From Acinetobacter sp. C32I (GTDB lineage: Bacteria; Pseudomonadota; Gammaproteobacteria; Pseudomonadales; Moraxellaceae): DNA of 64,000 nt. Below, in pieces: positions 1 to 64,000 of this stretch. The notes under the pieces were generated by a model, which had not been told where the DNA came from, did not search any database, and saw only the letters and a program-made list of their open reading frames with translations. The first letter of the stretch is position 1; the number at the start of each line of letters is the position of its first letter. The stretch is taken from assembly GCF_023702715.1 (NCBI RefSeq), contig NZ_CP098480.1, forward strand, positions 248,001 to 312,000. Direction: 5' to 3'. The translations under genes were made by a program, and so were the position numbers.

Positions 1-401
1 GCTTTTTGATGCGATTGTCATTGGGTTATCCATCTCGTCAAGCAGAAAAATTACTGTTACAACAAAGCTCACGCCAAGTCCTGATCCATCAATTAGATGC
101 TGTGTTTAACCAAGCCGATATTTTACATTTACGTGAATTGGCAAAACAGATTTTCCTCAGTGACGCTGTACTCAATTATATTTTAGACTTGGCTGCTGAA
201 ACACGTAAGCAACGTCATGGCCTATCAACACGCGGGGTGTTAGCACTGAAATCCGCAGCACAAGCTTATGCGTTGGTTGAAGGGCGTAGTTTTGTGACCA
301 CGGATGATGTGCAGACCGTATTTGTCGCTGTTGCAGCGCATCGTCTCAGTCTAGGCGAAGTTGAGGTAAAACAACTGTTGCAGTCGGTTGAAGCTGTATA
401 A
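1..401 (+). CDS. MoxR-type AAA+ ATPase, C-terminal part (5' cut by window start)
   Basis: The reading frame is open from the first base and ends at 401. About 133 C-terminal codons are visible, with no start codon or Walker motifs in the window. The opening residues (FLMRLSLGYPS) match the sensor/lid region of MoxR ATPases, where the arginine-rich FLMR stretch is followed by GYP. The remainder is the helical lid domain, including the segment STRGVLALKSAAQAYAL typical of the family. MoxR ATPases act as chaperones for maturation of secreted or membrane complexes. They usually sit directly before a DUF58 gene and a transglutaminase gene, exactly the arrangement seen here. The assignment to MoxR is inferred from the C-terminus and the context. 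Confidence 0.85.
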   Translation, partial: FLMRLSLGYPSRQAEKLLLQQSSRQVLIHQLDAVFNQADILHLRELAKQIFLSDAVLNYILDLAAETRKQRHGLSTRGVLALKSAAQAYALVEGRSFVTTDDVQTVFVAVAAHRLSLGEVEVKQLLQSVEAV

Positions 402-414
402 GTGAGTACAGACT

Positions 415-1332
415 ATGCAAGCTGGACTTAAACAACAGGTCAATCAATGGATCGCAAAACGTTTCCAAGTGGATCGCAGTAAAACCCTGCGACAAAAGGA
501 CGTTTTGGTTTTTATCTATAAACAAGGTTTTCTATATCTGGTCCTGATTCTAATTACCTTTATTGCTGGAATTAACTATGCCAATAATCTGATTTTAGGG
601 TTTTGCTTTTTAATCAGTGCCATTCTGTGCATTAGTTTTTATCTGACCTTTAAGCAATTACATGATTTACAAATTGATGTTGTGGTACCTGAGGTCGGGC
701 AGCTTGATCAAGCTCTCAGTTTAAAGCTGTTGTTTAAACAATCGGTTGCTTCTGCACGTTATCTAAGAATCCAGTGGCAAACTCAAGAGCAATTGGTTTT
801 TATTGATCAAACTCAACACAGTGTTGAACTAGCAGTTATGCCAGACAAACGAGGTTTGTATGCATTTGAGACCCTTAAAATCTATTCTACTTATCCTCTT
901 GGTTTAGTCCGTGCTTGGACGTATTTATCGCCAAAACAAACAGTCTGGATTGCACCCAAAGCCTATGATTGGCAAAAAGAACATAAAAACCAGCCGACTT
1001 CTGCTCAAGATAGTCTAGATGAGTTCAAAGAACTTCGCGGCTTTCAACACGGAGATTCCTATCAGAATGTGGCGTGGAAACAAGTTGCACGCGGGCAGGG
1101 TTTTTTAATCAAAATGTTTGAAGCTCAAGTTAATCATCAACATCTGGAGATTGATTATCAACAGATTCCCGCACTAGGCCACGAAGAAAAATTAAGCTTT
1201 ATGATGGGTTTGGTCGAGCAATGTGAACAGTTAGGTGATGATTATGCACTTATTTTGCCGCATACACGCTTGGAAAGCGGACAGGGACAATCTCAGTTAA
1301 TTCAGGCAAAACTTTTATTGGCGCAGGCATAA
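415..1332 (+). CDS. DUF58 domain protein
   Basis: The protein has 305 residues and two adjacent membrane helices near residues 35-75, followed by a cytoplasmic part. The segment around residues 200-225 (DEFKELRGFQHGDS, then a W and an AR-type motif) is the DUF58 signature. The molecular function of DUF58 proteins is unknown. They work with MoxR ATPases and transglutaminase-like proteins and often have a von Willebrand A-like fold. The gene starts 13 bp after the ATPase stop, and its stop codon overlaps the ATG of the next gene, so the three are very probably one operon. No unusual features are visible. Confidence 0.88.
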   Translation: MQAGLKQQVNQWIAKRFQVDRSKTLRQKDVLVFIYKQGFLYLVLILITFIAGINYANNLILGFCFLISAILCISFYLTFKQLHDLQIDVVVPEVGQLDQALSLKLLFKQSVASARYLRIQWQTQEQLVFIDQTQHSVELAVMPDKRGLYAFETLKIYSTYPLGLVRAWTYLSPKQTVWIAPKAYDWQKEHKNQPTSAQDSLDEFKELRGFQHGDSYQNVAWKQVARGQGFLIKMFEAQVNHQHLEIDYQQIPALGHEEKLSFMMGLVEQCEQLGDDYALILPHTRLESGQGQSQLIQAKLLLAQA

Positions 1333-3320
1333 TGATGACTAAACAAATCTATTTCTGTGTTTTAGCTGTCTTGGCGCTCGTATTACTTGGGCAAACCGCT
1401 TTTGCACCTGCTGCTTTAACGGGATTATGGGCGGTAGTTTGGCTGCTCTTGGTTCGGAGATATCGTAAACAGAGCTGGGCAGCTTTTCCGAAATGGTTTT
1501 TGGTGATCTTTATTCTATTGTCTTTAGGTGTCGTTTATCTCAATTATCAAACCATCCTTGGAGTAGAAGCGGGCGTCGCCTTTTTAAGTACCTGTTTATT
1601 TGCCAAATGTTTAGAAGCGAAAAACACCCGAGATTTATTAATCATTTTTAATTTTGCCTTGTTCGTCAGTGCGAGTCTGTTATTACATAGCCAAGCGTTT
1701 TGGATGGCGTTGATTGTATTTACAGCCTTCGTGATGTGTTTATTGGGTTTGTATCGCATACAGACGGGATTATTTAATCAAACGAAACTATCATCCAATC
1801 AATTTAAACAAGATGTGAAGCAAATTTTTAAATTTGTAGGCATTGCAATACCTTTCTTTCTGATCTTATTTATTTTTTTCCCACGCTTACCGCCACTGTG
1901 GGCAGTTCCAATTCAGACTAATCAAGCCACGACTGGGATTAGTGACCGGATGTCGCCGGGGGATATTGCACAATTATCACAATCTTCAGCCTTGGCGTTT
2001 AGAGTTGTGGCGAATATGTCGCAGTTTCCAAGTCGACCAGAACTGTACTGGCGAGCTTTAGTCTTAGATCAATATGATGGAGCCACATGGACCAGCAGCT
2101 TTTTTAATCAACAAATTAAAAATGTGCAGTCTACCCAAAGAAGCGTACCTTATCAATATTTAGCGGCGGATGAGCAAGCCAACTGGATTATGGGTTTGGA
2201 ATACTCGATTCCGCAAGAACGTTATTTGCAGTTGTATCAAGACAATAGTATTCGTCCTACTAAATTGGTTAAACGCAATGTACCTATACAGATGTTGTGG
2301 TTGGGTCGGTTACCAGCCGAAGCGGTAGTCTTGTTACCGCGCCAACTGGAGTTGAATCTTAAATTTGACCCGGATCGAGATGCAAAAGCCCAGCAATTGG
2401 CGCATATGCTTTTTGAACAAAGTCAAAAGCAACCTGAAAAGTATTTACAGTCCGTTCTTGCTTGGTATAGAAAAAATGGCTTTGTTTATACCCTAGCACC
2501 GGGGATATTGGGTGGTGATCGTATTGATCAGTTCTTGTTTTCCAGCCGCAAGGGCTTTTGCGAGCATTATGCGTCTAGCTTTGTGATGCTGATGCGTTAT
2601 GCAGGTATTCCAGCACGCGTAGTGACTGGCTATCAAGGCGGACAACTGGCACCTGATGGACAAAGTTGGGAAGTTCGCCAACTGGATGCACACGCCTGGA
2701 GTGAAGTCTATCTCAATGGGAAATGGCAAAGAATAGATCCAACCGCAATGATTGCACCGCAACGAATTGATACGGGCATGCAGGATTATTTGGCACAAGA
2801 TCAAACTGTATGGGGAGATGAAAGTAAGGCTTGGCAACTACAACAATTTAAATTTCTAAAAAATATGCGGATTTGGAGTGATTATCTAAGTTATCAATGG
2901 CAAAGCAAAGTTGTCGGTTATGATGCAGAGAAACAGAAAAACTGGTTGTCTCGCTTAGGACTGGATTCAAGTTATGCATATGCGATTGTTTTGATTGTTG
3001 GTGTATTCGCTATTTTGATGGTCTATGTGGGGATTTATTGGTGGCGACAAAGACGGCAACAAGCTGATTATCAAAGAGCTGTACTTAAGTTTCAGAAGCA
3101 ACTACCTAGAAATTTGCATAAGCAACACGCAGAGACTTTTCAAGTATGGATGCAGCGTTTGGCAAGTCAGTTTGAAAACAAACAGGTGTTCGAACAAGCA
3201 ATTGTGTTATATCAACAAATTGTTTTTTTAGAGCAGCAAGATGGTGCAAATATTGAAGAATTTAAGCGCTTGCTTAAAGACTGTGCGATTGCACTGAAAC
3301 AGTCACAAAAAAACTTGTGA
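1332..3320 (+). CDS. TgpA-like membrane transglutaminase (DUF3488 plus transglutaminase domain)
   Basis: The protein has 662 residues. The N-terminus contains about six hydrophobic helices (residues 5-185) corresponding to the DUF3488 region. A periplasmic transglutaminase-like domain follows, with the Cys in GFCEHYASSF near residue 410, the His in DAHAWSEVY near 454 and the Asp in RIDPTA near 468, forming a Cys-His-Asp triad. One more membrane helix lies near 550-575, and a short cytoplasmic tail ends the protein. Pseudomonas TgpA has this layout and is essential there. The substrate is unknown. The gene overlaps the DUF58 stop by one base, completing the moxR-DUF58-tgpA cluster. It is followed 35 bp later by tRNA-Val. 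Confidence 0.9.
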   Translation: MMTKQIYFCVLAVLALVLLGQTAFAPAALTGLWAVVWLLLVRRYRKQSWAAFPKWFLVIFILLSLGVVYLNYQTILGVEAGVAFLSTCLFAKCLEAKNTRDLLIIFNFALFVSASLLLHSQAFWMALIVFTAFVMCLLGLYRIQTGLFNQTKLSSNQFKQDVKQIFKFVGIAIPFFLILFIFFPRLPPLWAVPIQTNQATTGISDRMSPGDIAQLSQSSALAFRVVANMSQFPSRPELYWRALVLDQYDGATWTSSFFNQQIKNVQSTQRSVPYQYLAADEQANWIMGLEYSIPQERYLQLYQDNSIRPTKLVKRNVPIQMLWLGRLPAEAVVLLPRQLELNLKFDPDRDAKAQQLAHMLFEQSQKQPEKYLQSVLAWYRKNGFVYTLAPGILGGDRIDQFLFSSRKGFCEHYASSFVMLMRYAGIPARVVTGYQGGQLAPDGQSWEVRQLDAHAWSEVYLNGKWQRIDPTAMIAPQRIDTGMQDYLAQDQTVWGDESKAWQLQQFKFLKNMRIWSDYLSYQWQSKVVGYDAEKQKNWLSRLGLDSSYAYAIVLIVGVFAILMVYVGIYWWRQRRQQADYQRAVLKFQKQLPRNLHKQHAETFQVWMQRLASQFENKQVFEQAIVLYQQIVFLEQQDGANIEEFKRLLKDCAIALKQSQKNL

Positions 3321-3355
3321 AGCTGATAAAAAATGAATATGATGCTTCTCATTCT

Positions 3356-3432
3356 AGGTGTATAGCTCAGTTGGTTAGAGCGCTACGTTGACATCGTAGA
3401 GGTCTCCAGTTCGAGTCTGGATATACCTACCA
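3356..3432 (+). tRNA. tRNA-Val (anticodon GAC)
   Basis: This 77-nt cloverleaf has the acceptor stem AGGTGTA pairing with TATACCT. The anticodon stem CTACG/CGTAG carries loop TTGACAT, so the anticodon is GAC. The T arm is TCCAG-TTCGAGT-CTGGA, and CCA is encoded. It is the integration target of the prophage. The 3' part from 3388 on is duplicated at 47437, so the 5' part is chromosomal and the 3' part was restored by phage DNA, leaving the tRNA intact. Confidence 0.97.
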
Positions 3433-3433
3433 A
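3388..3433 (+). repeat. attL core (46-bp direct repeat in tRNA-Val 3' end)
   Basis: Bases 3388-3433 are identical to 47437-47482. The identity begins in the anticodon loop (TTGACATCG...) and ends one base past CCA. Flanking bases differ on both sides (G against C before, A against G after). Beyond the core, similarity resumes through the shared terminator hairpin. The integrase gene lies about 1.1 kb inside this end, which fits an attL site. Confidence 0.93.
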
Positions 3434-3458
3434 AATTTACGCTTTATCAGCGATTTAT

Positions 3459-3486
3459 AACCCACTTCAAAAGGTGGGTTTTTCTT
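3459..3486 (+). terminator. Intrinsic terminator after tRNA-Val
   Basis: The stem AACCCAC/GTGGGTT encloses a short A-rich loop and is followed by TTTTTCTTTT. A near-identical copy lies at 47508-47537 beyond attR, so the phage carries a mimic of the chromosomal tRNA terminator. Confidence 0.85.
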
Positions 3487-3582
3487 TTAGTGGCTATTTA
3501 GGGGTATTTTCGGGGAACTAATTCACGCTCTTATAACGATAAGTTAGAATATAAAATTGGAATACAAAAATAAGGAGTAGAT

Positions 3583-4455
3583 ATGGTAAATGATTTTTCG
3601 ATGGATGATGCAACTCAAGCTTTAGAAGATTGGGCAGAGAGTCAACTTATTGCTGAAAATTTAAAATACAAAAAAAGGAAAGACAAATATTCAACTCTTT
3701 ATTTTTTTCAGTATTTGAATGCTTTGTCAAAATTAACGGCAATTAAGCCACGTACAGTAAGTTTATCTAGTAGTTTTGCTGTGTCGGATGAGAATCAAGC
3801 TGGTTTCGTTAATCTTGTTGCTTGTATTGAAAGTGGTGGAGATATCAATCCATACCAGAATAAAACAACAATTCAAGGCAACTTTTTAGATGGAATGTAC
3901 AATGATTTCGGTATTAAGCATTTTCATCTGGGGGCGCAACAAGAAAATGGGTCAGATTATATTGAGCGCACTGGAGAAGTTGCCTTAGCAATAATAACGG
4001 ACGATGAGGTTTTCTTCATCATCTCTAAAATGCATGGAATAGGTTTTGAAGATGTTTGGTATGAACCTGATGTTTTGGAGATACTTCACTCTGAACGACC
4101 TGATCTAATTGAACATTCAAAAGTTGAATATTTAGAAATAAAGGGTGATCCAACTACTGTTCATGAAATTAAATCATTTAGAGATATTGGAGCGATTAAA
4201 CCAATTATCCTTCAAGATGGTACCGCTTATGAACCATATAATGGTGGGAAATCTATAAGCGGCCATCCTTATGAACATACTGTTTTGTATACTTATAATA
4301 TTAGATTGATTCAAAAAGAAGCTGACGATATTTTAGCACCTTTCAAAAACGATACTTCTAAAACGGCAACTTTGAAAGTCTTAAAATTAGCCGTAGATTA
4401 TAATAACCGTGTAACTGGTGTTGAGTTTAAATTAGAAGTTGATGATGGCAAATAG
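3583..4455 (+). CDS. Prophage cargo protein of unknown function at attL
   Basis: The protein has 290 residues and is AT-rich, with start ATG 3583 preceded by AAGGAG. I do not recognise a named domain with certainty. The middle part (around residues 105-165: GNFLDGMYNDFGIKHFHLG, then RTGEVALAI and ITDDEVFFI) resembles a family of bacterial hypothetical proteins with the pattern D-G-x(3)-D-[FW]-G-I-x-H-x-H-L-G. These often sit in mobile elements and could be toxins or defence factors; that link is memory-based inference. The gene lies alone between attL and the converging integrase, a classical moron position. It lacks the CGCCGT hexamer found across the phage backbone. It has no signal peptide or membrane helix. 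Confidence 0.7.
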   Translation: MVNDFSMDDATQALEDWAESQLIAENLKYKKRKDKYSTLYFFQYLNALSKLTAIKPRTVSLSSSFAVSDENQAGFVNLVACIESGGDINPYQNKTTIQGNFLDGMYNDFGIKHFHLGAQQENGSDYIERTGEVALAIITDDEVFFIISKMHGIGFEDVWYEPDVLEILHSERPDLIEHSKVEYLEIKGDPTTVHEIKSFRDIGAIKPIILQDGTAYEPYNGGKSISGHPYEHTVLYTYNIRLIQKEADDILAPFKNDTSKTATLKVLKLAVDYNNRVTGVEFKLEVDDGK

Positions 4456-4481
4456 TTTGAGTATTTAATACTCAAACTATT
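4451..4481. terminator. 31-bp perfect palindrome between convergent genes
   Basis: AATAGTTTGAGTATT is followed by one T and its exact reverse complement. The palindrome includes the stop codon of the cargo gene and ends 5 bp before the integrase stop. It probably serves as a two-way terminator, although the usual T-run is weak. Confidence 0.5.
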
Positions 4482-4485
4482 AGTG

Positions 4486-5622
4486 TTATCGGAAACTTAC
4501 CTTTTGCGGCTTTGGTTCTTCATGGCCTTGTAAGTAGTGATCAGTCATTTTCTCAGTTGCATGGCCTGCCAAAGCTTGGGCATATGGTTTGCCATATTTC
4601 TCAGTAATATTAAAAATACCGAGTGCTCGAAGGTCATGGAATGACGGTCTTTGTCTTGGTTCTAAATGGTCACATGCTCCAGACAAATCGCGGTATTTTT
4701 GAAATTGCTTTGTTAAGTGGTCCTCAGTCACTGCATAAGGGTGTGGCTTTGCAATCCGGTTGTGTTCAGTAATTCGCTCAGGCCGTGTTGCTATCAAATG
4801 GGGGCAATTTAAACGGAATGAATTTGCAATACATTTGACAACTGTCTCTGCCAACTCTGGATGCATATCAACCTCAATATAGATCGGCTTGTCATAGTTG
4901 AGTGATTTATGCTGCAGCACTGTAAATGTATTTTCTTTCACATTAACCGCCGTGCGTAACAGCATTACCAAATCGCCACGGCGCTGAATAGAATGCAAAG
5001 CCAAATCAATAGCAAGTTTTAGCCACTCTGGGCAAACTGCATAAATCAGTGCCAGCATCTCATTACTTAAACGTTGACGTATTTTTTTAGGACGTATTGG
5101 TTTAAGTGTTTTTTCAGCAATGTTTTCAGTTGCCCAGCCATTTGCTACAAAGTATTTAAAAATATCGATCAACAAAGACCGATGCTTTTCAGCTTGGTAA
5201 GGTGTTTGTTCTTTTAAATAAGTGGCCAACATATTCAAAGTCATTTCAGCGCAACTTAGGTCACCCCATTTTTCAATGTACTTGTCGCAATTAGCGTTAA
5301 TAATTTCCATTGTGGATACAGCATAAGTTTTCTCAGTTAATCGTAGATCGAGAAATTCTTTTAAGCCATTCTCAAAAGTTGGGATGTTATTCTCAACTTT
5401 GCGATTTACTTCAAGGATTTTTGAAACTATATCAGGGTGTCGTTTAAGCGCCGCATTCAAAGCCATAGCAGCAATAATTGCTTCGTTACGATCTTTACCA
5501 AGTGATTTACGTTGTCCGTTTGGCAGAACATAACGGAAGTAAGTAGTACCATTGGCCTTTTTATCTGTTTCAACATGGGGTGGGAGGTCTAAACTCCCTT
5601 TGCCCCTTGGTCGTGGTGTCAT
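4486..5622 (-). CDS. int: Tyrosine recombinase (phage integrase)
   Basis: The protein has 378 residues. The N-terminus (about 1-60, RGKGSLDLPPHV, YFRYVLPNGQRKSLG) resembles the lambda-Int arm-type DNA-binding domain. A core-binding domain follows (about 90-180), then the catalytic domain. Catalytic residues are visible: Arg in HSIQRRGDL (about 214), Lys in LQHKSLNY, the HDLR box (about 328-331), GH in LAGHATEKM and the nucleophile Tyr in TDHYLQG (about 362). It catalyses integration at, and with Xis excision from, tRNA-Val. It is transcribed leftward toward attL and is the last gene of the leftward operon. The complete catalytic set suggests it is active. Confidence 0.95.
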   Translation of the reverse strand: MTPRPRGKGSLDLPPHVETDKKANGTTYFRYVLPNGQRKSLGKDRNEAIIAAMALNAALKRHPDIVSKILEVNRKVENNIPTFENGLKEFLDLRLTEKTYAVSTMEIINANCDKYIEKWGDLSCAEMTLNMLATYLKEQTPYQAEKHRSLLIDIFKYFVANGWATENIAEKTLKPIRPKKIRQRLSNEMLALIYAVCPEWLKLAIDLALHSIQRRGDLVMLLRTAVNVKENTFTVLQHKSLNYDKPIYIEVDMHPELAETVVKCIANSFRLNCPHLIATRPERITEHNRIAKPHPYAVTEDHLTKQFQKYRDLSGACDHLEPRQRPSFHDLRALGIFNITEKYGKPYAQALAGHATEKMTDHYLQGHEEPKPQKVSFR

Positions 5623-5623
5623 G

Positions 5624-5890
5624 TTAAATCTCAGCTAAAATTCTATCGGCTATAGAGTTCCCTGTGACTGGAGGTGATTGCAGTGCAATCTTTGGTGTCT
5701 CGCTACTGTAAAATAGTGGAGCGCCCCATGTTGTGCATTCAACATACCAGTGGGTCCCGATCTTTTTCCCGCTTAACCAACCTCGCTCAATGTGACTTAC
5801 TAACGTTGCACGGCATGGGCGTGAATCTTCGTCGCTCCAGTAATTTTTAGCGAAGATTGCGAGTTTTATGCGTTTAATATTGCTAGACAT
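5624..5890 (-). CDS. xis: Excisionase-like protein
   Basis: This 88-residue protein lies immediately upstream of the integrase, with one base between the genes. The segment RPCRATLVSHIERGWLSGKK, followed by IGTHWYVE, matches the winged-helix fold of small phage excisionases, in which a recognition helix is followed by a basic turn and a G-x-W-x-V strand. It would bind the att arms and direct the integrase to excision. The assignment rests on size, position and this motif. Confidence 0.75.
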   Translation of the reverse strand: MSSNIKRIKLAIFAKNYWSDEDSRPCRATLVSHIERGWLSGKKIGTHWYVECTTWGAPLFYSSETPKIALQSPPVTGNSIADRILAEI

Positions 5891-5940
5891 ATATCCTCCA
5901 ATCGTAGGGTATTAATTATTAAATTTTTGGTGCACGGGGT

Positions 5941-6078
5941 TTACTCCCAGCAATAACTACACGAGCGACATTCTGCTTGTAGGCCTGAACCACTATGACT
6001 ACAACCAAATGAAACTTGGCTACTACTACACTTTGGACAAATTAGATTAGAACTAAATTCGATAGATAAAATTTTCAT
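5941..6078 (-). CDS. Small zinc-ribbon protein (45 aa)
   Basis: Reading the complement from 6078 gives a 45-codon frame ending TAA at 5941. It contains CPKC (residues 14-17) and, further on, CRSCSYC (37-43), a two-knuckle zinc ribbon. Its ATG overlaps the TGA of the upstream gene as ATGA, the same translational coupling used by its neighbours, which strongly supports that it is real. The function is unknown; short phage zinc ribbons often bind RNA or partner proteins. Confidence 0.7.
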   Translation of the reverse strand: MKILSIEFSSNLICPKCSSSQVSFGCSHSGSGLQAECRSCSYCWE

Positions 6079-6281
6079 GCTGCCACCTCTTCAATAATTT
6101 CCCATTCTCCAAACGCACCTAAATAACCAGACTTGGAAATTGAGGTTGTAATCTCTTGCCCATCATCACAAACAACTTTCATTCGATCTGCATCAATACG
6201 TGTTGCCTGGTAAACAACATCGAGTTGAAGATTTGAAGGCAAACCAATGTCACCATTGACTGTTTTAATTCTTACTTTCAT
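6075..6281 (-). CDS. Small hypothetical phage protein
   Basis: The protein has 68 residues, is acidic and is probably a small beta-rich domain (MKVRIKTVNGDIGLP..., QEITTSISKSGYLGAFGEWEII). It is coupled by ATGA overlaps to the ATPase gene upstream and to the zinc-ribbon gene downstream, so it belongs to the leftward recombination operon. I do not recognise the family. Confidence 0.7.
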   Translation of the reverse strand: MKVRIKTVNGDIGLPSNLQLDVVYQATRIDADRMKVVCDDGQEITTSISKSGYLGAFGEWEIIEEVAA

Positions 6282-7399
6282 GACTTAACACCTTCTTTGG
6301 CCATCTTTTCGATATCTTCCTTAACGGCGTTAAGGGTTTTAATTTCTATTTGCAGAAGGCTATCAATACCCAAATGTTCGCAGACTGTTTTAGTATCCAG
6401 ACCACGCTCATCAATAAAGCTTAATAGTTGATCACGTTGATCAGTCGAGATGCCTTGGAACTCAGGTTGACCAATCCACTTGTTTTGATTCTTATCAAAT
6501 GTGCACCCAAGTTCTTTAGATCGGGCAAGCATGATCTGGCGCATGTTCTGGTAATACATATGATCTTTGATTAATGACTCGGTGAGCTGGTTTAAATCGC
6601 CAGCATGCTCAGCTTCAGCACAGCTTTGTTGCCAGTTTGTGAGATCCTCAACAGCTTTAGTCAATGCAAGTTGTTCAGGCGTGAGCGTGTTGATATGGTC
6701 CTTAGCAGCCTTAATCAGATCAGCAAGGAATGTTGGATTAGCTTTGAGATCTGGTACCCAAACTTCACCAGTCTCACCGCCTAATGCACCAGAGTTTTTT
6801 GCATGGTGAGTAGGCGATGGCTTGAAGCTGATAACACGAGCATTTTTACCTTCGCCAGTGGTAACAGTTGTTAGATAACCCATGATGTCTGCAATGCGGT
6901 AAAGCTCATTACGGTTTTTACCACCTAAATCTGGACGATAGATAACTTGATCGCCGTTTTGATCTTCTGAGGCGTGGGCAATGAATACAACGTCTTTGCC
7001 AAGACTGATCAGAGTATTGATGTATTGCTTAAAGGTTTGATTAGCCAAGCCCTGAGCTTTTAATTTAAGTGCACCATCTTTCTGACGATTGTTTGCAGTT
7101 AAGAGTAGGTGAGTCTTAATGCTTTCAAGCATTGCCCCAACAGTATCGATTACCACGGTGTTATATGCCGCCAAATCACTTGGAGTTAGATCAGCAACAT
7201 CTTTCCATTGCTGAACCTGAACTACCGCACCACGGCGTAGTTCACCGGTACGATGAGAACCACGGTCAAAGTCGAATGAAATTGCCTTGTCCGCCGTAAA
7301 GCCCATAGAAGTTTTACCAAGACCGGGATCGGCGTAGATGTAGGTGATGATTGCATTAACTTGTAAAGGTTGATCAGCACTAATGATATTGATAGCCAT
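6278..7399 (-). CDS. Sak4-like RecA-fold ATPase (AAA_24), phage recombination
   Basis: The protein has 373 residues. A Walker A motif ADPGLGKTSMG lies near residues 22-32, FDFDRGSHR follows, and a Walker B-like segment NTVVIDTVGAM lies near 80-90. A motif FIAHASEDQNGDQVIYRPDLGGK (about 145-165) resembles RecA core strands. Phage ATPases of this type (Sak4/AAA_24) promote single-strand annealing with an SSB. The C-terminal third is a helical extension rich in Asp, Glu and Gln that may bind a partner. It sits in the leftward operon with excisionase and integrase, as recombination genes do in lambdoid phages. Confidence 0.8.
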   Translation of the reverse strand: MAINIISADQPLQVNAIITYIYADPGLGKTSMGFTADKAISFDFDRGSHRTGELRRGAVVQVQQWKDVADLTPSDLAAYNTVVIDTVGAMLESIKTHLLLTANNRQKDGALKLKAQGLANQTFKQYINTLISLGKDVVFIAHASEDQNGDQVIYRPDLGGKNRNELYRIADIMGYLTTVTTGEGKNARVISFKPSPTHHAKNSGALGGETGEVWVPDLKANPTFLADLIKAAKDHINTLTPEQLALTKAVEDLTNWQQSCAEAEHAGDLNQLTESLIKDHMYYQNMRQIMLARSKELGCTFDKNQNKWIGQPEFQGISTDQRDQLLSFIDERGLDTKTVCEHLGIDSLLQIEIKTLNAVKEDIEKMAKEGVKS

Positions 7400-7401
7400 G
7401 A

Positions 7402-7866
7402 TTACACCCCCTCAACCATTTTGTTTTTAACAACGTGAGCGGTAATGATCGAGATCATGTTTCGGATATCATCAGAATTGGTGAAGTCGCCGTAATTGTT
7501 GCCGTTTGCATCAAATACTTGGTCAACTGCTAGGTTCTTGATATCGATCGCAGTGAAGTCACCACCAAGTTGGCCATTGGAATCTTGGAAAGAATCAAAA
7601 TCGAAACTGGTGTAGACACGGAAGCCATCAAGGTTGACCACAGCGGTACCAGTTGAATCAGAAGTGATTTGAACAGCTAGAACGCCGTAATCAGATTTGG
7701 TGTTATCAAAGCTGTAAATCGATGCTTCAGGCTGCGGTTGAGAGTGAGTTAGCTTGGTACCAATTAAAGCAGTACCGCTAATTACACCAGTGGCTAATGC
7801 CCATGAAGTGAGCATTACTTTACCGAACTGGAAAGAAGGGTTGTTGTTAATAGCGATTTGTTTCAT
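7402..7866 (-). CDS. Hypothetical protein, first gene of leftward operon
   Basis: This 154-residue protein lies 2 bp upstream of the Sak4-like ATPase gene. A Gly/Ala-rich hydrophobic stretch occurs near residues 15-35 but is not a typical signal peptide. The rest is rich in Asp, Asn, Ser and Thr, with many short beta-forming strands. It could be the DNA-binding or SSB-like partner of the ATPase, judged by position only. I do not recognise a domain. The promoter region upstream carries two identical operator-like 18-mers. Confidence 0.7.
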   Translation of the reverse strand: MKQIAINNNPSFQFGKVMLTSWALATGVISGTALIGTKLTHSQPQPEASIYSFDNTKSDYGVLAVQITSDSTGTAVVNLDGFRVYTSFDFDSFQDSNGQLGGDFTAIDIKNLAVDQVFDANGNNYGDFTNSDDIRNMISIITAHVVKNKMVEGV

Positions 7867-7888
7867 AATCTACCTCAAGTAAGTGAGA

Positions 7889-7924
7889 AGCCCTGTTCGC
7901 CGTCGTAAGTGTTCAGGGCTTTTT
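7889..7924 (+). terminator. Hairpin in leader of leftward operon, terminator-like on + strand
   Basis: AGCCCTG pairs with CAGGGCT around an 18-nt loop and is followed by TTTT on the + strand. For the leftward transcript it forms a leader hairpin about 25 nt before the ATG at 7866. It may stop antisense rightward transcription or act in the leader. Confidence 0.45.
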
Positions 7925-7941
7925 GCTGTCCATGAGAAAGA

Positions 7942-7959
7942 TTATGCATATTTGCATTA
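7942..7959. promoter_or_regulatory. Operator-like site OL-a
   Basis: The 18-mer TTATGCATATTTGCATTA matches the near-perfect palindrome at 8838-8855 (consensus TTATGCAnnnTTGCATAA). It lies upstream of the leftward operon, so it is probably bound by the phage repressor or Cro. Confidence 0.65.
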
Positions 7960-7976
7960 TTCTATGCAATATATTT

Positions 7977-7994
7977 TTATGCATATTTGCATTA
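7977..7994. promoter_or_regulatory. Operator-like site OL-b
   Basis: This is an exact copy of the 18-mer at 7942-7959, 35 bp away. A half-site (CTATGCAA) lies between them. Paired operators suggest cooperative repressor binding at the leftward promoter. Confidence 0.65.
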
Positions 7995-8012
7995 ATATTT
8001 TTTAAATGCATT

Positions 8013-8037
8013 AAAAAGCCCACTTAAAAAGCGGGCT
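8013..8037 (-). terminator. Terminator of repressor gene
   Basis: On the minus strand AGCCCGC...GTGGGCT is followed by TTTTTAA. It lies just downstream of the repressor stop (8055) and before the operators of the leftward operon. Confidence 0.75.
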
Positions 8038-8054
8038 ATTTATTGGAGAACTTA

Positions 8055-8756
8055 TTAACTATGTCTAGTTTTGGACCTTCTTCGCGATTTGTACATGTAG
8101 CGAATAGAATCGACAACCTCACCGATGAAAACGCAATTTTCATCCAAAGGTATAATGTTTGGTTTGAAATCTGGATTAAGTGCTTGTAAATAACGTGTAT
8201 TGTCAGATTCAATAACTAACTTCTTAAATGTTGCTTCTTCAAATCTTCGCACAACAATAATATCACCTGATTGCATATCGCCATAATATACATCCGGATC
8301 TACCAGAATATAGTCACCTTCAAGGAAAACAGGACTGTTACTAACACCCTGAACTTTCAAATAAAAACAATTTGTGCATTCATCTGGAAGTGGCAACCAT
8401 TCCTCAATCTGAGATAAATCTATAGCTTCTACATTCGTGAATTCACCAGCCTGAACCCAAGATAAGACGGGTGCTAATTTTGCATATCCAGATGTGAGAT
8501 TAGAAGTGGATTTATTTTCAATAACTGTTCGACTGGTATCTTCTTTGCTTAAATCTTTCTCAAATAAATCACCAACTTCCACGCCTGCCCACTTCGCAAA
8601 AGGGGCTAAAGTTGTATACCTAGGATTTTTTGTTAAGCCATTTTGAATACGGAATAACGTTGATTGTTCAATCTCAGGGTGAATTTTCTCAAGTTTGGTT
8701 GGATTGGTATCAAACTTTTTTAATAAGTATTCGATATTCGACTGTAAAAAACTCAT
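8055..8756 (-). CDS. LexA-like phage repressor (HTH plus S24 peptidase)
   Basis: The protein has 233 residues. The N-terminal 65 residues form a helix-turn-helix domain (ST LFRIQNGLTKNP region). The C-terminal domain is a self-cleaving S24 serine peptidase. The likely cleavage site is Ala103-Gly104 in WVQAGEF. The catalytic Ser is near 139 in VQGVSNSP, where the usual GDSM is changed to GVSN. The catalytic Lys is in ATFKKL near 178. RecA* would trigger autocleavage on DNA damage and so induction. It is transcribed leftward from a promoter in the 8757-8830 region, opposite cro, and has its own terminator. Confidence 0.92.
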   Translation of the reverse strand: MSFLQSNIEYLLKKFDTNPTKLEKIHPEIEQSTLFRIQNGLTKNPRYTTLAPFAKWAGVEVGDLFEKDLSKEDTSRTVIENKSTSNLTSGYAKLAPVLSWVQAGEFTNVEAIDLSQIEEWLPLPDECTNCFYLKVQGVSNSPVFLEGDYILVDPDVYYGDMQSGDIIVVRRFEEATFKKLVIESDNTRYLQALNPDFKPNIIPLDENCVFIGEVVDSIRYMYKSRRRSKTRHS

Positions 8757-8786
8757 AAAAAATACCCCTCGGAATGCATTCCCATT

Positions 8787-8804
8787 TTATGCAAATAATC
8801 ATAA
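8787..8804. promoter_or_regulatory. Operator-like site near repressor promoter
   Basis: TTATGCAAATAATCATAA keeps the left half-site and a degenerate right half of the 8838 palindrome. It lies 30 bp upstream of the repressor ATG and could mediate autoregulation. Confidence 0.5.
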
Positions 8805-8830
8805 TTTGTTTAAAATAATTCACTTTTGCA

Positions 8831-8858
8831 TTGACTATTATGCAAGTTTGCATAAAAT
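8831..8858 (+). promoter_or_regulatory. Rightward early promoter (PR-like) with operator
   Basis: TTGACT (8831-8836) and TAAAAT (8853-8858) are 16 bp apart. The spacer and -10 are covered by the palindrome TTATGCAA-GT-TTGCATAA (8838-8855), so repressor binding would block RNA polymerase. The promoter drives the Cro-like gene and the early operon. Confidence 0.7.
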
Positions 8859-8887
8859 GAAAGTGTGCATACCACAGGAGCTATTAA

Positions 8888-9100
8888 ATGATGCCACTGA
8901 CACTTCAAGAAAAGATTAATTATTTGCTAGCAAGAAATTACACCCAGCAATTCATTAGTGAAAAAAGTGGAATTGAGCAAAGTTCAGTATCAAGAATCAG
9001 CAAAGGGCTTCAACAAAGTGTGAAGTATGAAAAAGGGTGTGCCCTTGATGCTCTCGTTCAGCAGGAAAAAGAATTAGAGGTGAGTCAATGCAGAACTTAA
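8888..9100 (+). CDS. Cro-like helix-turn-helix protein
   Basis: The protein has 70 residues, with start ATG 8888 preceded by AGGAG. The segment YTQQFISEKSGIEQSSVSRIS (residues 18-38) is a classic helix-turn-helix. It lies divergent from the repressor directly after the operator-covered promoter, the cro position. It would repress the lysogenic promoter and favour lytic growth. A second in-frame ATG at 8891 is possible. A YdaS-type regulator would be an alternative description. Confidence 0.8.
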   Translation: MMPLTLQEKINYLLARNYTQQFISEKSGIEQSSVSRISKGLQQSVKYEKGCALDALVQQEKELEVSQCRT

Positions 9101-9396
9101 GTAATGCAATCAAACCAGGTGAAAAGCTACTTGAGCCAATGACAACGCGTGTACCGGTTGAAGTTAAGCAGTTAGTAGATGATTTAGCAGATGGCAATCG
9201 AGCGAAATGGTTGAGAGAGGCCATAGATTTAAAGCTACAAATTGATTTAGGCCAATCATCAGTTGAAATGTTCAAAAAGGCAAAGAATACAAAGTATTCA
9301 AGCGAATACATGAATTTTCTAAAAAGTATTTTTTCTGTATTCCAGATAAGCAAAAAGCCCGAAATTGCAGTTCGAGCTTTGAGCAGTGTTCATTAA
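9088..9396 (+). CDS. Hypothetical early protein, possible ribbon-helix-helix
   Basis: This 102-residue protein's gene overlaps the end of the cro-like gene by 13 bp. The segment TTRVPVEVKQLVDDLADGN, then RAKWLREAIDLKLQ (about residues 18-52), looks like a strand-helix-helix DNA-binding motif of the CopG/Arc type, a tentative reading. It is positioned second in the rightward early operon, where regulators such as CII occur. Confidence 0.6.
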   Translation: MQNLSNAIKPGEKLLEPMTTRVPVEVKQLVDDLADGNRAKWLREAIDLKLQIDLGQSSVEMFKKAKNTKYSSEYMNFLKSIFSVFQISKKPEIAVRALSSVH

Positions 9397-9414
9397 TCTT
9401 AGGAACCAAAGAAC

Positions 9415-9675
9415 ATGACCAATATATCAAATCAAAACACGGTGGACAAGGGTAGTGAATTTCGCCCTGGTAACGCAGTAGTGATTAAAAAGGCAATTGA
9501 ATTTGTGGATCGCTCATTCGACTCGGAAGAAATTTTTATGGTTTTAAAAGTTCAGCCCAGTGGAATCACGATTTTAACTGATGGGCAAATTTTAACGGTA
9601 TCAAGTACTGAAATTCGTCTAGCTACAAGAGCAGAGCGTGAAGCAAAAAAGCGCTTGGTTCAGGAGGCTATATGA
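9415..9675 (+). CDS. Hypothetical early protein
   Basis: The protein has 86 residues. The central part (FRPGNAVVIKKAIEF, MVLKVQPSGITILTDGQIL) looks like a small SH3-like beta-barrel, with a charged helical tail RAEREAKKRL. There is no recognised family. The stop overlaps the next start as ATGA-type coupling, so it belongs to the early operon. Confidence 0.65.
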   Translation: MTNISNQNTVDKGSEFRPGNAVVIKKAIEFVDRSFDSEEIFMVLKVQPSGITILTDGQILTVSSTEIRLATRAEREAKKRLVQEAI

Positions 9676-9968
9676 CTAGCTTCACACAACAAATGAAGGA
9701 TTCACGCCAACAAAGTGAAATCCAATCATTTCATGAGCCAGCTTTGCATTTGCTTGGTCATATTTTTGAACAAAAGAAACTTAGTTTACGCAGCAAAGGC
9801 TATGACGAAAACAACGCTGCTGTCTCTAAAGAAGAACTTATGCAAGCCATGGCGCATCACTTCAGGATAACTCAGTGGTTAGCTCAGCAGGTTATAGCAA
9901 GTCTTGTTAAGGCTGATTGTGTTCAAGCATTTGGTGGCTACATTAAGCCAAAGGATAGTGAAACATGA
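9672..9968 (+). CDS. Hypothetical early protein, winged-helix-like
   Basis: The protein has 98 residues. Its second half (SKEELMQAMAHHF, ITQWLAQQVIASLVKADCV, then a GGY turn) has the spacing of a winged-helix domain. There is no named family. It overlaps both neighbours by 4 bp within the early operon. Confidence 0.6.
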   Translation: MTSFTQQMKDSRQQSEIQSFHEPALHLLGHIFEQKKLSLRSKGYDENNAAVSKEELMQAMAHHFRITQWLAQQVIASLVKADCVQAFGGYIKPKDSET

Positions 9969-10315
9969 AAAAACTGAAAGCTAAAAAACAGGATATCACT
10001 GTTTCAGCTACTCCTATCGAAACAGCGATACCGCTTGAACAGCCAGTGAAAATCTATACGGCGAAAGAGCTTGCTGCTATGCCTTTAACTGTTATGAATG
10101 CAGCAATTGAGGCTCAAGAAAAATTTTACATGCTTGAAGAAACAACCCATATGGGGGGGCAAGCCATAAGTGTTCGCCGTCTTATGGAAGATGGGCATTT
10201 ATTGATTCAAGTAAAAGAAAAGTCACGTACACGATACAAGATCAACAACGAGTTTATTCCACCAAGAATTATTCGTCAGCTTGCATACCGTGGTTTGGTA
10301 AAGCTAGAGGGTTAA
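9965..10315 (+). CDS. Hypothetical early protein
   Basis: This 116-residue protein has a Lys-rich N-terminus and a C-terminal half with alternating helices and strands ending RIIRQLAYRGLVKLEG. I do not recognise it. The coding sequence is tightly coupled to the genes on both sides and contains two CGCCGT hexamers, so it is phage backbone and not cargo. Confidence 0.6.
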   Translation: MKKLKAKKQDITVSATPIETAIPLEQPVKIYTAKELAAMPLTVMNAAIEAQEKFYMLEETTHMGGQAISVRRLMEDGHLLIQVKEKSRTRYKINNEFIPPRIIRQLAYRGLVKLEG

Positions 10316-10318
10316 TTC

Positions 10319-11278
10319 ATGGCTAGAGCAAGAAACATTAAACCATCATTCTTTATGAATGAGGACATAGTCGAGCTTTCTGTTGAAGCGAGATTATTGT
10401 TCATTGGGTTATGGACATTAGCAGATCGAGAGGGGCGTTTAGAAAATCGCCCTAAAAAGATCAAAATGTCTTTATTTCCAGCGGATGAAATAAACGTTTC
10501 GGAACAGTTATCTAACATTTCAAAATATGGATTTATCGAGTTATACAACATTGATGATACAGATGTAATCCAGATTGCAAACTTTATCAAACATCAAAAC
10601 CCACATGGTTTAGAGAAAGACAGTGAGCTTCCAGACGTTAATGGGCTTTACACTGTTTATGATCGTAACCCAAAAAACAAAACTGTTATTGGCAAACCTA
10701 AGCTTGTTAAGAAATCTGAATTAACTGATTTCTATAATAAAACTGGTGCATTCAACCCAATTATTACAACTAATAACGGTTTTATTGATACGAATACTGA
10801 AATCAAAAACAGTGATGCAAACAACAATGAACAAGGTAATAACTGTTCTGAAACTGTTTTTATCTCAGATCAAAACGCCCTGAATCCTGAATCCTTTAAT
10901 CTGAATCCTGATTCACTGAATCCTGAGTTAGGCGCACAGACTCAAACCGTTGTCGAAAATTCTTGGTCTCCAAATCCTGAAATTCTTTTGAGCGTAATTC
11001 GCCAAAGCATGGGTGTTCAAGCTGAGCAAGTAATCGCTATGCCTGATTACGATTTTCATTTGGGTAATTTCAATGCTCACTGGGAAAACAAGATTGACCT
11101 CACTGAAAACCAAAAGACTCGGAAATTTGCTCAGTGGTTAATTCTTGAGTTCAAAAAACCACAACGAAATACAACACCGAATAACAAACAAAATAATCTC
11201 AACGTCAATGCTGCTCATGGCCAAGTTAAACAATACGCCACATGTGCTGATGACGTAGACACAGGAGATTCACTGTGA
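10319..11278 (+). CDS. Phage replication initiation/primosomal protein (DnaT-like C-terminus)
   Basis: The protein has 319 residues. The N-terminus (residues 1-110: MARARNIKPSFFMNEDIVEL, LFIGLWTLADREGRLENRPKKI) is the domain of phage replication proteins that bind the origin, with the pattern RxIKPxFFxNE. A low-complexity Asn-rich linker with repeated NPES/NPDS units spans about 160-210. The C-terminal 70 residues (ILLSVIRQSMGVQA, FNAHWENK, KFAQWLILEFKK) resemble the DnaT C-terminal domain that recruits the helicase loader. It is coupled to the DnaC-like gene downstream, supporting an O/P-like pair. Confidence 0.8.
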   Translation: MARARNIKPSFFMNEDIVELSVEARLLFIGLWTLADREGRLENRPKKIKMSLFPADEINVSEQLSNISKYGFIELYNIDDTDVIQIANFIKHQNPHGLEKDSELPDVNGLYTVYDRNPKNKTVIGKPKLVKKSELTDFYNKTGAFNPIITTNNGFIDTNTEIKNSDANNNEQGNNCSETVFISDQNALNPESFNLNPDSLNPELGAQTQTVVENSWSPNPEILLSVIRQSMGVQAEQVIAMPDYDFHLGNFNAHWENKIDLTENQKTRKFAQWLILEFKKPQRNTTPNNKQNNLNVNAAHGQVKQYATCADDVDTGDSL

Positions 11279-12033
11279 ACGCTATGACCAATTTTTTAAA
11301 ACCAGAGATTCGTAATTCAAACCGTTTTTGTGAAATCCACAAAGAGCGAATGATTTTAATTGCTGGCCGTGATTTCTGTAAAACCTGTGCGATTAAGGCG
11401 GTGGAAAAGGCTCAATCTGAACACATGGTTTCTGTAAATACCTCAGTTCGTGAGAAACACTTTGCAGGTGCATTGCTTCCAGTCCGACATGCTGAAAGTG
11501 GTTTCAAAAATTACAACGTGACCCATGAAGGGCAGCGTGATGCAAAGGCAGCATGTCATGCATATGCGAAGGATTTTAACAATCCTGAAATCAAGCAAAA
11601 ACGCAATCTGATTATGTATGGCCGCACGGGAACAGGAAAAACACATTTGGCTTGTGCTATCGCTCGAAACGTTCTGGATAAGCGTAGTTATGCCCGTTAT
11701 GTCACAAGCGAAGATATGGCAAATGAAATTGCTTCTGCGTGGAAAAAGACAGACGACAGCGAAGCAAGCGCAGTGTGGCGTTTCACTGATTACGATCTTT
11801 TAATCATTGATGAGTATGGATTGCATGACCAGCACGAAAGCCGATTGCAATTGGTCCACAAAGTTCTTTATTCACGCTATGACGCTAAAAAACCGACAGT
11901 TTTAATTTCAAACTGGACTGAAGCTCAATTAAAAGAAAGTTTGGGTGATCGTTTGTGGTCACGCTTCCAGCATGACGGCCTAACCGTGGTTGAGTGCAAT
12001 TGGATGGATGCGCGTACTGGTGGTGGCCTATGA
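11275..12033 (+). CDS. DnaC-like helicase loader (AAA+)
   Basis: The protein has 252 residues. Its Cys-containing N-terminus (FCEIHKERM, FCKTCA) is possibly zinc-binding. An AAA+ core follows, with Walker A MYGRTGTGKTHLA near residues 112-124 and Walker B YDLLIIDEYG near 170-180, then an arginine-finger region DRLWSRFQHD. It loads the host DnaB helicase at the phage origin together with the preceding protein. It begins within the last codons of the upstream gene (GTG start) and ends in an ATGA overlap with the next gene. Confidence 0.88.
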   Translation: MNAMTNFLKPEIRNSNRFCEIHKERMILIAGRDFCKTCAIKAVEKAQSEHMVSVNTSVREKHFAGALLPVRHAESGFKNYNVTHEGQRDAKAACHAYAKDFNNPEIKQKRNLIMYGRTGTGKTHLACAIARNVLDKRSYARYVTSEDMANEIASAWKKTDDSEASAVWRFTDYDLLIIDEYGLHDQHESRLQLVHKVLYSRYDAKKPTVLISNWTEAQLKESLGDRLWSRFQHDGLTVVECNWMDARTGGGL

Positions 12034-12224
12034 ACATAATCTTAACCAACGCAGACATCCGTTTCTTTTTAGTGTGGTTGGCCAATATGAAACGCCGTCC
12101 ACACTACGAAATTATCGTTGTTCGCCAAGTGATCAACGCATTTCACAACAACACAGAACATCAACTTAAAACAGAAATATTAAGTCTGGCTGATTTGAGC
12201 AGACGTGCGGGAGAAGGGCGATGA
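12030..12224 (+). CDS. Small hypothetical early protein
   Basis: The protein has 64 residues. The ATG at 12030 overlaps the DnaC-like stop (ATGA), which is why this start is chosen over an upstream in-frame one inside that gene. The sequence is helical and basic (MNIILTNADIRFFLVWLAN, MKRRPHYEIIVVRQ). The stop again overlaps the next start. No family is recognised. Confidence 0.65.
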   Translation: MNIILTNADIRFFLVWLANMKRRPHYEIIVVRQVINAFHNNTEHQLKTEILSLADLSRRAGEGR

Positions 12225-12817
12225 AATTAACCAAAGCTCAAAGAGCTGGTATAAAAATGAAGTTTGGCGGCATGTGTTCTTACTGCGGTGAGTTGCTTGG
12301 CGAGAAATGGCAAGCTGATCATTTGATTCCAATCCGTAGAAATGGCGATGGCACTTGCATGAATCCTGAGCATGATGTGATTGAAAACCTTATGCCTGCT
12401 TGCACTATCTGCAACAAAAATAAGCACTCATTCACTTTGGAGTTCTGGCGTAAGCAACTTGAAGATTCAAATCGAAAGTTACGTGATTACGTGGCTAATT
12501 ACCGTCTAGCTTTAATGTTTGGTCAAGTTCAAGAGACAACAAGCCAGATTGTCTTTCATTTTGAAAAGTGGGAGCAACAGCCAAAGGGGAAATACAATTG
12601 GTCATTAATTCCTGAGCATGTTCAGTTCATGGCCACAGATGAGGATGGTATGGCATGTGGTTGGTTAGTAGAGCCAAAAATCATGGGTGATGCTTGGAGA
12701 CACCAATCTCATCTTTCAGCCTTTTTCAATATCAATGCTAGAGACAATTATTTAAACCATTTTCGAGGCGACTGGAAAGAATCATTAGAAAAACGTCCAG
12801 AGGAGCAAAGCCCGTGA
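12221..12817 (+). CDS. HNH endonuclease
   Basis: The protein has 198 residues. The N-terminal 75 residues hold the HNH fold: CSYCGE (zinc), WQADHLIPIRR (the catalytic DH), NLMPACTICNKNKHS (the Asn and second zinc pair). The C-terminal 110 residues are not recognised and may recognise DNA. In phages such enzymes can assist packaging or act as homing or processing nucleases. Position inside the replication operon argues for a role in early metabolism of DNA. Confidence 0.82.
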   Translation: MKLTKAQRAGIKMKFGGMCSYCGELLGEKWQADHLIPIRRNGDGTCMNPEHDVIENLMPACTICNKNKHSFTLEFWRKQLEDSNRKLRDYVANYRLALMFGQVQETTSQIVFHFEKWEQQPKGKYNWSLIPEHVQFMATDEDGMACGWLVEPKIMGDAWRHQSHLSAFFNINARDNYLNHFRGDWKESLEKRPEEQSP

Positions 12818-13263
12818 GTGAATATAAATCAAGAATAAACAATGAGTCTGAATTTAATAGTGTGATGGCACTTGCTAAGTCTATGGGCTATTACAACGAA
12901 TTAGAGTTTAAGTATATCCCTCATGTTAAGACATTGTTTCTACCAAGCGACTGCAGGCATATCCAATGGAGCCATAGAGCTATTGATGATTACCCACAAG
13001 ATAAGCATGGCCGAGAAATTACGATTGAGGAATTAAAGGAAATCTCGGAAAAGTATCAAATAAACCACGAGAAATGCCCACACGGTTATGACATTGCTTG
13101 TCTGCTTTGTGGATTTGGCACTGTAAATGGGAAGCGTATTTATCACTCATGGACTAAAGAGCGCCCAGTTTCCCGAAGACGCAAACGCAAATTAAGCAAG
13201 CAAGGCAAAACAGTGTACTGGTCAAAACGCCTTGAATCTTATGTTTATGTGATGGGTGAATAA
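12814..13263 (+). CDS. Hypothetical early protein, Cys/His-containing
   Basis: The protein has 149 residues and a GTG start that overlaps the HNH gene stop. CRHIQWSH, then KCPHGYDIACLLCGFG (around residues 92-107), suggest a metal site. The C-terminus is strongly basic (RPVSRRRKRKLSKQGK), consistent with nucleic acid binding. The family is unknown. Confidence 0.65.
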   Translation: MSEYKSRINNESEFNSVMALAKSMGYYNELEFKYIPHVKTLFLPSDCRHIQWSHRAIDDYPQDKHGREITIEELKEISEKYQINHEKCPHGYDIACLLCGFGTVNGKRIYHSWTKERPVSRRRKRKLSKQGKTVYWSKRLESYVYVMGE

Positions 13264-13266
13264 CCT

Positions 13267-13680
13267 ATGACATCAATGAGCATCGATCAGTACCGCCGTG
13301 AAATTCTCAAGCAATGCGATAAGCCTAAGGCAGCTAAACGCAACAAGTTTAACGCACAGAAGGTTGAGCTTGACGGTATGACGTTTGATAGTAAGAAGGA
13401 GCACAAGCGGTACATCGAGCTCAAGGCTATGCAGCAACGTGGGGAGATTACTAGGCTAGAACATCACAATAAATTTGAATTGGCGCCTAAGACCAAATTA
13501 GAGGGAGAGAAAAGGGCAAAGCCAGCTGTTAGATACTTTGCTGATTTCACTTACTACAACGGCGAAGGCACATACATCGTTGAAGATGTGAAGTCAGCAG
13601 CAACAAGAAAGCTTCCAAGTTATCGCACCAAAAAACACTTAATGAAAACGGTTCACGGCATTGATATTACAGAGGTATGA
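13267..13680 (+). CDS. DUF1064 phage protein, nuclease-like fold
   Basis: The protein has 137 residues. The pattern KFNAQKVELDGMTFDSKKEHKR, then LEHHNKFELAP, YFADFTYY and IVEDVKS is the DUF1064 signature. The E...D...(E)xK spacing (E of FDSKKE, D of FADF, EDVK) resembles PD-(D/E)XK/VRR nucleases, so an endonuclease or Holliday-junction role is likely but unproven. It is coupled by ATGA to the next gene. Confidence 0.8.
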   Translation: MTSMSIDQYRREILKQCDKPKAAKRNKFNAQKVELDGMTFDSKKEHKRYIELKAMQQRGEITRLEHHNKFELAPKTKLEGEKRAKPAVRYFADFTYYNGEGTYIVEDVKSAATRKLPSYRTKKHLMKTVHGIDITEV

Positions 13681-14240
13681 GCATGAATACAGTAGCAGCT
13701 AAATTTGAACAATTTGAATGGTTGACTCATGGTCTGACGGCGAGTTCACCAAACTTAGAACCTAATGTCCGTGGAACGGGAGAGAAGCCATTGGATTATC
13801 AAGATCGATTGGGTGCTATTGCTTCTATGGATACCCAGCTTGCAAAGTCAGTTACAGCTTTGATTGTGTTTGAAGGTAAAGCGCAAAGTGACTATGAATA
13901 TGTTCGCCAGCACTTAGCAAATATTCTTTTAAAAAACGCCGTTGCTGATAAGAAAAGAGAACCAGAAGGAATTGCAATGTATCACTTGGCGTGGCTCATT
14001 TCTCGAATGGTTATTGATTTTGCATTAAATCCTGAATTAGAGGAAAACTACACGGCGAAAGGTCGGTTAATGTATGCGGGTATTGGTAAAAACCAAATGA
14101 CAGAAAGTTCATATCGTCAAACATGGAAGCCATACGAAAACCTAATAACAATGTCAATTGAATCTGCAATTGATGAGGCATCGAAATCAATTGAAAATTA
14201 TAAGAAAGATACTTACAAAGCAATTAAAAATAATAGTTAG
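13677..14240 (+). CDS. Last early gene, possible late regulator (antiterminator-like)
   Basis: The protein has 187 residues and is mostly helical. It has no clear domain. Segments WLISRMVIDFALNPE and YTAKGRLMYAGIGKNQMTESSYRQTWKPY recall phage Q-type antitermination proteins, in which a helix-turn-helix-like YRxxWK element occurs near the C-terminus. This is a weak resemblance by eye. The position, last in the early operon with a terminator following, also fits a late regulator. Confidence 0.5.
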   Translation: MSMNTVAAKFEQFEWLTHGLTASSPNLEPNVRGTGEKPLDYQDRLGAIASMDTQLAKSVTALIVFEGKAQSDYEYVRQHLANILLKNAVADKKREPEGIAMYHLAWLISRMVIDFALNPELEENYTAKGRLMYAGIGKNQMTESSYRQTWKPYENLITMSIESAIDEASKSIENYKKDTYKAIKNNS

Positions 14241-14312
14241 CATTATTCTGATAACTAGGGTATAGTTTTTCTATACTGGTCGTATTACGGTTTAACCATG
14301 ACCAAGCATTCT

Positions 14313-14342
14313 GAGCTCATCAAATTGATGGGCTTTAATTTT
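14313..14342 (+). terminator. Terminator of early operon
   Basis: GCTCATC pairs with GATGGGC (one G-T) around AAATT and is followed by TTTAATTTT. It closes the early operon. Confidence 0.6.
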
Positions 14343-14359
14343 ATAAGGGATAATAAAAA

Positions 14360-14983
14360 GTGAATGAAATAAGGGCTGTTTTAGATGCAGCATATATACA
14401 AGGGGTATGTGCAATTATTGCAGCATTGATTGGAGCTTATGTAATTGTTAAGTCAATAGTTGAACAAGCTAAAAATACTTTGATTTCACACAAGGTTGAT
14501 AAGCTTACAGAAGCAAAAAGAGATGTTTATCTAGATCTAGTACAAGATTGGCAAAGTTTTTTAATGGACTTAAGTAGTTACCAATCAATTGAGTTAAAAG
14601 AGAATTACTTAGTAAAATTTCAAGAATCTTTATCAAAAGTACTTGGTTCTTTACATAAAGCTAGTTTCATTTCGGATCCTTTAACAAAAGAAAAAATTTT
14701 AGACTTTACAATGGACTTATCAAAAGCAAATTTCAAATTTATAGAATATATTGAACGTTGGTACGCATTAGGTGGAAGTTCCAATGAAAGACCTCAGGTG
14801 GTTTTGGACTTTATGGAATATGTTGAACCTATAGGTTTAAATGCTATGAATTTGCAAATAACACTTAGAGACGAATTGGGATTAAAAGAAGATGATGATG
14901 TAAATCAAAGAATTCTTAAAAAGCAAAAAGATTTTTCAAAAGAAATTAGAAATAGATTGAGATCGAGATTAGGAATTCAATAA
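14360..14983 (+). CDS. Cargo membrane protein of unknown function
   Basis: The protein has 207 residues and is strongly AT-rich. It has one N-terminal membrane helix (about residues 12-32, IQGVCAIIAALIGAYVIV) and a long charged helical cytoplasmic domain. It is flanked on both sides by terminators and contains no CGCCGT hexamer, so it looks like an independently transcribed moron. Membrane anchoring near the cytoplasmic face would suit superinfection exclusion, but that is only inference. Confidence 0.65.
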   Translation: MNEIRAVLDAAYIQGVCAIIAALIGAYVIVKSIVEQAKNTLISHKVDKLTEAKRDVYLDLVQDWQSFLMDLSSYQSIELKENYLVKFQESLSKVLGSLHKASFISDPLTKEKILDFTMDLSKANFKFIEYIERWYALGGSSNERPQVVLDFMEYVEPIGLNAMNLQITLRDELGLKEDDDVNQRILKKQKDFSKEIRNRLRSRLGIQ

Positions 14984-14996
14984 ATGTAATGCCTTT

Positions 14997-15023
14997 AAAG
15001 CCCTATCCAAATGGGGCTTTTTA
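14997..15023 (+). terminator. Intrinsic terminator
   Basis: AAAGCCC pairs with GGGGCTTT around a short loop and is followed by TTATT. It follows the membrane cargo gene. Confidence 0.75.
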
Positions 15024-15162
15024 TTAAGTGGTAAAGATGCTAGAAAAGATTGAGCGGATGCTGAACTTAAAAAAATAGGAACAGGGTGATAATTTTTTAA
15101 TTTTTTATATTGTAAATTATTCTAAAATTATGAAATCTCTACATACACCGTAAAATTAAACA

Positions 15163-15951
15163 ATGAAGATTGGTATTTGTAAACTTTGTGATAAAGAATC
15201 AGAATTGCAGAATTCTCATGTAATAGGAAAGGCTGTTTTCAGGGCAATGATGAAGAGTTCGAACTCACATTATCTTATTGCTACAAGTGTGAATGAAAAT
15301 ATAATAAAAAAATCAAACGATCAGTTTGCAACACCAATGCTTTGCAGGGATTGTGAGAGTCTATTAAACGCGAAATATGAAAATTATTCTTATTGGGTTT
15401 TGAAAAATAAGCAACCAGGAGTAAAAATTCATAAAAAGTCCGATTATTGGCAATTTAAAGATGTCAACCAATATAGATTGGCAATGTATGTTGTATCCAT
15501 TTTTTGGCGTTCAATGGTTTCAGAACATGTAGTTTTTAAGAATTCAGTTTTATCAGAAGAACTAAGTAATTATTTTAAAAATTGTATAAATGGAAAGATA
15601 AAAATTGATGAAAAATTTTTCAATGTGAAAATTTCAAAGCTCTATTGTAATAGAGGTTATTACAAAGAAAGAATCCTAGAGAATTTTATTTTACCCCCTA
15701 CATTAAGAGTTAATCATAAGAGTGGGTTTTCATACTCAATGGTTTTTGGCGGATATTATTTTGAGTTTTTTTGTGGATGCCTAAACTCAAATGAACGACT
15801 TGAAGTCGGATTCATTAAGACAAATAAACGATTCCTAAAAATACCCTTTAAGAATTTTTTAAGTATTCCAGAGGTCTTAAAATCGTTAAAAGTCACACGT
15901 GAAATGTATGATAGGGATAAGGAATTGTATAAAAACTTATTGAATAGTTGA
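15163..15951 (+). CDS. Cargo protein with paired CxxC motifs, HNH-like
   Basis: The protein has 262 residues and is very AT-rich. The N-terminus has CKLCDKESELQNSHVIGK (residues 6-23) and PMLCRDCESLLN (about 64-75). This CxxC, SH-x-I, CxxCE layout is shared with HNH-type proteins seen near bacterial defence genes. The downstream part is Phe/Tyr/Lys-rich with no motif I can name. It lies in the cargo block between early and late genes and has no CGCCGT hexamer. It may be a nuclease or a zinc-stabilised sensor. Confidence 0.65.
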   Translation: MKIGICKLCDKESELQNSHVIGKAVFRAMMKSSNSHYLIATSVNENIIKKSNDQFATPMLCRDCESLLNAKYENYSYWVLKNKQPGVKIHKKSDYWQFKDVNQYRLAMYVVSIFWRSMVSEHVVFKNSVLSEELSNYFKNCINGKIKIDEKFFNVKISKLYCNRGYYKERILENFILPPTLRVNHKSGFSYSMVFGGYYFEFFCGCLNSNERLEVGFIKTNKRFLKIPFKNFLSIPEVLKSLKVTREMYDRDKELYKNLLNS

Positions 15952-15975
15952 GATTGAATTACATAAGAGGTGGGT

Positions 15976-16098
15976 ATGAGTTCTGAGACATTCACAATTA
16001 AAGATCTCTCAGACATAACTAAAACACTATCTTATCTGCATACAAACTATAGCAAGGCGAAATTTGAATATAAGCCTTTGATTGTGTTTATTATTTAA
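15976..16098 (+). CDS. Possible 40-aa small protein
   Basis: ATG at 15976 follows a good ribosome site (AGAGGTGGG) and opens a 40-codon frame ending TAA at 16098. The product is charged with a hydrophobic C-terminus (LIVFII). There is no homology I know. A weak hairpin (16118-16145) follows. It may be real or a remnant. Confidence 0.35.
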   Translation: MSSETFTIKDLSDITKTLSYLHTNYSKAKFEYKPLIVFII

Positions 16099-16197
16099 TA
16101 GGATCGAGATGGATTAAAAACACCTGAAGATTTAAGGTGGTGTTTCTGTTGAATGCCAATTATTATTATCTATCCATAACAAATGATAGACTAATTA

Positions 16198-16440
16198 ATG
16201 AAAGTAAAAGATTTAATAAGTGAATTGCAAAATCTTGACCAAGATTTAGAGTTGTATTTCTTAACAGAAGATGAAGAAGTAACAAAAGGAAAAAAGCTGG
16301 TTGAAGTCTTTGGTTTTAAAGATGTTCATACTTCAAGTGTGACAACAAAAAGAAATCTTGACAGTAGTTTTGAGTTCACTTTCTTTCCGGAGGAAAATGG
16401 ACGGGAAGTAGCATTTATTAATTTCACCAAACATGTTTAA
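16198..16440 (+). CDS. Small hypothetical cargo protein
   Basis: The protein has 80 residues and is acidic. The N-terminus (MKVKDLISELQNLDQDLELYF) is like that of small phage and plasmid proteins where a helix is followed by a D-x-E strand. It is monocistronic, with its own terminator directly behind. The function is unknown. Confidence 0.6.
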   Translation: MKVKDLISELQNLDQDLELYFLTEDEEVTKGKKLVEVFGFKDVHTSSVTTKRNLDSSFEFTFFPEENGREVAFINFTKHV

Positions 16441-16444
16441 AAGA

Positions 16445-16468
16445 AACCGCCTTAGTGGCGGTTTTTTA
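16445..16468 (+). terminator. Intrinsic terminator
   Basis: AACCGCC pairs with GGCGGTT around TTAGT and is followed by TTTT. It separates the cargo block from the late genes. Confidence 0.85.
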
Positions 16469-16481
16469 ATGGGTAAAATTT

Positions 16482-17126
16482 ATGAAAGAAGTCGGTTTTG
16501 TAATTCAGCAAAGACCATATCCCCCTGATTGGATTTTTGCCCAAGACACACCAAACTTTGCACCGGCACCAGAATTATGGCGATGGATTAAGACTATTTT
16601 TCTAAATCCTGACCATAAGCTTTTTAACCCTGATCATGCACATCTTGGAGCGTTCCACTATCCACAGATCGCCGTAATGTGGGCTAAAGGTGGATTTCAG
16701 AAACAAGGTCGATTTGTGGTTGGCCAAACTGAAAAGATCATGATCAATGCAGGTGGATGGAAGAAAGAACGGCAGGAAGAGCAGTTTTATCAATGGTTCA
16801 ATGATTTGCCTGATTACTTAATCACGATTGATGCAACGTATGCCCAGCATGCTAATGATATTGATTTCTGTGCTTTGATCGAACATGAGCTTTATCACAT
16901 CGCGCATAAGAAAGATGAATGGGGCATCCCATCCTATAACCGTGAAACGGGTAAGCCTAAGCTGACGATACAAGGACATGATGTAGAAGAGTTCACGGGC
17001 GTAGTTCGCCGTTATGGGGCAAATAAGGAAGTACAAGAAATGGTGAATGCTGCAAATCAAAGGCCAACAGTGGCTAAGGCTGATATCTATCATGCCTGTG
17101 GGACTTGCTTTCTAAGAGTGGTTTAA
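16482..17126 (+). CDS. Putative phage metallopeptidase
   Basis: The protein has 214 residues. A zinc-protease motif HELYH lies near residue 132 (LIEHELYHIAHK), followed by a conserved EF region. Proteins of this kind are common just before the terminase genes in Acinetobacter phages and are usually called putative metallopeptidases. Function in packaging or virion maturation is unproven. A C-terminal CGTC pair may add a metal ligand. Confidence 0.7.
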   Translation: MKEVGFVIQQRPYPPDWIFAQDTPNFAPAPELWRWIKTIFLNPDHKLFNPDHAHLGAFHYPQIAVMWAKGGFQKQGRFVVGQTEKIMINAGGWKKERQEEQFYQWFNDLPDYLITIDATYAQHANDIDFCALIEHELYHIAHKKDEWGIPSYNRETGKPKLTIQGHDVEEFTGVVRRYGANKEVQEMVNAANQRPTVAKADIYHACGTCFLRVV

Positions 17127-17172
17127 ATTTTTTTACCATTCTTCTTGGATGTACTTGGATGGAATGGTTGAA

Positions 17173-17637
17173 ATGGCACGTATTACCAAAAAGGTGAAAC
17201 TGTTCATCGTGAGGATGCTTGCTGAGTTTGAATCTCCAACTCAAACATCTAAAACAGTTAAAGATATTTTTAATGTTGAAGTAACAGCCCAGCAATGTGA
17301 GGCATATGACCCTACAAAAAGAACTGGTCAAGATTTAAGCCAGGAATTACGAGATAAATTCTTTGAATACCGCCGTATAGCAAACCAAGAACTTGAAGCA
17401 ATACCCATTGCAAATATGCGGTATCGATTACAACTACTTCAGGGCTTAGTTGATAAATACCCTGACAATCCTGTGTTAATTCCCAAATGGGCTGAACAAG
17501 CCGCAAAAGAGATGGGTGGTTTATATACCAATAAACAAGAGGTGGACCACACAAGTAAGGGCGAGTCGATAAACAAGCCCACAACAATTGAACTGGTAGC
17601 GCCTAATGTCCAAGGTACAGATCGAACTGCCACCTAA
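17173..17637 (+). CDS. DUF2280 protein, likely terminase small subunit
   Basis: The protein has 154 residues from ATG 17173; an upstream in-frame ATG at 17149 is possible. ARITKKVKLFIVRMLAEFESPTQ and the helix-turn pattern KTVKDIFNVEVTAQQCEAYDP fit DUF2280, a small-subunit-like DNA-binding protein. The end overlaps the terminase large gene by 32 bp. It would recognise the packaging site and load the motor. Confidence 0.8.
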   Translation: MARITKKVKLFIVRMLAEFESPTQTSKTVKDIFNVEVTAQQCEAYDPTKRTGQDLSQELRDKFFEYRRIANQELEAIPIANMRYRLQLLQGLVDKYPDNPVLIPKWAEQAAKEMGGLYTNKQEVDHTSKGESINKPTTIELVAPNVQGTDRTAT

Positions 17638-18874
17638 ACTTATTCCCTTATTTGCCGAACCAAATTTACGTTATAGACAATCATGGGGTGGCCGTGGTTC
17701 GAGTAAGACAAGAACATTTGCTGTGATGACGGCGGTTAAGGGTTATGTATTTGCTGAGGCAAATATAAGCGGCATGATTCTTTGTGGTCGTGAGTATATG
17801 AATACTCTTGCTGATTCTTCAATGGAGGAGATTAAGCAGGCAATCCGTGCAGTTCCCTTTCTAAATGATTACTACGATATAGGTGAAAACTATATTCGGA
17901 CTAAAAACCGCCGTGTCTCATACGGATTTTGTGGTTTACGACATAATTTGGATAGCATCAAATCTAAAGCACGTATTTTATTGTGTTGGGTTGATGAGGC
18001 CGAAACAGTTAGTGAGGTTGCATGGCGTAAATTACAGCCTACGGTCCGTGAAGCTGGTTCAGAAATCTGGATTACATGGAACCCTGAAAAGCGCGGCAGT
18101 GCCACTGATAAGCGATTTAGACATGAGTTGATGCATGATCCTGTAACGGGCGAGTTGATTGGCATGGGTGTAGAGATGAACTACACCGACAATCCTTGGT
18201 TCCCTGAAGAATTGGAAAAGGAACGCCGTCAAGATCAGAAAAACCTATCTATAACGGATTATGAATGGATTTGGGAGGGTGCATATCTTGAAGCATCCGA
18301 GGCTCAAATCTTTAATGGTAAATTTCAGAAATTGGATTTTGTTCCAGATACAGATAAATGGGATGGGCCATATCATGGTCTAGACTTCGGTTTTGCCAAT
18401 GACCCAACTGCAGGTACTAAATCATGGATATATGATGATTGCCTATATATCGAGCATGAAGGAGGCAAAGTCGGTCTTGAGTTAGATGACACGGTTGATT
18501 TTTTAAAGGCAAAAATACCAGGTATAGAAAAATATGTGGTTTTAGCTGATAACGCACGGCCTGAGTCCATTAGCCATCTCAAGAAAAAGGGATTACGGCG
18601 CATCAAAGCTTGTGAAAAGGGTAAAGGTTCCGTAGAGGATGGGATTGCCCACATTCGTTCCTTCAGGAAGGTTTACATCCATAGTCGCTGTAAAGAGACC
18701 TACCAAGAATTTAAAAAGTATTCATACAAAAAAGATCGCCTTACTGATGAGGTGTTGCCGATCATTCTTGATGAATTTAACCACTACATTGACAGCATTC
18801 GCTATGCCCTTGAGCCAATCATGAAGCGCAAAGGCGCTCTTAAAGTATCAAACAAAGTATTGAGCCAGATATGA
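17606..18874 (+). CDS. terL: Terminase large subunit
   Basis: The protein has 422 residues and is of the PBSX/Terminase_3 type. Walker A is GGRGSSKT (residues 28-35). Walker B is ILLCWVDEAE near 125-135. The C-terminal RNase H-fold nuclease starts with GLDFGFANDPTA near 256, and a second acidic residue lies in LADNARPES. It cuts concatemeric DNA and drives packaging into the prohead. Its stop overlaps the portal ATG (ATGA). Confidence 0.95.
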   Translation: MSKVQIELPPKLIPLFAEPNLRYRQSWGGRGSSKTRTFAVMTAVKGYVFAEANISGMILCGREYMNTLADSSMEEIKQAIRAVPFLNDYYDIGENYIRTKNRRVSYGFCGLRHNLDSIKSKARILLCWVDEAETVSEVAWRKLQPTVREAGSEIWITWNPEKRGSATDKRFRHELMHDPVTGELIGMGVEMNYTDNPWFPEELEKERRQDQKNLSITDYEWIWEGAYLEASEAQIFNGKFQKLDFVPDTDKWDGPYHGLDFGFANDPTAGTKSWIYDDCLYIEHEGGKVGLELDDTVDFLKAKIPGIEKYVVLADNARPESISHLKKKGLRRIKACEKGKGSVEDGIAHIRSFRKVYIHSRCKETYQEFKKYSYKKDRLTDEVLPIILDEFNHYIDSIRYALEPIMKRKGALKVSNKVLSQI

Positions 18875-20928
18875 AATTTCGTGAAAAATTATTGAGCCTT
18901 CTCATCCGTTGGCTCCGATTCGCCACGCCCGTAGAAAGTGAAAATACTGCTTCTCAGGGCGAAAAACCAAAGCGTAAAAGAATCAGTTTAATGGCATTGA
19001 ACGCCGTAGGCACAAAGCCTCAGGAAGTTGTGACAAAGTTCAAAATGCCAGTATTGCCCAAAGGCGTAGTCCCAGACGGCGAAGGTCTAGCGATGGACAG
19101 CGGCGGCATGGTTGGTTATGCAAATGCCGCAGGCGTAAGCATGAACTTTTTAGGCTATCCGATTCTGTCTGAATTGTCGCAGCGAAGCGAGTACCGCGCA
19201 CCAGTTCAGACACTTGCTACTGAAATGACTCGTAAGTGGATTCAGTTTAAAAGTATTGGTTCGGATGATCTGTCAGATGAAATTAAACAGATTGAGGTTG
19301 CTTTTGACCAATTCAAAATTCGTGATGCGTTCAAGTTGGCAACTGAGCACGATGGTTTTTTTGGTCGTGGGAACTTGTTTATTGAAATTGACGGGAATGA
19401 TGATCGTGAAACGCCGTTGATTGTTGATAAAGCCACAATTAAAAAGGGTAGCCTTAAACAATTGAAAGTGATTGAGCCGATATGGACCACGCCGGTTAAT
19501 TACGATTCAATTGATCCAACAAACAAGTATTTCTATAAGCCTAATATGTGGTATGTGATGGGTAAGCCAGTACATAGCACACGCTTATTTACGCTTATCA
19601 GTCACCCTGTTTCAGACATGCTTAAGCCGTCATACAACTTTAGTGGTTTAAGCATGACTCAGATGATGATGCCATACGTGGATAATTGGCTAAGCACGCG
19701 CGATTCAGTTAGTGACTTGATTCACTCATTCTCTACTAGCGGCATCAAAACCAATATGGATGCAATTCTACAAGAGGATGGGGATGCAACCGATATTATC
19801 AATCGTGCAGAGCTGTTTAACCGCATGCGTGATAATCGTGGCTTGATGATGCTTGACCAGGAAACAGAGGATTTTTTCCAGTACAACACACCCTTATCGG
19901 GGTTGGATAAGCTTCAAGCTCAAGCGCAAGAGCAAATGGCTGCACCTTGTCACATTCCACTGGTAAAACTTTTTGGCGTCACCCCAAGTGGTTTAAATGC
20001 ATCCTCTGAGGGTGAAATCAAGGTTTACTATGACTATGTAGCTGCTCAACAACAGAGCGTTTACACAGATCCATTGGTGACAATCCTAAAAATTATACAG
20101 TTACACCTTTTTGGTCAGATATATGACGACATTACTTTTGAGTTTGTTCCATTAGAGCAAATGACAGAAGAACAAATTGCCATTATCAATAAAACCAAAG
20201 CGGAAACAGGTGCAACACTTGTAGAGGCTAATATTATTAGCCAAGAAGAAGAGCGCACACGTTTAGCTGATGATTCTTTTAGTGGTTATAACAGTCTTGA
20301 CGCTGAAACTTTGCCAGAACGCCGTGAGGATGATCCAGCAATGGATGCTGACGGCGAATGGGATGAATCTAAACATCCAAGAGCAGATAATGGGCAGTTT
20401 GGTAGTGGTGGTGGCTCTAGTAATACAAAAATGCAGGCTAGCAAACTTACCGAGGAAAATGCGGTAACAATCACAAGTCAGCATTCTGAGCAAATGCCAG
20501 CGAATAGCTTACATACACCAACGGTTCGAGAGGCATTAAAAGAGATTTTGGTTGGGAAACATGGAGAATCTAATCCAGTTGTGAATAAGGCAACAGGACA
20601 TAAAATGATTTTCACTACAACCAATCTAAAAGCATCTTTAGCCAAAAACGGTAAAGACAATGAAAAGGAGCGGCTATTACGTAGTCTTTATCCTGCTTTA
20701 CCAGAATTGTATGAGAAGTCTATTCCAGACGATCCCCATTTTGAGCCAAACACGAAACCAGAGCAAAAACCCGGTATTGCTGGATATAGAAATTATCTAG
20801 TACATGCTGAGGTAGGTGGTAATAAGCATTTGGTTCGCATTGGTGTTGATGTACCGCATCCAGATAAAGAAGGGAATGCACCAAGAAGCGGGGCTTATTA
20901 TTTTCATAAGCTAGAAATTGAGAAATAA
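18871..20928 (+). CDS. Portal protein (DUF1073) with extra C-terminal domain
   Basis: The protein has 685 residues. The first 490 or so are a DUF1073-type portal, which forms the dodecameric DNA gate in the capsid. A linker near 491-515 (DESKHPRADNGQFGSGGG) matches a low-complexity joint known from phage head proteins. The last 145 residues form a separate domain (GHKMIFTTTNLKASL, LPELYEKSI, YRNYLVHAEVGGNKHLVRIG) with the strand pattern of LPD3/BECR-type polyvalent-protein domains, some of which are RNases. That assignment is by pattern only. DUF1073 portals are normally near 450-500 residues, so the extension is notable. Confidence 0.85.
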   Translation: MKFREKLLSLLIRWLRFATPVESENTASQGEKPKRKRISLMALNAVGTKPQEVVTKFKMPVLPKGVVPDGEGLAMDSGGMVGYANAAGVSMNFLGYPILSELSQRSEYRAPVQTLATEMTRKWIQFKSIGSDDLSDEIKQIEVAFDQFKIRDAFKLATEHDGFFGRGNLFIEIDGNDDRETPLIVDKATIKKGSLKQLKVIEPIWTTPVNYDSIDPTNKYFYKPNMWYVMGKPVHSTRLFTLISHPVSDMLKPSYNFSGLSMTQMMMPYVDNWLSTRDSVSDLIHSFSTSGIKTNMDAILQEDGDATDIINRAELFNRMRDNRGLMMLDQETEDFFQYNTPLSGLDKLQAQAQEQMAAPCHIPLVKLFGVTPSGLNASSEGEIKVYYDYVAAQQQSVYTDPLVTILKIIQLHLFGQIYDDITFEFVPLEQMTEEQIAIINKTKAETGATLVEANIISQEEERTRLADDSFSGYNSLDAETLPERREDDPAMDADGEWDESKHPRADNGQFGSGGGSSNTKMQASKLTEENAVTITSQHSEQMPANSLHTPTVREALKEILVGKHGESNPVVNKATGHKMIFTTTNLKASLAKNGKDNEKERLLRSLYPALPELYEKSIPDDPHFEPNTKPEQKPGIAGYRNYLVHAEVGGNKHLVRIGVDVPHPDKEGNAPRSGAYYFHKLEIEK

Positions 20929-20933
20929 AAAAA

Positions 20934-20987
20934 GGAGATTTAGTTACACAGGTTCATCTACTAAGTAGGACTTCTGTCTAAATCTCC
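20934..20987. repeat. 54-nt structured inverted repeat
   Basis: GGAGATTTAG (20934-20943) is the exact complement of CTAAATCTCC (20978-20987). Inside lie a nested ACAG/CTGT pair and a CTAC-TAA-GTAG mini-hairpin, giving a long imperfect stem. There is no T-run after it, so it is not a standard terminator. It separates portal and head morphogenesis genes. Confidence 0.7.
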
Positions 20988-21027
20988 AAGTTCCTATTTT
21001 AGCCTATTATTTAGCCAAAGGCAATTT

Positions 21028-21807
21028 ATGAAACCTAAAACATTACGTGCTATTCACGCCAATGTCGGGGTGGAAGTAGCCTATAGAAAAGCTTTGCGGG
21101 GCATTCTTAATGAAATTCATTCAGATGTATTGAGTGAGGTAATTTCTGAATACACCATTCACCAGTCAGAGGTTGCTCAAGACATTAACATTGCTTTGGT
21201 TATGCAGCGACTATTTAAAAACCTCACAAGTTTTTGGCAACGCCGTTTGAATGACTTAGCGCCTCAAATAGCAAAGATATTTGCAAAAAGCTCAACCCAA
21301 CATACTGAACGCGCAATGATGCAAGCTTTTAAAAAAGCTGGTTTTACAGTGCGCTTCAATATGAGTGAGCGCGTAGAGGAGCAAACAGAGGCGGCGATTG
21401 GTGAGAATGTTAGCTTAATCAAGTCTATTGGCAGTCAATACCTTGACGATGTTCAGCAATCAGTGTGGCAAGCGATTAAAGCAGGCCATGATATGCATAC
21501 CCTCTCAAAAACACTCCAAGCCAAATATGAAATTTCAAAGCGCCGTGCTGATTTCATTGCACGAGACCAAAACAACAAGGCCAAGGCTGTTATTGAGCGT
21601 GAACGGCGTTTAGAGCTTGGGATTACAAAGGCAATATGGCAACACTCCCATGCGGGTAAAAAGCCACGGATTAGCCATGTACATGCAGATGGCAAAGAGT
21701 TTGATATCGAACAAGGCATGTACATTGACGGCGAATGGATTCAACCAGGCGAACTCATCAATTGTCGGTGCACAAGCCGCGCCGTGATACCAGGATTCAA
21801 CTCTTAG
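21028..21807 (+). CDS. Phage head morphogenesis protein (MuF/SPP1 gp7 type)
   Basis: The protein has 259 residues. It is helical through most of its length. The C-terminal SHVHADGKEFDIEQGMYIDG, then PGELINCRCTSRAV (residues 210-255), is the hallmark of MuF minor head proteins, in which PGExxNCRC ends the domain. Such proteins bind the portal and are packaged in the head. The stop codon forms part of the following terminator. Confidence 0.9.
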   Translation: MKPKTLRAIHANVGVEVAYRKALRGILNEIHSDVLSEVISEYTIHQSEVAQDINIALVMQRLFKNLTSFWQRRLNDLAPQIAKIFAKSSTQHTERAMMQAFKKAGFTVRFNMSERVEEQTEAAIGENVSLIKSIGSQYLDDVQQSVWQAIKAGHDMHTLSKTLQAKYEISKRRADFIARDQNNKAKAVIERERRLELGITKAIWQHSHAGKKPRISHVHADGKEFDIEQGMYIDGEWIQPGELINCRCTSRAVIPGFNS

Positions 21808-21826
21808 CACCTTCGGGTGCTTTTTT
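21807..21826 (+). terminator. Intrinsic terminator with UUCG loop
   Basis: GCACC-TTCG-GGTGC is followed by TTTTTT and starts at the stop codon of the MuF gene. It probably reduces, but does not abolish, downstream late transcription. Confidence 0.85.
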
Positions 21827-21839
21827 AATGGATATAACA

Positions 21840-23006
21840 ATGAGCAAATTAGCATTTGACCGATCTGTCCGTAGTTATGACCAAGATGGGCGACTACGTG
21901 TAGAAGTTTCACCCATCACCAAGGCCACAGTAAACCCTTACCACGGATATGAAATCCCAAATTATGAAGGCTTAGGCCTGATTCGAGACAAAGTCTACTA
22001 CTTGTTCCGAGATCCACTGGAACTAGAACGAGCAGTTAGCACATTTAAAAACCTTCCACTAATGATCAAGCATATACGCACATCGGCGGATGATCATAAA
22101 AAAGACTTAGTGGTTGGTACAACAGGAAGTAACACCGAGTGGTGTGACCCATACATCAATGTTGATTTGATGGTTTGGGATGCGGTGGGGATTGCAGGTA
22201 TTGAATCCCAAGAACAAGCCGAGTTGTCTAGCTCGTATTACTACGATGCAGATATGACACCAGGCGAGTATCAGGGCATGCGCTATGACGGTGTAATGCG
22301 AAATATCAAGGGCAATCACGTTGCTTTGGTCGACATTGGTCGGGCTGGGCCTGATGTGGTTGTACATGACAAAAATCCTTTTATTGAGGGAACTTCAATG
22401 AGTAAAGAACAAAAACTTGCTCAGGCGAAAGCCAAAGCGAAACAAGCATTACAGGCGAAATTAGCAAGTGATGCCAAACCCGAGGACATTGACGCAATCA
22501 TTGCTCAATTGGCTCAAGACTCAGCAGAAGCGGCAGAATCTGAACCTAAAAAGCCAGCGGAAGATGAAGGCGATGAGGATGAAAAAAAGAATCCCGCTGA
22601 CGATGAGGACGATGATTCTGATGATGGCAAGAAAAAGCCTGCTGATGATGAAGATGACAGCGATGATGATAAGCCAACCAAGGCGGCTATGGATGCAGCG
22701 ATTAAAGTTGCTTCTGATCGTGCAGAAGCGAATGCCACCAAACGCATTGAGGCGCTATTTCAAGCGCGTGAAGATGTTAAGCCATTGGTGGGCCAAGTTG
22801 CTCTTGATAGTGCTGAATCAGTCTATAAGTTCGCACTAGATCAGAAAGGGATTGATACCAAAGGCGTACATCCTTCGGCATACCGTTCAATGGTTCAAAT
22901 GCTTAAGAACAGTCCCGAGCCAAAAGCCAAAACAGCCATGGACGCTAAATCAGTTTCCGCCGTGCAAGCTAAATTCCCAACAATTTCTCGAATCAAACAG
23001 GGGTAA
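21840..23006 (+). CDS. DUF2213 protein: prohead protease/scaffold
   Basis: The protein has 388 residues from ATG 21840; upstream in-frame codons lie in the MuF gene and terminator, so they are rejected. The N-terminal 170 residues (FDRSVRSYDQDGRLRVE, NPYHGYEIPNYE, GNHVALVDIGRAG) fit DUF2213, a prohead protease-like family. Residues 238-280 are a highly acidic Asp/Glu/Lys repeat with three PADDED-like units. The remainder resembles a scaffold. It likely organises and then digests the prohead core. Confidence 0.82.
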   Translation: MSKLAFDRSVRSYDQDGRLRVEVSPITKATVNPYHGYEIPNYEGLGLIRDKVYYLFRDPLELERAVSTFKNLPLMIKHIRTSADDHKKDLVVGTTGSNTEWCDPYINVDLMVWDAVGIAGIESQEQAELSSSYYYDADMTPGEYQGMRYDGVMRNIKGNHVALVDIGRAGPDVVVHDKNPFIEGTSMSKEQKLAQAKAKAKQALQAKLASDAKPEDIDAIIAQLAQDSAEAAESEPKKPAEDEGDEDEKKNPADDEDDDSDDGKKKPADDEDDSDDDKPTKAAMDAAIKVASDRAEANATKRIEALFQAREDVKPLVGQVALDSAESVYKFALDQKGIDTKGVHPSAYRSMVQMLKNSPEPKAKTAMDAKSVSAVQAKFPTISRIKQG

Positions 23007-23011
23007 ATAAC

Positions 23012-23491
23012 ATGGGTTTCCAAAAACAAGTTCAATTACAACAAGCTCCTGCGGTTGCTGGTGACTTTGCATCAAATAACCCACGTGCAGCTTTGCTTGC
23101 TGGAGAAGGTGCATTGGTGGCAGGTGCAACTGGCGCCGTTGTAGGTCGTTTCGCATGGGCGGTGAACGGCGTTGTTAGTAACGCAGGTTCAGGCAAGCCA
23201 CAGGGCTTTATTCATCGCGAAAACCAAGCGCTTATCACAACTTGGCTGGATGAGGCATCAAACGTTATTCCACAAGGTTTGTCGCTGACGATTCATGTTG
23301 CTGGTGACTTTTGGGCGCAGACATTAACCAATGCAACGGTTGGCCAAAAGGTTTATGCATCACTTACAACAGGTGATGTAAAAACAGAAGCTGCAGGTGC
23401 CACAGTAGCCGGGTATATCGAAACAGACTGGTTAGTTGCAAGTGCAGCATCAGCCAATGAATTAATCAAAATCACAACATGGGGCGCGTAA
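23012..23491 (+). CDS. Probable head decoration (cement) protein
   Basis: The protein has 159 residues, is Ala/Gly/Thr-rich and has little charge. The position directly between the protease/scaffold and the major capsid gene, and the beta-rich composition, fit a capsid-stabilising decoration protein. The N-terminus (MGFQKQVQLQQAPAVAGDFAS) is like that of proteins annotated as structural cement in related phages. Confidence 0.72.
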   Translation: MGFQKQVQLQQAPAVAGDFASNNPRAALLAGEGALVAGATGAVVGRFAWAVNGVVSNAGSGKPQGFIHRENQALITTWLDEASNVIPQGLSLTIHVAGDFWAQTLTNATVGQKVYASLTTGDVKTEAAGATVAGYIETDWLVASAASANELIKITTWGA

Positions 23492-23494
23492 ACG

Positions 23495-24481
23495 ATGGAT
23501 GAATTAGAATATTTAGCAACAGTGGGTGTAATCCTGCCGTTTGGCACTCAGATTACAGATCCACACCTTGCAATGGATGCTCAGCCTGTCATGGTCACAG
23601 GTGCCAATGCGGGTATTCCTGCATTCCTAGCAAACTACATGGACCCTAAAGTTATCGAAACTTTGGTTGCTCCTATGAAAGCAGCTGTAATTGTAGGTGA
23701 AACAAAGAAAGGCGATTGGACCACTGAAACAGCAACCTTTCCAGTTGTTGAGTCAACAGGAGAAACGTCAAGTTACGGCGACTTCAACGACAACGGTTCT
23801 TCAGGCGTAAATGCCAATTTCCCGATGCGTCAAAGCTACCATTACCAAACAACCACAGCTTGGGGTGAACGTCAACTTGCAAAGGCTGGTTTAGCTGGTA
23901 TTGACTGGGCAACCCGTACCAATATCGCATCAATCCTGACTCTGAATAAGTATCAGAACAAAACGTACTTTTACGGTGTTGCAGGTTTGCAGTGTTATGG
24001 ATTGCTGAATGATCCAACATTATCAGCACCAATCACACCAACCGCTCAGTGGTCCTTAGATGCGACTGATGCCTTGACTGTTTATAACGATGTGGCTCGC
24101 TTAGTACGCCGTTTAATTTCTCAAGGTAATGGTTCAATTGATCAAGACACACCTTTGAAGTTGGTGACATCTCCAACAACATCATTGGCCTTTAACAAGA
24201 CCAATCAGTACAACGTAAATGTACGAACTCAGCTCAAAACAAACTTCCCCAACCTTGAATTGGAAACAGCGCCTGAATACTCAACCGCTTCAGGTGAGTT
24301 AGTTCAATTGTTTGCTCCTGAAATTGAAGGGCAGGAAAGCGCAACGTGTGCATTCACTGAAAAGCTACGTGCACACAACATCGTTGTTAAGACATCAAGC
24401 TATGAGCAGAAGAAGTCACAAGGTACTTTCGGTACTGTGATTTTCCGTCCGTTCGCATTCGTTCAAATGTTAGGGGTATAA
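23495..24481 (+). CDS. Major capsid protein (DUF2184)
   Basis: The protein has 328 residues. The sequence AMDAQPVMVTGANAGIPAFLANYMDP at the start and the middle PVVESTGETSSYGDFN, ANFPMRQSYHYQTTTAWGERQ fit DUF2184 capsid proteins with the HK97 fold. It follows the scaffold and decoration genes and is the most plausible main shell protein. No separate cleavage site is evident. Confidence 0.88.
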   Translation: MDELEYLATVGVILPFGTQITDPHLAMDAQPVMVTGANAGIPAFLANYMDPKVIETLVAPMKAAVIVGETKKGDWTTETATFPVVESTGETSSYGDFNDNGSSGVNANFPMRQSYHYQTTTAWGERQLAKAGLAGIDWATRTNIASILTLNKYQNKTYFYGVAGLQCYGLLNDPTLSAPITPTAQWSLDATDALTVYNDVARLVRRLISQGNGSIDQDTPLKLVTSPTTSLAFNKTNQYNVNVRTQLKTNFPNLELETAPEYSTASGELVQLFAPEIEGQESATCAFTEKLRAHNIVVKTSSYEQKKSQGTFGTVIFRPFAFVQMLGV

Positions 24482-24485
24482 ACCA

Positions 24486-24824
24486 ATGGCAACAGCAAAG
24501 AAAGGCAGCGTAGTTATTGTAGGCTGCAAATTACCAAACGGCTTGATTGCTGAGGTTGACGGCGTAGAAGTCAAATTTAACGGCTTGAATACATCTCACA
24601 TCGTTGGTGGATTCGGTATCACCGAAAATGTAGAAACCGAATTTTGGGATGTTTGGCTTGAGCAGAATAAACACATGCCTTATGTGAAGGGTGGCTTTGT
24701 TTTTGCACACACTGAAGCAGCTTCGGTTAAATCTGAAGCCAAAGAAAAGGCAGGGGAAAAGACTGGTTTAGAGCCGCTTGATCCAGGTAAAAAGCCAGAA
24801 GGTATTGAAGCACTAGAAAAATAA
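24486..24824 (+). CDS. Head-associated hypothetical protein
   Basis: The protein has 112 residues. The N-terminal 75 residues form a compact beta domain (SVVIVGCKLPNGLIAEVDGV), followed by a Lys/Glu-rich tail. It lies between the capsid and DUF4054 genes and may be a head fibre or minor capsid component. Confidence 0.65.
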   Translation: MATAKKGSVVIVGCKLPNGLIAEVDGVEVKFNGLNTSHIVGGFGITENVETEFWDVWLEQNKHMPYVKGGFVFAHTEAASVKSEAKEKAGEKTGLEPLDPGKKPEGIEALEK

Positions 24825-24834
24825 GGACTGAACA

Positions 24835-25233
24835 ATGACCGTTATCTTTAATGCAGACAATTTTGTTGCTCGATTCCCTGAGTTTTCAGGTACCAATAGC
24901 GAATTGCTGGAAATGTATTTTGATGAGGCTTGCTTAAAACTTAAAAACACTGATAGCAGTATTGTTAAGGATGAAAAGGAACGCCGTATCTTACTTTACC
25001 TTTTAACAGCTCATATCGCTCAATTGGGGCAGCAAACGGCGAAGGGTAACGGTAATTTGGTTGGTCGTATTAGTTCAGCAAGTGAAGGTTCTGTATCTGT
25101 TTCGACAGATGCGGGGCCAGTAACCAAATCCCAAGCGTGGTATATGCAAACTGTTTATGGTTCTGAATATTGGGCCTTAACTGCAAAATACAGAACTATG
25201 CGATATGTACCTGCTCCACGGAGGTATCATTAA
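24835..25233 (+). CDS. DUF4054 head-tail connector
   Basis: The protein has 132 residues. FNADNFVARFPEFSG at the start, LLYLLTAHIAQLGQQT in the middle and the SKSQAWYMQTVYGSEYW region are typical of DUF4054 connector (gp6/gp15-like) proteins, which bind below the portal. It opens the neck gene group. Confidence 0.85.
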   Translation: MTVIFNADNFVARFPEFSGTNSELLEMYFDEACLKLKNTDSSIVKDEKERRILLYLLTAHIAQLGQQTAKGNGNLVGRISSASEGSVSVSTDAGPVTKSQAWYMQTVYGSEYWALTAKYRTMRYVPAPRRYH

Positions 25234-25809
25234 ATGGCTGATGTATTGGGTGGTGATAGGTTTGAAAGGTATCTGGATGAATTAGCCAAGAGACTAGAAC
25301 AAGATGCAACCCTAAGAGTTGGCTTTTTAGAGACAGAAACATATCCAGAGGATGGCTTGCCAGTGGCTCAAGTTGCCTTTTGGAATGAATACGGACCAAC
25401 AATAAATGTGCCTGAAAGTAAAACAACGATTTACCGTTCTATACGCAAAGACGGTACCTTTAATAAAAATGGCAAGTTTGTTAGAAAAAGCCAATCAAAT
25501 TTTGCAACAGAGCACACAGTACCAGCTCATCAAGTCGTTATCCCGCCAAGGCCATTTTTCAGAAGCATGATCGAAAAAAATAAATCAGGCTGGTCATTAG
25601 CTTTCGGAAACCTGATGAAAATACACAATGGTGATGTTCCTAAGGTATTTGCCTTAATGGGTGAGGGTATCAAGGACCAATTAACTCAATCAATTGTGGA
25701 GTTCTCAGACCCACCTAATGCGCCGTCCACGGTGCGTAAGAAAGGCTTTAATAAACCCTTGGTGGAAACAGGAACAATGCAACGAGCTACAGGGTGGGAT
25801 ATTGAATGA
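25234..25809 (+). CDS. Neck/tail completion protein (virion morphogenesis)
   Basis: The protein has 191 residues. LRVGFLETETYPEDG, then VAQVAFWNEYG, and IPPRPFFRSMIEKNK are the landmarks of HK97-gp10-like/Mu gpG-like morphogenesis proteins. It likely closes the neck. It starts one base after the connector stop and overlaps the next gene by 4 bp. Confidence 0.78.
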   Translation: MADVLGGDRFERYLDELAKRLEQDATLRVGFLETETYPEDGLPVAQVAFWNEYGPTINVPESKTTIYRSIRKDGTFNKNGKFVRKSQSNFATEHTVPAHQVVIPPRPFFRSMIEKNKSGWSLAFGNLMKIHNGDVPKVFALMGEGIKDQLTQSIVEFSDPPNAPSTVRKKGFNKPLVETGTMQRATGWDIE

Positions 25810-26198
25810 ATTTACATGGTTTAGTGCGTGGTGCAATCAATGCAGTCAATCCAGATATTCCAGCATGCTTGCATAAGGCTACAGGCGAATATGAGACAAA
25901 TGACGCAGGTATCCGCACCCCTAAGTACAGAATCTCGAAAGGGAAAATACAAGTTCAGGGTGTGAATGGTCGTGACCTTGAGCGCCTAAACAATTTGAAC
26001 ATGCAGGGTATATTCCGCACTGTTTATCTTTATGGCGAGTTAAGCGGTATTGTTAGATCCAATCAGAAAGGCGGTGATTTAATTGAGTTCGCCGATGTTG
26101 GTTGCTGTGAGCAAAAGAAATGGCTTGTTGTTCAGGTTGCTGAAGTGTGGCCAGATTGGTGTAAGGTGATTGTATGTCAACAAACCAACCAGACTTAA
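25806..26198 (+). CDS. Hypothetical neck protein
   Basis: The protein has 130 residues. GKIQVQGVNGRDLERLNNLNMQG, then FRTVYLYGELSG, show a small beta-sandwich, common for head-tail joining proteins near this position in myophages. It overlaps the genes on both sides. The assignment is positional. Confidence 0.65.
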   Translation: MNLHGLVRGAINAVNPDIPACLHKATGEYETNDAGIRTPKYRISKGKIQVQGVNGRDLERLNNLNMQGIFRTVYLYGELSGIVRSNQKGGDLIEFADVGCCEQKKWLVVQVAEVWPDWCKVIVCQQTNQT

Positions 26199-26632
26199 CA
26201 GAACAAGATTTATATACGGCGATTCGCCGTTTTATTTTGTCTGTAATTCCTGAATCAGAGGACGTAATTCAAGGATTACAGAATCAGATTGCTATGCCTG
26301 ATAAGGCGTTTATAGCAATGACGACATTGTTTAATGATCGAATAGCAACCAATCACTTTGATTACGATGTGGGCAAAAAGGATATTGTCCAGCCTCAAAA
26401 ATGGACAGTCCAGATTGATTGCTACGGCGAACCATCAAATGCATGGGCAACCTTGCTGACCACATTGTTTCGTGATGAATATTCCACCAGTCAATTTCCT
26501 GAAAATATCAAGCCGCTTTATGCGGACGATCCAAAACATTTGCCTATAGTCAATTCTGAGCAGCAGTACGAAAAGCGCTGGATGATTACGGCGTGTTTTC
26601 AGGTAAATCCGAAAATGAGTGTTAGTTTATGA
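26174..26632 (+). CDS. Neck terminator protein (gp12-like)
   Basis: The protein has 152 residues. LTEQDLYTAIRRFILSVIP, then MTTLFNDRIATNH, QPQKWTVQIDCYG and WATLLTTLFRDEY match the neck/tail terminator family (LIC_12616 type). It caps the tail tube and joins it to the neck. A perfect palindrome ACGGCG-ATT-CGCCGT (26216-26230) lies in its 5' part. Confidence 0.8.
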   Translation: MSTNQPDLTEQDLYTAIRRFILSVIPESEDVIQGLQNQIAMPDKAFIAMTTLFNDRIATNHFDYDVGKKDIVQPQKWTVQIDCYGEPSNAWATLLTTLFRDEYSTSQFPENIKPLYADDPKHLPIVNSEQQYEKRWMITACFQVNPKMSVSL

Positions 26633-27546
26633 AAGTAATTGGTGCTAAGTCCTTGGTACAAATAATGCCAAGTGTTGTGGTGGCAAAGCAAAGAGTCACA
26701 CCAGGTGTTTATGAATATGACAGCACTCAACCGCCGCTGATCAGCTGTGATGGTGCTACTCCAAGCGCAAGATTTTCATCAACTGGTAATAATATTAATA
26801 ATTCAGGTTATAACTTGGTCATTAATGATGTTTTTTACAGAGATTTTAATTGGGATAGCCTAGGAGAAACATCATATCTGGAACATGTGATAAATACGGT
26901 TGTTCCGCCTAACACACTAGAAATTGAAGCTTGGATATATGATGGTGCTACATGGCCAACCGATTGGACAATTAAGAATATTTCTAATGAAAATCTTAGA
27001 ATACTTATTGCCCCTTGGACAAGTGCATGTGATTTTGAAATTCATCCAGAAAATGAAAATCCAACAATATTAAGTCCAAATGAAGGTCAGTTTCAGTTCT
27101 GCCTATCCCCAATGTCAAATCAGATCAGTTGTGATGGTGCAACGAATCAGCTAGTTATTTCAGCATCTTATAGTGTTGACCCATTTCCTGATGAACGTTG
27201 GAAAATGGAGATTACTGATGCTGTTACAGGTGTTTTATTTACATCGTTGACCAATTTATCTGTTGTGGAACCTGACCATTTAAGTGTTTCATTAACCAAG
27301 AACAAAACCCCTGAATGTCCGTTTGAGTTCAGCCTCGAAAACGAAATTGATTACAACACTATTATTCAGAATGTATCAGGTAGTGATGTGAGAATGAAAT
27401 TAAAGTTTATTGAGCTAATAGATGATGGCGAGGACCTAACAATTGAGTTTTGGGTCAGAGATGGATCTACACCAGTAAATTGGATAACTAATGTCGAGGG
27501 TGAAGATTACGAACTAACAGCTTGCCTATCACCAACACCAGTTTAA
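26629..27546 (+). CDS. Virion-associated protein sharing the sheath N-terminus
   Basis: The protein has 305 residues and no recognised family. Its first 18 residues (MKVIGAKSLVQIMPSVVV) align with those of the sheath protein encoded next (MKTIPANQLVNVLPSVVG). The rest holds two related units: ISCDGAT recurs near residues 36 and 166, and IEAWIYDGAT/IEFWVRDGST recur near the end of each unit. It may be a tail decoration or receptor-binding subunit that assembles through the shared N-terminal arm. A terminator follows. Confidence 0.65.
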   Translation: MKVIGAKSLVQIMPSVVVAKQRVTPGVYEYDSTQPPLISCDGATPSARFSSTGNNINNSGYNLVINDVFYRDFNWDSLGETSYLEHVINTVVPPNTLEIEAWIYDGATWPTDWTIKNISNENLRILIAPWTSACDFEIHPENENPTILSPNEGQFQFCLSPMSNQISCDGATNQLVISASYSVDPFPDERWKMEITDAVTGVLFTSLTNLSVVEPDHLSVSLTKNKTPECPFEFSLENEIDYNTIIQNVSGSDVRMKLKFIELIDDGEDLTIEFWVRDGSTPVNWITNVEGEDYELTACLSPTPV

Positions 27547-27558
27547 AAAACTAAACTC

Positions 27559-27580
27559 AACCACCTACGGGTGGTTTTTT
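27559..27580 (+). terminator. Intrinsic terminator upstream of sheath gene
   Basis: AACCACC-TACG-GGTGGTT is followed by TTTT. It lies 24 bp before the sheath ATG. Confidence 0.8.
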
Positions 27581-27603
27581 ATTGCCTAAACAAAGAGGAA
27601 ACT

Positions 27604-29073
27604 ATGAAAACCATTCCTGCAAATCAGTTAGTGAATGTTCTGCCATCCGTTGTGGGAACTGGTGGTTCAGCGCTATCTCTCAATGGGGTTATTTTAACAA
27701 CCAATGAATCATTGCCCGCAAAGTCGGTAACGCCGTTTGCAACTCGCGACGATGTTAAAACCTACTTTGGCATTGAATCTGAGGAGTACGCAGCAGCGAC
27801 TATTTACTTCAAAGGCTTCGATGGTTCAAACATTAAACCCGGTAAAATTTACTTTGCCACTTACTTAGCCACAGATGTAGAAGCTTGGACCCGTGGTAAT
27901 AGCTTAAACTTCACATTGGTTCAATTAAAAGCACTGTCTGGAAGCTTGAGCATCGATATTGATGGGCAAACCAAAACAGCAGCAAATATCAACCTTTCAG
28001 CTGCGACTAGCTTTGCGAATGCTGCAACCATCATCGGCACGGCGATTAGCGCCAACGTTACCTATGATGAGTTTTACAAAGCCTTTGTGATTCGCTCAAC
28101 AAGTGAGTCGATTGCAGATTCAACTATTGATTTCGCAACTGGAACTCTAGCTAGCTCCTTGCTTTTAACACAAGATAAAGGTGCGATTCTGTCACAAGGT
28201 GCTGAAGCTGATACACCTGCAACCGCTATGGACAATGTGACTCAACAGACGCAGAATTGGGGAACATTCACAACCTTATTTGAGCCTGATTCAGATAATA
28301 AAGTTGCATTTGCTGAATGGACCAATAATCAGGAATTACGTTATGCCTATGTCATGTGGGATACAGACATTCAAGCGACTCAAGCTGATGGCCAATCAGT
28401 AGGGGCATATCTAACCACCTTAAATTATGATGGAACAATCCCTGTTTACGGTGAGCTAGATAAAGGTGCTTTTGTCTGTGGTACTGCAGCTAGTATCGAT
28501 TTCACTGAGTTTAATGGGCGCATTACCTTTGCCTATAAAGGACAAGCAGGCATTGCCCCAAATGTCACCGATACAACCACAGCCCAAAACCTGCTAGCCA
28601 ATGGTTACAACTTTTATGGCGCGTATGCAACGGCAACAGAACAATTCAACTTGTTCCAGAATGGGCAGATTACTGGTGTATGGCGTTGGGCGGATACCTA
28701 CATCAACCAAATCTACCTGAACAGTCAATTGCAACAAGCAATCTTGATCATGCTTAAAAGTATTAAGTCATTGCCATATAACAATGATGGTTATGGTTTG
28801 ATTCGAGCAGCCTGTTTAGATCCAATTAAGGAAGGCTTGAATTTCGGCTCTATCCGAACAGGCATTCCATTGTCCGAGGAACAGAAGTCTGAAATCAATA
28901 ACGCAGCAGGAAAGCGTGTAGATGACATTCTTACAAACGTTGGTTGGTACTTACAGATTTTACCAGCAACAGCTCAGGTCCGTGGCAACCGCACATCACC
29001 ACCAATGAAACTTTGGTACACAGACGGCGGAAGCATTCAAAAAATTGATCTTGCATCTATTGATGTGATGTAG
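27604..29073 (+). CDS. Tail sheath protein (DUF3383)
   Basis: The protein has 489 residues from ATG 27604, which follows AGAGGAAAC; an upstream in-frame start at 27571 would lie in the terminator. It is of DUF3383 type, with VLPSVVGTGG, then FATRDDVKTYFG and YAAATIYFKG, and the C-terminal RADxRxx-like RVDDILTNVGWYLQILPA. It forms the contractile sheath that drives the tube through the envelope. Its presence identifies the phage as a myovirus. Confidence 0.9.
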   Translation: MKTIPANQLVNVLPSVVGTGGSALSLNGVILTTNESLPAKSVTPFATRDDVKTYFGIESEEYAAATIYFKGFDGSNIKPGKIYFATYLATDVEAWTRGNSLNFTLVQLKALSGSLSIDIDGQTKTAANINLSAATSFANAATIIGTAISANVTYDEFYKAFVIRSTSESIADSTIDFATGTLASSLLLTQDKGAILSQGAEADTPATAMDNVTQQTQNWGTFTTLFEPDSDNKVAFAEWTNNQELRYAYVMWDTDIQATQADGQSVGAYLTTLNYDGTIPVYGELDKGAFVCGTAASIDFTEFNGRITFAYKGQAGIAPNVTDTTTAQNLLANGYNFYGAYATATEQFNLFQNGQITGVWRWADTYINQIYLNSQLQQAILIMLKSIKSLPYNNDGYGLIRAACLDPIKEGLNFGSIRTGIPLSEEQKSEINNAAGKRVDDILTNVGWYLQILPATAQVRGNRTSPPMKLWYTDGGSIQKIDLASIDVM

Positions 29074-29092
29074 GCAGGGGAGAATTATATAA

Positions 29093-29524
29093 ATGGCAAC
29101 TATTACAAGTGCGAATAGCACATTCAGCTTAACAGCTACAGAGGTTTTCCCTGCACCGCAAAACTTGCAAGGCTATGCAACTGATGACGCTTTCGCCGTT
29201 GACGCAATTGATCTGGCTGAGGCGATTATGGGTGTGGATGGTCGCCTAAGTGCTGGTTATACACCGAATCCAACAAAGATCAACGTGGCATTACAAGCTG
29301 ATAGTCCAAGCATCGCCGTGTTTGATGCTATCATTGCGGCTACAAAAGCAGCCCGTGAAGTGATCTTTTTAGACGCTGTTATTGGCTTACCTGCAACTGG
29401 TACCAACTATACATTTACTCGCGGTGTCATTACCAATGCAAACCAATTGCCAGATGCAAAGAAAACATTGCAACCTCAAAAGTATCAAATCACTTTTGAG
29501 TCAGTAACCAAGGCAATTGTATAA
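29093..29524 (+). CDS. Tail tube protein (DUF3277)
   Basis: The protein has 143 residues. SANSTFSLTATEVFPAPQNLQGYATDD, AIMGVDGRLSAGYTP and the C-terminal KTLQPQKYQITFESV fit DUF3277 tube proteins. It polymerises inside the sheath and is followed by a strong terminator. Confidence 0.87.
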   Translation: MATITSANSTFSLTATEVFPAPQNLQGYATDDAFAVDAIDLAEAIMGVDGRLSAGYTPNPTKINVALQADSPSIAVFDAIIAATKAAREVIFLDAVIGLPATGTNYTFTRGVITNANQLPDAKKTLQPQKYQITFESVTKAIV

Positions 29525-29548
29525 CCCCACACATCAAAAACATTCATT

Positions 29549-29579
29549 AAGCCTGTGACCATAAATCACAGGCTTTTTT
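29549..29579 (+). terminator. Intrinsic terminator after tube gene
   Basis: AAGCCTGTGA pairs with TCACAGGCTT around seven bases and is followed by TTTT. High-level tube expression followed by reduced chaperone expression would fit. Confidence 0.9.
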
Positions 29580-29595
29580 AATAGCAGAGGCAGAC

Positions 29596-30006
29596 ATGCG
29601 TAAGACCGGCACAGTACTTATTGACCAGGATAATCGTGATAAGGGCAAAAAGTTTTTAATCACAGAGATGTCAGCATATCAAGCTGAAGCTTGGGCAACC
29701 CGTGCACTACTTGCATTAACAAATGCAGGGGCAGAAATTCCAGATAACGTTGCTGAGATGGGCTTAGCAGGGATTGCTAACGTTGGCTTTAGTGCGTTGT
29801 CAAAGTTGCAATATGATGATGCAAAGCCGCTTTTAGATGAGCTTATGGATTGTGTGCAGATCATTATGCCTGCAATCACACGACCGCTTATCCACGGCGA
29901 TGATGGCGATATTGAAGAAATTTCAACATATATGAAGCTTAAAAAGGAAGCGTTCATGTTGCATGTAAATTTTTCCAAAGCCGAGAAAGCCCCGATTTCG
30001 GAGTAA
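29596..30006 (+). CDS. Tail assembly chaperone, short (G-like) form
   Basis: The protein has 136 residues and is helical, with the sequence MRKTGTVLIDQDNRDKGKKF and YQAEAWATRALLALTNAG. It lies between tube and tape measure, the usual chaperone position. The slippery heptamer A-AAT-TTT (29967-29973) lies near the 3' end, and the -1 frame continues openly to 30197. The unshifted product stops at 30006. Confidence 0.82.
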   Translation: MRKTGTVLIDQDNRDKGKKFLITEMSAYQAEAWATRALLALTNAGAEIPDNVAEMGLAGIANVGFSALSKLQYDDAKPLLDELMDCVQIIMPAITRPLIHGDDGDIEEISTYMKLKKEAFMLHVNFSKAEKAPISE

Positions 30007-30197
30007 GTATCGGCAGCAATATTGCCCTTCTTGAATATCTTAATGTACCCGCAATCATTGGCACGATCGTCTCTAGTCGGTTGGCAACCTTAGCGGAATT
30101 GCAGTCTGTTTATAGTGCTGAAGATGCCTATAACTTTTTAGAAATCATCAGTATTAACAATTACAATGAGGCGAAAATTAATGGCAACAGTGATTGA
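29596..30197 (+). CDS. Tail assembly chaperone, -1 frameshifted (GT-like) form
   Basis: A -1 slip on AAATTTT at 29967-29973 joins the first 126 codons to a 74-codon extension ending TGA at 30195-30197, giving about 200 residues. The extension (NIALLEYLNVPAII, RLATLAELQSVYSAEDAYNF) reads as folded helical protein with no stop and has no start of its own. Lambda G/GT and many other phages make both forms. The tape measure ATG (30181) lies inside its end, a normal overlap. Confidence 0.8.
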
Positions 30198-32316
30198 TGC
30201 TCTAGTAATGACCCTTGGGCTAGATGCCTCTGACTTCAATAAGAATAAGGACCTGGTTAAAAAGGGTGGTCGTGAACTTACTGAAGAAAGCCGAAAGCAA
30301 GCAAAGCAGATCGAGGACGGTTTCAAAAAAGTCATTTCTAGCGTAAATGAATTTAAGAAGGTGATGACTAGTGCTTTTGTCGCCGTGGCGGGCACTTCTG
30401 GACTCAAAGACCTAGTAACAGATGTAATTCTGGTTGAAGCAGCTTTGGGGCGCTTATCGTCTCATACAGGGCAAACAACACAGGAATTACATGCGCTTAG
30501 TAATATCGTCGAGCAGATTGGCGGTAAAGCTGACGAAACTGGGCAAAGCGCTAGCCGTTTGGCTCAGGAAATTACAGGGATATTCTATAAGGGTGAATCA
30601 GGTCCAATGACCGATTTCCTTTCTATGATGAATATCCAGTTTGCTGATGCTCAAGGCAAGGCGCGTGACTTGAGTGCCATCTATTTGGATCTAGCGTCGA
30701 AGTATGACAGCGGCAAATTTAGTAAAGAGCAGTTCTTTAGTCTTACTACAAATGCGGGTTTCGGTGCTGGTGAAGTTGATGCGATTATGAAAGGGCGTGT
30801 TGAGCTTCAAAAGATGATTGAAACTCAGCAAAAGAACTCTTTAATCACACAGAAACAAGCGGAAACGGCGCGTGAATTAATGCGCTCATTCACAGAGTTA
30901 AAGCAAAATGTAGCTTCAACATCCCGTGAGTTTGTAGATTTTGTGGCACCGTATCTGCATGAGTTTCTTGGTACCTTAAAAGAGGTGTTTGGGTGGCTTG
31001 AAGAAAACGAGGATTTCGTTGTGGGTGCTTTGGCCGCAATTGGTGGTGTAATAGCCTTAACGCTGGTCCCTGCACTTGCAGCCGCAGTGGCGCTGACTGC
31101 ACCGGTTGCGGCACTAGCGGCAGCTATTGGCCTGCTTTGGGATGATTACCAAGCATGGAAAAAAGGCAGTAATTCCTTCATCAATTGGGCAGTTTGGGAA
31201 AAAGAGATTAAGGACGCAACTGAAGCTTTGGATAAAATGTGGGAATCTTTAATGCGACTCACAGGTTCTACTGATAAAGTTTTTAGTTTCAAAAGTGTGC
31301 TTAAAAGCGCGTTCGGTGAAATTGGAGATATTCTTCACGGTGTTTTGAGAACAATCACTAATGTAGCGACTGCTTTAGAGTTTCTGTTTAACGGCGATTG
31401 GAAACGTGCAGCCCGTGTTCTGATTTCTACAGAAAGCAATGAGGCCATCAGAAATTTAACTGATGAACAGCTAAATCAGCCTGTCCCAAAACAAAATTTG
31501 GACGCTTCCATGGGTGGGTGGGGCCTAATTAAAAAAGGTTTAGCCAATAACCCAATGAACCCCGCAAATGTGCTTAGGTTTCTTCGTAGTCATCTAGTGG
31601 ATCGACCACCAGAACAACCAGCCCTTCCTTATGCGCCACAACAGCAATCGCAATTACCAAAAGGGGAAACTGAAAATAGAACTAAAATAGCAATTGATTA
31701 CTTTGTTAGTAAAGGGTGGACAAGGGAACAGGCGATTGGACTTGCAGCTAATTTACTAAGTGAAAGCGCCATGAAAACGAATGCTGTAGGTGATGGTGGA
31801 AAAGCCCATGGTCTTGCACAATGGCATCCTGCACGCCGTGCTGATTTAGAAAAGTATTTGGGCAAACCAATTTTAAGTGCTAGTTTTCAAGAACAACTTT
31901 CTGCTGTTCAATATGAACTAACAAAAGGTGGTGAAATTGCTGCAGGTAACCGATTGAGAAACGCACGATCGGCAAGTGATGCTGGATCAATAGTATCGCG
32001 ATATTACGAGCGTCCCAAATATGTTGAGGAGGAAGCAAGGAAGCGGGCTGATTTAGCCAACAGGATGGCAGGTGGAGGGTTTTCTCCGCGTGGAGCAGGT
32101 GCAAGGGGGCAACAAGACATTAAGCAAGCTGGACTAGGTGGTACTGCAAGTGTGAATAATCGCGCTAATGCTTTTAGCGCTGAAACCCATATTGGTCAGA
32201 TTCATATTCACACACAAGCTACTGATGCAAATATGATAGCCCAAGATATTTCCAGTACTATCACTGAAAAAAATCGGGCTTTTGAAGTTTATAGATTTGA
32301 TTCTGGTATGAGTTAA
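30181..32316 (+). CDS. Tape measure protein with tail lysozyme domain
   Basis: The protein has 711 residues from ATG 30181, which follows GAGG; an in-frame ATG at 30166 lacks such a site. The N-terminal 270 residues are helical coiled coil. A hydrophobic region lies near 280-320. Residues about 500-610 form a phage-tail lysozyme-like domain (SKGWTREQAIGLAANLLSES, with the Glu and KAHGLAQW), which cuts peptidoglycan on entry. At about 1.5 angstrom per residue the tail would be near 100 nm, a family rule and not measured here. Confidence 0.9.
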   Translation: MATVIDALVMTLGLDASDFNKNKDLVKKGGRELTEESRKQAKQIEDGFKKVISSVNEFKKVMTSAFVAVAGTSGLKDLVTDVILVEAALGRLSSHTGQTTQELHALSNIVEQIGGKADETGQSASRLAQEITGIFYKGESGPMTDFLSMMNIQFADAQGKARDLSAIYLDLASKYDSGKFSKEQFFSLTTNAGFGAGEVDAIMKGRVELQKMIETQQKNSLITQKQAETARELMRSFTELKQNVASTSREFVDFVAPYLHEFLGTLKEVFGWLEENEDFVVGALAAIGGVIALTLVPALAAAVALTAPVAALAAAIGLLWDDYQAWKKGSNSFINWAVWEKEIKDATEALDKMWESLMRLTGSTDKVFSFKSVLKSAFGEIGDILHGVLRTITNVATALEFLFNGDWKRAARVLISTESNEAIRNLTDEQLNQPVPKQNLDASMGGWGLIKKGLANNPMNPANVLRFLRSHLVDRPPEQPALPYAPQQQSQLPKGETENRTKIAIDYFVSKGWTREQAIGLAANLLSESAMKTNAVGDGGKAHGLAQWHPARRADLEKYLGKPILSASFQEQLSAVQYELTKGGEIAAGNRLRNARSASDAGSIVSRYYERPKYVEEEARKRADLANRMAGGGFSPRGAGARGQQDIKQAGLGGTASVNNRANAFSAETHIGQIHIHTQATDANMIAQDISSTITEKNRAFEVYRFDSGMS

Positions 32317-32594
32317 TTTTTATTGAGCTTACACGGGAGCCAGTATTTTTGATACTCATGGGCATCTTCAAAGTTTGCACCCCAGCACCAACCGTTCTTT
32401 TTAATCTTTTCTGCTAATTTTTCTTGCTCTTTACAAGCCGTCCATGTCTGCGGCTTATCCCCAGATCCACCGCGACATTGATCAGTGAGTATCTCTAACT
32501 TTTCGATGTCCTTTTGGATTTTCGCTGGTGGAAAATATTGAGCAAATACAGTGGTAGGTGCTAATAGGATAATTAACAGAAAAATTGGTTTCAT
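32313..32594 (-). CDS. Secreted cargo protein (small)
   Basis: The protein has 93 residues with a clear signal peptide (MKPIFLLIILLAPTTVFA, cut after AFA-type site). The mature part has four Cys (QCRG, TACKE, GWCWG, LPCK), probably two disulfides. It is transcribed against the late operon between tape measure and baseplate genes, overlapping the tape measure stop by 4 bp. It is probably expressed in the lysogen. The function is unknown. Confidence 0.72.
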   Translation of the reverse strand: MKPIFLLIILLAPTTVFAQYFPPAKIQKDIEKLEILTDQCRGGSGDKPQTWTACKEQEKLAEKIKKNGWCWGANFEDAHEYQKYWLPCKLNKN

Positions 32595-32639
32595 GACATT
32601 ATTCCATATGTTGTTGTAGGTAATAGTCCATTTATGATT

Positions 32640-33377
32640 CTAATCTTTAGAATAGTCATGGAGTGAATTTCTTTTAGTTCTTTCCTTGTCATATTTCTGA
32701 ATATCCACCAAGCATTGTTTCTTGAAATTATTCATAAAGGTGTTGAGTTTTGAAGCGTATTTTTTATCTGAAAAAATCAACTTTTTGATTTTCTTGTCTA
32801 AATCATAAATTTGATAAGGTGTGTAAGGAATACTATCATCACTTGACATGATTGTACGGTCCTCATCCATCAAGTCTAATGGCATTTTCCCGTAAAAAGC
32901 ATCTTGATAATCTGAAATGGTTCGATTTAAATGACCCACGATCATTCCACAGCGTTGTTTATATCCACCTGGGATGTTTGGGTCATCAAAACTTCCTACC
33001 TTATAGTTGGGCTTTTTACTATCTTCGTATTCTTTAACTACTGATTGAAGCAAATTACTTGTTTTTTTACACGCTTCCAATTTTTTTGCAGAAGTGAAGT
33101 TTTCCTTCTCTAATTCTTTGATTTTCTGTTGAACTAAATTTTGATCTGGTTTTATTTCATTTGGTGAGAAATTGCATCGTTCACTCTCCATCTGTTCTAT
33201 TGTTTTTAATAACAATTTCTGCTTGGGTTGATTATTAAAACCACAGGTTTGAAATACAGCACGCATGAACGAGAGGTTATCAATACTTTCCACTTTTGTG
33301 CAACCGTCCATATCTACATTTTCTGCATGACCATAGATACACTGGCCTAGAAGTAAAGCTAACAGTATTTTTCTCAT
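32640..33377 (-). CDS. Secreted cargo protein (large)
   Basis: The protein has 245 residues, with signal peptide MRKILLALLLGQCIYGHA. The mature part is Lys/Glu-rich, helical and contains several Cys (DGCTK, QTCGF, RCNFS, EACKK, QRCGM, KQCLVD). It precedes the small secreted gene in the same leftward unit. A periplasmic role such as blocking superinfecting phage is possible but unproven. It has no CGCCGT hexamer. Confidence 0.7.
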   Translation of the reverse strand: MRKILLALLLGQCIYGHAENVDMDGCTKVESIDNLSFMRAVFQTCGFNNQPKQKLLLKTIEQMESERCNFSPNEIKPDQNLVQQKIKELEKENFTSAKKLEACKKTSNLLQSVVKEYEDSKKPNYKVGSFDDPNIPGGYKQRCGMIVGHLNRTISDYQDAFYGKMPLDLMDEDRTIMSSDDSIPYTPYQIYDLDKKIKKLIFSDKKYASKLNTFMNNFKKQCLVDIQKYDKERTKRNSLHDYSKD

Positions 33378-33447
33378 ATTCTTCCCCCTTTTTAATAAAT
33401 CAATAATTTATTTAAAAAGAGTTAATCAAGCAAGGATTTTAATATTG

Positions 33448-33469
33448 AAAGCCCTGAGGGTTTTTTTTT
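33448..33469 (+). terminator. Terminator bordering the CRISPR-like array
   Basis: AAAGCCC-TGA-GGGTTTT (one G-T) is followed by a long T-run. The first array repeat begins within that T-run (33467). It would end late transcription before the array. Confidence 0.65.
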
Positions 33470-33614
33470 ACTCATCGCACAGATGATTTAGAGACTCAGA
33501 TTTGCTTGTGCAAGTAAAGCAACATCGTTATTCATCGCGCAGATGACTTAGAAATCGTTAAGCTGAGGATTGCTGATCCATAAGAAGTTATTCATCGCAT
33601 AGATGACTTATTCA
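33467..33614 (+). CRISPR. Type I-F-like mini-CRISPR array, 3 repeats and 2 spacers
   Basis: Repeats at 33467-33494, 33527-33554 and 33587-33614 are 28 nt, with 32-nt spacers at 33495-33526 and 33555-33586, so the period is exactly 60. Each repeat has the stem TCATC/GATGA at positions 6-10 and 16-20 with loops GCACA, GCGCA and GCATA. An 8-nt 3' handle follows: TTTAGAGA, CTTAGAAA and CTTATTCA. This is the architecture of type I-F repeats, processed by Cas6f after the stem. By eye repeat 2 matches the A. baumannii I-F repeat I remember (handle TTTAGAAA) at about 23 of 28 positions. The last repeat has a degenerate end, as terminal repeats often do. No cas gene or obvious leader is nearby. Confidence 0.87.
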
Positions 33615-33619
33615 AACCC

Positions 33620-33644
33620 AAACCCGCCAAGTGCGGGTTTTTTT
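33620..33644 (+). terminator. Terminator directly after the array
   Basis: AACCCGC pairs with GCGGGTT around CAAGT and is followed by TTTTTT. It would define the 3' end of an array transcript six bases after the last repeat. Confidence 0.9.
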
Positions 33645-33657
33645 ATTGGAGCAAACA

Positions 33658-34398
33658 ATGGCATTAACACCTATTCCAAAACCACCATTCCCAAATGTTC
33701 CAAATTTACCAGGTGTGCCAACACTAAAACGGTTAAATAACCAGTCAACAACAGTACGCGCCGTACTGGGAAAGGTTCAGGGCGAGATATGGCGGGCATT
33801 AACCACCGAAAGCAATTGGGGTATTTTCAGCGAAAGTGGAGAGGCGCTAGTTATTGCTGACACCGTTATTGATTTGTCCTTTAAAAACTCAAGTAAAGTT
33901 TCTCAACATCCAGTAGCTGAAGGCGCATTTGCAAGTTACAACAAAGTGGCAAGCCCTTTTGAAACCACAGTTCGGCTATGCAAAGGCAGTGGATTAAAAA
34001 CATTGGGTGAGCTTGCTAATGTGCTGGAGGACGGCGCTAGTGCTTTTGGAAAGGGCGCATTAAATGCTAGGTCTGAATTTTTAGACACCATTGACGAGCT
34101 ATCTAAATCATTAACCCTTGTGCATGTAGTAACCCCCGAGAAAACATACACCAGTTGCAATATTGCTGAATACAATTATCGCCGTGAGCAAAGCAACGGC
34201 GCACACATGTTGATTGTTGATATTAGTCTGGTTGAGGTGCGACAAACCAAAGTGACCTACACTAAATCTGATGCACCAACTGCAACCGTAAATTCAAAGC
34301 AACCTGATGCCAAACCGCCAATAAACATTGGAAAGGTTCAACCGCAGGCAGTAAAAAAAGATTCTCTTATAAATAAAATCTTAGGCTTGTGGGATTAA
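33658..34398 (+). CDS. Baseplate protein (Dit-like N-terminal domain)
   Basis: The protein has 246 residues from ATG 33658 (GGAGCAAAC before it); an upstream in-frame start lies in the terminator. Proline-rich start ALTPIPKPPFPNVPNLPGVP, then DTVIDLSFKNSSKVSQHPV and VTPEKTYTSCNIAEYNYRRE fit the Dit-like proteins at the centre of myophage baseplates. It opens the baseplate gene group. Confidence 0.78.
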   Translation: MALTPIPKPPFPNVPNLPGVPTLKRLNNQSTTVRAVLGKVQGEIWRALTTESNWGIFSESGEALVIADTVIDLSFKNSSKVSQHPVAEGAFASYNKVASPFETTVRLCKGSGLKTLGELANVLEDGASAFGKGALNARSEFLDTIDELSKSLTLVHVVTPEKTYTSCNIAEYNYRREQSNGAHMLIVDISLVEVRQTKVTYTKSDAPTATVNSKQPDAKPPINIGKVQPQAVKKDSLINKILGLWD

Positions 34399-34402
34399 GA
34401 CT

Positions 34403-34702
34403 ATGCAACAAATTCCGATTCAATCCATACCATCGCAGGTTGTAAGCGTGATTCTTGCGAACCAAAACTGTCAAATATCCCTGTACCAGAAAAGCACAGG
34501 GATTTTTTTTGATCTACGCGTGAATGATAGGCCAGTGGTAACAACTCGATTAGTAAGAAACGCCGTGCCACTGGTGAGGCAACGATATTTAGGCTTTGTT
34601 GGTGATCTTATAGTGATGGACATGCAGGGAAATAAAGATCCTGAATATACAGGCCTAGGCACTCGATACATGCTCTATTACTTGGAGGCTACCGATTTAT
34701 GA
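34403..34702 (+). CDS. Baseplate plug-like protein
   Basis: The protein has 99 residues. IPIQSIPSQVVSVILANQNCQI, then RLVRNAVPLVRQRYLGFVGDL and the C-terminal YTGLGTRYMLYYL match small baseplate plug proteins of Acinetobacter/Pam3-type myophages. It is coupled to the hub gene by a 4-bp overlap. Confidence 0.8.
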   Translation: MQQIPIQSIPSQVVSVILANQNCQISLYQKSTGIFFDLRVNDRPVVTTRLVRNAVPLVRQRYLGFVGDLIVMDMQGNKDPEYTGLGTRYMLYYLEATDL

Positions 34703-35583
34703 GCAGCTTTACAAAGAAAAAAATAGATGTACGCATCACTATGGCCAATAAGGTGTTTAGTAATCAAGGTGACGCAAACACCATCGATCTATCAGGTTTT
34801 CGTGTAATTGCTGAAATCAAAAAGGTTGGTGTATTTGGTGAGGGTTTTTGTTCACGTATCAAAATCTATGGCATGAAACAAGCTGACATGAATGCATTGA
34901 GCATTTTGGCTTGGGAGGTTTTGGGCGTAAATCGAAATACAATTTCAGTTTTTGCAGGTGACGAAGAATCTGGAATGGCTATGGTATTCGGCGGCCAGAT
35001 CGCAAATGCTTGGGCGGATTATTCGGTTGCCCCTGACACCTGTTTGGTAATTGATGCTACGGCAGGTTATACGGACCAGATCAAAGCAGCTTTGCCTAGT
35101 TCATATCTTGATGATGTGGAAATTTCAGCAGTAATGAAAACCCTTGCAGATAGCATGGGTTATTCATTTAGCAACAAAGGTGTTCAAGGACGTATTACAA
35201 GCCGCTATTTCAGTGGCACATTAATGAAACAGGCCCGTGCCATTGCAGAACATGCCGGCATTGCAATGTTTATTGAAGATGATTCTTTAATAATCATGCC
35301 AGAGGAAAACGGCGTAATCGATCAGGCTGAAATTCCAGTTATTTCGCCGTCCACTGGATTAGTAGGTTATCCCACATACAACAAGAATGGGATTTGTATA
35401 AACACCTTGTTTGATCCACGTATTCAATATCGAGGAAGAATCAAATTAGAAAACACCTTGGACATTGTAAACGGTGAATGGCTTGTAATTAGTCTTTCTT
35501 ATCAGCTTGAAAGTGAAAAGCCAAACGGCGCATGGTTCTGCCAAGTCGAGGCTAGGAGATTCCAGTATGCAGCAACAGCATGA
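34699..35583 (+). CDS. Baseplate hub protein
   Basis: The protein has 294 residues. FTKKKIDVRITMANKVFS, AEIKKVGVFGEGFCSRIKIYG, then the C-terminal beta-strand repeats fit a gp27/gpD-like hub that closes the tube and carries the spike. The gene overlaps the spike gene by 17 bp. Confidence 0.8.
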   Translation: MSSFTKKKIDVRITMANKVFSNQGDANTIDLSGFRVIAEIKKVGVFGEGFCSRIKIYGMKQADMNALSILAWEVLGVNRNTISVFAGDEESGMAMVFGGQIANAWADYSVAPDTCLVIDATAGYTDQIKAALPSSYLDDVEISAVMKTLADSMGYSFSNKGVQGRITSRYFSGTLMKQARAIAEHAGIAMFIEDDSLIIMPEENGVIDQAEIPVISPSTGLVGYPTYNKNGICINTLFDPRIQYRGRIKLENTLDIVNGEWLVISLSYQLESEKPNGAWFCQVEARRFQYAATA

Positions 35584-36211
35584 GAATTTTGGACAACAAA
35601 ATAGCTCCACCACTTTAGACTCGGCCATAGCTCAGCGGTTTTTTATCAGTCAGATGCTTAATGATATTCAGACTGTTTCATTGGTAAAAGTAGTTGGCGT
35701 TAATGCAGGTGGCACTGCTCCTGTAGGGTTTGTTGATGTTCAGCCATTAGTAAACCAAATGACAGGAGATAGAAAGGCGGTTGAGCATGGGGTGATTTAT
35801 AAAATCCCATATTTCAGAATCCAAGGCGGTGCGAGTGCAATCATTATTGATCCAAAAGTAGGTGATATTGGGATGTGCGGCTTTTGCAGCCGTGATATTT
35901 CGTCAGTAGTAGCAACCAAGAAAGTCGCCAATCCTGGTTCATATCGTAAGTTTGATTGGTCCGATGGTCTTTACTTTGGTGGATTTCTAAATGGTGCGCC
36001 GTCTCAGTACATCGAGTTTACTGACGATGGTATCAACATAGTTTCATCGAAAGTGAGTTTCAGCGGTGATGTGGAAATTGAAAAAACATTGACTGTGAAG
36101 GGTGTCATGAAATCCTTAATCGATGTATTCGCCAAGACTGTTAGCTTGCTTACACATATTACAACTGGTGTGCAATCAGGTACCAGCAACTCAGGACCAC
36201 CACAACAATGA
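35567..36211 (+). CDS. Baseplate spike protein (Gp138/gpV-like)
   Basis: The protein has 214 residues from ATG 35567, preceded by AGGAGA; the longer frame from 35507 lies inside the hub gene. SLVKVVGVNAGGTAPVGFVDVQP is the OB-fold of Gp138 N-terminal domains. The C-terminal strand-rich part (SSKVSFSGDVEIEKTLTVKG) likely forms the triple-helical spike that pierces the outer membrane. Confidence 0.85.
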   Translation: MQQQHENFGQQNSSTTLDSAIAQRFFISQMLNDIQTVSLVKVVGVNAGGTAPVGFVDVQPLVNQMTGDRKAVEHGVIYKIPYFRIQGGASAIIIDPKVGDIGMCGFCSRDISSVVATKKVANPGSYRKFDWSDGLYFGGFLNGAPSQYIEFTDDGINIVSSKVSFSGDVEIEKTLTVKGVMKSLIDVFAKTVSLLTHITTGVQSGTSNSGPPQQ

Positions 36212-36558
36212 AAACTTTACTTTTAGACCAAGATACGTGGGATTTAGTGTTGGATGCTGAAGGTAATTTTGCTTTAGCTGCTGAACCCTACGCAGTAGCC
36301 CAAGATGTGGCCAGTGCGGTAAAACTTTTTGAGAGTGAGTTGTGGTACGACACATCCAAAGGGATTCCATACTTTTCTCAAGTACTGGGATATTTACCAC
36401 CGCCGTCACTTCTCTATAGCTATTTTAAAAATGCAGCCTTATCTGTTGCAACTGTGACGACCGCAAAGGTTGTTTTAAATCCTTTGGATGATCGGACAGT
36501 AACAGGTCAAATTCAATTTACAGATACATCGGGAGCAAAAGGAAGTGTCAACATCTAG
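36208..36558 (+). CDS. Baseplate wedge protein (gp25/gpW-like)
   Basis: The protein has 116 residues. QDTWDLVLDAEGNFALA, then LFESELWYDTSKGIPYF, are the landmarks of the gp25-like lysozyme-fold wedge protein. It binds the sheath and the J-like protein encoded next, with which it overlaps by 14 bp. Confidence 0.85.
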   Translation: MKTLLLDQDTWDLVLDAEGNFALAAEPYAVAQDVASAVKLFESELWYDTSKGIPYFSQVLGYLPPPSLLYSYFKNAALSVATVTTAKVVLNPLDDRTVTGQIQFTDTSGAKGSVNI

Positions 36559-37753
36559 CGTTCCAAAGATACAATTCACACCAAGCGGCCTTGTATTGCC
36601 TCAAGAATCAGTCATTTTAGACGGCGTATACCAAGACTATAATGCTGCACTAGGTGGCAATCTAAATCCTGCTTTAGAGACACCACAGGGGCAATTAATC
36701 AGCAGCACCACGGCAATTATTGGCGACCATAACAGTGCTTTTGCGGAGTTTGTCAATCAAGTAGATCCAGATGTGGCAAGTGGGTTTATGCAAGACGCAA
36801 TTGGCCGCATTTACTTCCTTAATCGTCATCCAGCAACATCAACGGTTGTTCAATGTATTTGTACTGGTGTTATTGGAACTACAATCCCACAAGGCTCATT
36901 AATTACAGATCAATCAGGCAATATCTATCAAAGCCTTGAACTTGCAGTTCTGAATGCAAGCGGGCAGGCTACAGTAAATTTTGAATGCTTGGAAACTGGT
37001 CCAATCGTTTGTCCAGAAAATGCAGTGAAAATTTATCGTGCTGTTGTTGGTTGGGAGAATGTAGACAACCCAAGTGCAGGTATCACTGGTTCAGATGTAG
37101 AGAACAGATCGGATTTTGAATTTCGCCGTAGACAGTCTGTAGCAAAAAATGCTCATGGCTCCCTGCCTTCGATCTATGGTGCTGTTTTTGATTTGGATAA
37201 TGTTATTGATGTTTATGCCATCGAAAATACACGGGGAAGTGTTGCCACAGTGGGAGCGACCAATTATCAAATGCAACCACATTCAATTTACGTGGCCGTG
37301 GTCGGTGGTGATAGTGATGATATTGGACTAACAATCTGGACTAAAAAAAATGTTGGTTGTGACTATAACGGCAACACAGCCGTCACTGTAACTGATGATA
37401 GCTATAGTTATCCTAAGCCGACTTATGAGGTTAAGTTTCAACGTCCTGCATTAACGCCTGTATTAATTGAGGTCCAGATAGCGATGAATGCACTGTTGCC
37501 CTCAAACATTAATGACCTGGTTAAAGCCGCCGTAATCAGCACTTTTAACGGCAGTGACGGCGGAGCACGTGCAAGGATTGGCGGCACCATTTTTGCCAGT
37601 CGGTTTTATGCGGGGATTAGTAAGATTGATGCACGGGTGGAGATTCTTCAGGTACTGCTTGGCTTAACCTCACCCAATGCCACATCAGTTGCACTTGGCA
37701 TCGATCAAGCACCAACAATCTCAGAGTCTCAAATTACTGTAGTGCAGGTGTGA
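36545..37753 (+). CDS. Baseplate J-like protein
   Basis: The protein has 402 residues and a GTG start. QFTPSGLVLPQESVILDGVYQDY, then GRIYFLNRHPA, VQCICTGVIGTTIPQGS and DNPSAGITGSDVENRSDFEFR are typical of Mu gp47/P2 gpJ baseplate proteins that form the wedge ring with gp25 and the next protein. Confidence 0.92.
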   Translation: MSTSSVPKIQFTPSGLVLPQESVILDGVYQDYNAALGGNLNPALETPQGQLISSTTAIIGDHNSAFAEFVNQVDPDVASGFMQDAIGRIYFLNRHPATSTVVQCICTGVIGTTIPQGSLITDQSGNIYQSLELAVLNASGQATVNFECLETGPIVCPENAVKIYRAVVGWENVDNPSAGITGSDVENRSDFEFRRRQSVAKNAHGSLPSIYGAVFDLDNVIDVYAIENTRGSVATVGATNYQMQPHSIYVAVVGGDSDDIGLTIWTKKNVGCDYNGNTAVTVTDDSYSYPKPTYEVKFQRPALTPVLIEVQIAMNALLPSNINDLVKAAVISTFNGSDGGARARIGGTIFASRFYAGISKIDARVEILQVLLGLTSPNATSVALGIDQAPTISESQITVVQV

Positions 37754-37754
37754 T

Positions 37755-38318
37755 ATGGAAAACGTACAACAGACAATTATCAGCCAGTACGCCAATAGCC
37801 CATCTATAAATCAACTCATCGAATCCATGAATGAATATATTGATCCTAGGACCAATATGGAGAATTTCTATGATTTCGTTTGGGACTTGAACACGGCGCA
37901 GGGTTTTGGCTTGGATATTTGGGGCAAGATTGTTGGTGTTAGTCGGTCGCTAAGAGTGACAGATCCAGAGGACTATTTTGGCTTTAAGGACTCTGAATAT
38001 CAGCCTTTCGATCAAGCGCCATTTTATGATGAAACGATCCCAATCGGTACAGTCTATATTCTTGATGATGTGCAATATCGAATTTTAATTATCACCAAAG
38101 CCTTGGCTAACATTTCAGCCACAAATGCACAAGCCTTGAATGCTTTGCTTAGACAACTCTTTAACAATAGGCGCTGTTATGTAGAGGAGGTGGGCGGCAT
38201 GCAGGTCAATTACGTTTTTGAGTTTGCATTAACCAACCTTGAGTATGCAATTTTGGCGCAGTCAGGGGTTGTTCAGAAGCCCGCAGGCGTAAAGATCAAT
38301 ATTAAACAAACCGCGTGA
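37755..38318 (+). CDS. DUF2612 baseplate protein
   Basis: The protein has 187 residues. NFYDFVWDLNTAQGFGLDIWGKIVGVSR is the DUF2612 signature. It corresponds to P2 gpI-like proteins connecting the baseplate to the fibres. The stop codon lies in the following terminator hairpin. Confidence 0.85.
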   Translation: MENVQQTIISQYANSPSINQLIESMNEYIDPRTNMENFYDFVWDLNTAQGFGLDIWGKIVGVSRSLRVTDPEDYFGFKDSEYQPFDQAPFYDETIPIGTVYILDDVQYRILIITKALANISATNAQALNALLRQLFNNRRCYVEEVGGMQVNYVFEFALTNLEYAILAQSGVVQKPAGVKINIKQTA

Positions 38319-38330
38319 TGCGGTTTTTTT
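38308..38330 (+). terminator. Intrinsic terminator before fibre genes
   Basis: AAACCGC-GTGAT-GCGGTTT is followed by TTTT. The stop TGA of the DUF2612 gene lies in the loop. Confidence 0.85.
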
Positions 38331-38346
38331 GTGGGAATTAATAACT

Positions 38347-39402
38347 ATGCCACTTATTCAACCAGCACTAAATGCAACTCCTTTTGCAAAAAATGGTTTA
38401 AGAAATGCAATTCCAACTAATCCAGATCCTGATGCTGAAGCGGCGGCATCAATGGAATTGGGATTCCCTGAATTAACGATGAAAAAGATCACACTGGGCG
38501 GCATTCCACCTAGTGGCCGCGACATGAATGGGATTCTAAACTTTTTGTCACAGCATCAAGTTTGGTTAAACGGCGGTGGTCAATATAAGTTTAATGCAGA
38601 TTTAGCGAATGCTGTTGGGGGTTATGCAAAGGGCGCCGTCATTGCTTCAAATGATGGGATGCGTCTTTATGTCTGCAAGATCGATGGAAACCTGAATGAT
38701 CCAAACAGTGATTTATCAGGTTGGGCTCTTTTCTCTACAGATCAATTAGAGAACATTCTAAACAGTTTGCAAGATCAAATCACAATTGAGAAAGCAGACC
38801 GAATTTATAGCGATAATCTGCTTAATGACAAGATTGACCTTGAAATTACCACTCGACAAGATCAAATAGCATCAGTTCAACAATCTATTAGCGATGAAGC
38901 AGCAACACGGTCTAATGCAGATACCAACTTACAGCAAGCAATCGACAATGAATCCAATACTCGTTCAAATGCTGATTACAACCTTCAGCAAAATATCTAT
39001 GGTGAGGAGAATGCGCGTATAAGTGCGGATAACAACCTGCAGTCCCAAATTAATGGGAAACTAGGTCTATCAGGCGGAACAATCACAGGAAATTTAACTG
39101 TTAACAATGTTTTGACAGCCGCATCTATGTATCTTGGGAACTACTCAGCAGCTCAAAATGGTTGGACGGCGTTACCAAACGGATTAATTTTTCAATGGGG
39201 CCGTGCTGATGATGATGGGAATATGAAATATTTCCCGATCGAATTTCCAAACAATGCTTTTTCCTTGGTCGCACAGCAGATTACGGGTGAGGGAACCAGT
39301 AAGGTTTATGTTGAAATTGTGAGTAACAGCGAATTCAAAATTTATGAAGGTAGTTCAGCAACTCCAAATACGAGTTTTTATTGGATGGCAATTGGTAATT
39401 AA
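38347..39402 (+). CDS. Tail fibre protein with coiled-coil repeats
   Basis: The protein has 351 residues from ATG 38347. The N-terminus (PLIQPALNATPFAKNGLRNAIP) is the virion attachment part common to Acinetobacter fibres. Residues 170-235 hold about four heptad-like repeats containing RSNADxNLQ units, a trimeric coiled coil. GGTITGNLTVNN leads to a C-terminal receptor domain. A short cryptic start at 38329 is unlikely because it lies in the terminator. Confidence 0.87.
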   Translation: MPLIQPALNATPFAKNGLRNAIPTNPDPDAEAAASMELGFPELTMKKITLGGIPPSGRDMNGILNFLSQHQVWLNGGGQYKFNADLANAVGGYAKGAVIASNDGMRLYVCKIDGNLNDPNSDLSGWALFSTDQLENILNSLQDQITIEKADRIYSDNLLNDKIDLEITTRQDQIASVQQSISDEAATRSNADTNLQQAIDNESNTRSNADYNLQQNIYGEENARISADNNLQSQINGKLGLSGGTITGNLTVNNVLTAASMYLGNYSAAQNGWTALPNGLIFQWGRADDDGNMKYFPIEFPNNAFSLVAQQITGEGTSKVYVEIVSNSEFKIYEGSSATPNTSFYWMAIGN

Positions 39403-39419
39403 AAAAGGATAATTCAGAT

Positions 39420-39737
39420 ATGAGCTGTGAATACGAATCTCTCAACATTATCCGTGGTGATTCATTTGGTTGCCAATGTCACTTCGATAATGAAAATGAC
39501 GAGCCAATTGATTTAACAAATGTGGAAATAGAGGCTTCTTTAGAGACACTAAGCCATTCATGGCAACAACCCTTAATTATCACCAAAGCTGATCAGATCG
39601 CACACAGAGGCGATTTTTTAATGTCCGCTGATAGTACGACAGGTTGGATGATAGGTGATCTACAGATCAAATTAACGCGGATTATAGGCACTGCTCGATT
39701 AAGTGTATTAATCCCAATAACTGTGCAACGGGGGTGA
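39420..39737 (+). CDS. Small fibre-associated protein
   Basis: The protein has 105 residues. LNIIRGDSFGCQCHFDNENDEPIDLTN resembles the small beta-sandwich domain found at the start of upper-baseplate proteins (BppU-like). It lies between two fibre genes and probably joins a fibre to the virion. Confidence 0.68.
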   Translation: MSCEYESLNIIRGDSFGCQCHFDNENDEPIDLTNVEIEASLETLSHSWQQPLIITKADQIAHRGDFLMSADSTTGWMIGDLQIKLTRIIGTARLSVLIPITVQRG

Positions 39738-39738
39738 T

Positions 39739-40908
39739 ATGGATAAGCTGACAATCAAAACAGAAAATATTGTTTTAAAGCTTAATACAGGTTCAATCGT
39801 TGTTACGGGTGGCGCCGTTCAATCAGTGCAAGGTAAAACAGGAGCTGTTATTCTTGATGCGATTGATGTGGATGCTGAGCCGCTAGGTAGTGTTGCTAAT
39901 CTAAAAGCTTATGTTGATGGCCAAGATGCTCTAAAGGCCAATAAGGACTATGTTGACGAAGAAAATCAACTGCTACGTGAACAGATTGATTTAAAAGCTA
40001 ATGCACAGGCAGTTAATCAAGCCTTATCGACCAAAGCTGATTTAGATGAAAGCGGCAAAGTTCCTGCATCACAATTGCCTTCCTATGTGGATGATGTGCT
40101 TGATGGTCGCTATGTAAATCCAAGCCAATTCAATGATCTTAATGGTAATCCCTACACACCAGAATCAGGCAAAGTTTACGTTGATGTAGACACCAATAAG
40201 ACATATCGCTGGAGTGGCATGCTGTATGTTGTTATTGGTGGTGGAGGTGTTGCTTTAGGTGAAACCTCAGAAACTGCATATCGCGGGGATAGAGGTAAAG
40301 CTGCTTTCGATCACAGTCAATCACAGGGCAATCCGCACAACTCTACGACGAGTGAAATACCAGAGGGAAATAGACAATATTTCACTCCTGCGCGTGTACG
40401 AGCCACAGACTTAACCGGCTTAACTCCAACCACAGGAACAGTAAATGCAGCAGACAGCTTTTTGGTGGGGTTTAACAAAATTGTTGGAACATTAGCAGCT
40501 GTTGGGCCACCAACTTGGGTAAGCGTAAAAACCCTAGCCGGCATCACTTGGCATTCGAGTGTAGATGTAGCAAATAGCACAATTGAGCTAGCAAAGATTA
40601 ATGGAATGTTGTGGTTAAGGGGATGGATTAGAAGTACAGCAAATATACCTGGGAACGTTCCGATAGTGCTTTGGACGCAAGCTTCATGGCAGGTTGATGT
40701 TAGTGGGCTAGGATTGGGTTCTAGCTATTATTATGTTGCGGCAGGCATAACTGTTACTTCAACCGTTTCATCAACAACACCGAATACATTGAGCTGCGAA
40801 CAACAACTTGCACTCATCAACAATGGTACTTTTTTAAAACTAAATGCCTCTTTTGTTGGTGCAGGTATTTTTGGAATACCAATGTTTTGTTTGGGTCGGG
40901 CACTTTAA
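39739..40908 (+). CDS. Second tail fibre / receptor-binding protein
   Basis: The protein has 389 residues. The N-terminal GGAVQSVQGKTGAVILDAIDV is a fibre/knob motif. A coiled-coil region with KANKDYVDEENQLLREQ follows, then GDRGKAAFDHSQSQGNPHNSTTSEIPEG, a short collagen-like or collar motif widely seen in fibre proteins. The C-terminal 130 residues are likely the receptor-binding domain. Confidence 0.83.
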   Translation: MDKLTIKTENIVLKLNTGSIVVTGGAVQSVQGKTGAVILDAIDVDAEPLGSVANLKAYVDGQDALKANKDYVDEENQLLREQIDLKANAQAVNQALSTKADLDESGKVPASQLPSYVDDVLDGRYVNPSQFNDLNGNPYTPESGKVYVDVDTNKTYRWSGMLYVVIGGGGVALGETSETAYRGDRGKAAFDHSQSQGNPHNSTTSEIPEGNRQYFTPARVRATDLTGLTPTTGTVNAADSFLVGFNKIVGTLAAVGPPTWVSVKTLAGITWHSSVDVANSTIELAKINGMLWLRGWIRSTANIPGNVPIVLWTQASWQVDVSGLGLGSSYYYVAAGITVTSTVSSTTPNTLSCEQQLALINNGTFLKLNASFVGAGIFGIPMFCLGRAL

Positions 40909-40957
40909 GTCTTAAAAAGTCTTGAAATATAAATTTTATAAATAATCGTTCAATAAT

Positions 40958-40979
40958 GCGGCCATTGGTCGCTTTTTTT
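40958..40979 (+). terminator. Intrinsic terminator after fibre genes
   Basis: GCGGCC pairs with GGTCGC (one G-T) around ATT and is followed by TTTTTTT. It precedes the lysis cassette. Confidence 0.7.
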
Positions 40980-40998
40980 ATATCTGGAGTAAGTAAAA

Positions 40999-41382
40999 AT
41001 GGCAGAGCCAGTAAGTAGCGGTGCAAGCGCCGTAGCAATCAAGATGTATGGTCTAGGGGTAATGATCGCTGTTGTGATTGCATTGGGGTATCTGGTTGTT
41101 GTGATGACGCGCATGCCGCGTTCACGTAATGAATGGGTGGTTAGTCTTGTTACAACAGTGATTGGAAGTATTGGGGGCGGTGGTTTTATCATTCAGTATT
41201 TTGGGATGCATGACTATTCTGGTACGTGGGCGGGGATGTGTGCAATTGGCGGCTTGTTCTTCGCATCAGGTTTGCCGTTTTGGGCTGTTGCTCGGTGGTT
41301 CTTTAAATATGTGAATGACCGTGAAGGGAAAAACATTTTAGAAGTCGGCAAAGAGCTAAAAGATTTTAAAGACAACTTTTAA
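40999..41382 (+). CDS. Holin
   Basis: The protein has 127 residues and three hydrophobic helices (about 15-37, 52-70 and 78-98), followed by a charged Lys/Asp tail. It is placed directly before the endolysin. Such class I-type holins form the membrane lesion that releases endolysin at a set time. Confidence 0.82.
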   Translation: MAEPVSSGASAVAIKMYGLGVMIAVVIALGYLVVVMTRMPRSRNEWVVSLVTTVIGSIGGGGFIIQYFGMHDYSGTWAGMCAIGGLFFASGLPFWAVARWFFKYVNDREGKNILEVGKELKDFKDNF

Positions 41383-41400
41383 TAGATCCAGAAATTCAAT

Positions 41401-41423
41401 GCCGCCGTTACTGGCGGCTTTTT
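41401..41423 (+). terminator. Intrinsic terminator between holin and endolysin
   Basis: GCCGCC-GTTACT-GGCGGC is followed by TTTTT. It overlaps a CGCCGT hexamer (41403-41408) in its stem and loop. Confidence 0.8.
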
Positions 41424-41443
41424 CATATCAAGAGGATAGTGAA

Positions 41444-41998
41444 ATGGACAGAAAACCATTTTTTGATGCAGCCAGAGATTTGCTAGGCGGTAAGCTTACT
41501 CAACCGCAAGTGGATAAGCTCAATCAGGTAATCGATGGATTTCAACCTAGCAGCATGCTTACCAGTAAAACAGGCATTGACTTAATCACAAGCTTTGAAG
41601 ATATAAGGCTGAATGCTTACGATGATGGCGTTGGAGTGTGGACCATTGGCAAAGGTACAACTGTTTATCCAAACGGCGTTAAAGTCAAAAAAGGCGATGT
41701 GTGCACTATGGAGCAGGCTAAGTCATATTTTGCTCATGATTTAAAGCGATTTGAAAATGCTGTTAACAATGCTTTAACTGTTGTTGTAAATCAAAACCAA
41801 TTCGATGCGCTTGTATCGCTGGTCTACAACATTGGCGAGAAAGCATTTAAAGGTTCAACTTTGGTTGAGTTGCTGAATGCCAATAAATTTACTGCTGCAG
41901 CCGATCAGTTCTTGGTATGGAATAAGGGTGGCGGAAAGGTAATGAAAGGATTGGAACGCCGTCGTGCCGCAGAACGAGAGCTGTTCTTAAAAAAGTAA
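41444..41998 (+). CDS. Endolysin (GH24 lysozyme)
   Basis: The protein has 184 residues from ATG 41444; the 15 in-frame codons upstream lie in the terminator. A short N-terminal region with QPQVDKLNQ precedes the lysozyme core. Catalytic Glu is in TSFEDIR, Asp in NAYDDGVGVWTIGKGTT and the following Thr, forming the E-8aa-D-5aa-T triad of GH24 T4-type lysozymes. QFDALVSLVYNIGEKAF is also diagnostic. No signal-anchor is visible, so holin export is expected. Confidence 0.93.
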   Translation: MDRKPFFDAARDLLGGKLTQPQVDKLNQVIDGFQPSSMLTSKTGIDLITSFEDIRLNAYDDGVGVWTIGKGTTVYPNGVKVKKGDVCTMEQAKSYFAHDLKRFENAVNNALTVVVNQNQFDALVSLVYNIGEKAFKGSTLVELLNANKFTAAADQFLVWNKGGGKVMKGLERRRAAERELFLKK

Positions 41999-42009
41999 TT
42001 TATCACTGT

Positions 42010-42049
42010 AGGCGCTCAGTGGTTTCATTAATCATGAGCGCCTGTATTT
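42010..42049 (+). terminator. Terminator of the late operon
   Basis: AGGCGCTCA pairs with TGAGCGCCT around a 16-nt loop and is followed by GTATTTTGTT. It ends rightward transcription. Confidence 0.65.
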
Positions 42050-42126
42050 TGTTCCTTTTACCTGGTTGTACTGCCCACACAATAAACAATAATATTCATG
42101 TTGGGATATGTGTAAAAGCCCTTTAA
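42034..42126 (+). CDS. Candidate 30-aa lipoprotein (possible Rz1-like spanin)
   Basis: ATG 42034 (or GTG 42019) opens a short frame whose N-terminus ILFLLPGC fits a lipobox (L-P-G-C), giving a mature peptide of about 19 residues starting CTAH. It directly follows the endolysin, where o-spanins lie. No i-spanin partner is seen, and positive charges before the hydrophobic stretch are missing. The frame overlaps the terminator. Confidence 0.3.
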   Translation: MSACILFLLPGCTAHTINNNIHVGICVKAL

Positions 42127-42135
42127 CGAGGGCTT
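42114..42135 (-). terminator. Terminator of leftward lysogeny block
   Basis: On the minus strand AAGCCCT pairs with AGGGCTT and is followed by TTAC. It lies just past the end of the gene at 42143. Confidence 0.65.
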
Positions 42136-42142
42136 CAAAAAA

Positions 42143-42832
42143 TTAACTCTTTGCTGGAATTGATTCTAAAAGTTCACAAATGGCCACTTCATATATTCTA
42201 GCAATTGACTCTGTAGAAATATAATTATGATATTCAGAAATATATTGATGGAAAGTGCTAGGATTTGTATTGCTTAAATTCATTGTTATACAACTATATA
42301 ATTGATCTATTCTTTCCTCAATTTCAGTAATTTTAGCATTGATTTTTTTTGATACAGTTAATTCTGTATTGTTAGAAATAATATCCAGATTTTGCACACC
42401 TAACTTTAAATCAAGAATATGTTTTGAAATTGAGCTATTATATTGAAGAATTTCAATCATATAATTTCTGTGTTCTGTAGGTAAAGATTGCTTGTTAAAA
42501 TATTCAAATCTCAAAAAATGCATCCTATGGGTTTTATCATTTACAAAATTTTTATAGTTATTAAAGTCTTGTTTAATGCCTACAATAAATTCTTTTCTGG
42601 CTTGATGATTATGTTGGTCTTTCCAGTCATTGAATAAATACGCAGCAATAATTGCTGTGCCAATTGTCGTAAATGCAGCTAGTGCTGAAAAGGTTATCGA
42701 CCATGATTCTTTTAGAGCATTTTCAACATCATTGAATGAGAAAAGCCATAAAGTGAAAAAGAATACAATTACGCTAACAGATACAATCCAACCTACTGTA
42801 TCAATTAAAAAAATCTTCAGGTCATTTTTCAT
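42143..42832 (-). CDS. Cargo membrane protein of unknown function
   Basis: The protein has 229 residues and is AT-rich. It has two membrane helices (about 10-32 and 44-66) followed by a helical cytoplasmic domain with a coiled coil. I do not recognise it. It has no CGCCGT hexamer and lies at the end of the leftward block, so it may be a lysogenic cargo gene acting at the membrane, for example in exclusion. Confidence 0.65.
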   Translation of the reverse strand: MKNDLKIFLIDTVGWIVSVSVIVFFFTLWLFSFNDVENALKESWSITFSALAAFTTIGTAIIAAYLFNDWKDQHNHQARKEFIVGIKQDFNNYKNFVNDKTHRMHFLRFEYFNKQSLPTEHRNYMIEILQYNSSISKHILDLKLGVQNLDIISNNTELTVSKKINAKITEIEERIDQLYSCITMNLSNTNPSTFHQYISEYHNYISTESIARIYEVAICELLESIPAKS

Positions 42833-42855
42833 ATTTAAATTCTTAATGATAAAAT

Positions 42856-43074
42856 TTAATCAACTGTACCAACTACTGGTATTAATTGCGGTCCAGCCAA
42901 TCTGGCCTTTCCAATTATTTCTAAAAGTTCATCATAAGTTAATTCAAACTTATCTTCACTATCAAAAAAATACTCAACATTCTTTCCTTTAAGCTCGGGC
43001 GGTTTTTCTGGTACAAAACGCTTAGGAATAAGGATCTGTGCAAGTTGTTGGTTCGACAAATTAAATATATGCAT
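42856..43074 (-). CDS. Small hypothetical protein downstream of umuC
   Basis: The protein has 72 residues and is acidic. It lies 5 bp from the end of the UmuC gene, and the SD-spacing suggests co-transcription. No family is recognised. Its position in an SOS-type operon suggests DNA-damage expression. Confidence 0.6.
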   Translation of the reverse strand: MHIFNLSNQQLAQILIPKRFVPEKPPELKGKNVEYFFDSEDKFELTYDELLEIIGKARLAGPQLIPVVGTVD

Positions 43075-43079
43075 AGTGA

Positions 43080-44375
43080 TTATCCGATTCTAAAAAGTTC
43101 GTTCCAGTTGGTGAGATATGAGGGGGAGCGGCGGTTTTGATTCATTTGCCAAATAGCTTTCGTGTCATTGCAAAGGCCAAGCGAAACATGATCTTTTCCG
43201 TATTTCTCTTTGATTGCTTCCATCGTTTGTGAAAGCTTTTCACGTTGCTTTCGATGCGTGTAGTCAGTGAAAAGATCAGGTACAAATTTAGACTTAGGAA
43301 TTAACTCGAGCAGAACAATTCCTGCCTTTTTGTATTTGAATCCCTTCTTGTAGATCTGATCGATACCTTTCATTGCAGCACGTGTGATTTCGAGTAAATC
43401 ATCTGTATGTTCAGGCATTTGTACGATGATGTACGGCGAATAACGCTCATCCTTATTAAACTTTCCAGTCTGTATAAACACGCCAATCATCTTGCATATA
43501 GAGCCATCATGCCGCATACGTTCAACGCCTCGAGTCACAAATAAACGCACCGAAGATTTTATGTCGTCTTTCTCGTAAACTGGCTGGCCATATGATCTAC
43601 TGCTAATAATCTGCTGCTTAGAGGGATTCTCATTTTCGATATCAATGCATGAAACGCCTTGCAGCTCACGTACAGTTTTTTCCATTACGATAGAAAATGA
43701 TTTTTTAATCTCTTTCGGATTTGACTCAATCAGATCCAATACAGACTTAATGTTCATTAAGTTTAGTTTCTTACAGTTTTGTCGGCCTACTCCCCAAACT
43801 TCACCAACGTCCACTGCAGCAAGTAATTGTTCTGCTGAACATGGGTCCATTTCTGCTAAATTACATACCCCATTGAAATACTTGTATTTCTTAGCTATAT
43901 GGTTGGAAATTTTAGCCTCTGTTTTACTACGGCCAATTCCAATACAACAGGGCAATCCTAACCATTGTTGGGCCTTAATTCTCATTTCTTGAGCGTATGC
44001 AGTTAAATCAAAGTTCTTCTCGAAGGTTGTAAGCTCTAAAAAGCACTCATCAATACTATAAATTTCTTGTTCGCCTGGTGCGACATACTGGCCAAGCATC
44101 AACATAAAGCGCCGTGACATTTCGGCGTATAGTGCGTAATTGCTTGATAGAACTTGAATGTTATGTTTTTTTACGATGTCCTCGATCTGGAACAATGGCA
44201 CACCCATCTTGATGCCTAGATCCTTCGATTCTTGGCTACGTGCAACGGCGCAGCCATCATTATTACTGAGCACAATTACTGGCCGATCATTGAGCGCAGG
44301 ATTAAAAACACGTTCGCATGAGGCGTACATGTTATTGACATCCACTAGCGCGAATATCCTGGTATTACTTTTCAT
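43080..44375 (-). CDS. umuC: Y-family DNA polymerase (UmuC-like)
   Basis: The protein has 431 residues from ATG 44375; a longer frame to 44438 would run into umuD. LVDVNNMYASCERVFNP holds the first catalytic Asp of the palm, SIDECFLEL has the DE pair and GIGRSKTEAKI follows. With UmuD' it forms Pol V, which bypasses lesions. The start lies 15 bp past the umuD stop. Prophage-carried umuDC operons occur in several species. Confidence 0.92.
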   Translation of the reverse strand: MKSNTRIFALVDVNNMYASCERVFNPALNDRPVIVLSNNDGCAVARSQESKDLGIKMGVPLFQIEDIVKKHNIQVLSSNYALYAEMSRRFMLMLGQYVAPGEQEIYSIDECFLELTTFEKNFDLTAYAQEMRIKAQQWLGLPCCIGIGRSKTEAKISNHIAKKYKYFNGVCNLAEMDPCSAEQLLAAVDVGEVWGVGRQNCKKLNLMNIKSVLDLIESNPKEIKKSFSIVMEKTVRELQGVSCIDIENENPSKQQIISSRSYGQPVYEKDDIKSSVRLFVTRGVERMRHDGSICKMIGVFIQTGKFNKDERYSPYIIVQMPEHTDDLLEITRAAMKGIDQIYKKGFKYKKAGIVLLELIPKSKFVPDLFTDYTHRKQREKLSQTMEAIKEKYGKDHVSLGLCNDTKAIWQMNQNRRSPSYLTNWNELFRIG

Positions 44376-44389
44376 GTTTATTCTTCTTG

Positions 44390-45016
44390 TTATGACCGGT
44401 AATGCATACGCTTTAAGTTGAATGTCACCACGCCCCATACAACCACGGTTTGGTTGTCTGCAGGGATGATGTGTTCATAAGCGGGATTTTCAGCTTTTAG
44501 CCAGACTTTCGGTAGAGGGTAATCCTCATCACCAAAGATCTCTTTAATCTCGTTCTTGGACATTTTAGAGGTGATCATAAGCCGCTTAATCGTTGAGTCT
44601 TTATTATCGATTAAGGCAACTACGATATCCTGGTGAGCAGCCTCTATGCTGCGATCGATGATAATTGGATCATCAATTTCAAGACCAGCACCAAGCATTG
44701 ACTCACTGTCTACGCGGGCCATGAAAGAGGATATTGGGTTGTGAATGAGGTATTCATTTAGATCAACCGTTGTATCTAAATCATCTTTGGTGGCGAATGC
44801 AGGACCTGCAGGTATGCGCTCTAATGCCATCGGAATAGAGGTTTTTGATTTTGGCAGGATAGGTGTAAGCCCAAGCTTATCAATCAGATCCGTTTGCATT
44901 GAGATCTGTTCTAGCAAGGTATTGATAGTCGGGCTAGGTTTCCCGTCTTGGCCCATGAGAGTCTGTAGACTCGTCCATGCGCCTTCCGAGAAGTAGATTG
45001 GCAACTTCTTAGACAT
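44390..45016 (-). CDS. umuD: Long UmuD-like S24 peptidase (UmuDAb type)
   Basis: The protein has 208 residues, much longer than E. coli UmuD (139). The N-terminal 75 residues are an extension seen in Acinetobacter UmuDAb, which is a LexA-like SOS repressor. The cleavage site is Ala-Gly in ERIPAGPAFA (about 70-79). The catalytic Ser is in VDSESMLGAG and Lys in STIKRLMI. It may both form Pol V and repress SOS genes, as UmuDAb does by published work. No clear operator is visible upstream. Confidence 0.88.
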   Translation of the reverse strand: MSKKLPIYFSEGAWTSLQTLMGQDGKPSPTINTLLEQISMQTDLIDKLGLTPILPKSKTSIPMALERIPAGPAFATKDDLDTTVDLNEYLIHNPISSFMARVDSESMLGAGLEIDDPIIIDRSIEAAHQDIVVALIDNKDSTIKRLMITSKMSKNEIKEIFGDEDYPLPKVWLKAENPAYEHIIPADNQTVVVWGVVTFNLKRMHYRS

Positions 45017-45172
45017 TTGGTTTCTCCTACGCTACAAGGCGTGTTTGGATTTACCTTTTTAGGATAAGGTTTTTACCATTAGAATTTCAAATTTATTTAT
45101 CTGTGGATAAACAAGAACAAGTCAAAAGTTGTCGCGGGTTAATGTGTGTTTGGTCGGGAAAGGTTCGGCTCA

Positions 45173-46522
45173 TTACTCTAAGAGCTTCGAAATATCTTGA
45201 ATATTATTTTTGATTTGCTCAGCAACAGCTATTTGCCCAAAAGATCTTACAGTTGATTCGCTGAGTGTTTTAAGAGCAAAAACAGACTGATTAATCTTAT
45301 CCAATCTTTCTAAAATTAACTCAAAATTAAGGTCGTTTGTACGCTTAGATATTTCGGGGATTAGAGTGAAATTATAATCATTTAAGTCGTTTAATTTTAT
45401 TAGTGCTAAATTAATAATATTAATTTTAAAAAGAATTTGATTAAGCTGATTGGACAAAGAGAAAAAATTATGTTCATTGAGCTTTGCTGCAAGATTCTTG
45501 AAATTTTGTTCTTTATGAGCTTGATGATCTATCTCTAAAGACTGATTAATATCACTATAAGATTCTATTTTGATTTGTACATTCAAAAAGTCGTCTGATT
45601 TTTTAAGAAATCCTACAGAATCAAAAATGTGAAAATCATTTATATTAGCGTTAGATAATATTTCTTGTTTTAACTCAGGGCGTGCACCTAGAATTTTATC
45701 TCCGCTTTGATTAATAATACTTAACCAATCTATTTTTTTATCATCAGTAATAAATACTATATTTTGGATATTTTTATCTTGAGAATAATTAATCATTTGT
45801 TTGAAAATAATTAAGTCGCCGAATTTAGATTTGTAGTTTAAATTATCAAATGAAAATATTTCATTCTTGTCATTGTCTTGGAAGCCTGGTGGAGTTTTAT
45901 ATAGATACCTTTCTTCCCCTTCTTCGAATAACTTATCTAACTCAAGTTGATTTTGAAATATATTTTGACCTATAGCATTTCCTTTGAAAATTAAATCAAG
46001 TTTATCTCTTATGGAGTCAGAAGAAGTAACAAATATTCTTTTACCTTCATGTGCTGATACTAACTTATTTATTTCTATTGTTTTTTCTTTTATTTTTGAA
46101 TTGATTTCTTTTATACTTTTTTCAATTTCACCAACTAAATCCGATAAAGCGGAATAGACATCTGGAAAAGTTTTTTGAATGGAGTAAGTTTTTTGAATAT
46201 CAGATAATAAATTATTATTTAACTGAAAGAGCTTATTATATTCACTTATCTTGTTTTGCAAGTCAGTAAAGTATTGGCTTCGACGAACAATTACACCTGC
46301 TCTATTTCTTTGATATTCTAGGGCAACATGGTAAGGGATCCATACTTTTTCATCTATTTGTGAAAGTACTTGGAAAAAATCTTTTCTAGTCTGGTCATTA
46401 TAAGAATATAAATTCAAAAGTACACTTGTATCAAAGATGAAACGAGTATTTGGACTTAACCAAATATCTTTTAATTTTTTGTCATCTACGTTGCTATAAA
46501 AAGAAGAGAATTGGTCTTTCAT
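45173..46522 (-). CDS. PIN-like domain protein, candidate defence nuclease
   Basis: The protein has 449 residues and is very AT-rich. The N-terminus FIFDTSVLLNLYSYN (residues 29-43) is the first strand of a PIN-like domain with its catalytic Asp. WIPYHVALEYQRNR holds the conserved Glu. KFGDLIIFKQMI and IVFITDDKKIDWL (about 230-262) hold the later Asp residues. The rest is long coiled coil. PIN_8-type proteins like this are probable RNases found in mobile elements. It lies in the attR-side cargo block and lacks the hexamer. Confidence 0.8.
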   Translation of the reverse strand: MKDQFSSFYSNVDDKKLKDIWLSPNTRFIFDTSVLLNLYSYNDQTRKDFFQVLSQIDEKVWIPYHVALEYQRNRAGVIVRRSQYFTDLQNKISEYNKLFQLNNNLLSDIQKTYSIQKTFPDVYSALSDLVGEIEKSIKEINSKIKEKTIEINKLVSAHEGKRIFVTSSDSIRDKLDLIFKGNAIGQNIFQNQLELDKLFEEGEERYLYKTPPGFQDNDKNEIFSFDNLNYKSKFGDLIIFKQMINYSQDKNIQNIVFITDDKKIDWLSIINQSGDKILGARPELKQEILSNANINDFHIFDSVGFLKKSDDFLNVQIKIESYSDINQSLEIDHQAHKEQNFKNLAAKLNEHNFFSLSNQLNQILFKINIINLALIKLNDLNDYNFTLIPEISKRTNDLNFELILERLDKINQSVFALKTLSESTVRSFGQIAVAEQIKNNIQDISKLLE

Positions 46523-46584
46523 TAGAGATTAGGTTTTAAAAATAATTTTTGGATTTTATAAAAAAATGTAGAAAAAGGAAATTC

Positions 46585-47211
46585 TTATTTAATAATTTGG
46601 GATTTAGGCGCTGCTTTATATTCTTCTCGTGGTATCTCAATTAAAAAGTCTTTAGCTTGTTCATGACTGCATCCTAGCCAATCATTGCGTCTACCTTTCG
46701 GAATAACCACAATTGAGCGCTTTTCATCGTCTGGCGCGTGAAATTGATTCATAAGGGGATGATCATCTGCATTGATCGTTAACATGCTCATGGAGATAAT
46801 CGGTTCGCCGTTTACTGTGGCATGTTCATAAATACCGGCTACGGTGAAAGGCATGTCATCTTCACGATAGATCCCGTACCAGTGTGATTTTCCGTCAATA
46901 TATTTCGGCTCGAAAATCGTTTCTACTGGAATCAAGCAAAATTGATGCTTTGCCCAGGCATGGCGGAAGCTTGGTTTTGTGGCCACAGTTTCCGATCTAG
47001 CGTTATATGTGTTTTTTATTTTTTTTAGATCATCAACCCAGTTCGGTACCAGACCAAACCTAGCCGCTCGCCATTCTAAACCGTGATCAGTAGAAATAAT
47101 GATTGGGCCATCATAGCCAGGGAATAGGTCCGCTTTATAGTCAAAGGTCGGCTCATATAAGTTTAATAATTGTGCTCGACTTCGTGAAATAGGTTCATAG
47201 TTAGCGCACAT
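46585..47211 (-). CDS. SRAP family DNA-protein crosslink protein (YedK-like)
   Basis: The protein has 208 residues from ATG 47211. This start is chosen because it puts the catalytic Cys at position 2 (MCANYEP); an in-frame ATG 12 bp upstream would not. NARSETVATKPSFRHAW, CLIPVETIFEP and the TINADDHPLMNQFHAPD region are typical. SRAP proteins shield abasic sites in single-stranded DNA by covalent crosslink. It belongs to the SOS-linked block with umuDC. Confidence 0.92.
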   Translation of the reverse strand: MCANYEPISRSRAQLLNLYEPTFDYKADLFPGYDGPIIISTDHGLEWRAARFGLVPNWVDDLKKIKNTYNARSETVATKPSFRHAWAKHQFCLIPVETIFEPKYIDGKSHWYGIYREDDMPFTVAGIYEHATVNGEPIISMSMLTINADDHPLMNQFHAPDDEKRSIVVIPKGRRNDWLGCSHEQAKDFLIEIPREEYKAAPKSQIIK

Positions 47212-47436
47212 GTTACTCTCCATGTTTTGAATAAATATTATGCGCCCGCTAAATGTTTGTTTGTTGAGTGACCATGTGTATTTTTTTAATTCATTCTATG
47301 AAATCCCTTCGGGGAATGGTTCCGTAAAGGTCTGATTATATTGATATTAGTTTTATAGTTTTCGTGTGTTTTTATATGCTTTAAAATGACACTATTTTAA
47401 TATTATTCAATGGTTTGTATCATTTAGGGCGCAATC

Positions 47437-47482
47437 TTGACATCGTAGAGGTCTCCAGTTCGAGTCTGGATATACCTACCAA
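47437..47482 (+). repeat. attR core (46-bp direct repeat)
   Basis: It is identical to 3388-3433. It holds only the 3' part of tRNA-Val, so it is not a functional tRNA. Chromosomal DNA resumes to its right, including the original terminator. Confidence 0.93.
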
Positions 47483-47507
47483 GATTCTCGCTTTATCAGC
47501 GATTTAT

Positions 47508-47537
47508 AACCCACCTCAATAGGTGGGTTTTTCTTTT
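47508..47537 (+). terminator. Chromosomal terminator of tRNA-Val, displaced by the prophage
   Basis: AACCCACCT pairs with AGGTGGGTT and is followed by TTTCTTTTTT. It nearly matches 3459-3486. Confidence 0.85.
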
Positions 47538-47701
47538 TTAGAGAATCTTGTCTTATTTAAAAATAATTATGAAATTTTAATAAGAAAATTAACGTCTGAT
47601 ATAATGAATTGACTATAAAAATTCCTAAATGAGATTGATTGGAATTAGGTCTTGAATGATGTTTGAATTTGATCTTTATTATTTTAAAGGGGTGGAATAA
47701 C

Positions 47702-47956
47702 ATGAAAATATTGAGTACAGCTTTATTATGTATATCAATTATTGTCTCAATTGGTGGTTCAGCTTATTACTTAAAACAAGAACCTAAAACTTTGATTGAA
47801 ACAAATTATGGTTCTGTAAATTTAGGTCAAGTATTTGCTGAATCTGTTTTAATGACAGTTGAGATTGATGGTTTTTCTGGGCATCAAGATTATGATGTTG
47901 TTTTAAATCAAGGAAGTTTTTTCGAAGCTAAAAAGAGGCTATGGAAAGAAAAATGA
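47702..47956 (+). CDS. Hypothetical exported or membrane-anchored protein
   Basis: The protein has 84 residues from ATG 47702 (GGGGTGG before it); an upstream in-frame ATG at 47663 lacks a ribosome site. The N-terminus (MKILSTALLCISIIVSIGG) is a signal anchor. The remainder is unknown. It overlaps the next gene by 16 bp, suggesting a pair. It lies just outside attR. Confidence 0.6.
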   Translation: MKILSTALLCISIIVSIGGSAYYLKQEPKTLIETNYGSVNLGQVFAESVLMTVEIDGFSGHQDYDVVLNQGSFFEAKKRLWKEK

Positions 47957-48264
47957 AACTTATATTCATTGACTCTCCTGAAAGTGAAAAAATTAGCTAT
48001 GATATTGCAACAGTTACTAGTGATAGAGATGTAGTCATTATAACAGCAATTCGTTACAACAGCTCAAATTTTATGAATCAGCCTTATATTCTTACTATGA
48101 GTAAGAAAACATATAAAATTAAAAAAGATGAGCCTGTAAAATCTTCTTTAGAAAAATTTGTGGATGATGCAATAGCTATAAATAAGAAAGATGTCGCCAA
48201 TCGATTGTACATTACAAATAAAGAGCTTTATGGATTGGTCGTTGAGAAAGACCCAAAGTCATAA
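47941..48264 (+). CDS. Hypothetical protein, partner of upstream small gene
   Basis: The protein has 107 residues and is AT-rich. Start ATG 47941 or in-frame ATG 47953. It appears to be a small alpha/beta domain (KLIFIDSPESEKISYDIATV). The function is unknown. It is translationally coupled to the gene before it. Confidence 0.55.
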   Translation: MERKMKLIFIDSPESEKISYDIATVTSDRDVVIITAIRYNSSNFMNQPYILTMSKKTYKIKKDEPVKSSLEKFVDDAIAINKKDVANRLYITNKELYGLVVEKDPKS

Positions 48265-48737
48265 ATTAGACAAAGCTATTTTGAATTGATATGTACAACT
48301 GACCTTGTGTAATTGGTTTTATCGGAATGAATATGCAATCTATTGAAAATGTAATTCCATAAAGATTTAATCTAGCTGTTGATACTTGGGTAGGGTGACG
48401 AGGTATAGTTAGAAATTAAAAAATATCAGCAAGTGACATGTATATGGTGGGCTTCTTATAGTTCATAATTTTGAGGGCTTGACCAAGCCTAATATTGGTG
48501 CTAATTTAATCAATAAGGAAGTCATATACTATTTGGGATTTAAGAGAAATCTTGCCTAAATGAACAAAGATATGACAACCTGAACACACAGCTAACAACG
48601 AACGAAACGGTTTAGATCGTTTTTAAAAATGTTCAAGGTTGTAGAAAAGCCCGTTAATCGGGCTTTTTTAATGCCGATTATTTTTGAATGAAATTTAGAC
48701 TATAGTGAAATAAAGATTGGAGGAGCAATAGGGGATT
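48265..48737. other. Intergenic stretch, 473 bp
   Basis: No convincing gene is seen on either strand. It is AT-rich, with one clear rightward intrinsic terminator (48645-48670) near its end. A rightward transcript from the 47702-48264 pair could end there. Confidence 0.6.
48645..48670 (+). terminator. Intrinsic terminator
   Basis: AAAAGCCCG-TTAAT-CGGGCTTTTTT. Confidence 0.85.
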
Positions 48738-48740
48738 GTG

Positions 48741-48964
48741 ATGCTGATGTTTATTATTTTGGTCATCGTGATTGGTTTGGTTTTATTAGTGTTCTTCGCA
48801 AAGAAAACAGATGCTACACAGGATACATCTGATTATAGTTATCCTTATTCTTCCACAACTTCGAACTGTGATTCATTTCAGGACAATAATGATCAACGTA
48901 TAGATGATTGTGGTTCTAGAGTTCAGACTCAAGCGGTTGTGATAGTCGTAGCAATAATGATTAA
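48741..48964 (+). pseudogene. Small membrane protein gene with a C-terminal frameshift
   Basis: The frame begins ATG 48741 after a GGAGG site with a hydrophobic anchor (MFIILVIVIGLVLLVFFAKK) and continues to DDCGS. After TCT at 48914-48917 the frame shifts to QTQAVVIVV and runs into the next terminator. Dropping one AG from the AGAG there restores SSSDSSGCDSRSNND and a TAA at 48962-48964. The Ser/Asp-rich ending matches the preceding composition better, so a 2-nt AG gain is likely. Confidence 0.5.
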
Positions 48965-49003
48965 AAAAAACGTGTACCCCTTGAGGGTAAGAGGTACACG
49001 TTA
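48963..49003 (-). terminator. Terminator of the pirin gene
   Basis: On the minus strand AACGTGTACC pairs with GGTACACGTT and is followed by TTTTTT. It lies 8 bp from the pirin stop. Confidence 0.85.
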
Positions 49004-49011
49004 AACCGAGC

Positions 49012-49695
49012 TTAAGGTAGGTCAAACCAAATCATTTGACTGTCTTGTAATGCAGTAATGGTTGCAGTCTCATCAAATAGTAAAGCATCGCCTGCTTTAA
49101 CCAAATGATCGGCAATCATTACTTCACCTGAAATCACATGCACATAGTTTACTTTTTTCTGTGCTGTAATCTCTAAATGTTGATCTTTCTCAATGACTGC
49201 AGTTTTCACTTCAGCATTTTGACGGATCGACATTGGCGCAGATCCATCACCAGCAATCAAGTGCCACTGGTTTGGATGATCTTTCGGATTCAGCTGAATT
49301 TGCTGATAAGTTGGTTCAGCATCTTGTACATTCGGTTGAATCCAAATCTGTAATAGATGCACCGCTTTATCATGCTTGTTCATTTCACTGTGGGTGACCC
49401 CAGTTCCAGCGCTCATCAACTGCCATTCACCGGCATTGATCTGGCCTTCATTACCCATGCTGTCTTTATGGGAAATGGTGCCATCAAGTACACAGGTCAA
49501 GATTTCCATGTTGTCATGGGGATGAGTACCGAAACCATTATGCGCAGCAACCGTATCATCGTTAATCACGCGAAGCGCACTGACGCCCATATATTTAGGG
49601 TTATACCAGCTACCAAATGAAAAGCTATGATAGGTGTCTAACCAGCCTGCTTTGACATGACCACGGTTTTCACTACGATGTAGATAAGCATTCAT
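49012..49695 (-). CDS. Pirin family protein (YhaK/YhhW-like)
   Basis: The protein has 227 residues. The cupin metal site is seen as GTHPHDNMEIL and TGVTHSEMN, with the His/His/Glu/His pattern. HSFSFGSWYNPKYMG near the start is typical. Bacterial pirins can be quercetin-2,3-dioxygenases and stress-linked. It is monocistronic with its own terminator. Confidence 0.9.
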   Translation of the reverse strand: MNAYLHRSENRGHVKAGWLDTYHSFSFGSWYNPKYMGVSALRVINDDTVAAHNGFGTHPHDNMEILTCVLDGTISHKDSMGNEGQINAGEWQLMSAGTGVTHSEMNKHDKAVHLLQIWIQPNVQDAEPTYQQIQLNPKDHPNQWHLIAGDGSAPMSIRQNAEVKTAVIEKDQHLEITAQKKVNYVHVISGEVMIADHLVKAGDALLFDETATITALQDSQMIWFDLP

Positions 49696-49830
49696 CTTTC
49701 ATCTCCCAAATTATTGTGTTTTGCTTAATGCTTATATTATCGATTCATTATGACGATAAATAGTCTTTAATTGCGACATATTGTTCTATAAATGCAATGA
49801 TTCGATAATGCGTATTTTCTTGAATAGAAT

Positions 49831-49862
49831 AAAAAAGGCTGAATAAAAATATTCAGCCTTTT
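49831..49862. terminator. Terminator after argG
   Basis: AAAAGGCTGAATA pairs with TATTCAGCCTTTT, giving T-runs on both strands. It probably serves argG on the minus strand. Confidence 0.9.
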
Positions 49863-49890
49863 CAAGTAGGTAAATTAATTTACCCATCTT

Positions 49891-51246
<1,356 letters not shown>

Positions 51247-51260
51247 CTATTTCGAAATAG
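51247..51260. promoter_or_regulatory. Palindrome in argG leader
   Basis: CTATTTCGAAATAG is perfectly self-complementary and lies 12 bp before the argG ATG. It may be a regulator site or leader hairpin. The evidence is symmetry only. Confidence 0.35.
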
Positions 51261-51509
51261 GCACCCTAATACTTCGGTGACCAAAGAGAATTTATACGTC
51301 CCGTACTATATCACTTTTCAAATCGATTTTTTTTCTGTTAGGAAAGGAATTCTTTTTTTTTCATTTGAAAAATAGATTAACATCAGAAAAATATAAAGTT
51401 TTACGATAAGCATTCACAATAAGGCGTTAACAGACCCTGAACTTTAAAAAATCTCACATGAAAAGTACATCAAGAGGTTGCAAGCACTCTTTATAAAAAA
51501 GTGTCTTAG

Positions 51510-52361
51510 TTAAAGTGAATCATTTAAACCAATAAATTGCTTCTCAATTGGGGTAAATACATGATCGTGACGTGCAATTAGATAAAGACCGATATCCCGA
51601 TACTGTTCAGGCGTTTCTCGATAGTATTGGATGTTATATTTTTCAATCAAAGATTTGGCAATCATCGAGATGCCCATACCTAATTGGGTAAAGTGAATTA
51701 GAGCTTCATGATCGTAAATATGGGTGAGTTCACCCTTTTTAAGGTTATAGTCTGTGTAGATGCTGTCTAAGGTGGTGGCGTAGCAGCATTGTTCAGAAGC
51801 CAGCAAGATATTTTGATGATTCAGAGATTCTTCGAGACTGTCATGGTTGATCATGTTTTTACCAATAATTACCAGTTGATCATCCGCTTTTTGAATATAT
51901 TGCAGATTTTTATGTTTAGGATGTCCTAGGGCATAAGCAATATCCAAATTGCCCGCTAAAATCTCATCCTCAATATAACCTGTTGGGCCTGTTTTCATGG
52001 TGATGGAAAGATCAGGGTAGGCTTCATAGAGCTGACTAAATGAAGGGTAGAAACGCATCCCGCCTAGACTAGTATTGGTGCCAAAGCGTAAAACGCTTTC
52101 TTGCTGATAGATTTTATTTTCAGTTTCTTCCCAAGTAAAAATCATTTTTTTGTATTGGGCGTATAAATTCATACCTGATTCAGTCAGTTCAACGCCTTTA
52201 GGCTTACGAATAAACAGTTGGCGTTTATAGTGATTTTCAATCTTTTTAATTTTCGCAGTCATATTGGACTGTAAATAATTGAGCTTATTTGCCGCGGCAG
52301 TAATGCTTTTCAGCTCTGCCACAGTCACAAATGATCGGATATCGCTAATATCAATATTCAC
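51510..52361 (-). CDS. LysR-type transcription regulator
   Basis: The protein has 283 residues. The N-terminal helix-turn-helix (IRSFVTVAELKSITAAANKLNYLQSNMTAKIKKIE) is standard. The C-terminal effector-binding domain starts at about 90. It is divergent from the EamA transporter gene with 156 bp between, where it probably acts. Confidence 0.92.
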   Translation of the reverse strand: MNIDISDIRSFVTVAELKSITAAANKLNYLQSNMTAKIKKIENHYKRQLFIRKPKGVELTESGMNLYAQYKKMIFTWEETENKIYQQESVLRFGTNTSLGGMRFYPSFSQLYEAYPDLSITMKTGPTGYIEDEILAGNLDIAYALGHPKHKNLQYIQKADDQLVIIGKNMINHDSLEESLNHQNILLASEQCCYATTLDSIYTDYNLKKGELTHIYDHEALIHFTQLGMGISMIAKSLIEKYNIQYYRETPEQYRDIGLYLIARHDHVFTPIEKQFIGLNDSL

Positions 52362-52517
52362 GGCAAGTCCTCAATATTTCAGTTCGAAAGGTGTTATCAA
52401 AAAGAATGAATTGAATTAGGTATCAAAAAAAATGATGTATCTATTAAAACATAGCATTATTCATGATGTCATTTATTTTATACACTAAGCTTACTTTTTA
52501 TCGGTTGAGTACAACAC

Positions 52518-53435
52518 GTGAATATTCGAGTCGTGAGTGCAATCGCGTTGCTGTGTCTGGTTTGGGGTTCGTTATGGGGCTTGGTCAAACATAGCTTACA
52601 AGTGTTTCCACCATTTCTATTTATCTCTACACGGTTGATTTTAGCTGCATTGACATTAATGCTGGTACAACGGATTTTAAAAAAATCCATTTTGCCTGAG
52701 CAAGCTGAGTGGAAGCCCTTAATCATTTTAAGTGTATTGATCTGTTTTGGTTTTTATGCCACGCAGACCTTTGCCATGCAATTTGTGGGTTCAGGTTTAT
52801 CAGCTGTACTGGTATTTACCATGCCGATTTTTATTGCTGTATTAGCGCATTATTTTTTAAATGAAAGGTTGAATACCCAGAAAATCTTGGGGCTCGTTTT
52901 AGGAACCTTGGGACTCATCGCAATTTTATGGCCGCAATTACATCATGTGCATATGAATATGTCATTGCTGGGGCAGGTGTTACTCATCGGTTCAGGCTTT
53001 TTCTGGGCATTATCGACGGTTTACATCAAAAAGAATTTTGCGGCTTATGACAAAATCAAACTCACCATTTGGCAGCTTCTGCTAGGCGGAAGCTTAATGT
53101 TTGTTATGGCCTTATTGTTTGAGCCTGTAGATGCTCAGGTTTGGCTGAATCCGCTGAATGAATCTGCTTTATTCTATATTGCGGTGGTAGGCACTGGTTT
53201 TGCCTTTGTGCTTTGGAACTGGATTGTCAGTCAGGTGGATACTTTTGTCGCTTCGATTTCGATTATGTGTATCCCGATTTTGAGTCTATTTTTTGGTTCT
53301 CTGATCTGGCATGAAGCTTTGACGCTTAACATCTTAATTGGTGCTGCTTTTATCTGTATGGGTATTGTGATGAGTTCACTCAAAATGAAAGTACAGAAAA
53401 GTCGCTTAGCTTATTCAGGTAATCAACAACATTAA
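52518..53435 (+). CDS. EamA/DMT family transporter
   Basis: The protein has 305 residues from GTG 52518. Ten hydrophobic helices in two EamA repeats are visible, with the motif ALLCLVWGSLWGLVK at the start and AVVGTGFAFVLWNWIVSQ in the second. It likely exports small metabolites and is probably controlled by the divergent LysR regulator. Confidence 0.9.
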   Translation: MNIRVVSAIALLCLVWGSLWGLVKHSLQVFPPFLFISTRLILAALTLMLVQRILKKSILPEQAEWKPLIILSVLICFGFYATQTFAMQFVGSGLSAVLVFTMPIFIAVLAHYFLNERLNTQKILGLVLGTLGLIAILWPQLHHVHMNMSLLGQVLLIGSGFFWALSTVYIKKNFAAYDKIKLTIWQLLLGGSLMFVMALLFEPVDAQVWLNPLNESALFYIAVVGTGFAFVLWNWIVSQVDTFVASISIMCIPILSLFFGSLIWHEALTLNILIGAAFICMGIVMSSLKMKVQKSRLAYSGNQQH

Positions 53436-53512
53436 ATTGGGCAGCATTGGTCAGCATGAGGATAAGCCGAAGCGACTATCAATAAGTCGGAGCTTAATGT
53501 TTTAGATTGAAT

Positions 53513-53546
53513 AAAAGCAGTCACTATTATTGTGGCTGCTTTTTTA
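53513..53546 (+). terminator. Terminator after the transporter gene
   Basis: GCAGTCAC pairs with GTGGCTGC (one G-T) around TATTATT and is followed by TTTTTT. Confidence 0.85.
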
Positions 53547-53726
53547 TGTCGACCTGCTTCTGTAATTCAGCAATCTTTATAGAGGATGTAGCAGAATCTT
53601 AAGTAGGTTTAAGCCAAATTGACACTTTCAACAGCTAAATTTTTAGATAGAGTCATCCCAAATCAATAAAAAAGTATTAAAGTACTATGCAACAAGTTGC
53701 AAAGCCAAAATTAGAGAAGGAATACC

Positions 53727-55757
53727 ATGACTAGCTATGCAAATATCTTAAAGCCATTACATTTGGGTTTTACTACCATTAAAAACCGTGTGGTAATGGG
53801 TTCGATGCACTCCGGTTTAGAAGACCGCTTCTTTAACTATCCTAAACTCGCTGCTTATTTTGGTGAGCGAGCAAAGGGCGGTGTAGGTCTAATTATCACT
53901 GGTGGTATTTCTCCAAACCGTCAAGGCTGGTTGTTGCCAGCGGGCGGAACCATGAATAGTTTGGCAGATATTCCTCATCATCGTTTAGTCACCCATGCAG
54001 TACATAAGCATGGCGCGAAGATTTTGATGCAAATCCTGCATTCTGGTCGTTATGGTTATCATCCATTTTCGGTATCTTCTTCTCCGATTCAAGCACCGAT
54101 CAACCCATTTAAGCCACGTCAAATGTCTGACTCTCAGATATTGGCGACCATTGAAGATTATGTACGTTGTGCGAGCTTAGCGAAAAAAGCTGGTTATGAT
54201 GGCGTCGAAATCATGGGGTCGGAAGGTTATCTAATTAACCAGTTTTTAAGTAGCCATGTGAATAAGCGTACTGACCGTTGGGGCGGTGATATCGACAATC
54301 GTATGCGTTTCCCTGTCGAAATTGTCAAAGCGATTCGCGCTAAAGTCGGTGAAAAATTCATTATTGCATTCCGTTTGTCTTTGCTTGATCTAGTACATGA
54401 TGGCAATACCATGCAAGAAGTGATTGTGGTTGCCAAAGCATTAGAAAAAGCAGGGATTACGCTGTTAAATACAGGGATTGGTTGGCATGAAGCACGTGTT
54501 CCAACGATTGTAACCTCTGTGCCGCGTGCCGCTTTTGTGGATTATACCGCTGCGGTAAAACAGCACGTTTCTGTTCCCGTGATTGCATCAAACCGTATTA
54601 ATATGCCTGATGTCGCTGAAGATATTATTGCTTCAGGCAAGGCGGATATGGTGCAAATGGCACGTCCATTCTTGGCAGATGCTTATTGGGTGAATAAGAC
54701 TGCAACCAATCGTGTGGATGAAATTAATACCTGTATCGCGTGTAACCAAGCCTGTTTAGATCATGCATTTAAAAATGAGCGTGTCAGCTGTCTAGTCAAT
54801 CCACAAGCATGTCATGAAACAGAATTGGTTTATATCAAAACTAAAAAACCAAAACGTATTGCGGTTGTCGGTGGTGGTGTCGCTGGTATGTCTGCTGCGA
54901 CAGTGGCTGCAAGCCGTGGTCACGCCGTAACTTTATTTGAAGCAAATCATGATGTTGGCGGTCAGTTTAATTTAGCCAAAGTGGTACCTGGAAAAGAAGA
55001 ATTCCATGAGACCATCCGTTACTTTAAAGTGCAGCTGAAACAAACGGGTGTAGATGTTCGTTTAAATACACGTGTAAACCGTGAACAGTTAGAACGTGAA
55101 GGTTTTGATGAAGTGGTTGTGGCTACGGGTGTTGTACCACGTGCATTGAAGATTCAGGGCAGTACTGCACCTCAAGTGTTGTCATATGCAGAAGTATTAC
55201 GAGGCGCAGAAGTGGGTCATAAGGTTGCTGTGATTGGTGCAGGCGGGATTGGCTTTGATGTATCAGAATTTCTGTTAAAACCACCACATCAACCTCAGCC
55301 ACAACCCTTAGCAGAATGGCAACGTGAGTGGGGTGTAGATCCAGATCCTAACTATATCTCTGAAGGTGGAATGCAGCGCCCAGAAGTTGAAGTTCCAGTG
55401 CGTCAGATTTATTTATTGCAGCGCAAAACCACACCGCTTGGAATTGGTTTAGGTAAAACCTCTGGTTGGGTGCATCGTGCACAGTTAAAAAAGCATGCAG
55501 TACGTATGTTACGTGGTGTGCAATATAAAGCGGTGACCGATGAAGGTTTGTGGGTTGAGCATAATGGCCATGATCAATTATTGCGTGTAGATACCATTGT
55601 CGTATGTGCTGGGCAAGAGTCAGTAAAAGATTTAATGCCTAAAGATGGTGAAAATACTTCTGCGAACTACCACATTATTGGTGGGGCAAAGCTCGCAGCA
55701 GAGCTAGATGCCAAGCGTGCGATCCGAGATGGTGCTGAATTAGCCGCAAAACTCTAA
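53727..55757 (+). CDS. fadH: 2,4-dienoyl-CoA reductase (NADPH), FadH-like
   Basis: The protein has 676 residues (E. coli FadH 672). The N-terminal OYE-type TIM barrel binds FMN (NRVVMGSMHSGLEDRF, ILMQILHSGRYG). Four Fe-S Cys occur in CIACNQACLDH and CLVNPQACHE. The C-terminal part binds FAD and NADPH (VVGGGVAGMSAA, IGAGGIGFDVSE). It reduces double bonds of unsaturated acyl-CoA in beta-oxidation. Confidence 0.9.
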   Translation: MTSYANILKPLHLGFTTIKNRVVMGSMHSGLEDRFFNYPKLAAYFGERAKGGVGLIITGGISPNRQGWLLPAGGTMNSLADIPHHRLVTHAVHKHGAKILMQILHSGRYGYHPFSVSSSPIQAPINPFKPRQMSDSQILATIEDYVRCASLAKKAGYDGVEIMGSEGYLINQFLSSHVNKRTDRWGGDIDNRMRFPVEIVKAIRAKVGEKFIIAFRLSLLDLVHDGNTMQEVIVVAKALEKAGITLLNTGIGWHEARVPTIVTSVPRAAFVDYTAAVKQHVSVPVIASNRINMPDVAEDIIASGKADMVQMARPFLADAYWVNKTATNRVDEINTCIACNQACLDHAFKNERVSCLVNPQACHETELVYIKTKKPKRIAVVGGGVAGMSAATVAASRGHAVTLFEANHDVGGQFNLAKVVPGKEEFHETIRYFKVQLKQTGVDVRLNTRVNREQLEREGFDEVVVATGVVPRALKIQGSTAPQVLSYAEVLRGAEVGHKVAVIGAGGIGFDVSEFLLKPPHQPQPQPLAEWQREWGVDPDPNYISEGGMQRPEVEVPVRQIYLLQRKTTPLGIGLGKTSGWVHRAQLKKHAVRMLRGVQYKAVTDEGLWVEHNGHDQLLRVDTIVVCAGQESVKDLMPKDGENTSANYHIIGGAKLAAELDAKRAIRDGAELAAKL

Positions 55758-55842
55758 AATTGATGAAACATTATGCATTTGAATACATTGCAATTAAATT
55801 TCTCTTGTATAAAGAGGGCAAGCTTTGTATTCTTACGCACAT

Positions 55843-55932
55843 GGAAGCGTGGCAGAGCGGTTTAATGCACCGGTCTTGAAAACCGACGAGGGTGTGAGTC
55901 CTCCGTGAGTTCGAATCTCACCGCTTCCGCCA
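55843..55932 (+). tRNA. tRNA-Ser (anticodon TGA)
   Basis: The 90-nt cloverleaf has acceptor GGAAGCG/CGCTTCC. The anticodon loop CTTGAAA gives TGA. A long variable arm is typical of class II tRNAs, and CCA is encoded at the end. Confidence 0.95.
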
Positions 55933-55938
55933 AATATC

Positions 55939-56043
55939 TTAAAGGGAATCAAACATATGTTTGATTCCCTTTTTCTTTGGCACAATTTTGGTACTATTCG
56001 ATATTTTAGCGATCTCTGCTTTGTTCTTATCAGCGTTAATCCA
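55939..56043 (-). pseudogene. Possible tail of an integrase left beside tRNA-Ser
   Basis: The minus frame at 55939-56043 reads INADKNKAEIAKIS and TKIVPKKKG before a stop and resembles the C-terminal tail of a phage integrase. It lies next to a tRNA, a usual insertion site. The rest of the gene is absent. This is a tentative reading. Confidence 0.3.
55941..55975. terminator. Terminator after tRNA-Ser
   Basis: AAAGGGAATCAAACAT pairs with its complement ATGTTTGATTCCCTTT with no extra bases between, followed by TTTC. Confidence 0.85.
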
Positions 56044-56116
56044 CTACGTGTACGCTTCTTGAGCATCACCACACGATGACCAAGCTGAGGCGCAACATAG
56101 ATTGGATTTGAGTTAT

Positions 56117-56647
56117 TTACTTGCGGACATAATAATTTTTAACGATAGCATCAAGATAAACTTCCGTTTTTAAATATTTAAATTTTAACGGAGTTTTCAA
56201 ATCACAGAACAGTGGAATGCCGCCGCCAAGTAAAGTCGGAATTGTTGAAATGATGAGTTCATCGATCATGTCTTCTTTCAGGAAGCTTTGAATGGTGATG
56301 CCACCATCAATATAGAGATTGTGATATCCATTTTTATTTAAGCGGTCGACAATATCTTGAAGCTTACCCTTTTCAAGAAAAACCTTACCCTGTAGAGCAG
56401 AAGGAACATCTGTTAAGGTATGACTTAAAATAAAGACGGGTTTTTGATAAGGCCACTCACAACCAAAACCTAAAATAGTCTCTAATGTCTTCCTACCCAT
56501 AATCATTGCATCAATTCTTTGTAAAAATTCTGAAAAACCAAAATCTGATTGATCTGCTGGTGTGGCCTCATGCAACCAATCAAGTTGATGATTCTTATCA
56601 GCAATATAGCCATCCAAGCTTGTTGCTATATATACGATATTACTCAT
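56117..56647 (-). CDS. Dihydrofolate reductase family protein (RibD C-terminal fold)
   Basis: The protein has 176 residues. VYIATSLDGYIADKN, DAMIMGRKTLETI, PVFILSHTL and LYIDGGITIQSFL fit the NADPH-binding fold shared by DHFR and RibD. It is not the housekeeping folA. It is divergent from a TetR gene that probably controls it. Confidence 0.9.
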   Translation of the reverse strand: MSNIVYIATSLDGYIADKNHQLDWLHEATPADQSDFGFSEFLQRIDAMIMGRKTLETILGFGCEWPYQKPVFILSHTLTDVPSALQGKVFLEKGKLQDIVDRLNKNGYHNLYIDGGITIQSFLKEDMIDELIISTIPTLLGGGIPLFCDLKTPLKFKYLKTEVYLDAIVKNYYVRK

Positions 56648-56702
56648 AATTTTTTCCTTATTGCATCGTCTATTGGCAAAGTAGCTGAAAACGAATAGAA
56701 TA

Positions 56703-56717
56703 ATTCTACATTGTAGA
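56703..56717. promoter_or_regulatory. Probable TetR operator
   Basis: TTCTACA-T-TGTAGAA is a perfect palindrome with a 1-bp centre, midway between the divergent genes at 56647 and 56749. Confidence 0.6.
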
Positions 56718-56748
56718 ATTTATATGTCTAGTTTATTGAGAATTTAGA

Positions 56749-57303
56749 ATGGATGTCAAGGATAAAAAAAGAGGTCGGCCAACTAGAGGTCAAGAGGGCT
56801 TGGATAAAGAGGTGATTATAAATACAGTCAAAGTATTGATGCTGGATACAGGTAAAATACCCAGTATTCGGCAATTGGCATCGCTTCTCCAAGTCGATGC
56901 CATGGCGATGTATCATTATTTTAAAAATAAAGAGGATTTACTTGAAGCTGTAACCATATCTTTAATCAGTGACATATATCGTCCGTCAAATAGCAGTTGC
57001 TGGCAAGGAGAACTAGAGCAGCTTTGTTTGAGTTACCTAAATTTATTAAAACAATATTCAGGTTTATTAGAAACGCTATTAGGCATGACAAGCACTGGTC
57101 CTGCTATCGTTTTTCAAAATCGCTACTTAAAAATTATTTCGGGCCTAAATTTAGATGATGAGACTAAGGTGCAAAGTTTGAATTTACTGGTTGACTATTT
57201 GCATGGATTTGCTTTGGCAATGAAATGTAATCAATCAAAACAGCCTTTATTGATAGACGATATCAAAGGACCACTTGCATTAATCTGTAAAATTTTAACT
57301 TAA
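56749..57303 (+). CDS. TetR family regulator
   Basis: The protein has 184 residues. A Lys/Arg-rich tail is followed by the helix-turn-helix PSIRQLASLLQVDAMAMYHYFKNKEDLLEAV (about 40-70). It is divergent from the DHFR-like gene with about 100 bp between, which contains the palindrome-like TTCTACATTGTAGAA (56703-56717), a good operator candidate. Confidence 0.9.
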   Translation: MDVKDKKRGRPTRGQEGLDKEVIINTVKVLMLDTGKIPSIRQLASLLQVDAMAMYHYFKNKEDLLEAVTISLISDIYRPSNSSCWQGELEQLCLSYLNLLKQYSGLLETLLGMTSTGPAIVFQNRYLKIISGLNLDDETKVQSLNLLVDYLHGFALAMKCNQSKQPLLIDDIKGPLALICKILT

Positions 57304-57466
57304 ATTTTTATAAAGCCAGATAGGTTTCTTTAAACTCACATCGCCATATATCGTTTTAAAAAAGAGGTGAGCCATTATGAGCGCAGATGACGTTGTCTAA
57401 AAATTTACGCAAATTTTACGCGGCCATTTTTTTAAGTTTATTAAAATACACTTTGCAATCATTCTT

Positions 57467-57688
57467 ATGGATAGGTTAATGGGTTTCTTTAATACATCTG
57501 ATCAAGACAATCATGTTCATAACTTGCTTCTTAATCAAAAAGACATACTGATGGGGTATAGCGTAGATGTGCTGGTTGAAAAATATGTCGGTGCATCAAA
57601 AGAAATACAGCAGATTATTGTTCAGATTCTTAAAGAGAGAGGGTATTCTTCACGAGAAATAGAGCATATGCTTAAAGAAAATAAATGA
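57467..57688 (+). CDS. Small hypothetical protein upstream of kup
   Basis: The protein has 73 residues. It is helical, with KDILMGYSVDVLVEKYVGASKEIQQIIVQ then ERGYSSREIEHML. The function is unknown. Forty-one bp separate it from kup; co-transcription is possible. Confidence 0.6.
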   Translation: MDRLMGFFNTSDQDNHVHNLLLNQKDILMGYSVDVLVEKYVGASKEIQQIIVQILKERGYSSREIEHMLKENK

Positions 57689-57729
57689 CCAAAGTCTTGC
57701 CCTATAACAGTTAATAAAGAAAGCTCATT

Positions 57730-59607
57730 ATGCAAAATACTACAAAAAAAGCAGCATTGCCTGCCACAGCGTTGGCAGCGCTCGGGGTGGTCTTTGGAGA
57801 TATCGGAACAAGTCCTCTCTATGCATTAAAGGAATCCTTCCATGCGGCTCATGGTTTGGGGATTCAACCTGAAAATGTATTAGGTATTTTGTCGATTATC
57901 TTCTGGTGCTTAATGCTGATCATCAGTATTAAATATATCGCGATTGTCATGCGTGCAGACAATAATGGTGAAGGTGGGATCATGGCTTTATTGGCCTTGA
58001 ACCTGCGTAAAGCGAAATTATCAGAAACAAAAAAAATCTATCTCATCGCAATTGGTTTTATTGGGGCATCTTTATTCTTTGGAGATGGGATTATCACCCC
58101 AGCCATATCCGTTCTTTCCGCAGTTGAAGGTTTATCCATTGCCACCAATGTGCTTGACCCTTTCATTGTGCCCATTGCGATTGTGATTGTGACCACGCTG
58201 TTTTTGATGCAAAAACATGGCACAGCCTTTGTCGGTAAGTTTTTTGGACCAATCACCTTAGTCTGGTTTTTGTCACTTGGCATTTTAGGTATTGCCAGTG
58301 TGATACAGACACCAGTTGTATTGGGGATGGTGAGTCCACATTGGGCAATACAGTTTATTTTCACTCATCCAGTTCAGTCTTTCTTTATTATGGGGGCCGT
58401 GGTGTTAACCGTCACTGGTGGAGAAGCGCTGTATGCGGATATGGGGCACTTTGGCCCACGTCCGATTCGTTTTGGATGGTTCAGTGTCGTGTTACCTTGC
58501 TTGGTTTTAAACTATGCCGGCCAAGGTGCACTATTACTGCGAAATCCCGCAGCGATTGAAAACCCATTCTATTTATTGGTGCCAAGTTGGGCGTTATACC
58601 CGATGATTATCTTGGCGACTATGGCCGCGGTGATTGCTTCACAAGCGGTTATTTCTGGGGTGTTTTCCTTGGCACGCCAAGCAATTCAATTGGGTTATTT
58701 ACCAAGATTAGCGATTAAACATACTTCTGATTCAGAAGAAGGGCAGATTTATGTGCCTTTTCTAAACTGGCTATTACTGATTGCAATTTTAATTCTAATT
58801 TTAATCTTCCAGACCAGTTCAAACCTTGCCAGTGCTTATGGTCTAGCGGTTACATTAACCATGCTGTGCGATACGATTTTGGTTGCAGTCTTTATTTACT
58901 ATGCTTGGAAATGGAGTCTACCAAAGGTATTTCTACTTATTATTCCATTTTTCATTCTAGAGTCAGTTTTGGTTGCCGCTGCATCTTTAAAAATATTCTC
59001 AGGTGGTTGGGTTCCATTATTAATTGGTGCTGTTGCAATGATTATTTTAATGACTTGGAAGCGAGGCCGAGAGCTCACTTTTACCAAGCTTGAACATGAC
59101 ACATTGTCACTCGACTTATTCATAAGAAGTATTGGTGATAGTGTATATCGTGTACCTGGAGATGCCGTATTCCTGACAGGTACGCCAAATGTGGTTCCAC
59201 ATGCCATGTTGCATAATATTAAGCACAATAAAGTATTACATGAGCGCAATATTCTGGCGACTGTGGTAATTGAAGATGTTCCTTTTGTCCCGCAAGAAGA
59301 GCGTATTCATGTTGAAACTTTAGATCAGCAATTCTATCGCATCAAAATTTTCTATGGCTTTAAAGATGAACCGAATGTGCCTCGTGCATTGGCTCAAGCC
59401 TATGAACAGCTAGAGTTTGAATACGATTTGATGCAGATTAGCTTCTTTATCTCACGTGAACGTATCATGCATAGTGTCGGGGATGGCATGGCACCTTGGC
59501 GGGAGCATTTATTTATTTCAATGCAACGTAATACCAGTCCAGTCAGTGATTTTTATCAAATCCCGACCAACCGCGTAGTGGAACTGGGTAGCCAGATTGA
59601 AATTTAA
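57730..59607 (+). CDS. kup: Low-affinity potassium transporter Kup
   Basis: The protein has 625 residues and about 12 membrane helices. The N-terminal [19 protein letters not shown] is the KUP signature, and [19 protein letters not shown] follows. A hydrophilic C-terminal part (about 460-625) is cytoplasmic. It imports K+ with protons. Confidence 0.96.
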
Positions 59608-59657
59608 AAATATATCTCAATTCTTATAATCTGATTGTGATTATATGAGCCAAACTC

Positions 59658-59688
59658 AAAAAGCCCTTGTGATAACAAGGGCTTTTTC
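59658..59688 (+). terminator. Terminator of kup
   Basis: AAAAAGCCCTTGT pairs with ACAAGGGCTTTTT around GAT-A. Confidence 0.9.
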
Positions 59689-59855
59689 TTGCTTGTGCTT
59701 TCCAATCCTCATGAATGCTAACACAGGCTTGAGGGAAGAGCATGATATTCAATATGAGAATGTCCAAGCATGATGCTTTCATTTCAGTTTCATTTAAGCA
59801 AACCGTTCTATTCTAAAAGCATCGTAAAGCCATACAAACATCGCTACACCTTTTG

Positions 59856-59880
59856 CCACATCCTCAGATGTGGTTTTTTT
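59856..59880 (+). terminator. Second terminator downstream of kup, possible sRNA end
   Basis: CCACATC-CTCA-GATGTGG is followed by TTTTTTT. No gene precedes it within 160 bp, so an unannotated small RNA is possible. Confidence 0.6.
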
Positions 59881-60006
59881 ATGCCAATTTTTTGCTGTTC
59901 CAACTTTTTACACTGCATGGAGTGCATTAAATAATCATGGTTAAATTAATAGGGATATAAAATTTTTTATTTATTCTTATATTTAATTTAGTGCTTAATT
60001 TTTTAA

Positions 60007-60039
60007 AATATGACGGGTAAATTACATTTTTGTCATATT
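60007..60039. repeat. Inverted repeat upstream of EptA-like gene
   Basis: AATATGAC and GTCATATT are exact complements 17 bp apart, 115 bp before the ATG at 60154. It may be a regulator site. Confidence 0.35.
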
Positions 60040-60153
60040 AAAAAAATAGATTGAATTTGAGATATACTTTTTTAAGTAGAGTGATTTATTTTTCGGATTT
60101 TAATTTTTATTTATTTTTAAAAAAGCTGGGGTGGATTTTTTCGGGATTTTAAA

Positions 60154-61815
60154 ATGCTTTGGCTTAAAAAAACACTTGGAAGAGATGTTTCATTATTAAC
60201 ATTTAATTTTATATTGGCAATCTGGTTAGGTCTGTTTTTAAATTTTTCATTCTTTATGAAAATTCAAGACCTAACCCCTTATTTTGGTATCCAAAGCATT
60301 TTGTTTTTGATTGCTTCTGTATTAGTTGTGGTCTTTACATATAATTTTATATTTCAGATTTTTAACTGGCGCTGGACAGCAAAACCCATTGCGATTGGTC
60401 TGATCTTAATTGGTGGATTTTCATCCTACACGGTGACTTCGCTTGGTGTATGGATTACTTCAGATCAAATCCAGAATCTGATGCAAACCAATTTTACAGA
60501 AGCACGGGATCTTTGGTCTTGGTATCTTTTGATCTGGATATTGGGACTGATCATTCTGCCTATTTCTGTTGTTGCTGTGGTTAAAATTAGACATGAAACC
60601 AAACCCTTTATTTTTCAATTTACTCAAAAAATTCTAACTGCTGTTGTCTCTTTATCGATTGTTATTATGATGCTGTTCATTTTCTATGTCGATTTTGCAG
60701 CTATTTTCCGTGAAAATCGCAGTTTAAAAGGAATGATTTCGCCACAAAATATGATTAGCTCTTTTGTTTCATATTACAAAAAGAAGGCACCAAAGAAGAA
60801 TCAACCCTTCGTCAGTTATGGTGAAGATGCCAAGCTTTTACAACGTGAAAATGCATTACCCAAACTGATGGTGCTTGTGGTGGGTGAAACAGCCAGAGCT
60901 GAAAATTTCTCTTTAAATGGGTACAGCAAACTCACCAATCCTGAAATGGCTCAACAAGACATCTTGAATTTTTCTAAAGTGAGTTCGTGTGGCACGGCAA
61001 CGGCTGTTTCTGTTCCCTGTATGTTTTCAGGGATGCCACGTAAATTCTATGATGAGCGCTTAGCCATTCGTAGAGAGGGCTTACTTGATATTGCACAACG
61101 TGCTGGTTATCAGGTCACTTGGATTGATAATAATTCTGGTTGTAAAGGTGTTTGTGACCGGGTTGAGATGTATAAGATTGCAGAACCGATTCAGAAAAAA
61201 TGGTGTAAAGGCGGGGAGTGTTTTGATGAGATTTTAATTGATAGTTTGCAATCCTATCTAAAATCTATTCCTCAAGGGGATACACAACCTCGTTTGCTTG
61301 TATTGCATCAATTAGGCAGTCATGGTCCAGCGTATTACAAGCGTGTCCCACCCCAATTTAAAGTTTTTAGGCCCACATGTGATACCAATGCCATTCAGGG
61401 GTGTAGCCGTGAAGCTTTGCAAAATACCTATGACAATACTTTGTTATATACCGATTATATCTTGAGCCAACTGGTTGAAACTTTAAAACAGAATACACAA
61501 TATGAAACAGGCTTATGGTATTTGTCGGATCATGGGGAATCCACAGGTGAAAGTGGGATGTATTTACACGGAGCCCCTTATATGATTGCACCTCAACAAC
61601 AAACACATATTCCGATGATTATGTGGTTTTCTGCACTTTGGAAACACTCCAATCCTGAGCAGATAAAATGCTTGTCGAATCAAAAAAATAAAGTATTGAG
61701 TCAGGATAATTTATTTCCAACCATGTTAAGTTTATTGGATATAAAAACGAAAGTTATTGATGCTGAAACGGATATGCTGGCGACTTGTTCATCCATAGCG
61801 CGTAAAGTTAATTAA
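60154..61815 (+). CDS. Phosphoethanolamine transferase (EptA/PmrC-like)
   Basis: The protein has 553 residues. Five N-terminal membrane helices (to about 185) precede a periplasmic alkaline phosphatase-like domain. The catalytic Thr lies in GETARAENFSLNGY (about 246). SCGTATAVSVPCMFS, ATWIDNNSGCKG and SDHGESTGESGMYLHG carry conserved Cys and metal ligands. It transfers phosphoethanolamine to lipid A. No pmrAB genes lie beside it, so it may be an EptA-type paralogue of PmrC. Confidence 0.9.
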   Translation: MLWLKKTLGRDVSLLTFNFILAIWLGLFLNFSFFMKIQDLTPYFGIQSILFLIASVLVVVFTYNFIFQIFNWRWTAKPIAIGLILIGGFSSYTVTSLGVWITSDQIQNLMQTNFTEARDLWSWYLLIWILGLIILPISVVAVVKIRHETKPFIFQFTQKILTAVVSLSIVIMMLFIFYVDFAAIFRENRSLKGMISPQNMISSFVSYYKKKAPKKNQPFVSYGEDAKLLQRENALPKLMVLVVGETARAENFSLNGYSKLTNPEMAQQDILNFSKVSSCGTATAVSVPCMFSGMPRKFYDERLAIRREGLLDIAQRAGYQVTWIDNNSGCKGVCDRVEMYKIAEPIQKKWCKGGECFDEILIDSLQSYLKSIPQGDTQPRLLVLHQLGSHGPAYYKRVPPQFKVFRPTCDTNAIQGCSREALQNTYDNTLLYTDYILSQLVETLKQNTQYETGLWYLSDHGESTGESGMYLHGAPYMIAPQQQTHIPMIMWFSALWKHSNPEQIKCLSNQKNKVLSQDNLFPTMLSLLDIKTKVIDAETDMLATCSSIARKVN

Positions 61816-62060
61816 ACAGATGAATTTGTTTATTTTTGTGATGTAATATTTATTTTAATGGCGAAGGTGTGATAAAAATAGCAGCTTCACGATATACATT
61901 CCTCCAGTGAAATATTTATATCGTTATCCCATTCACTTTGCGAAGTGTTTGGGATTTTTTAAATGAGTAATCATTAAGTCGGGGTTAATGTCTGATTAAA
62001 ATATTTATTTTGATGCGTATATTAACTGGATTAGAAGTGACTGTAAGAGCTATAAATTTA

Positions 62061-62681
62061 ATGAAAAATTTTATTTTAACCAGCGCGGCTGCAATTGTTG
62101 CCGTATGTTCAACACAGAGCATGGCCGCAGATTTTGTTGCTGGTAAAGATTATACCGTGGTTCAAAATCCAGTAAAAACATCAGCACCAGCCAATACAAT
62201 CGAAGTGAGAGAGTTTTTCTGGTATGGATGTTCTTATTGCTTTAAATTAGAACCACATATGCAATCTTGGTTAAAGACCATTCCGAAAGATGTTTACTTT
62301 CTGCGTACACCAGCGGCAATGAACCCGATGTGGGAACAAGGTGCGCGTGCATATTATGTGAGTGAGGCTTTAGGTGTACGTAAACGTACCCATCTACCTT
62401 TATTCCATATCAATTTTTCAGGTAAGGAAAAGGTTTTACAAAAAGAGGCTTTTGCTAAGTTTTTTACTCAATATGGCATTCCTGAGGCTAAATTTAATAG
62501 CAGCTATGATTCTTTCCCGATTACAGCAAAAATTGCAGAATCAAACCAATTGGCGCAAAAATATCAACTTACGGGCGTTCCAGCTGTTGTAGTCAATGGT
62601 AAATATATCGTCCAAGGCGGGGATAATAAAGTTGTTCAAGTTGTTGAATATCTAGTGAATAAAGAGCGTAAGGCTCAGTAA
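62061..62681 (+). CDS. dsbA: Thiol:disulfide interchange protein DsbA
   Basis: The protein has 206 residues from ATG 62061; an upstream start at 62010 would delay the signal peptide. MKNFILTSAAAIVAVCSTQSMA is a signal peptide with an extra Cys. The active site is CSYC (57-60), unlike CPHC of E. coli. TGVPAVVV carries the cis-Pro. It makes disulfides in periplasmic proteins. Confidence 0.92.
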   Translation: MKNFILTSAAAIVAVCSTQSMAADFVAGKDYTVVQNPVKTSAPANTIEVREFFWYGCSYCFKLEPHMQSWLKTIPKDVYFLRTPAAMNPMWEQGARAYYVSEALGVRKRTHLPLFHINFSGKEKVLQKEAFAKFFTQYGIPEAKFNSSYDSFPITAKIAESNQLAQKYQLTGVPAVVVNGKYIVQGGDNKVVQVVEYLVNKERKAQ

Positions 62682-62893
62682 TTTTGCTGTTTGAACCGAT
62701 AGCAGACCTTTAAAGTCTGTGTCGTAAATCAAGCACGTATGAAGGTGTTGTCAGTACGGTTGCTACAACACTTCTTCGTTTATAAAATTGTTCACGATTT
62801 AAAATAGAGGGGCCGAGCCAGCGCAGCATCGTTTTTCGGCCATATCATGGTTTTATACGATTCATGATCAAACTGACTTCTTTATACTAAAAA

Positions 62894-63097
62894 TTAACTC
62901 TCTTTAAAGGTTTCATTCAATGCTTGTTGCACTGCATCTACACGTGATTTACAGGCTTTGTATGCATTCATGGACTCCTCAACAATCTTCATTAAGTTAT
63001 CAATATCAGGCTCTTCCTGAGCTTCGAGCAGCGCTGCATTTTTTTTGAGCAGGCTATAACCGTCTTTAAAGCTTAATTCTTTTTTACTCATGATCAA
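62894..63097 (-). CDS. xseB: Exodeoxyribonuclease VII small subunit
   Basis: The protein has 67 residues (65 from the ATG at 63091). It is helical (DGYSLLKKNAALLEAQ, IDNLMKIVEESMNAYKACKSRV) as the family is. The start overlaps the xseA stop, so the genes are coupled. Confidence 0.92.
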   Translation of the reverse strand: MIMSKKELSFKDGYSLLKKNAALLEAQEEPDIDNLMKIVEESMNAYKACKSRVDAVQQALNETFKES

Positions 63098-64000
63098 TGA
63101 CCTCTTTGATATGACTTACATTGGCATGGATATAACCATCATGCATTTCAACCGCAATGCTTGAGCCGACTTGTTGCACAGAGCGAATTGCTTTGTTTTC
63201 ACTACGCACAATGGCATAGCCTTTGGCTAAAACATGTTTGGGATTTTGCAGTAATGTTTCCCGCATCAAGGCTTCGATTTGGGTCGAGGCTGTTTTAAGT
63301 TGCTGTTTCGCAAAATATTGCAGGGTTGATTTAGCAACTTGAAGGTGTAAATTACTGGCGCTGATTTGATTCTCAGCTTGTGATTTGATGACACTCATCA
63401 AACGATCATTTTGACTTTGATAGGCAGTAATCTGATGTTGAGACAGTAGTTTGATGGTTTGGAGATGATTGACGACATCTTGTGAGCGTTCTGCGATCAG
63501 ATTCCGAATTCCTGCAATGACTTTACTGGGTGTATCAAAGGAACGATGTGCGATCTCATCTAAAATGGTTCGGTCTTTTTCATGTCCAATACCCACCCAG
63601 ATCGGGACTTTGCGTTTACACAGCAGGGCAGCCAGATCATAGTCATTTAAATAAGCTAAATCGTTGACTGCACCACCACCACGAATGATCACGATCAGAT
63701 CTGGCGGTAGGGTATAATCTTTTGCCCACTGGCGTAGCCCTGAGCCTAAAGACTCCATAATACTGTGTGCGGCGGTATTACCTTGAAAAGTCGCGGTGTG
63801 ATAAACAAAATGACAGACACCAGCTTGATGTAATGCATCGGCATCTTTCTTGAAGTCACCTAAACCTGCTGCATTTTCCGGAGCAATCACCAGTACATTT
63901 TCAATATCAAATGGGGCGGGTAGTTCCTTATTAAGATGAACCAATCCTTCACTGCTTAATCGCGCAAGAATCTGTTGATAACGCTTTGCAATATCGCCCA
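63084..64000 (-). CDS. xseA: Exodeoxyribonuclease VII large subunit, C-terminal part (5' end beyond window)
   Basis: About 305 C-terminal residues are visible; the frame is open to the window end. The apparent TTG start at 63944 is internal, since the upstream frame reads GDIAKRYQQILARLSSEGL, the start of the catalytic region. PDLIVIIRGGGAVNDLAYLNDYDLA and WVGIGHEKDRTILDEIAHRSFDTPSK are the catalytic core. The complex degrades single-stranded DNA. Confidence 0.95.
   Translation of the reverse strand, partial: GDIAKRYQQILARLSSEGLVHLNKELPAPFDIENVLVIAPENAAGLGDFKKDADALHQAGVCHFVYHTATFQGNTAAHSIMESLGSGLRQWAKDYTLPPDLIVIIRGGGAVNDLAYLNDYDLAALLCKRKVPIWVGIGHEKDRTILDEIAHRSFDTPSKVIAGIRNLIAERSQDVVNHLQTIKLLSQHQITAYQSQNDRLMSVIKSQAENQISASNLHLQVAKSTLQYFAKQQLKTASTQIEALMRETLLQNPKHVLAKGYAIVRSENKAIRSVQQVGSSIAVEMHDGYIHANVSHIKEVIDHE

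Follow-up and report, generated by a model that had tools for sequence, protein, structure and literature searches.

A leaderless type I-F mini-CRISPR array without cas genes in the tail operon of an Acinetobacter prophage

A prophage of Acinetobacter sp. C32I carries a leaderless type I-F mini-CRISPR array without cas genes, and comparison with related arrays suggests that its function is most likely inter-phage targeting in hosts with a type I-F system of the same repeat lineage, a reading that we hold to be somewhat better than an even chance. The array was studied within a stretch of 64,000 nucleotides (the window). Its anatomy, its location inside the prophage, a slot common to this and a sister prophage, the mismatch between its repeat lineage and that of the resident system, and the CC-flanked targets of a sibling array in viral contig L005 are direct observations.

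The repeat of the resident array is referred to here as GGCG-type and the prophage repeats as CATC-type. These names are used because the printed labels I-Fa and I-Fb conflict: in passages of PMC4338279 the resident-type repeat is I-Fb, and in passages of PMC11035748 the plasmid DB053, which has the other repeat, is I-Fb as well.

Organization of the array

The array contains three 28-nt repeats and two 32-nt spacers on the forward strand, at a spacing of exactly 60 and 60 nt. Repeat 1 (33467..33494; TTTACTCATCGCACAGATGATTTAGAGA) is diverged in its first five bases, and its 3′ handle is the prospective 5′ end of crRNA 1. It is followed by spacer 1 (33495..33526; 32 nt), the complete repeat 2 (33527..33554; GTTATTCATCGCGCAGATGACTTAGAAA), spacer 2 (33555..33586; 32 nt) and repeat 3 (33587..33614; GTTATTCATCGCATAGATGACTTATTCA), which has an intact stem and a degenerate 3′ handle, as in a last repeat; neither spacer has a target in the searches described below. 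The stem TCATC/GATGA is unbroken in all three repeats. The 8-nt 3′ handle is intact in repeat 2 and has one change in repeat 1 (TTTAGAGA), and the most degenerate of the three handles, that of the last repeat, is needed by neither crRNA. The original prediction, made from the letters alone, had described this layout with its 60-nt period, a stem kept in every repeat and variable 3′ handles; coordinates and shuffles confirm the layout, and stem and handle letters are as first written.

The lineage consensus, with up to three mismatches allowed, matches the window twice, at repeats 2 and 3, and not once in 100 dinucleotide shuffles; repeat 1 is more diverged and lies outside these matches. Identity of at least 20/28 at two consecutive equal periods of 55–65 is found at 9 window positions and at none in each of 20 mononucleotide shuffles. 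Chance origin of the repeats is ruled out by these two controls. The exact core TCATCGCNNAGATGA occurs only three times in the 4.19-Mb genome, all within the array.

The features that define a type I-F array (28-nt repeats, 32-nt spacers, a 5-bp stem and a YTTAGAAA handle) are all present, as are those of a viral mini-array, namely one or two spacers and no cas genes in the genome of a virus, the whole-genome profile search being one for Cas6f only. That search adds to the earlier observation that no cas gene is in the window: the one Cas6f of the genome lies far off at C1:4107634.

The prophage and the array slot

The prophage spans 44 kb (3375..47537) between 114-nt direct repeats that are 92% alike (3375–3488, overlapping a tRNA-Val gene, and 47424–47537). 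It contains an integrase gene (4486–5622) as well as repressor, replication initiation, terminase, portal, tail, endolysin, UmuD-like and DNA-polymerase genes. The array occupies a slot bordered on the left by the tail tape-measure protein gene (30184..32316, forward strand) and on the right by a Dit-like tail protein gene (33658..34398, forward strand; PF21821). Two accessory genes in the slot are transcribed leftwards; the first (32313..32594; 93 aa) belongs to phrog_25984, of unknown function, and the second (32640..33377; 245 aa) has a secreted-looking start by eye and no family in Pfam, PHROGs or PADLOC. Neither matches a named anti-CRISPR family in these three collections.

No AT-rich leader precedes repeat 1; an intrinsic-terminator-like hairpin (33447..33465, forward strand) stands directly before it instead, and a second (33620..33640, forward strand) lies before the Dit-like gene, these two flanking sites comparing with 0.7 expected from shuffles. 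The array had been described from the letters as a type I-F mini-array inside a prophage tail operon, leaderless and between two terminators, and its anatomy, its tape-measure/Dit-like location and the hairpins agree with that description.

Expression, folding and decay of the repeats

No sigma-70-like site is called on the forward strand from 32840 to the array. Two such sites lie further upstream, the four found on both strands comparing with 4.7 expected from shuffles, and there is no room for a promoter beside repeat 1 because the upstream hairpin is there. If the array is transcribed, the transcript most likely comes from read-through of the late operon. In the predicted fold of the array region, repeats 1 and 2 seldom form their stems (probability ~0.2), the bases being mostly paired elsewhere, and repeat 3 forms its stem at 0.8–0.9. 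Hairpin-forming spacers can be dismissed as a sign of a decoy, as an equally good fold is found for 13% and 33% of 1177 array spacers. Host leaders of the CATC type, present in most arrays whose start lies in the examined stretch, end mostly in ...ACTTAACTCTA. In the sibling arrays L001 and L031, unlike the window array, the repeat is preceded by what looks by eye like the end of a leader, TTCTCTA or TTCTATA, where hosts have TTAACTCTA.

Handle changes are concentrated in last repeats: across six short arrays, 8/48 positions of last-repeat 8-nt handles are changed versus 2/88 in the others (Fisher p=0.004), with no clear excess at first-repeat 5′ ends (4/18 versus 4/33 changed; p=0.29). The decay thus falls on the part that no crRNA would need and resembles that of a crRNA-producing array. 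Because host arrays decay likewise in their last repeats, according to passages of PMC4338279, this pattern points to an array-like history and not to present use. Stems are intact in 15/15 distinct repeats of seven loci (75/75 cells), a count made without L025, L028 and L029, the last of which is chromosomal and has one pair of its stem broken, and a conservation that is partly built in because most loci were found by patterns demanding the stem. In L005, two repeats have a T-A to C-G change on both sides of the stem.

A relic is a possible but doubtful alternative, in which the array is a scrap of a CATC-type array from a former host, decaying without function. The missing leader, the lack of a nearby promoter-like site and the terminator-like hairpins on either side would suit such a passenger, as would spacers with no target found, repeats that are 23–24/28 identical to intact ones and a present host with no matching Cas6f; that scraps persist is shown by genome G150, where a single degenerate repeat lies next to a tmRNA gene (L029/L117). 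However, all three stems are intact, the changes are mostly where a crRNA needs no letters, and the sister prophage has a second array in the corresponding slot.

A resident type I-F system of another lineage

The original prediction could not see whether the host has a type I-F system; such a locus is present, but of another repeat lineage. The host chromosome has a type I-F cas set, whose genes are open frames uninterrupted by stops, and an array of 19 repeats (GTTCATGGCGGCATACGCCATTTAGAAA). The prophage repeats are only 14–15/28 identical to this resident repeat, so that the identity with host repeats reported as habitual in viral mini-arrays is absent, and 23–24/28 identical to the repeat of plasmid p1DB053 (NZ_CP087336). 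The resident and p1DB053 Cas6f proteins have no BLASTP match at 1e-3, and their Cas1 and Csy3 proteins are 45% and 34% identical (BLASTP); the two lineages share their architecture and the handle TTAGAAA. Of 175 genus genomes, 10 encode a CATC-type Cas6f at 85% identity or more and 18 have some match to it at 1e-10; the present host genome has none, and relatives of the resident Cas6f are found in 53/175. The array is not a piece of the host cas locus, the two being separated by 3.8 Mb along the contig as given (~0.36 Mb if circular), and 0/18 resident spacers match the window at nine or fewer mismatches.

The shared architecture and handle and the uninterrupted host cas frames raise the alternative that the resident GGCG-type system uses the prophage array and so protects the lysogen. 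We regard this as very unlikely, in view of the 14–15/28 identity of the repeats and the missing BLASTP match between the Cas6f proteins. A precedent comes from passages of PMC10097628, in which the creA RNA of strain WCHA45, of another I-F lineage, was inactive in A. baumannii AYE, whose locus has the resident-type repeat (PMC4338279, in part), until its second repeat was swapped for that of AYE. The same passages give psi-repeats as 46–67% identical to those of AYE, and of the two other modules one was not rescued by repeat replacement and one was not toxic. Given the lineage mismatch and the WCHA45 result, the resident Cas set probably cannot use the array.

Related arrays and the sister prophage

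The repeat pattern, with one mismatch allowed, matches 14/175 genus genomes. Seven of these (G006, G007, G014, G068, G097, G142 and G152) have long CATC arrays with a matching Cas6f. G067 has long arrays with no Cas6f match, G085 has a long array of another repeat, G147 is a 220-contig genome with a short array, G171 has a mini-array that is also found in viral contig L003, and the fourteenth is the genome of the window itself. The remaining two, G099 and G150, have a single repeat each, not assigned to a prophage. That of G150 adjoins a tmRNA gene and was not counted as a prophage array, nor was that of G099, whose flank resembles it by eye; ARAGORN found no tmRNA gene in the G099 stretch examined. 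A tmRNA gene also adjoins the end of a CATC array in G068 (L110), and the lone degenerate repeat in G150 (L117) is perhaps the scar of a lost array. The long CATC arrays of G067 (C1:2164500-2170500; L109) lie on both strands, with no Cas6f match of either lineage, and appear to be orphans. Among nine viral stretches, short arrays or single repeats are present in L001, L002, L003, L004 and L005, and longer arrays in or beside L006–L009.

Besides its sibling mini-array, G171 has a Cas6f that matches it and an array of 68 repeats. This bears on the statement in the original prediction that immunity would be argued against if no I-F cas locus occurred in hosts of related prophages and no protospacer was matched: no protospacer was found, but a CATC-lineage cas locus does accompany a sibling mini-array.

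The nearest relative found of the prophage is L048, on the same contig as L002, with a Dit protein 77% identical; Dit relatives occur in 3/175 genus genomes, the host itself included. Its tape-measure protein is 37% identical over residues 1–356. A pattern search of viral contigs for relatives of the window's tape-measure gene returned one distant contig. The slot of L048 extends from position 246, where the tape-measure gene ends, to 6001, where Dit begins, and holds LprI-like genes, an AAA ATPase, a DNA adenine methylase, a two-repeat array (4438–4525) and a PIN-domain gene. The two prophages thus have the same slot with different mini-arrays, spacers and accessory genes, since the border genes correspond and DNA similarity starts only at window position 33621. 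The AAA ATPase and adenine methylase beside the L048 mini-array (1664–4339) match the PADLOC PD-Lambda-5_B model (E 2e-118) and are likely defence genes.

Six other viral contigs (L079, L081, L082, L085, L086 and L091) contain one, two or five I-F repeats (GTTCAACATCGTATAGATGGCTTAGAAA or one base off) with partly common flanks. The upstream flank is similar by eye in L081, L082, L085 and L086, and the downstream flank is 99% alike over 221–222 nt in L079, which has two repeats, and in L086 and L091, which have one each; single repeats and arrays may interconvert in such contigs, to judge from these flanks. Upstream of the repeat in L081, by eye, lies a hairpin whose loop contains TTGACC and which is followed by TATACT. 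The I-F array region of L085 has BLAST matches in unannotated stretches of Pasteurella phages Pmp1, Pmp2 and Pmp3 (OR544132–OR544134). L077, L078, L080 and L088 have three to four I-F-like hairpins at irregular spacings of 54–62 with spacers that look hairpin-forming (by eye), and these sets could be multi-hairpin RNA decoys. A single repeat in viral contig L093 (7050–7077) is identical to the resident GGCG-type repeat and is a candidate Racr for that lineage.

Spacer targets

The original prediction looked to protospacers for the two window spacers, and none was found. BLAST returned no target in 50,697 phage records or 72,556 plasmid records, a pattern requiring 19 fixed bases to be exact gave none among 2.9 million viral contigs, and there is none in 175 genus genomes (three mismatches plus free sixth positions); a CC-flanked match at 12 or fewer mismatches is absent from 1.02 million bases of relatives, both strands counted. 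Viral contig L075 was rejected as a target of spacer 1, its 24/32 match being no better than chance given the pattern. Most spacers of known viral mini-arrays are reported to match known sequences in the passages of PMC8616872 concerned.

The sibling array of L005 does have targets, with two of its three spacers matching related viruses. The pattern of spacer b matches seven other viral contigs, with zero mismatches in four and one in three, and a CC PAM is present in 7/7. The target in L122 is typed as a tape-measure gene, and the other six frames are 93–99.9% identical to it; because the DNA surrounding the sites is 91–100% alike, the seven represent one family and not seven independent cases. 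Spacer c matches four of the seven target pieces at 5–7 mismatches, with CC in 4/4, and none of the other three at 10 or fewer. The tape-measure gene of L005 itself, identical to the target gene at 635/938 aligned residues, is spared: its c site has 9 mismatches and CA, and nothing in it is like b, the aligned site lying in a diverged part with 22 mismatches. A copy of the spacer b site in G017 has 4 mismatches and the flank CA.

For seven sibling spacers (L048, L031a, L031b, L001, L005a, L039a and L039b) the best matches in relatives are at 12 mismatches, as shuffles give; L031a was the one spacer searched individually against a collection, the arrays of L005 and L031 were compared with phages, and the rest with the loci of relatives only. 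A Curvibacter phage matches L031 spacer a at 29/32 with CC, yet at 13 places in one record, and is not taken as a true target because the gene is repetitive.

The array could also be imagined as a CreA-like regulatory guide, one that mimics a crRNA and, through incomplete pairing with a toxin or phage promoter close by, keeps that promoter repressed. Its degenerate outer repeats, and the description of CreTA for Acinetobacter I-F loci in passages of PMC10097628, would fit. The idea is nevertheless scarcely credible, as CC-flanked seed matches in the 64-kb window number 0 and 0 (shuffles 0–3 and 0–1), the best CC-flanked pairing within 32301–34700 is no better than in shuffles (158 and 153 of 200 reach it), and the array is outside any cas locus.

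Exposure of the prophage to CATC-type systems

When 1193 distinct array spacers were compared with the window, 44 non-self matches were found at nine or fewer mismatches, ten of them with CC and all ten of these inside the prophage; at six or fewer mismatches CC is present in 4/4 non-self matches, and reversed spacers gave 13 matches, 0 with CC. Phages of this kind are therefore attacked by CATC-type systems elsewhere, and this exposure supplies a reason to carry a decoy as well as one to carry a borrowed weapon.

As a decoy, the array would act as a Racr-like RNA anti-CRISPR, its three hairpins binding CATC-type Cas6f and Cas7f and starving host arrays, with the spacers as filler. The exposure of the prophage to such systems and the lack of a known target for its spacers are in keeping with this, and any expressed array may act as a decoy because non-targeting crRNA also lowered interference, as described in part of PMC10651486. 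We consider it unlikely as the function of this array. The repeats are not solitary, having one another at 60-nt spacing where the definition of a solitary repeat unit allows no other repeat within 100 bp, and SRUFinder, in the part of PMC10651486 that describes it, clusters full repeats within 100 bp into arrays and discards them. A decoy does not require spacers of exactly 32 nt, the Cas6f of the present host is of the other lineage, and neither neighbouring gene matches a named anti-CRISPR family. The decoy had been offered from the letters on an equal footing with immunity and comes out weaker, exact spacing and guide parts being kept.

Proposed function

The immunity reading, in which a phage-carried array borrows host Cas proteins against competitors, is supported for the sibling array of L005, whose guides match rival tape-measure genes with CC PAMs; for the window array itself no target was found, and the fitting Cas proteins are not those of the present host. 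Under inter-phage targeting, which we favor, the array would be transcribed rightwards, and in a host with a CATC-stem system Cas6f would cut after each stem, yielding two crRNAs, each with an 8-nt handle, a spacer and a 20-nt stem piece. With these as guides, Cascade and Cas2-3 would attack rival phages or plasmids. The array is probably idle in the present host because the resident Cas6f is of the other lineage, and spacers would be turned over by recombination and not by acquisition, since there is no leader. Evidence against this reading comes from the lack of a target for either spacer and for the seven sibling spacers, the absence of a promoter-like call between 32840 and the array, the hairpin directly in front of it, the missing CATC-type Cas6f of the host and the altered handle of crRNA 1.

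A broader idea, put forward with little confidence, is that Acinetobacter phages use the tape-measure-to-Dit slot as a weapons bay, exchanging guide arrays there much as they exchange other defence genes. An array there would be silent or armed according to the I-F lineage of the host, and in a host of the fitting lineage it would both target rivals and soak up Cas6f. A phage locus of this type could then exist in two states, single repeat (Racr) and mini-array, as hinted by the common flanks of viral contigs with one, two or five repeats.

Comparison with known systems

Virus-borne mini-CRISPR arrays were reportedly treated by Faure and colleagues in 2019. Those described by Medvedeva et al. 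2019 (PMC6858448) and Iranzo et al. 2020 (PMC7099407) resemble the window array in having one or two spacers and no cas genes within a virus, and in lacking a host-like leader; the sibling L005 is also alike in targeting a gene of related viruses while its own copy is spared. The window array differs from those accounts in that its repeats fit another I-F lineage of the genus and not the resident system, and its spacers have no known target. Among the matches listed from open-licence PMC literature, supplements aside, there is no report of mini-arrays in Acinetobacter prophages.

Racr and solitary repeat units, as presented in part of PMC10651486, are likewise phage-encoded type I-F repeat hairpins between genes; the window array differs in having three repeats and two 32-nt spacers, and in a host whose system is of the same subtype (I-F) but of another lineage. 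With CATC-stem I-F systems of Acinetobacter, such as those of p1DB053, G006, G068 and G171, the array shares the 28/32-nt geometry, the stem and the handle, whereas those systems have cas genes, mostly leaders, and spacers that show a CC PAM. Antitoxin creA RNAs, in the passages of PMC10097628 concerned, also have degenerate repeats around a spacer, but the window spacers have no CC-flanked near target that could be found.

The window array is a member of the known leaderless kind of phage mini-array, with the reported habit of matching the host repeat absent. To that kind it adds a testable Acinetobacter case in which a phage array and a resident Cas set of different I-F lineages are present in one cell, and in which whether the array is processable, by whose Cas6f, and whether it guides or only sequesters are kept apart as three questions. 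Further additions are a sister prophage whose corresponding slot holds another array, and sibling guides on rival tape-measure genes that spare their own.
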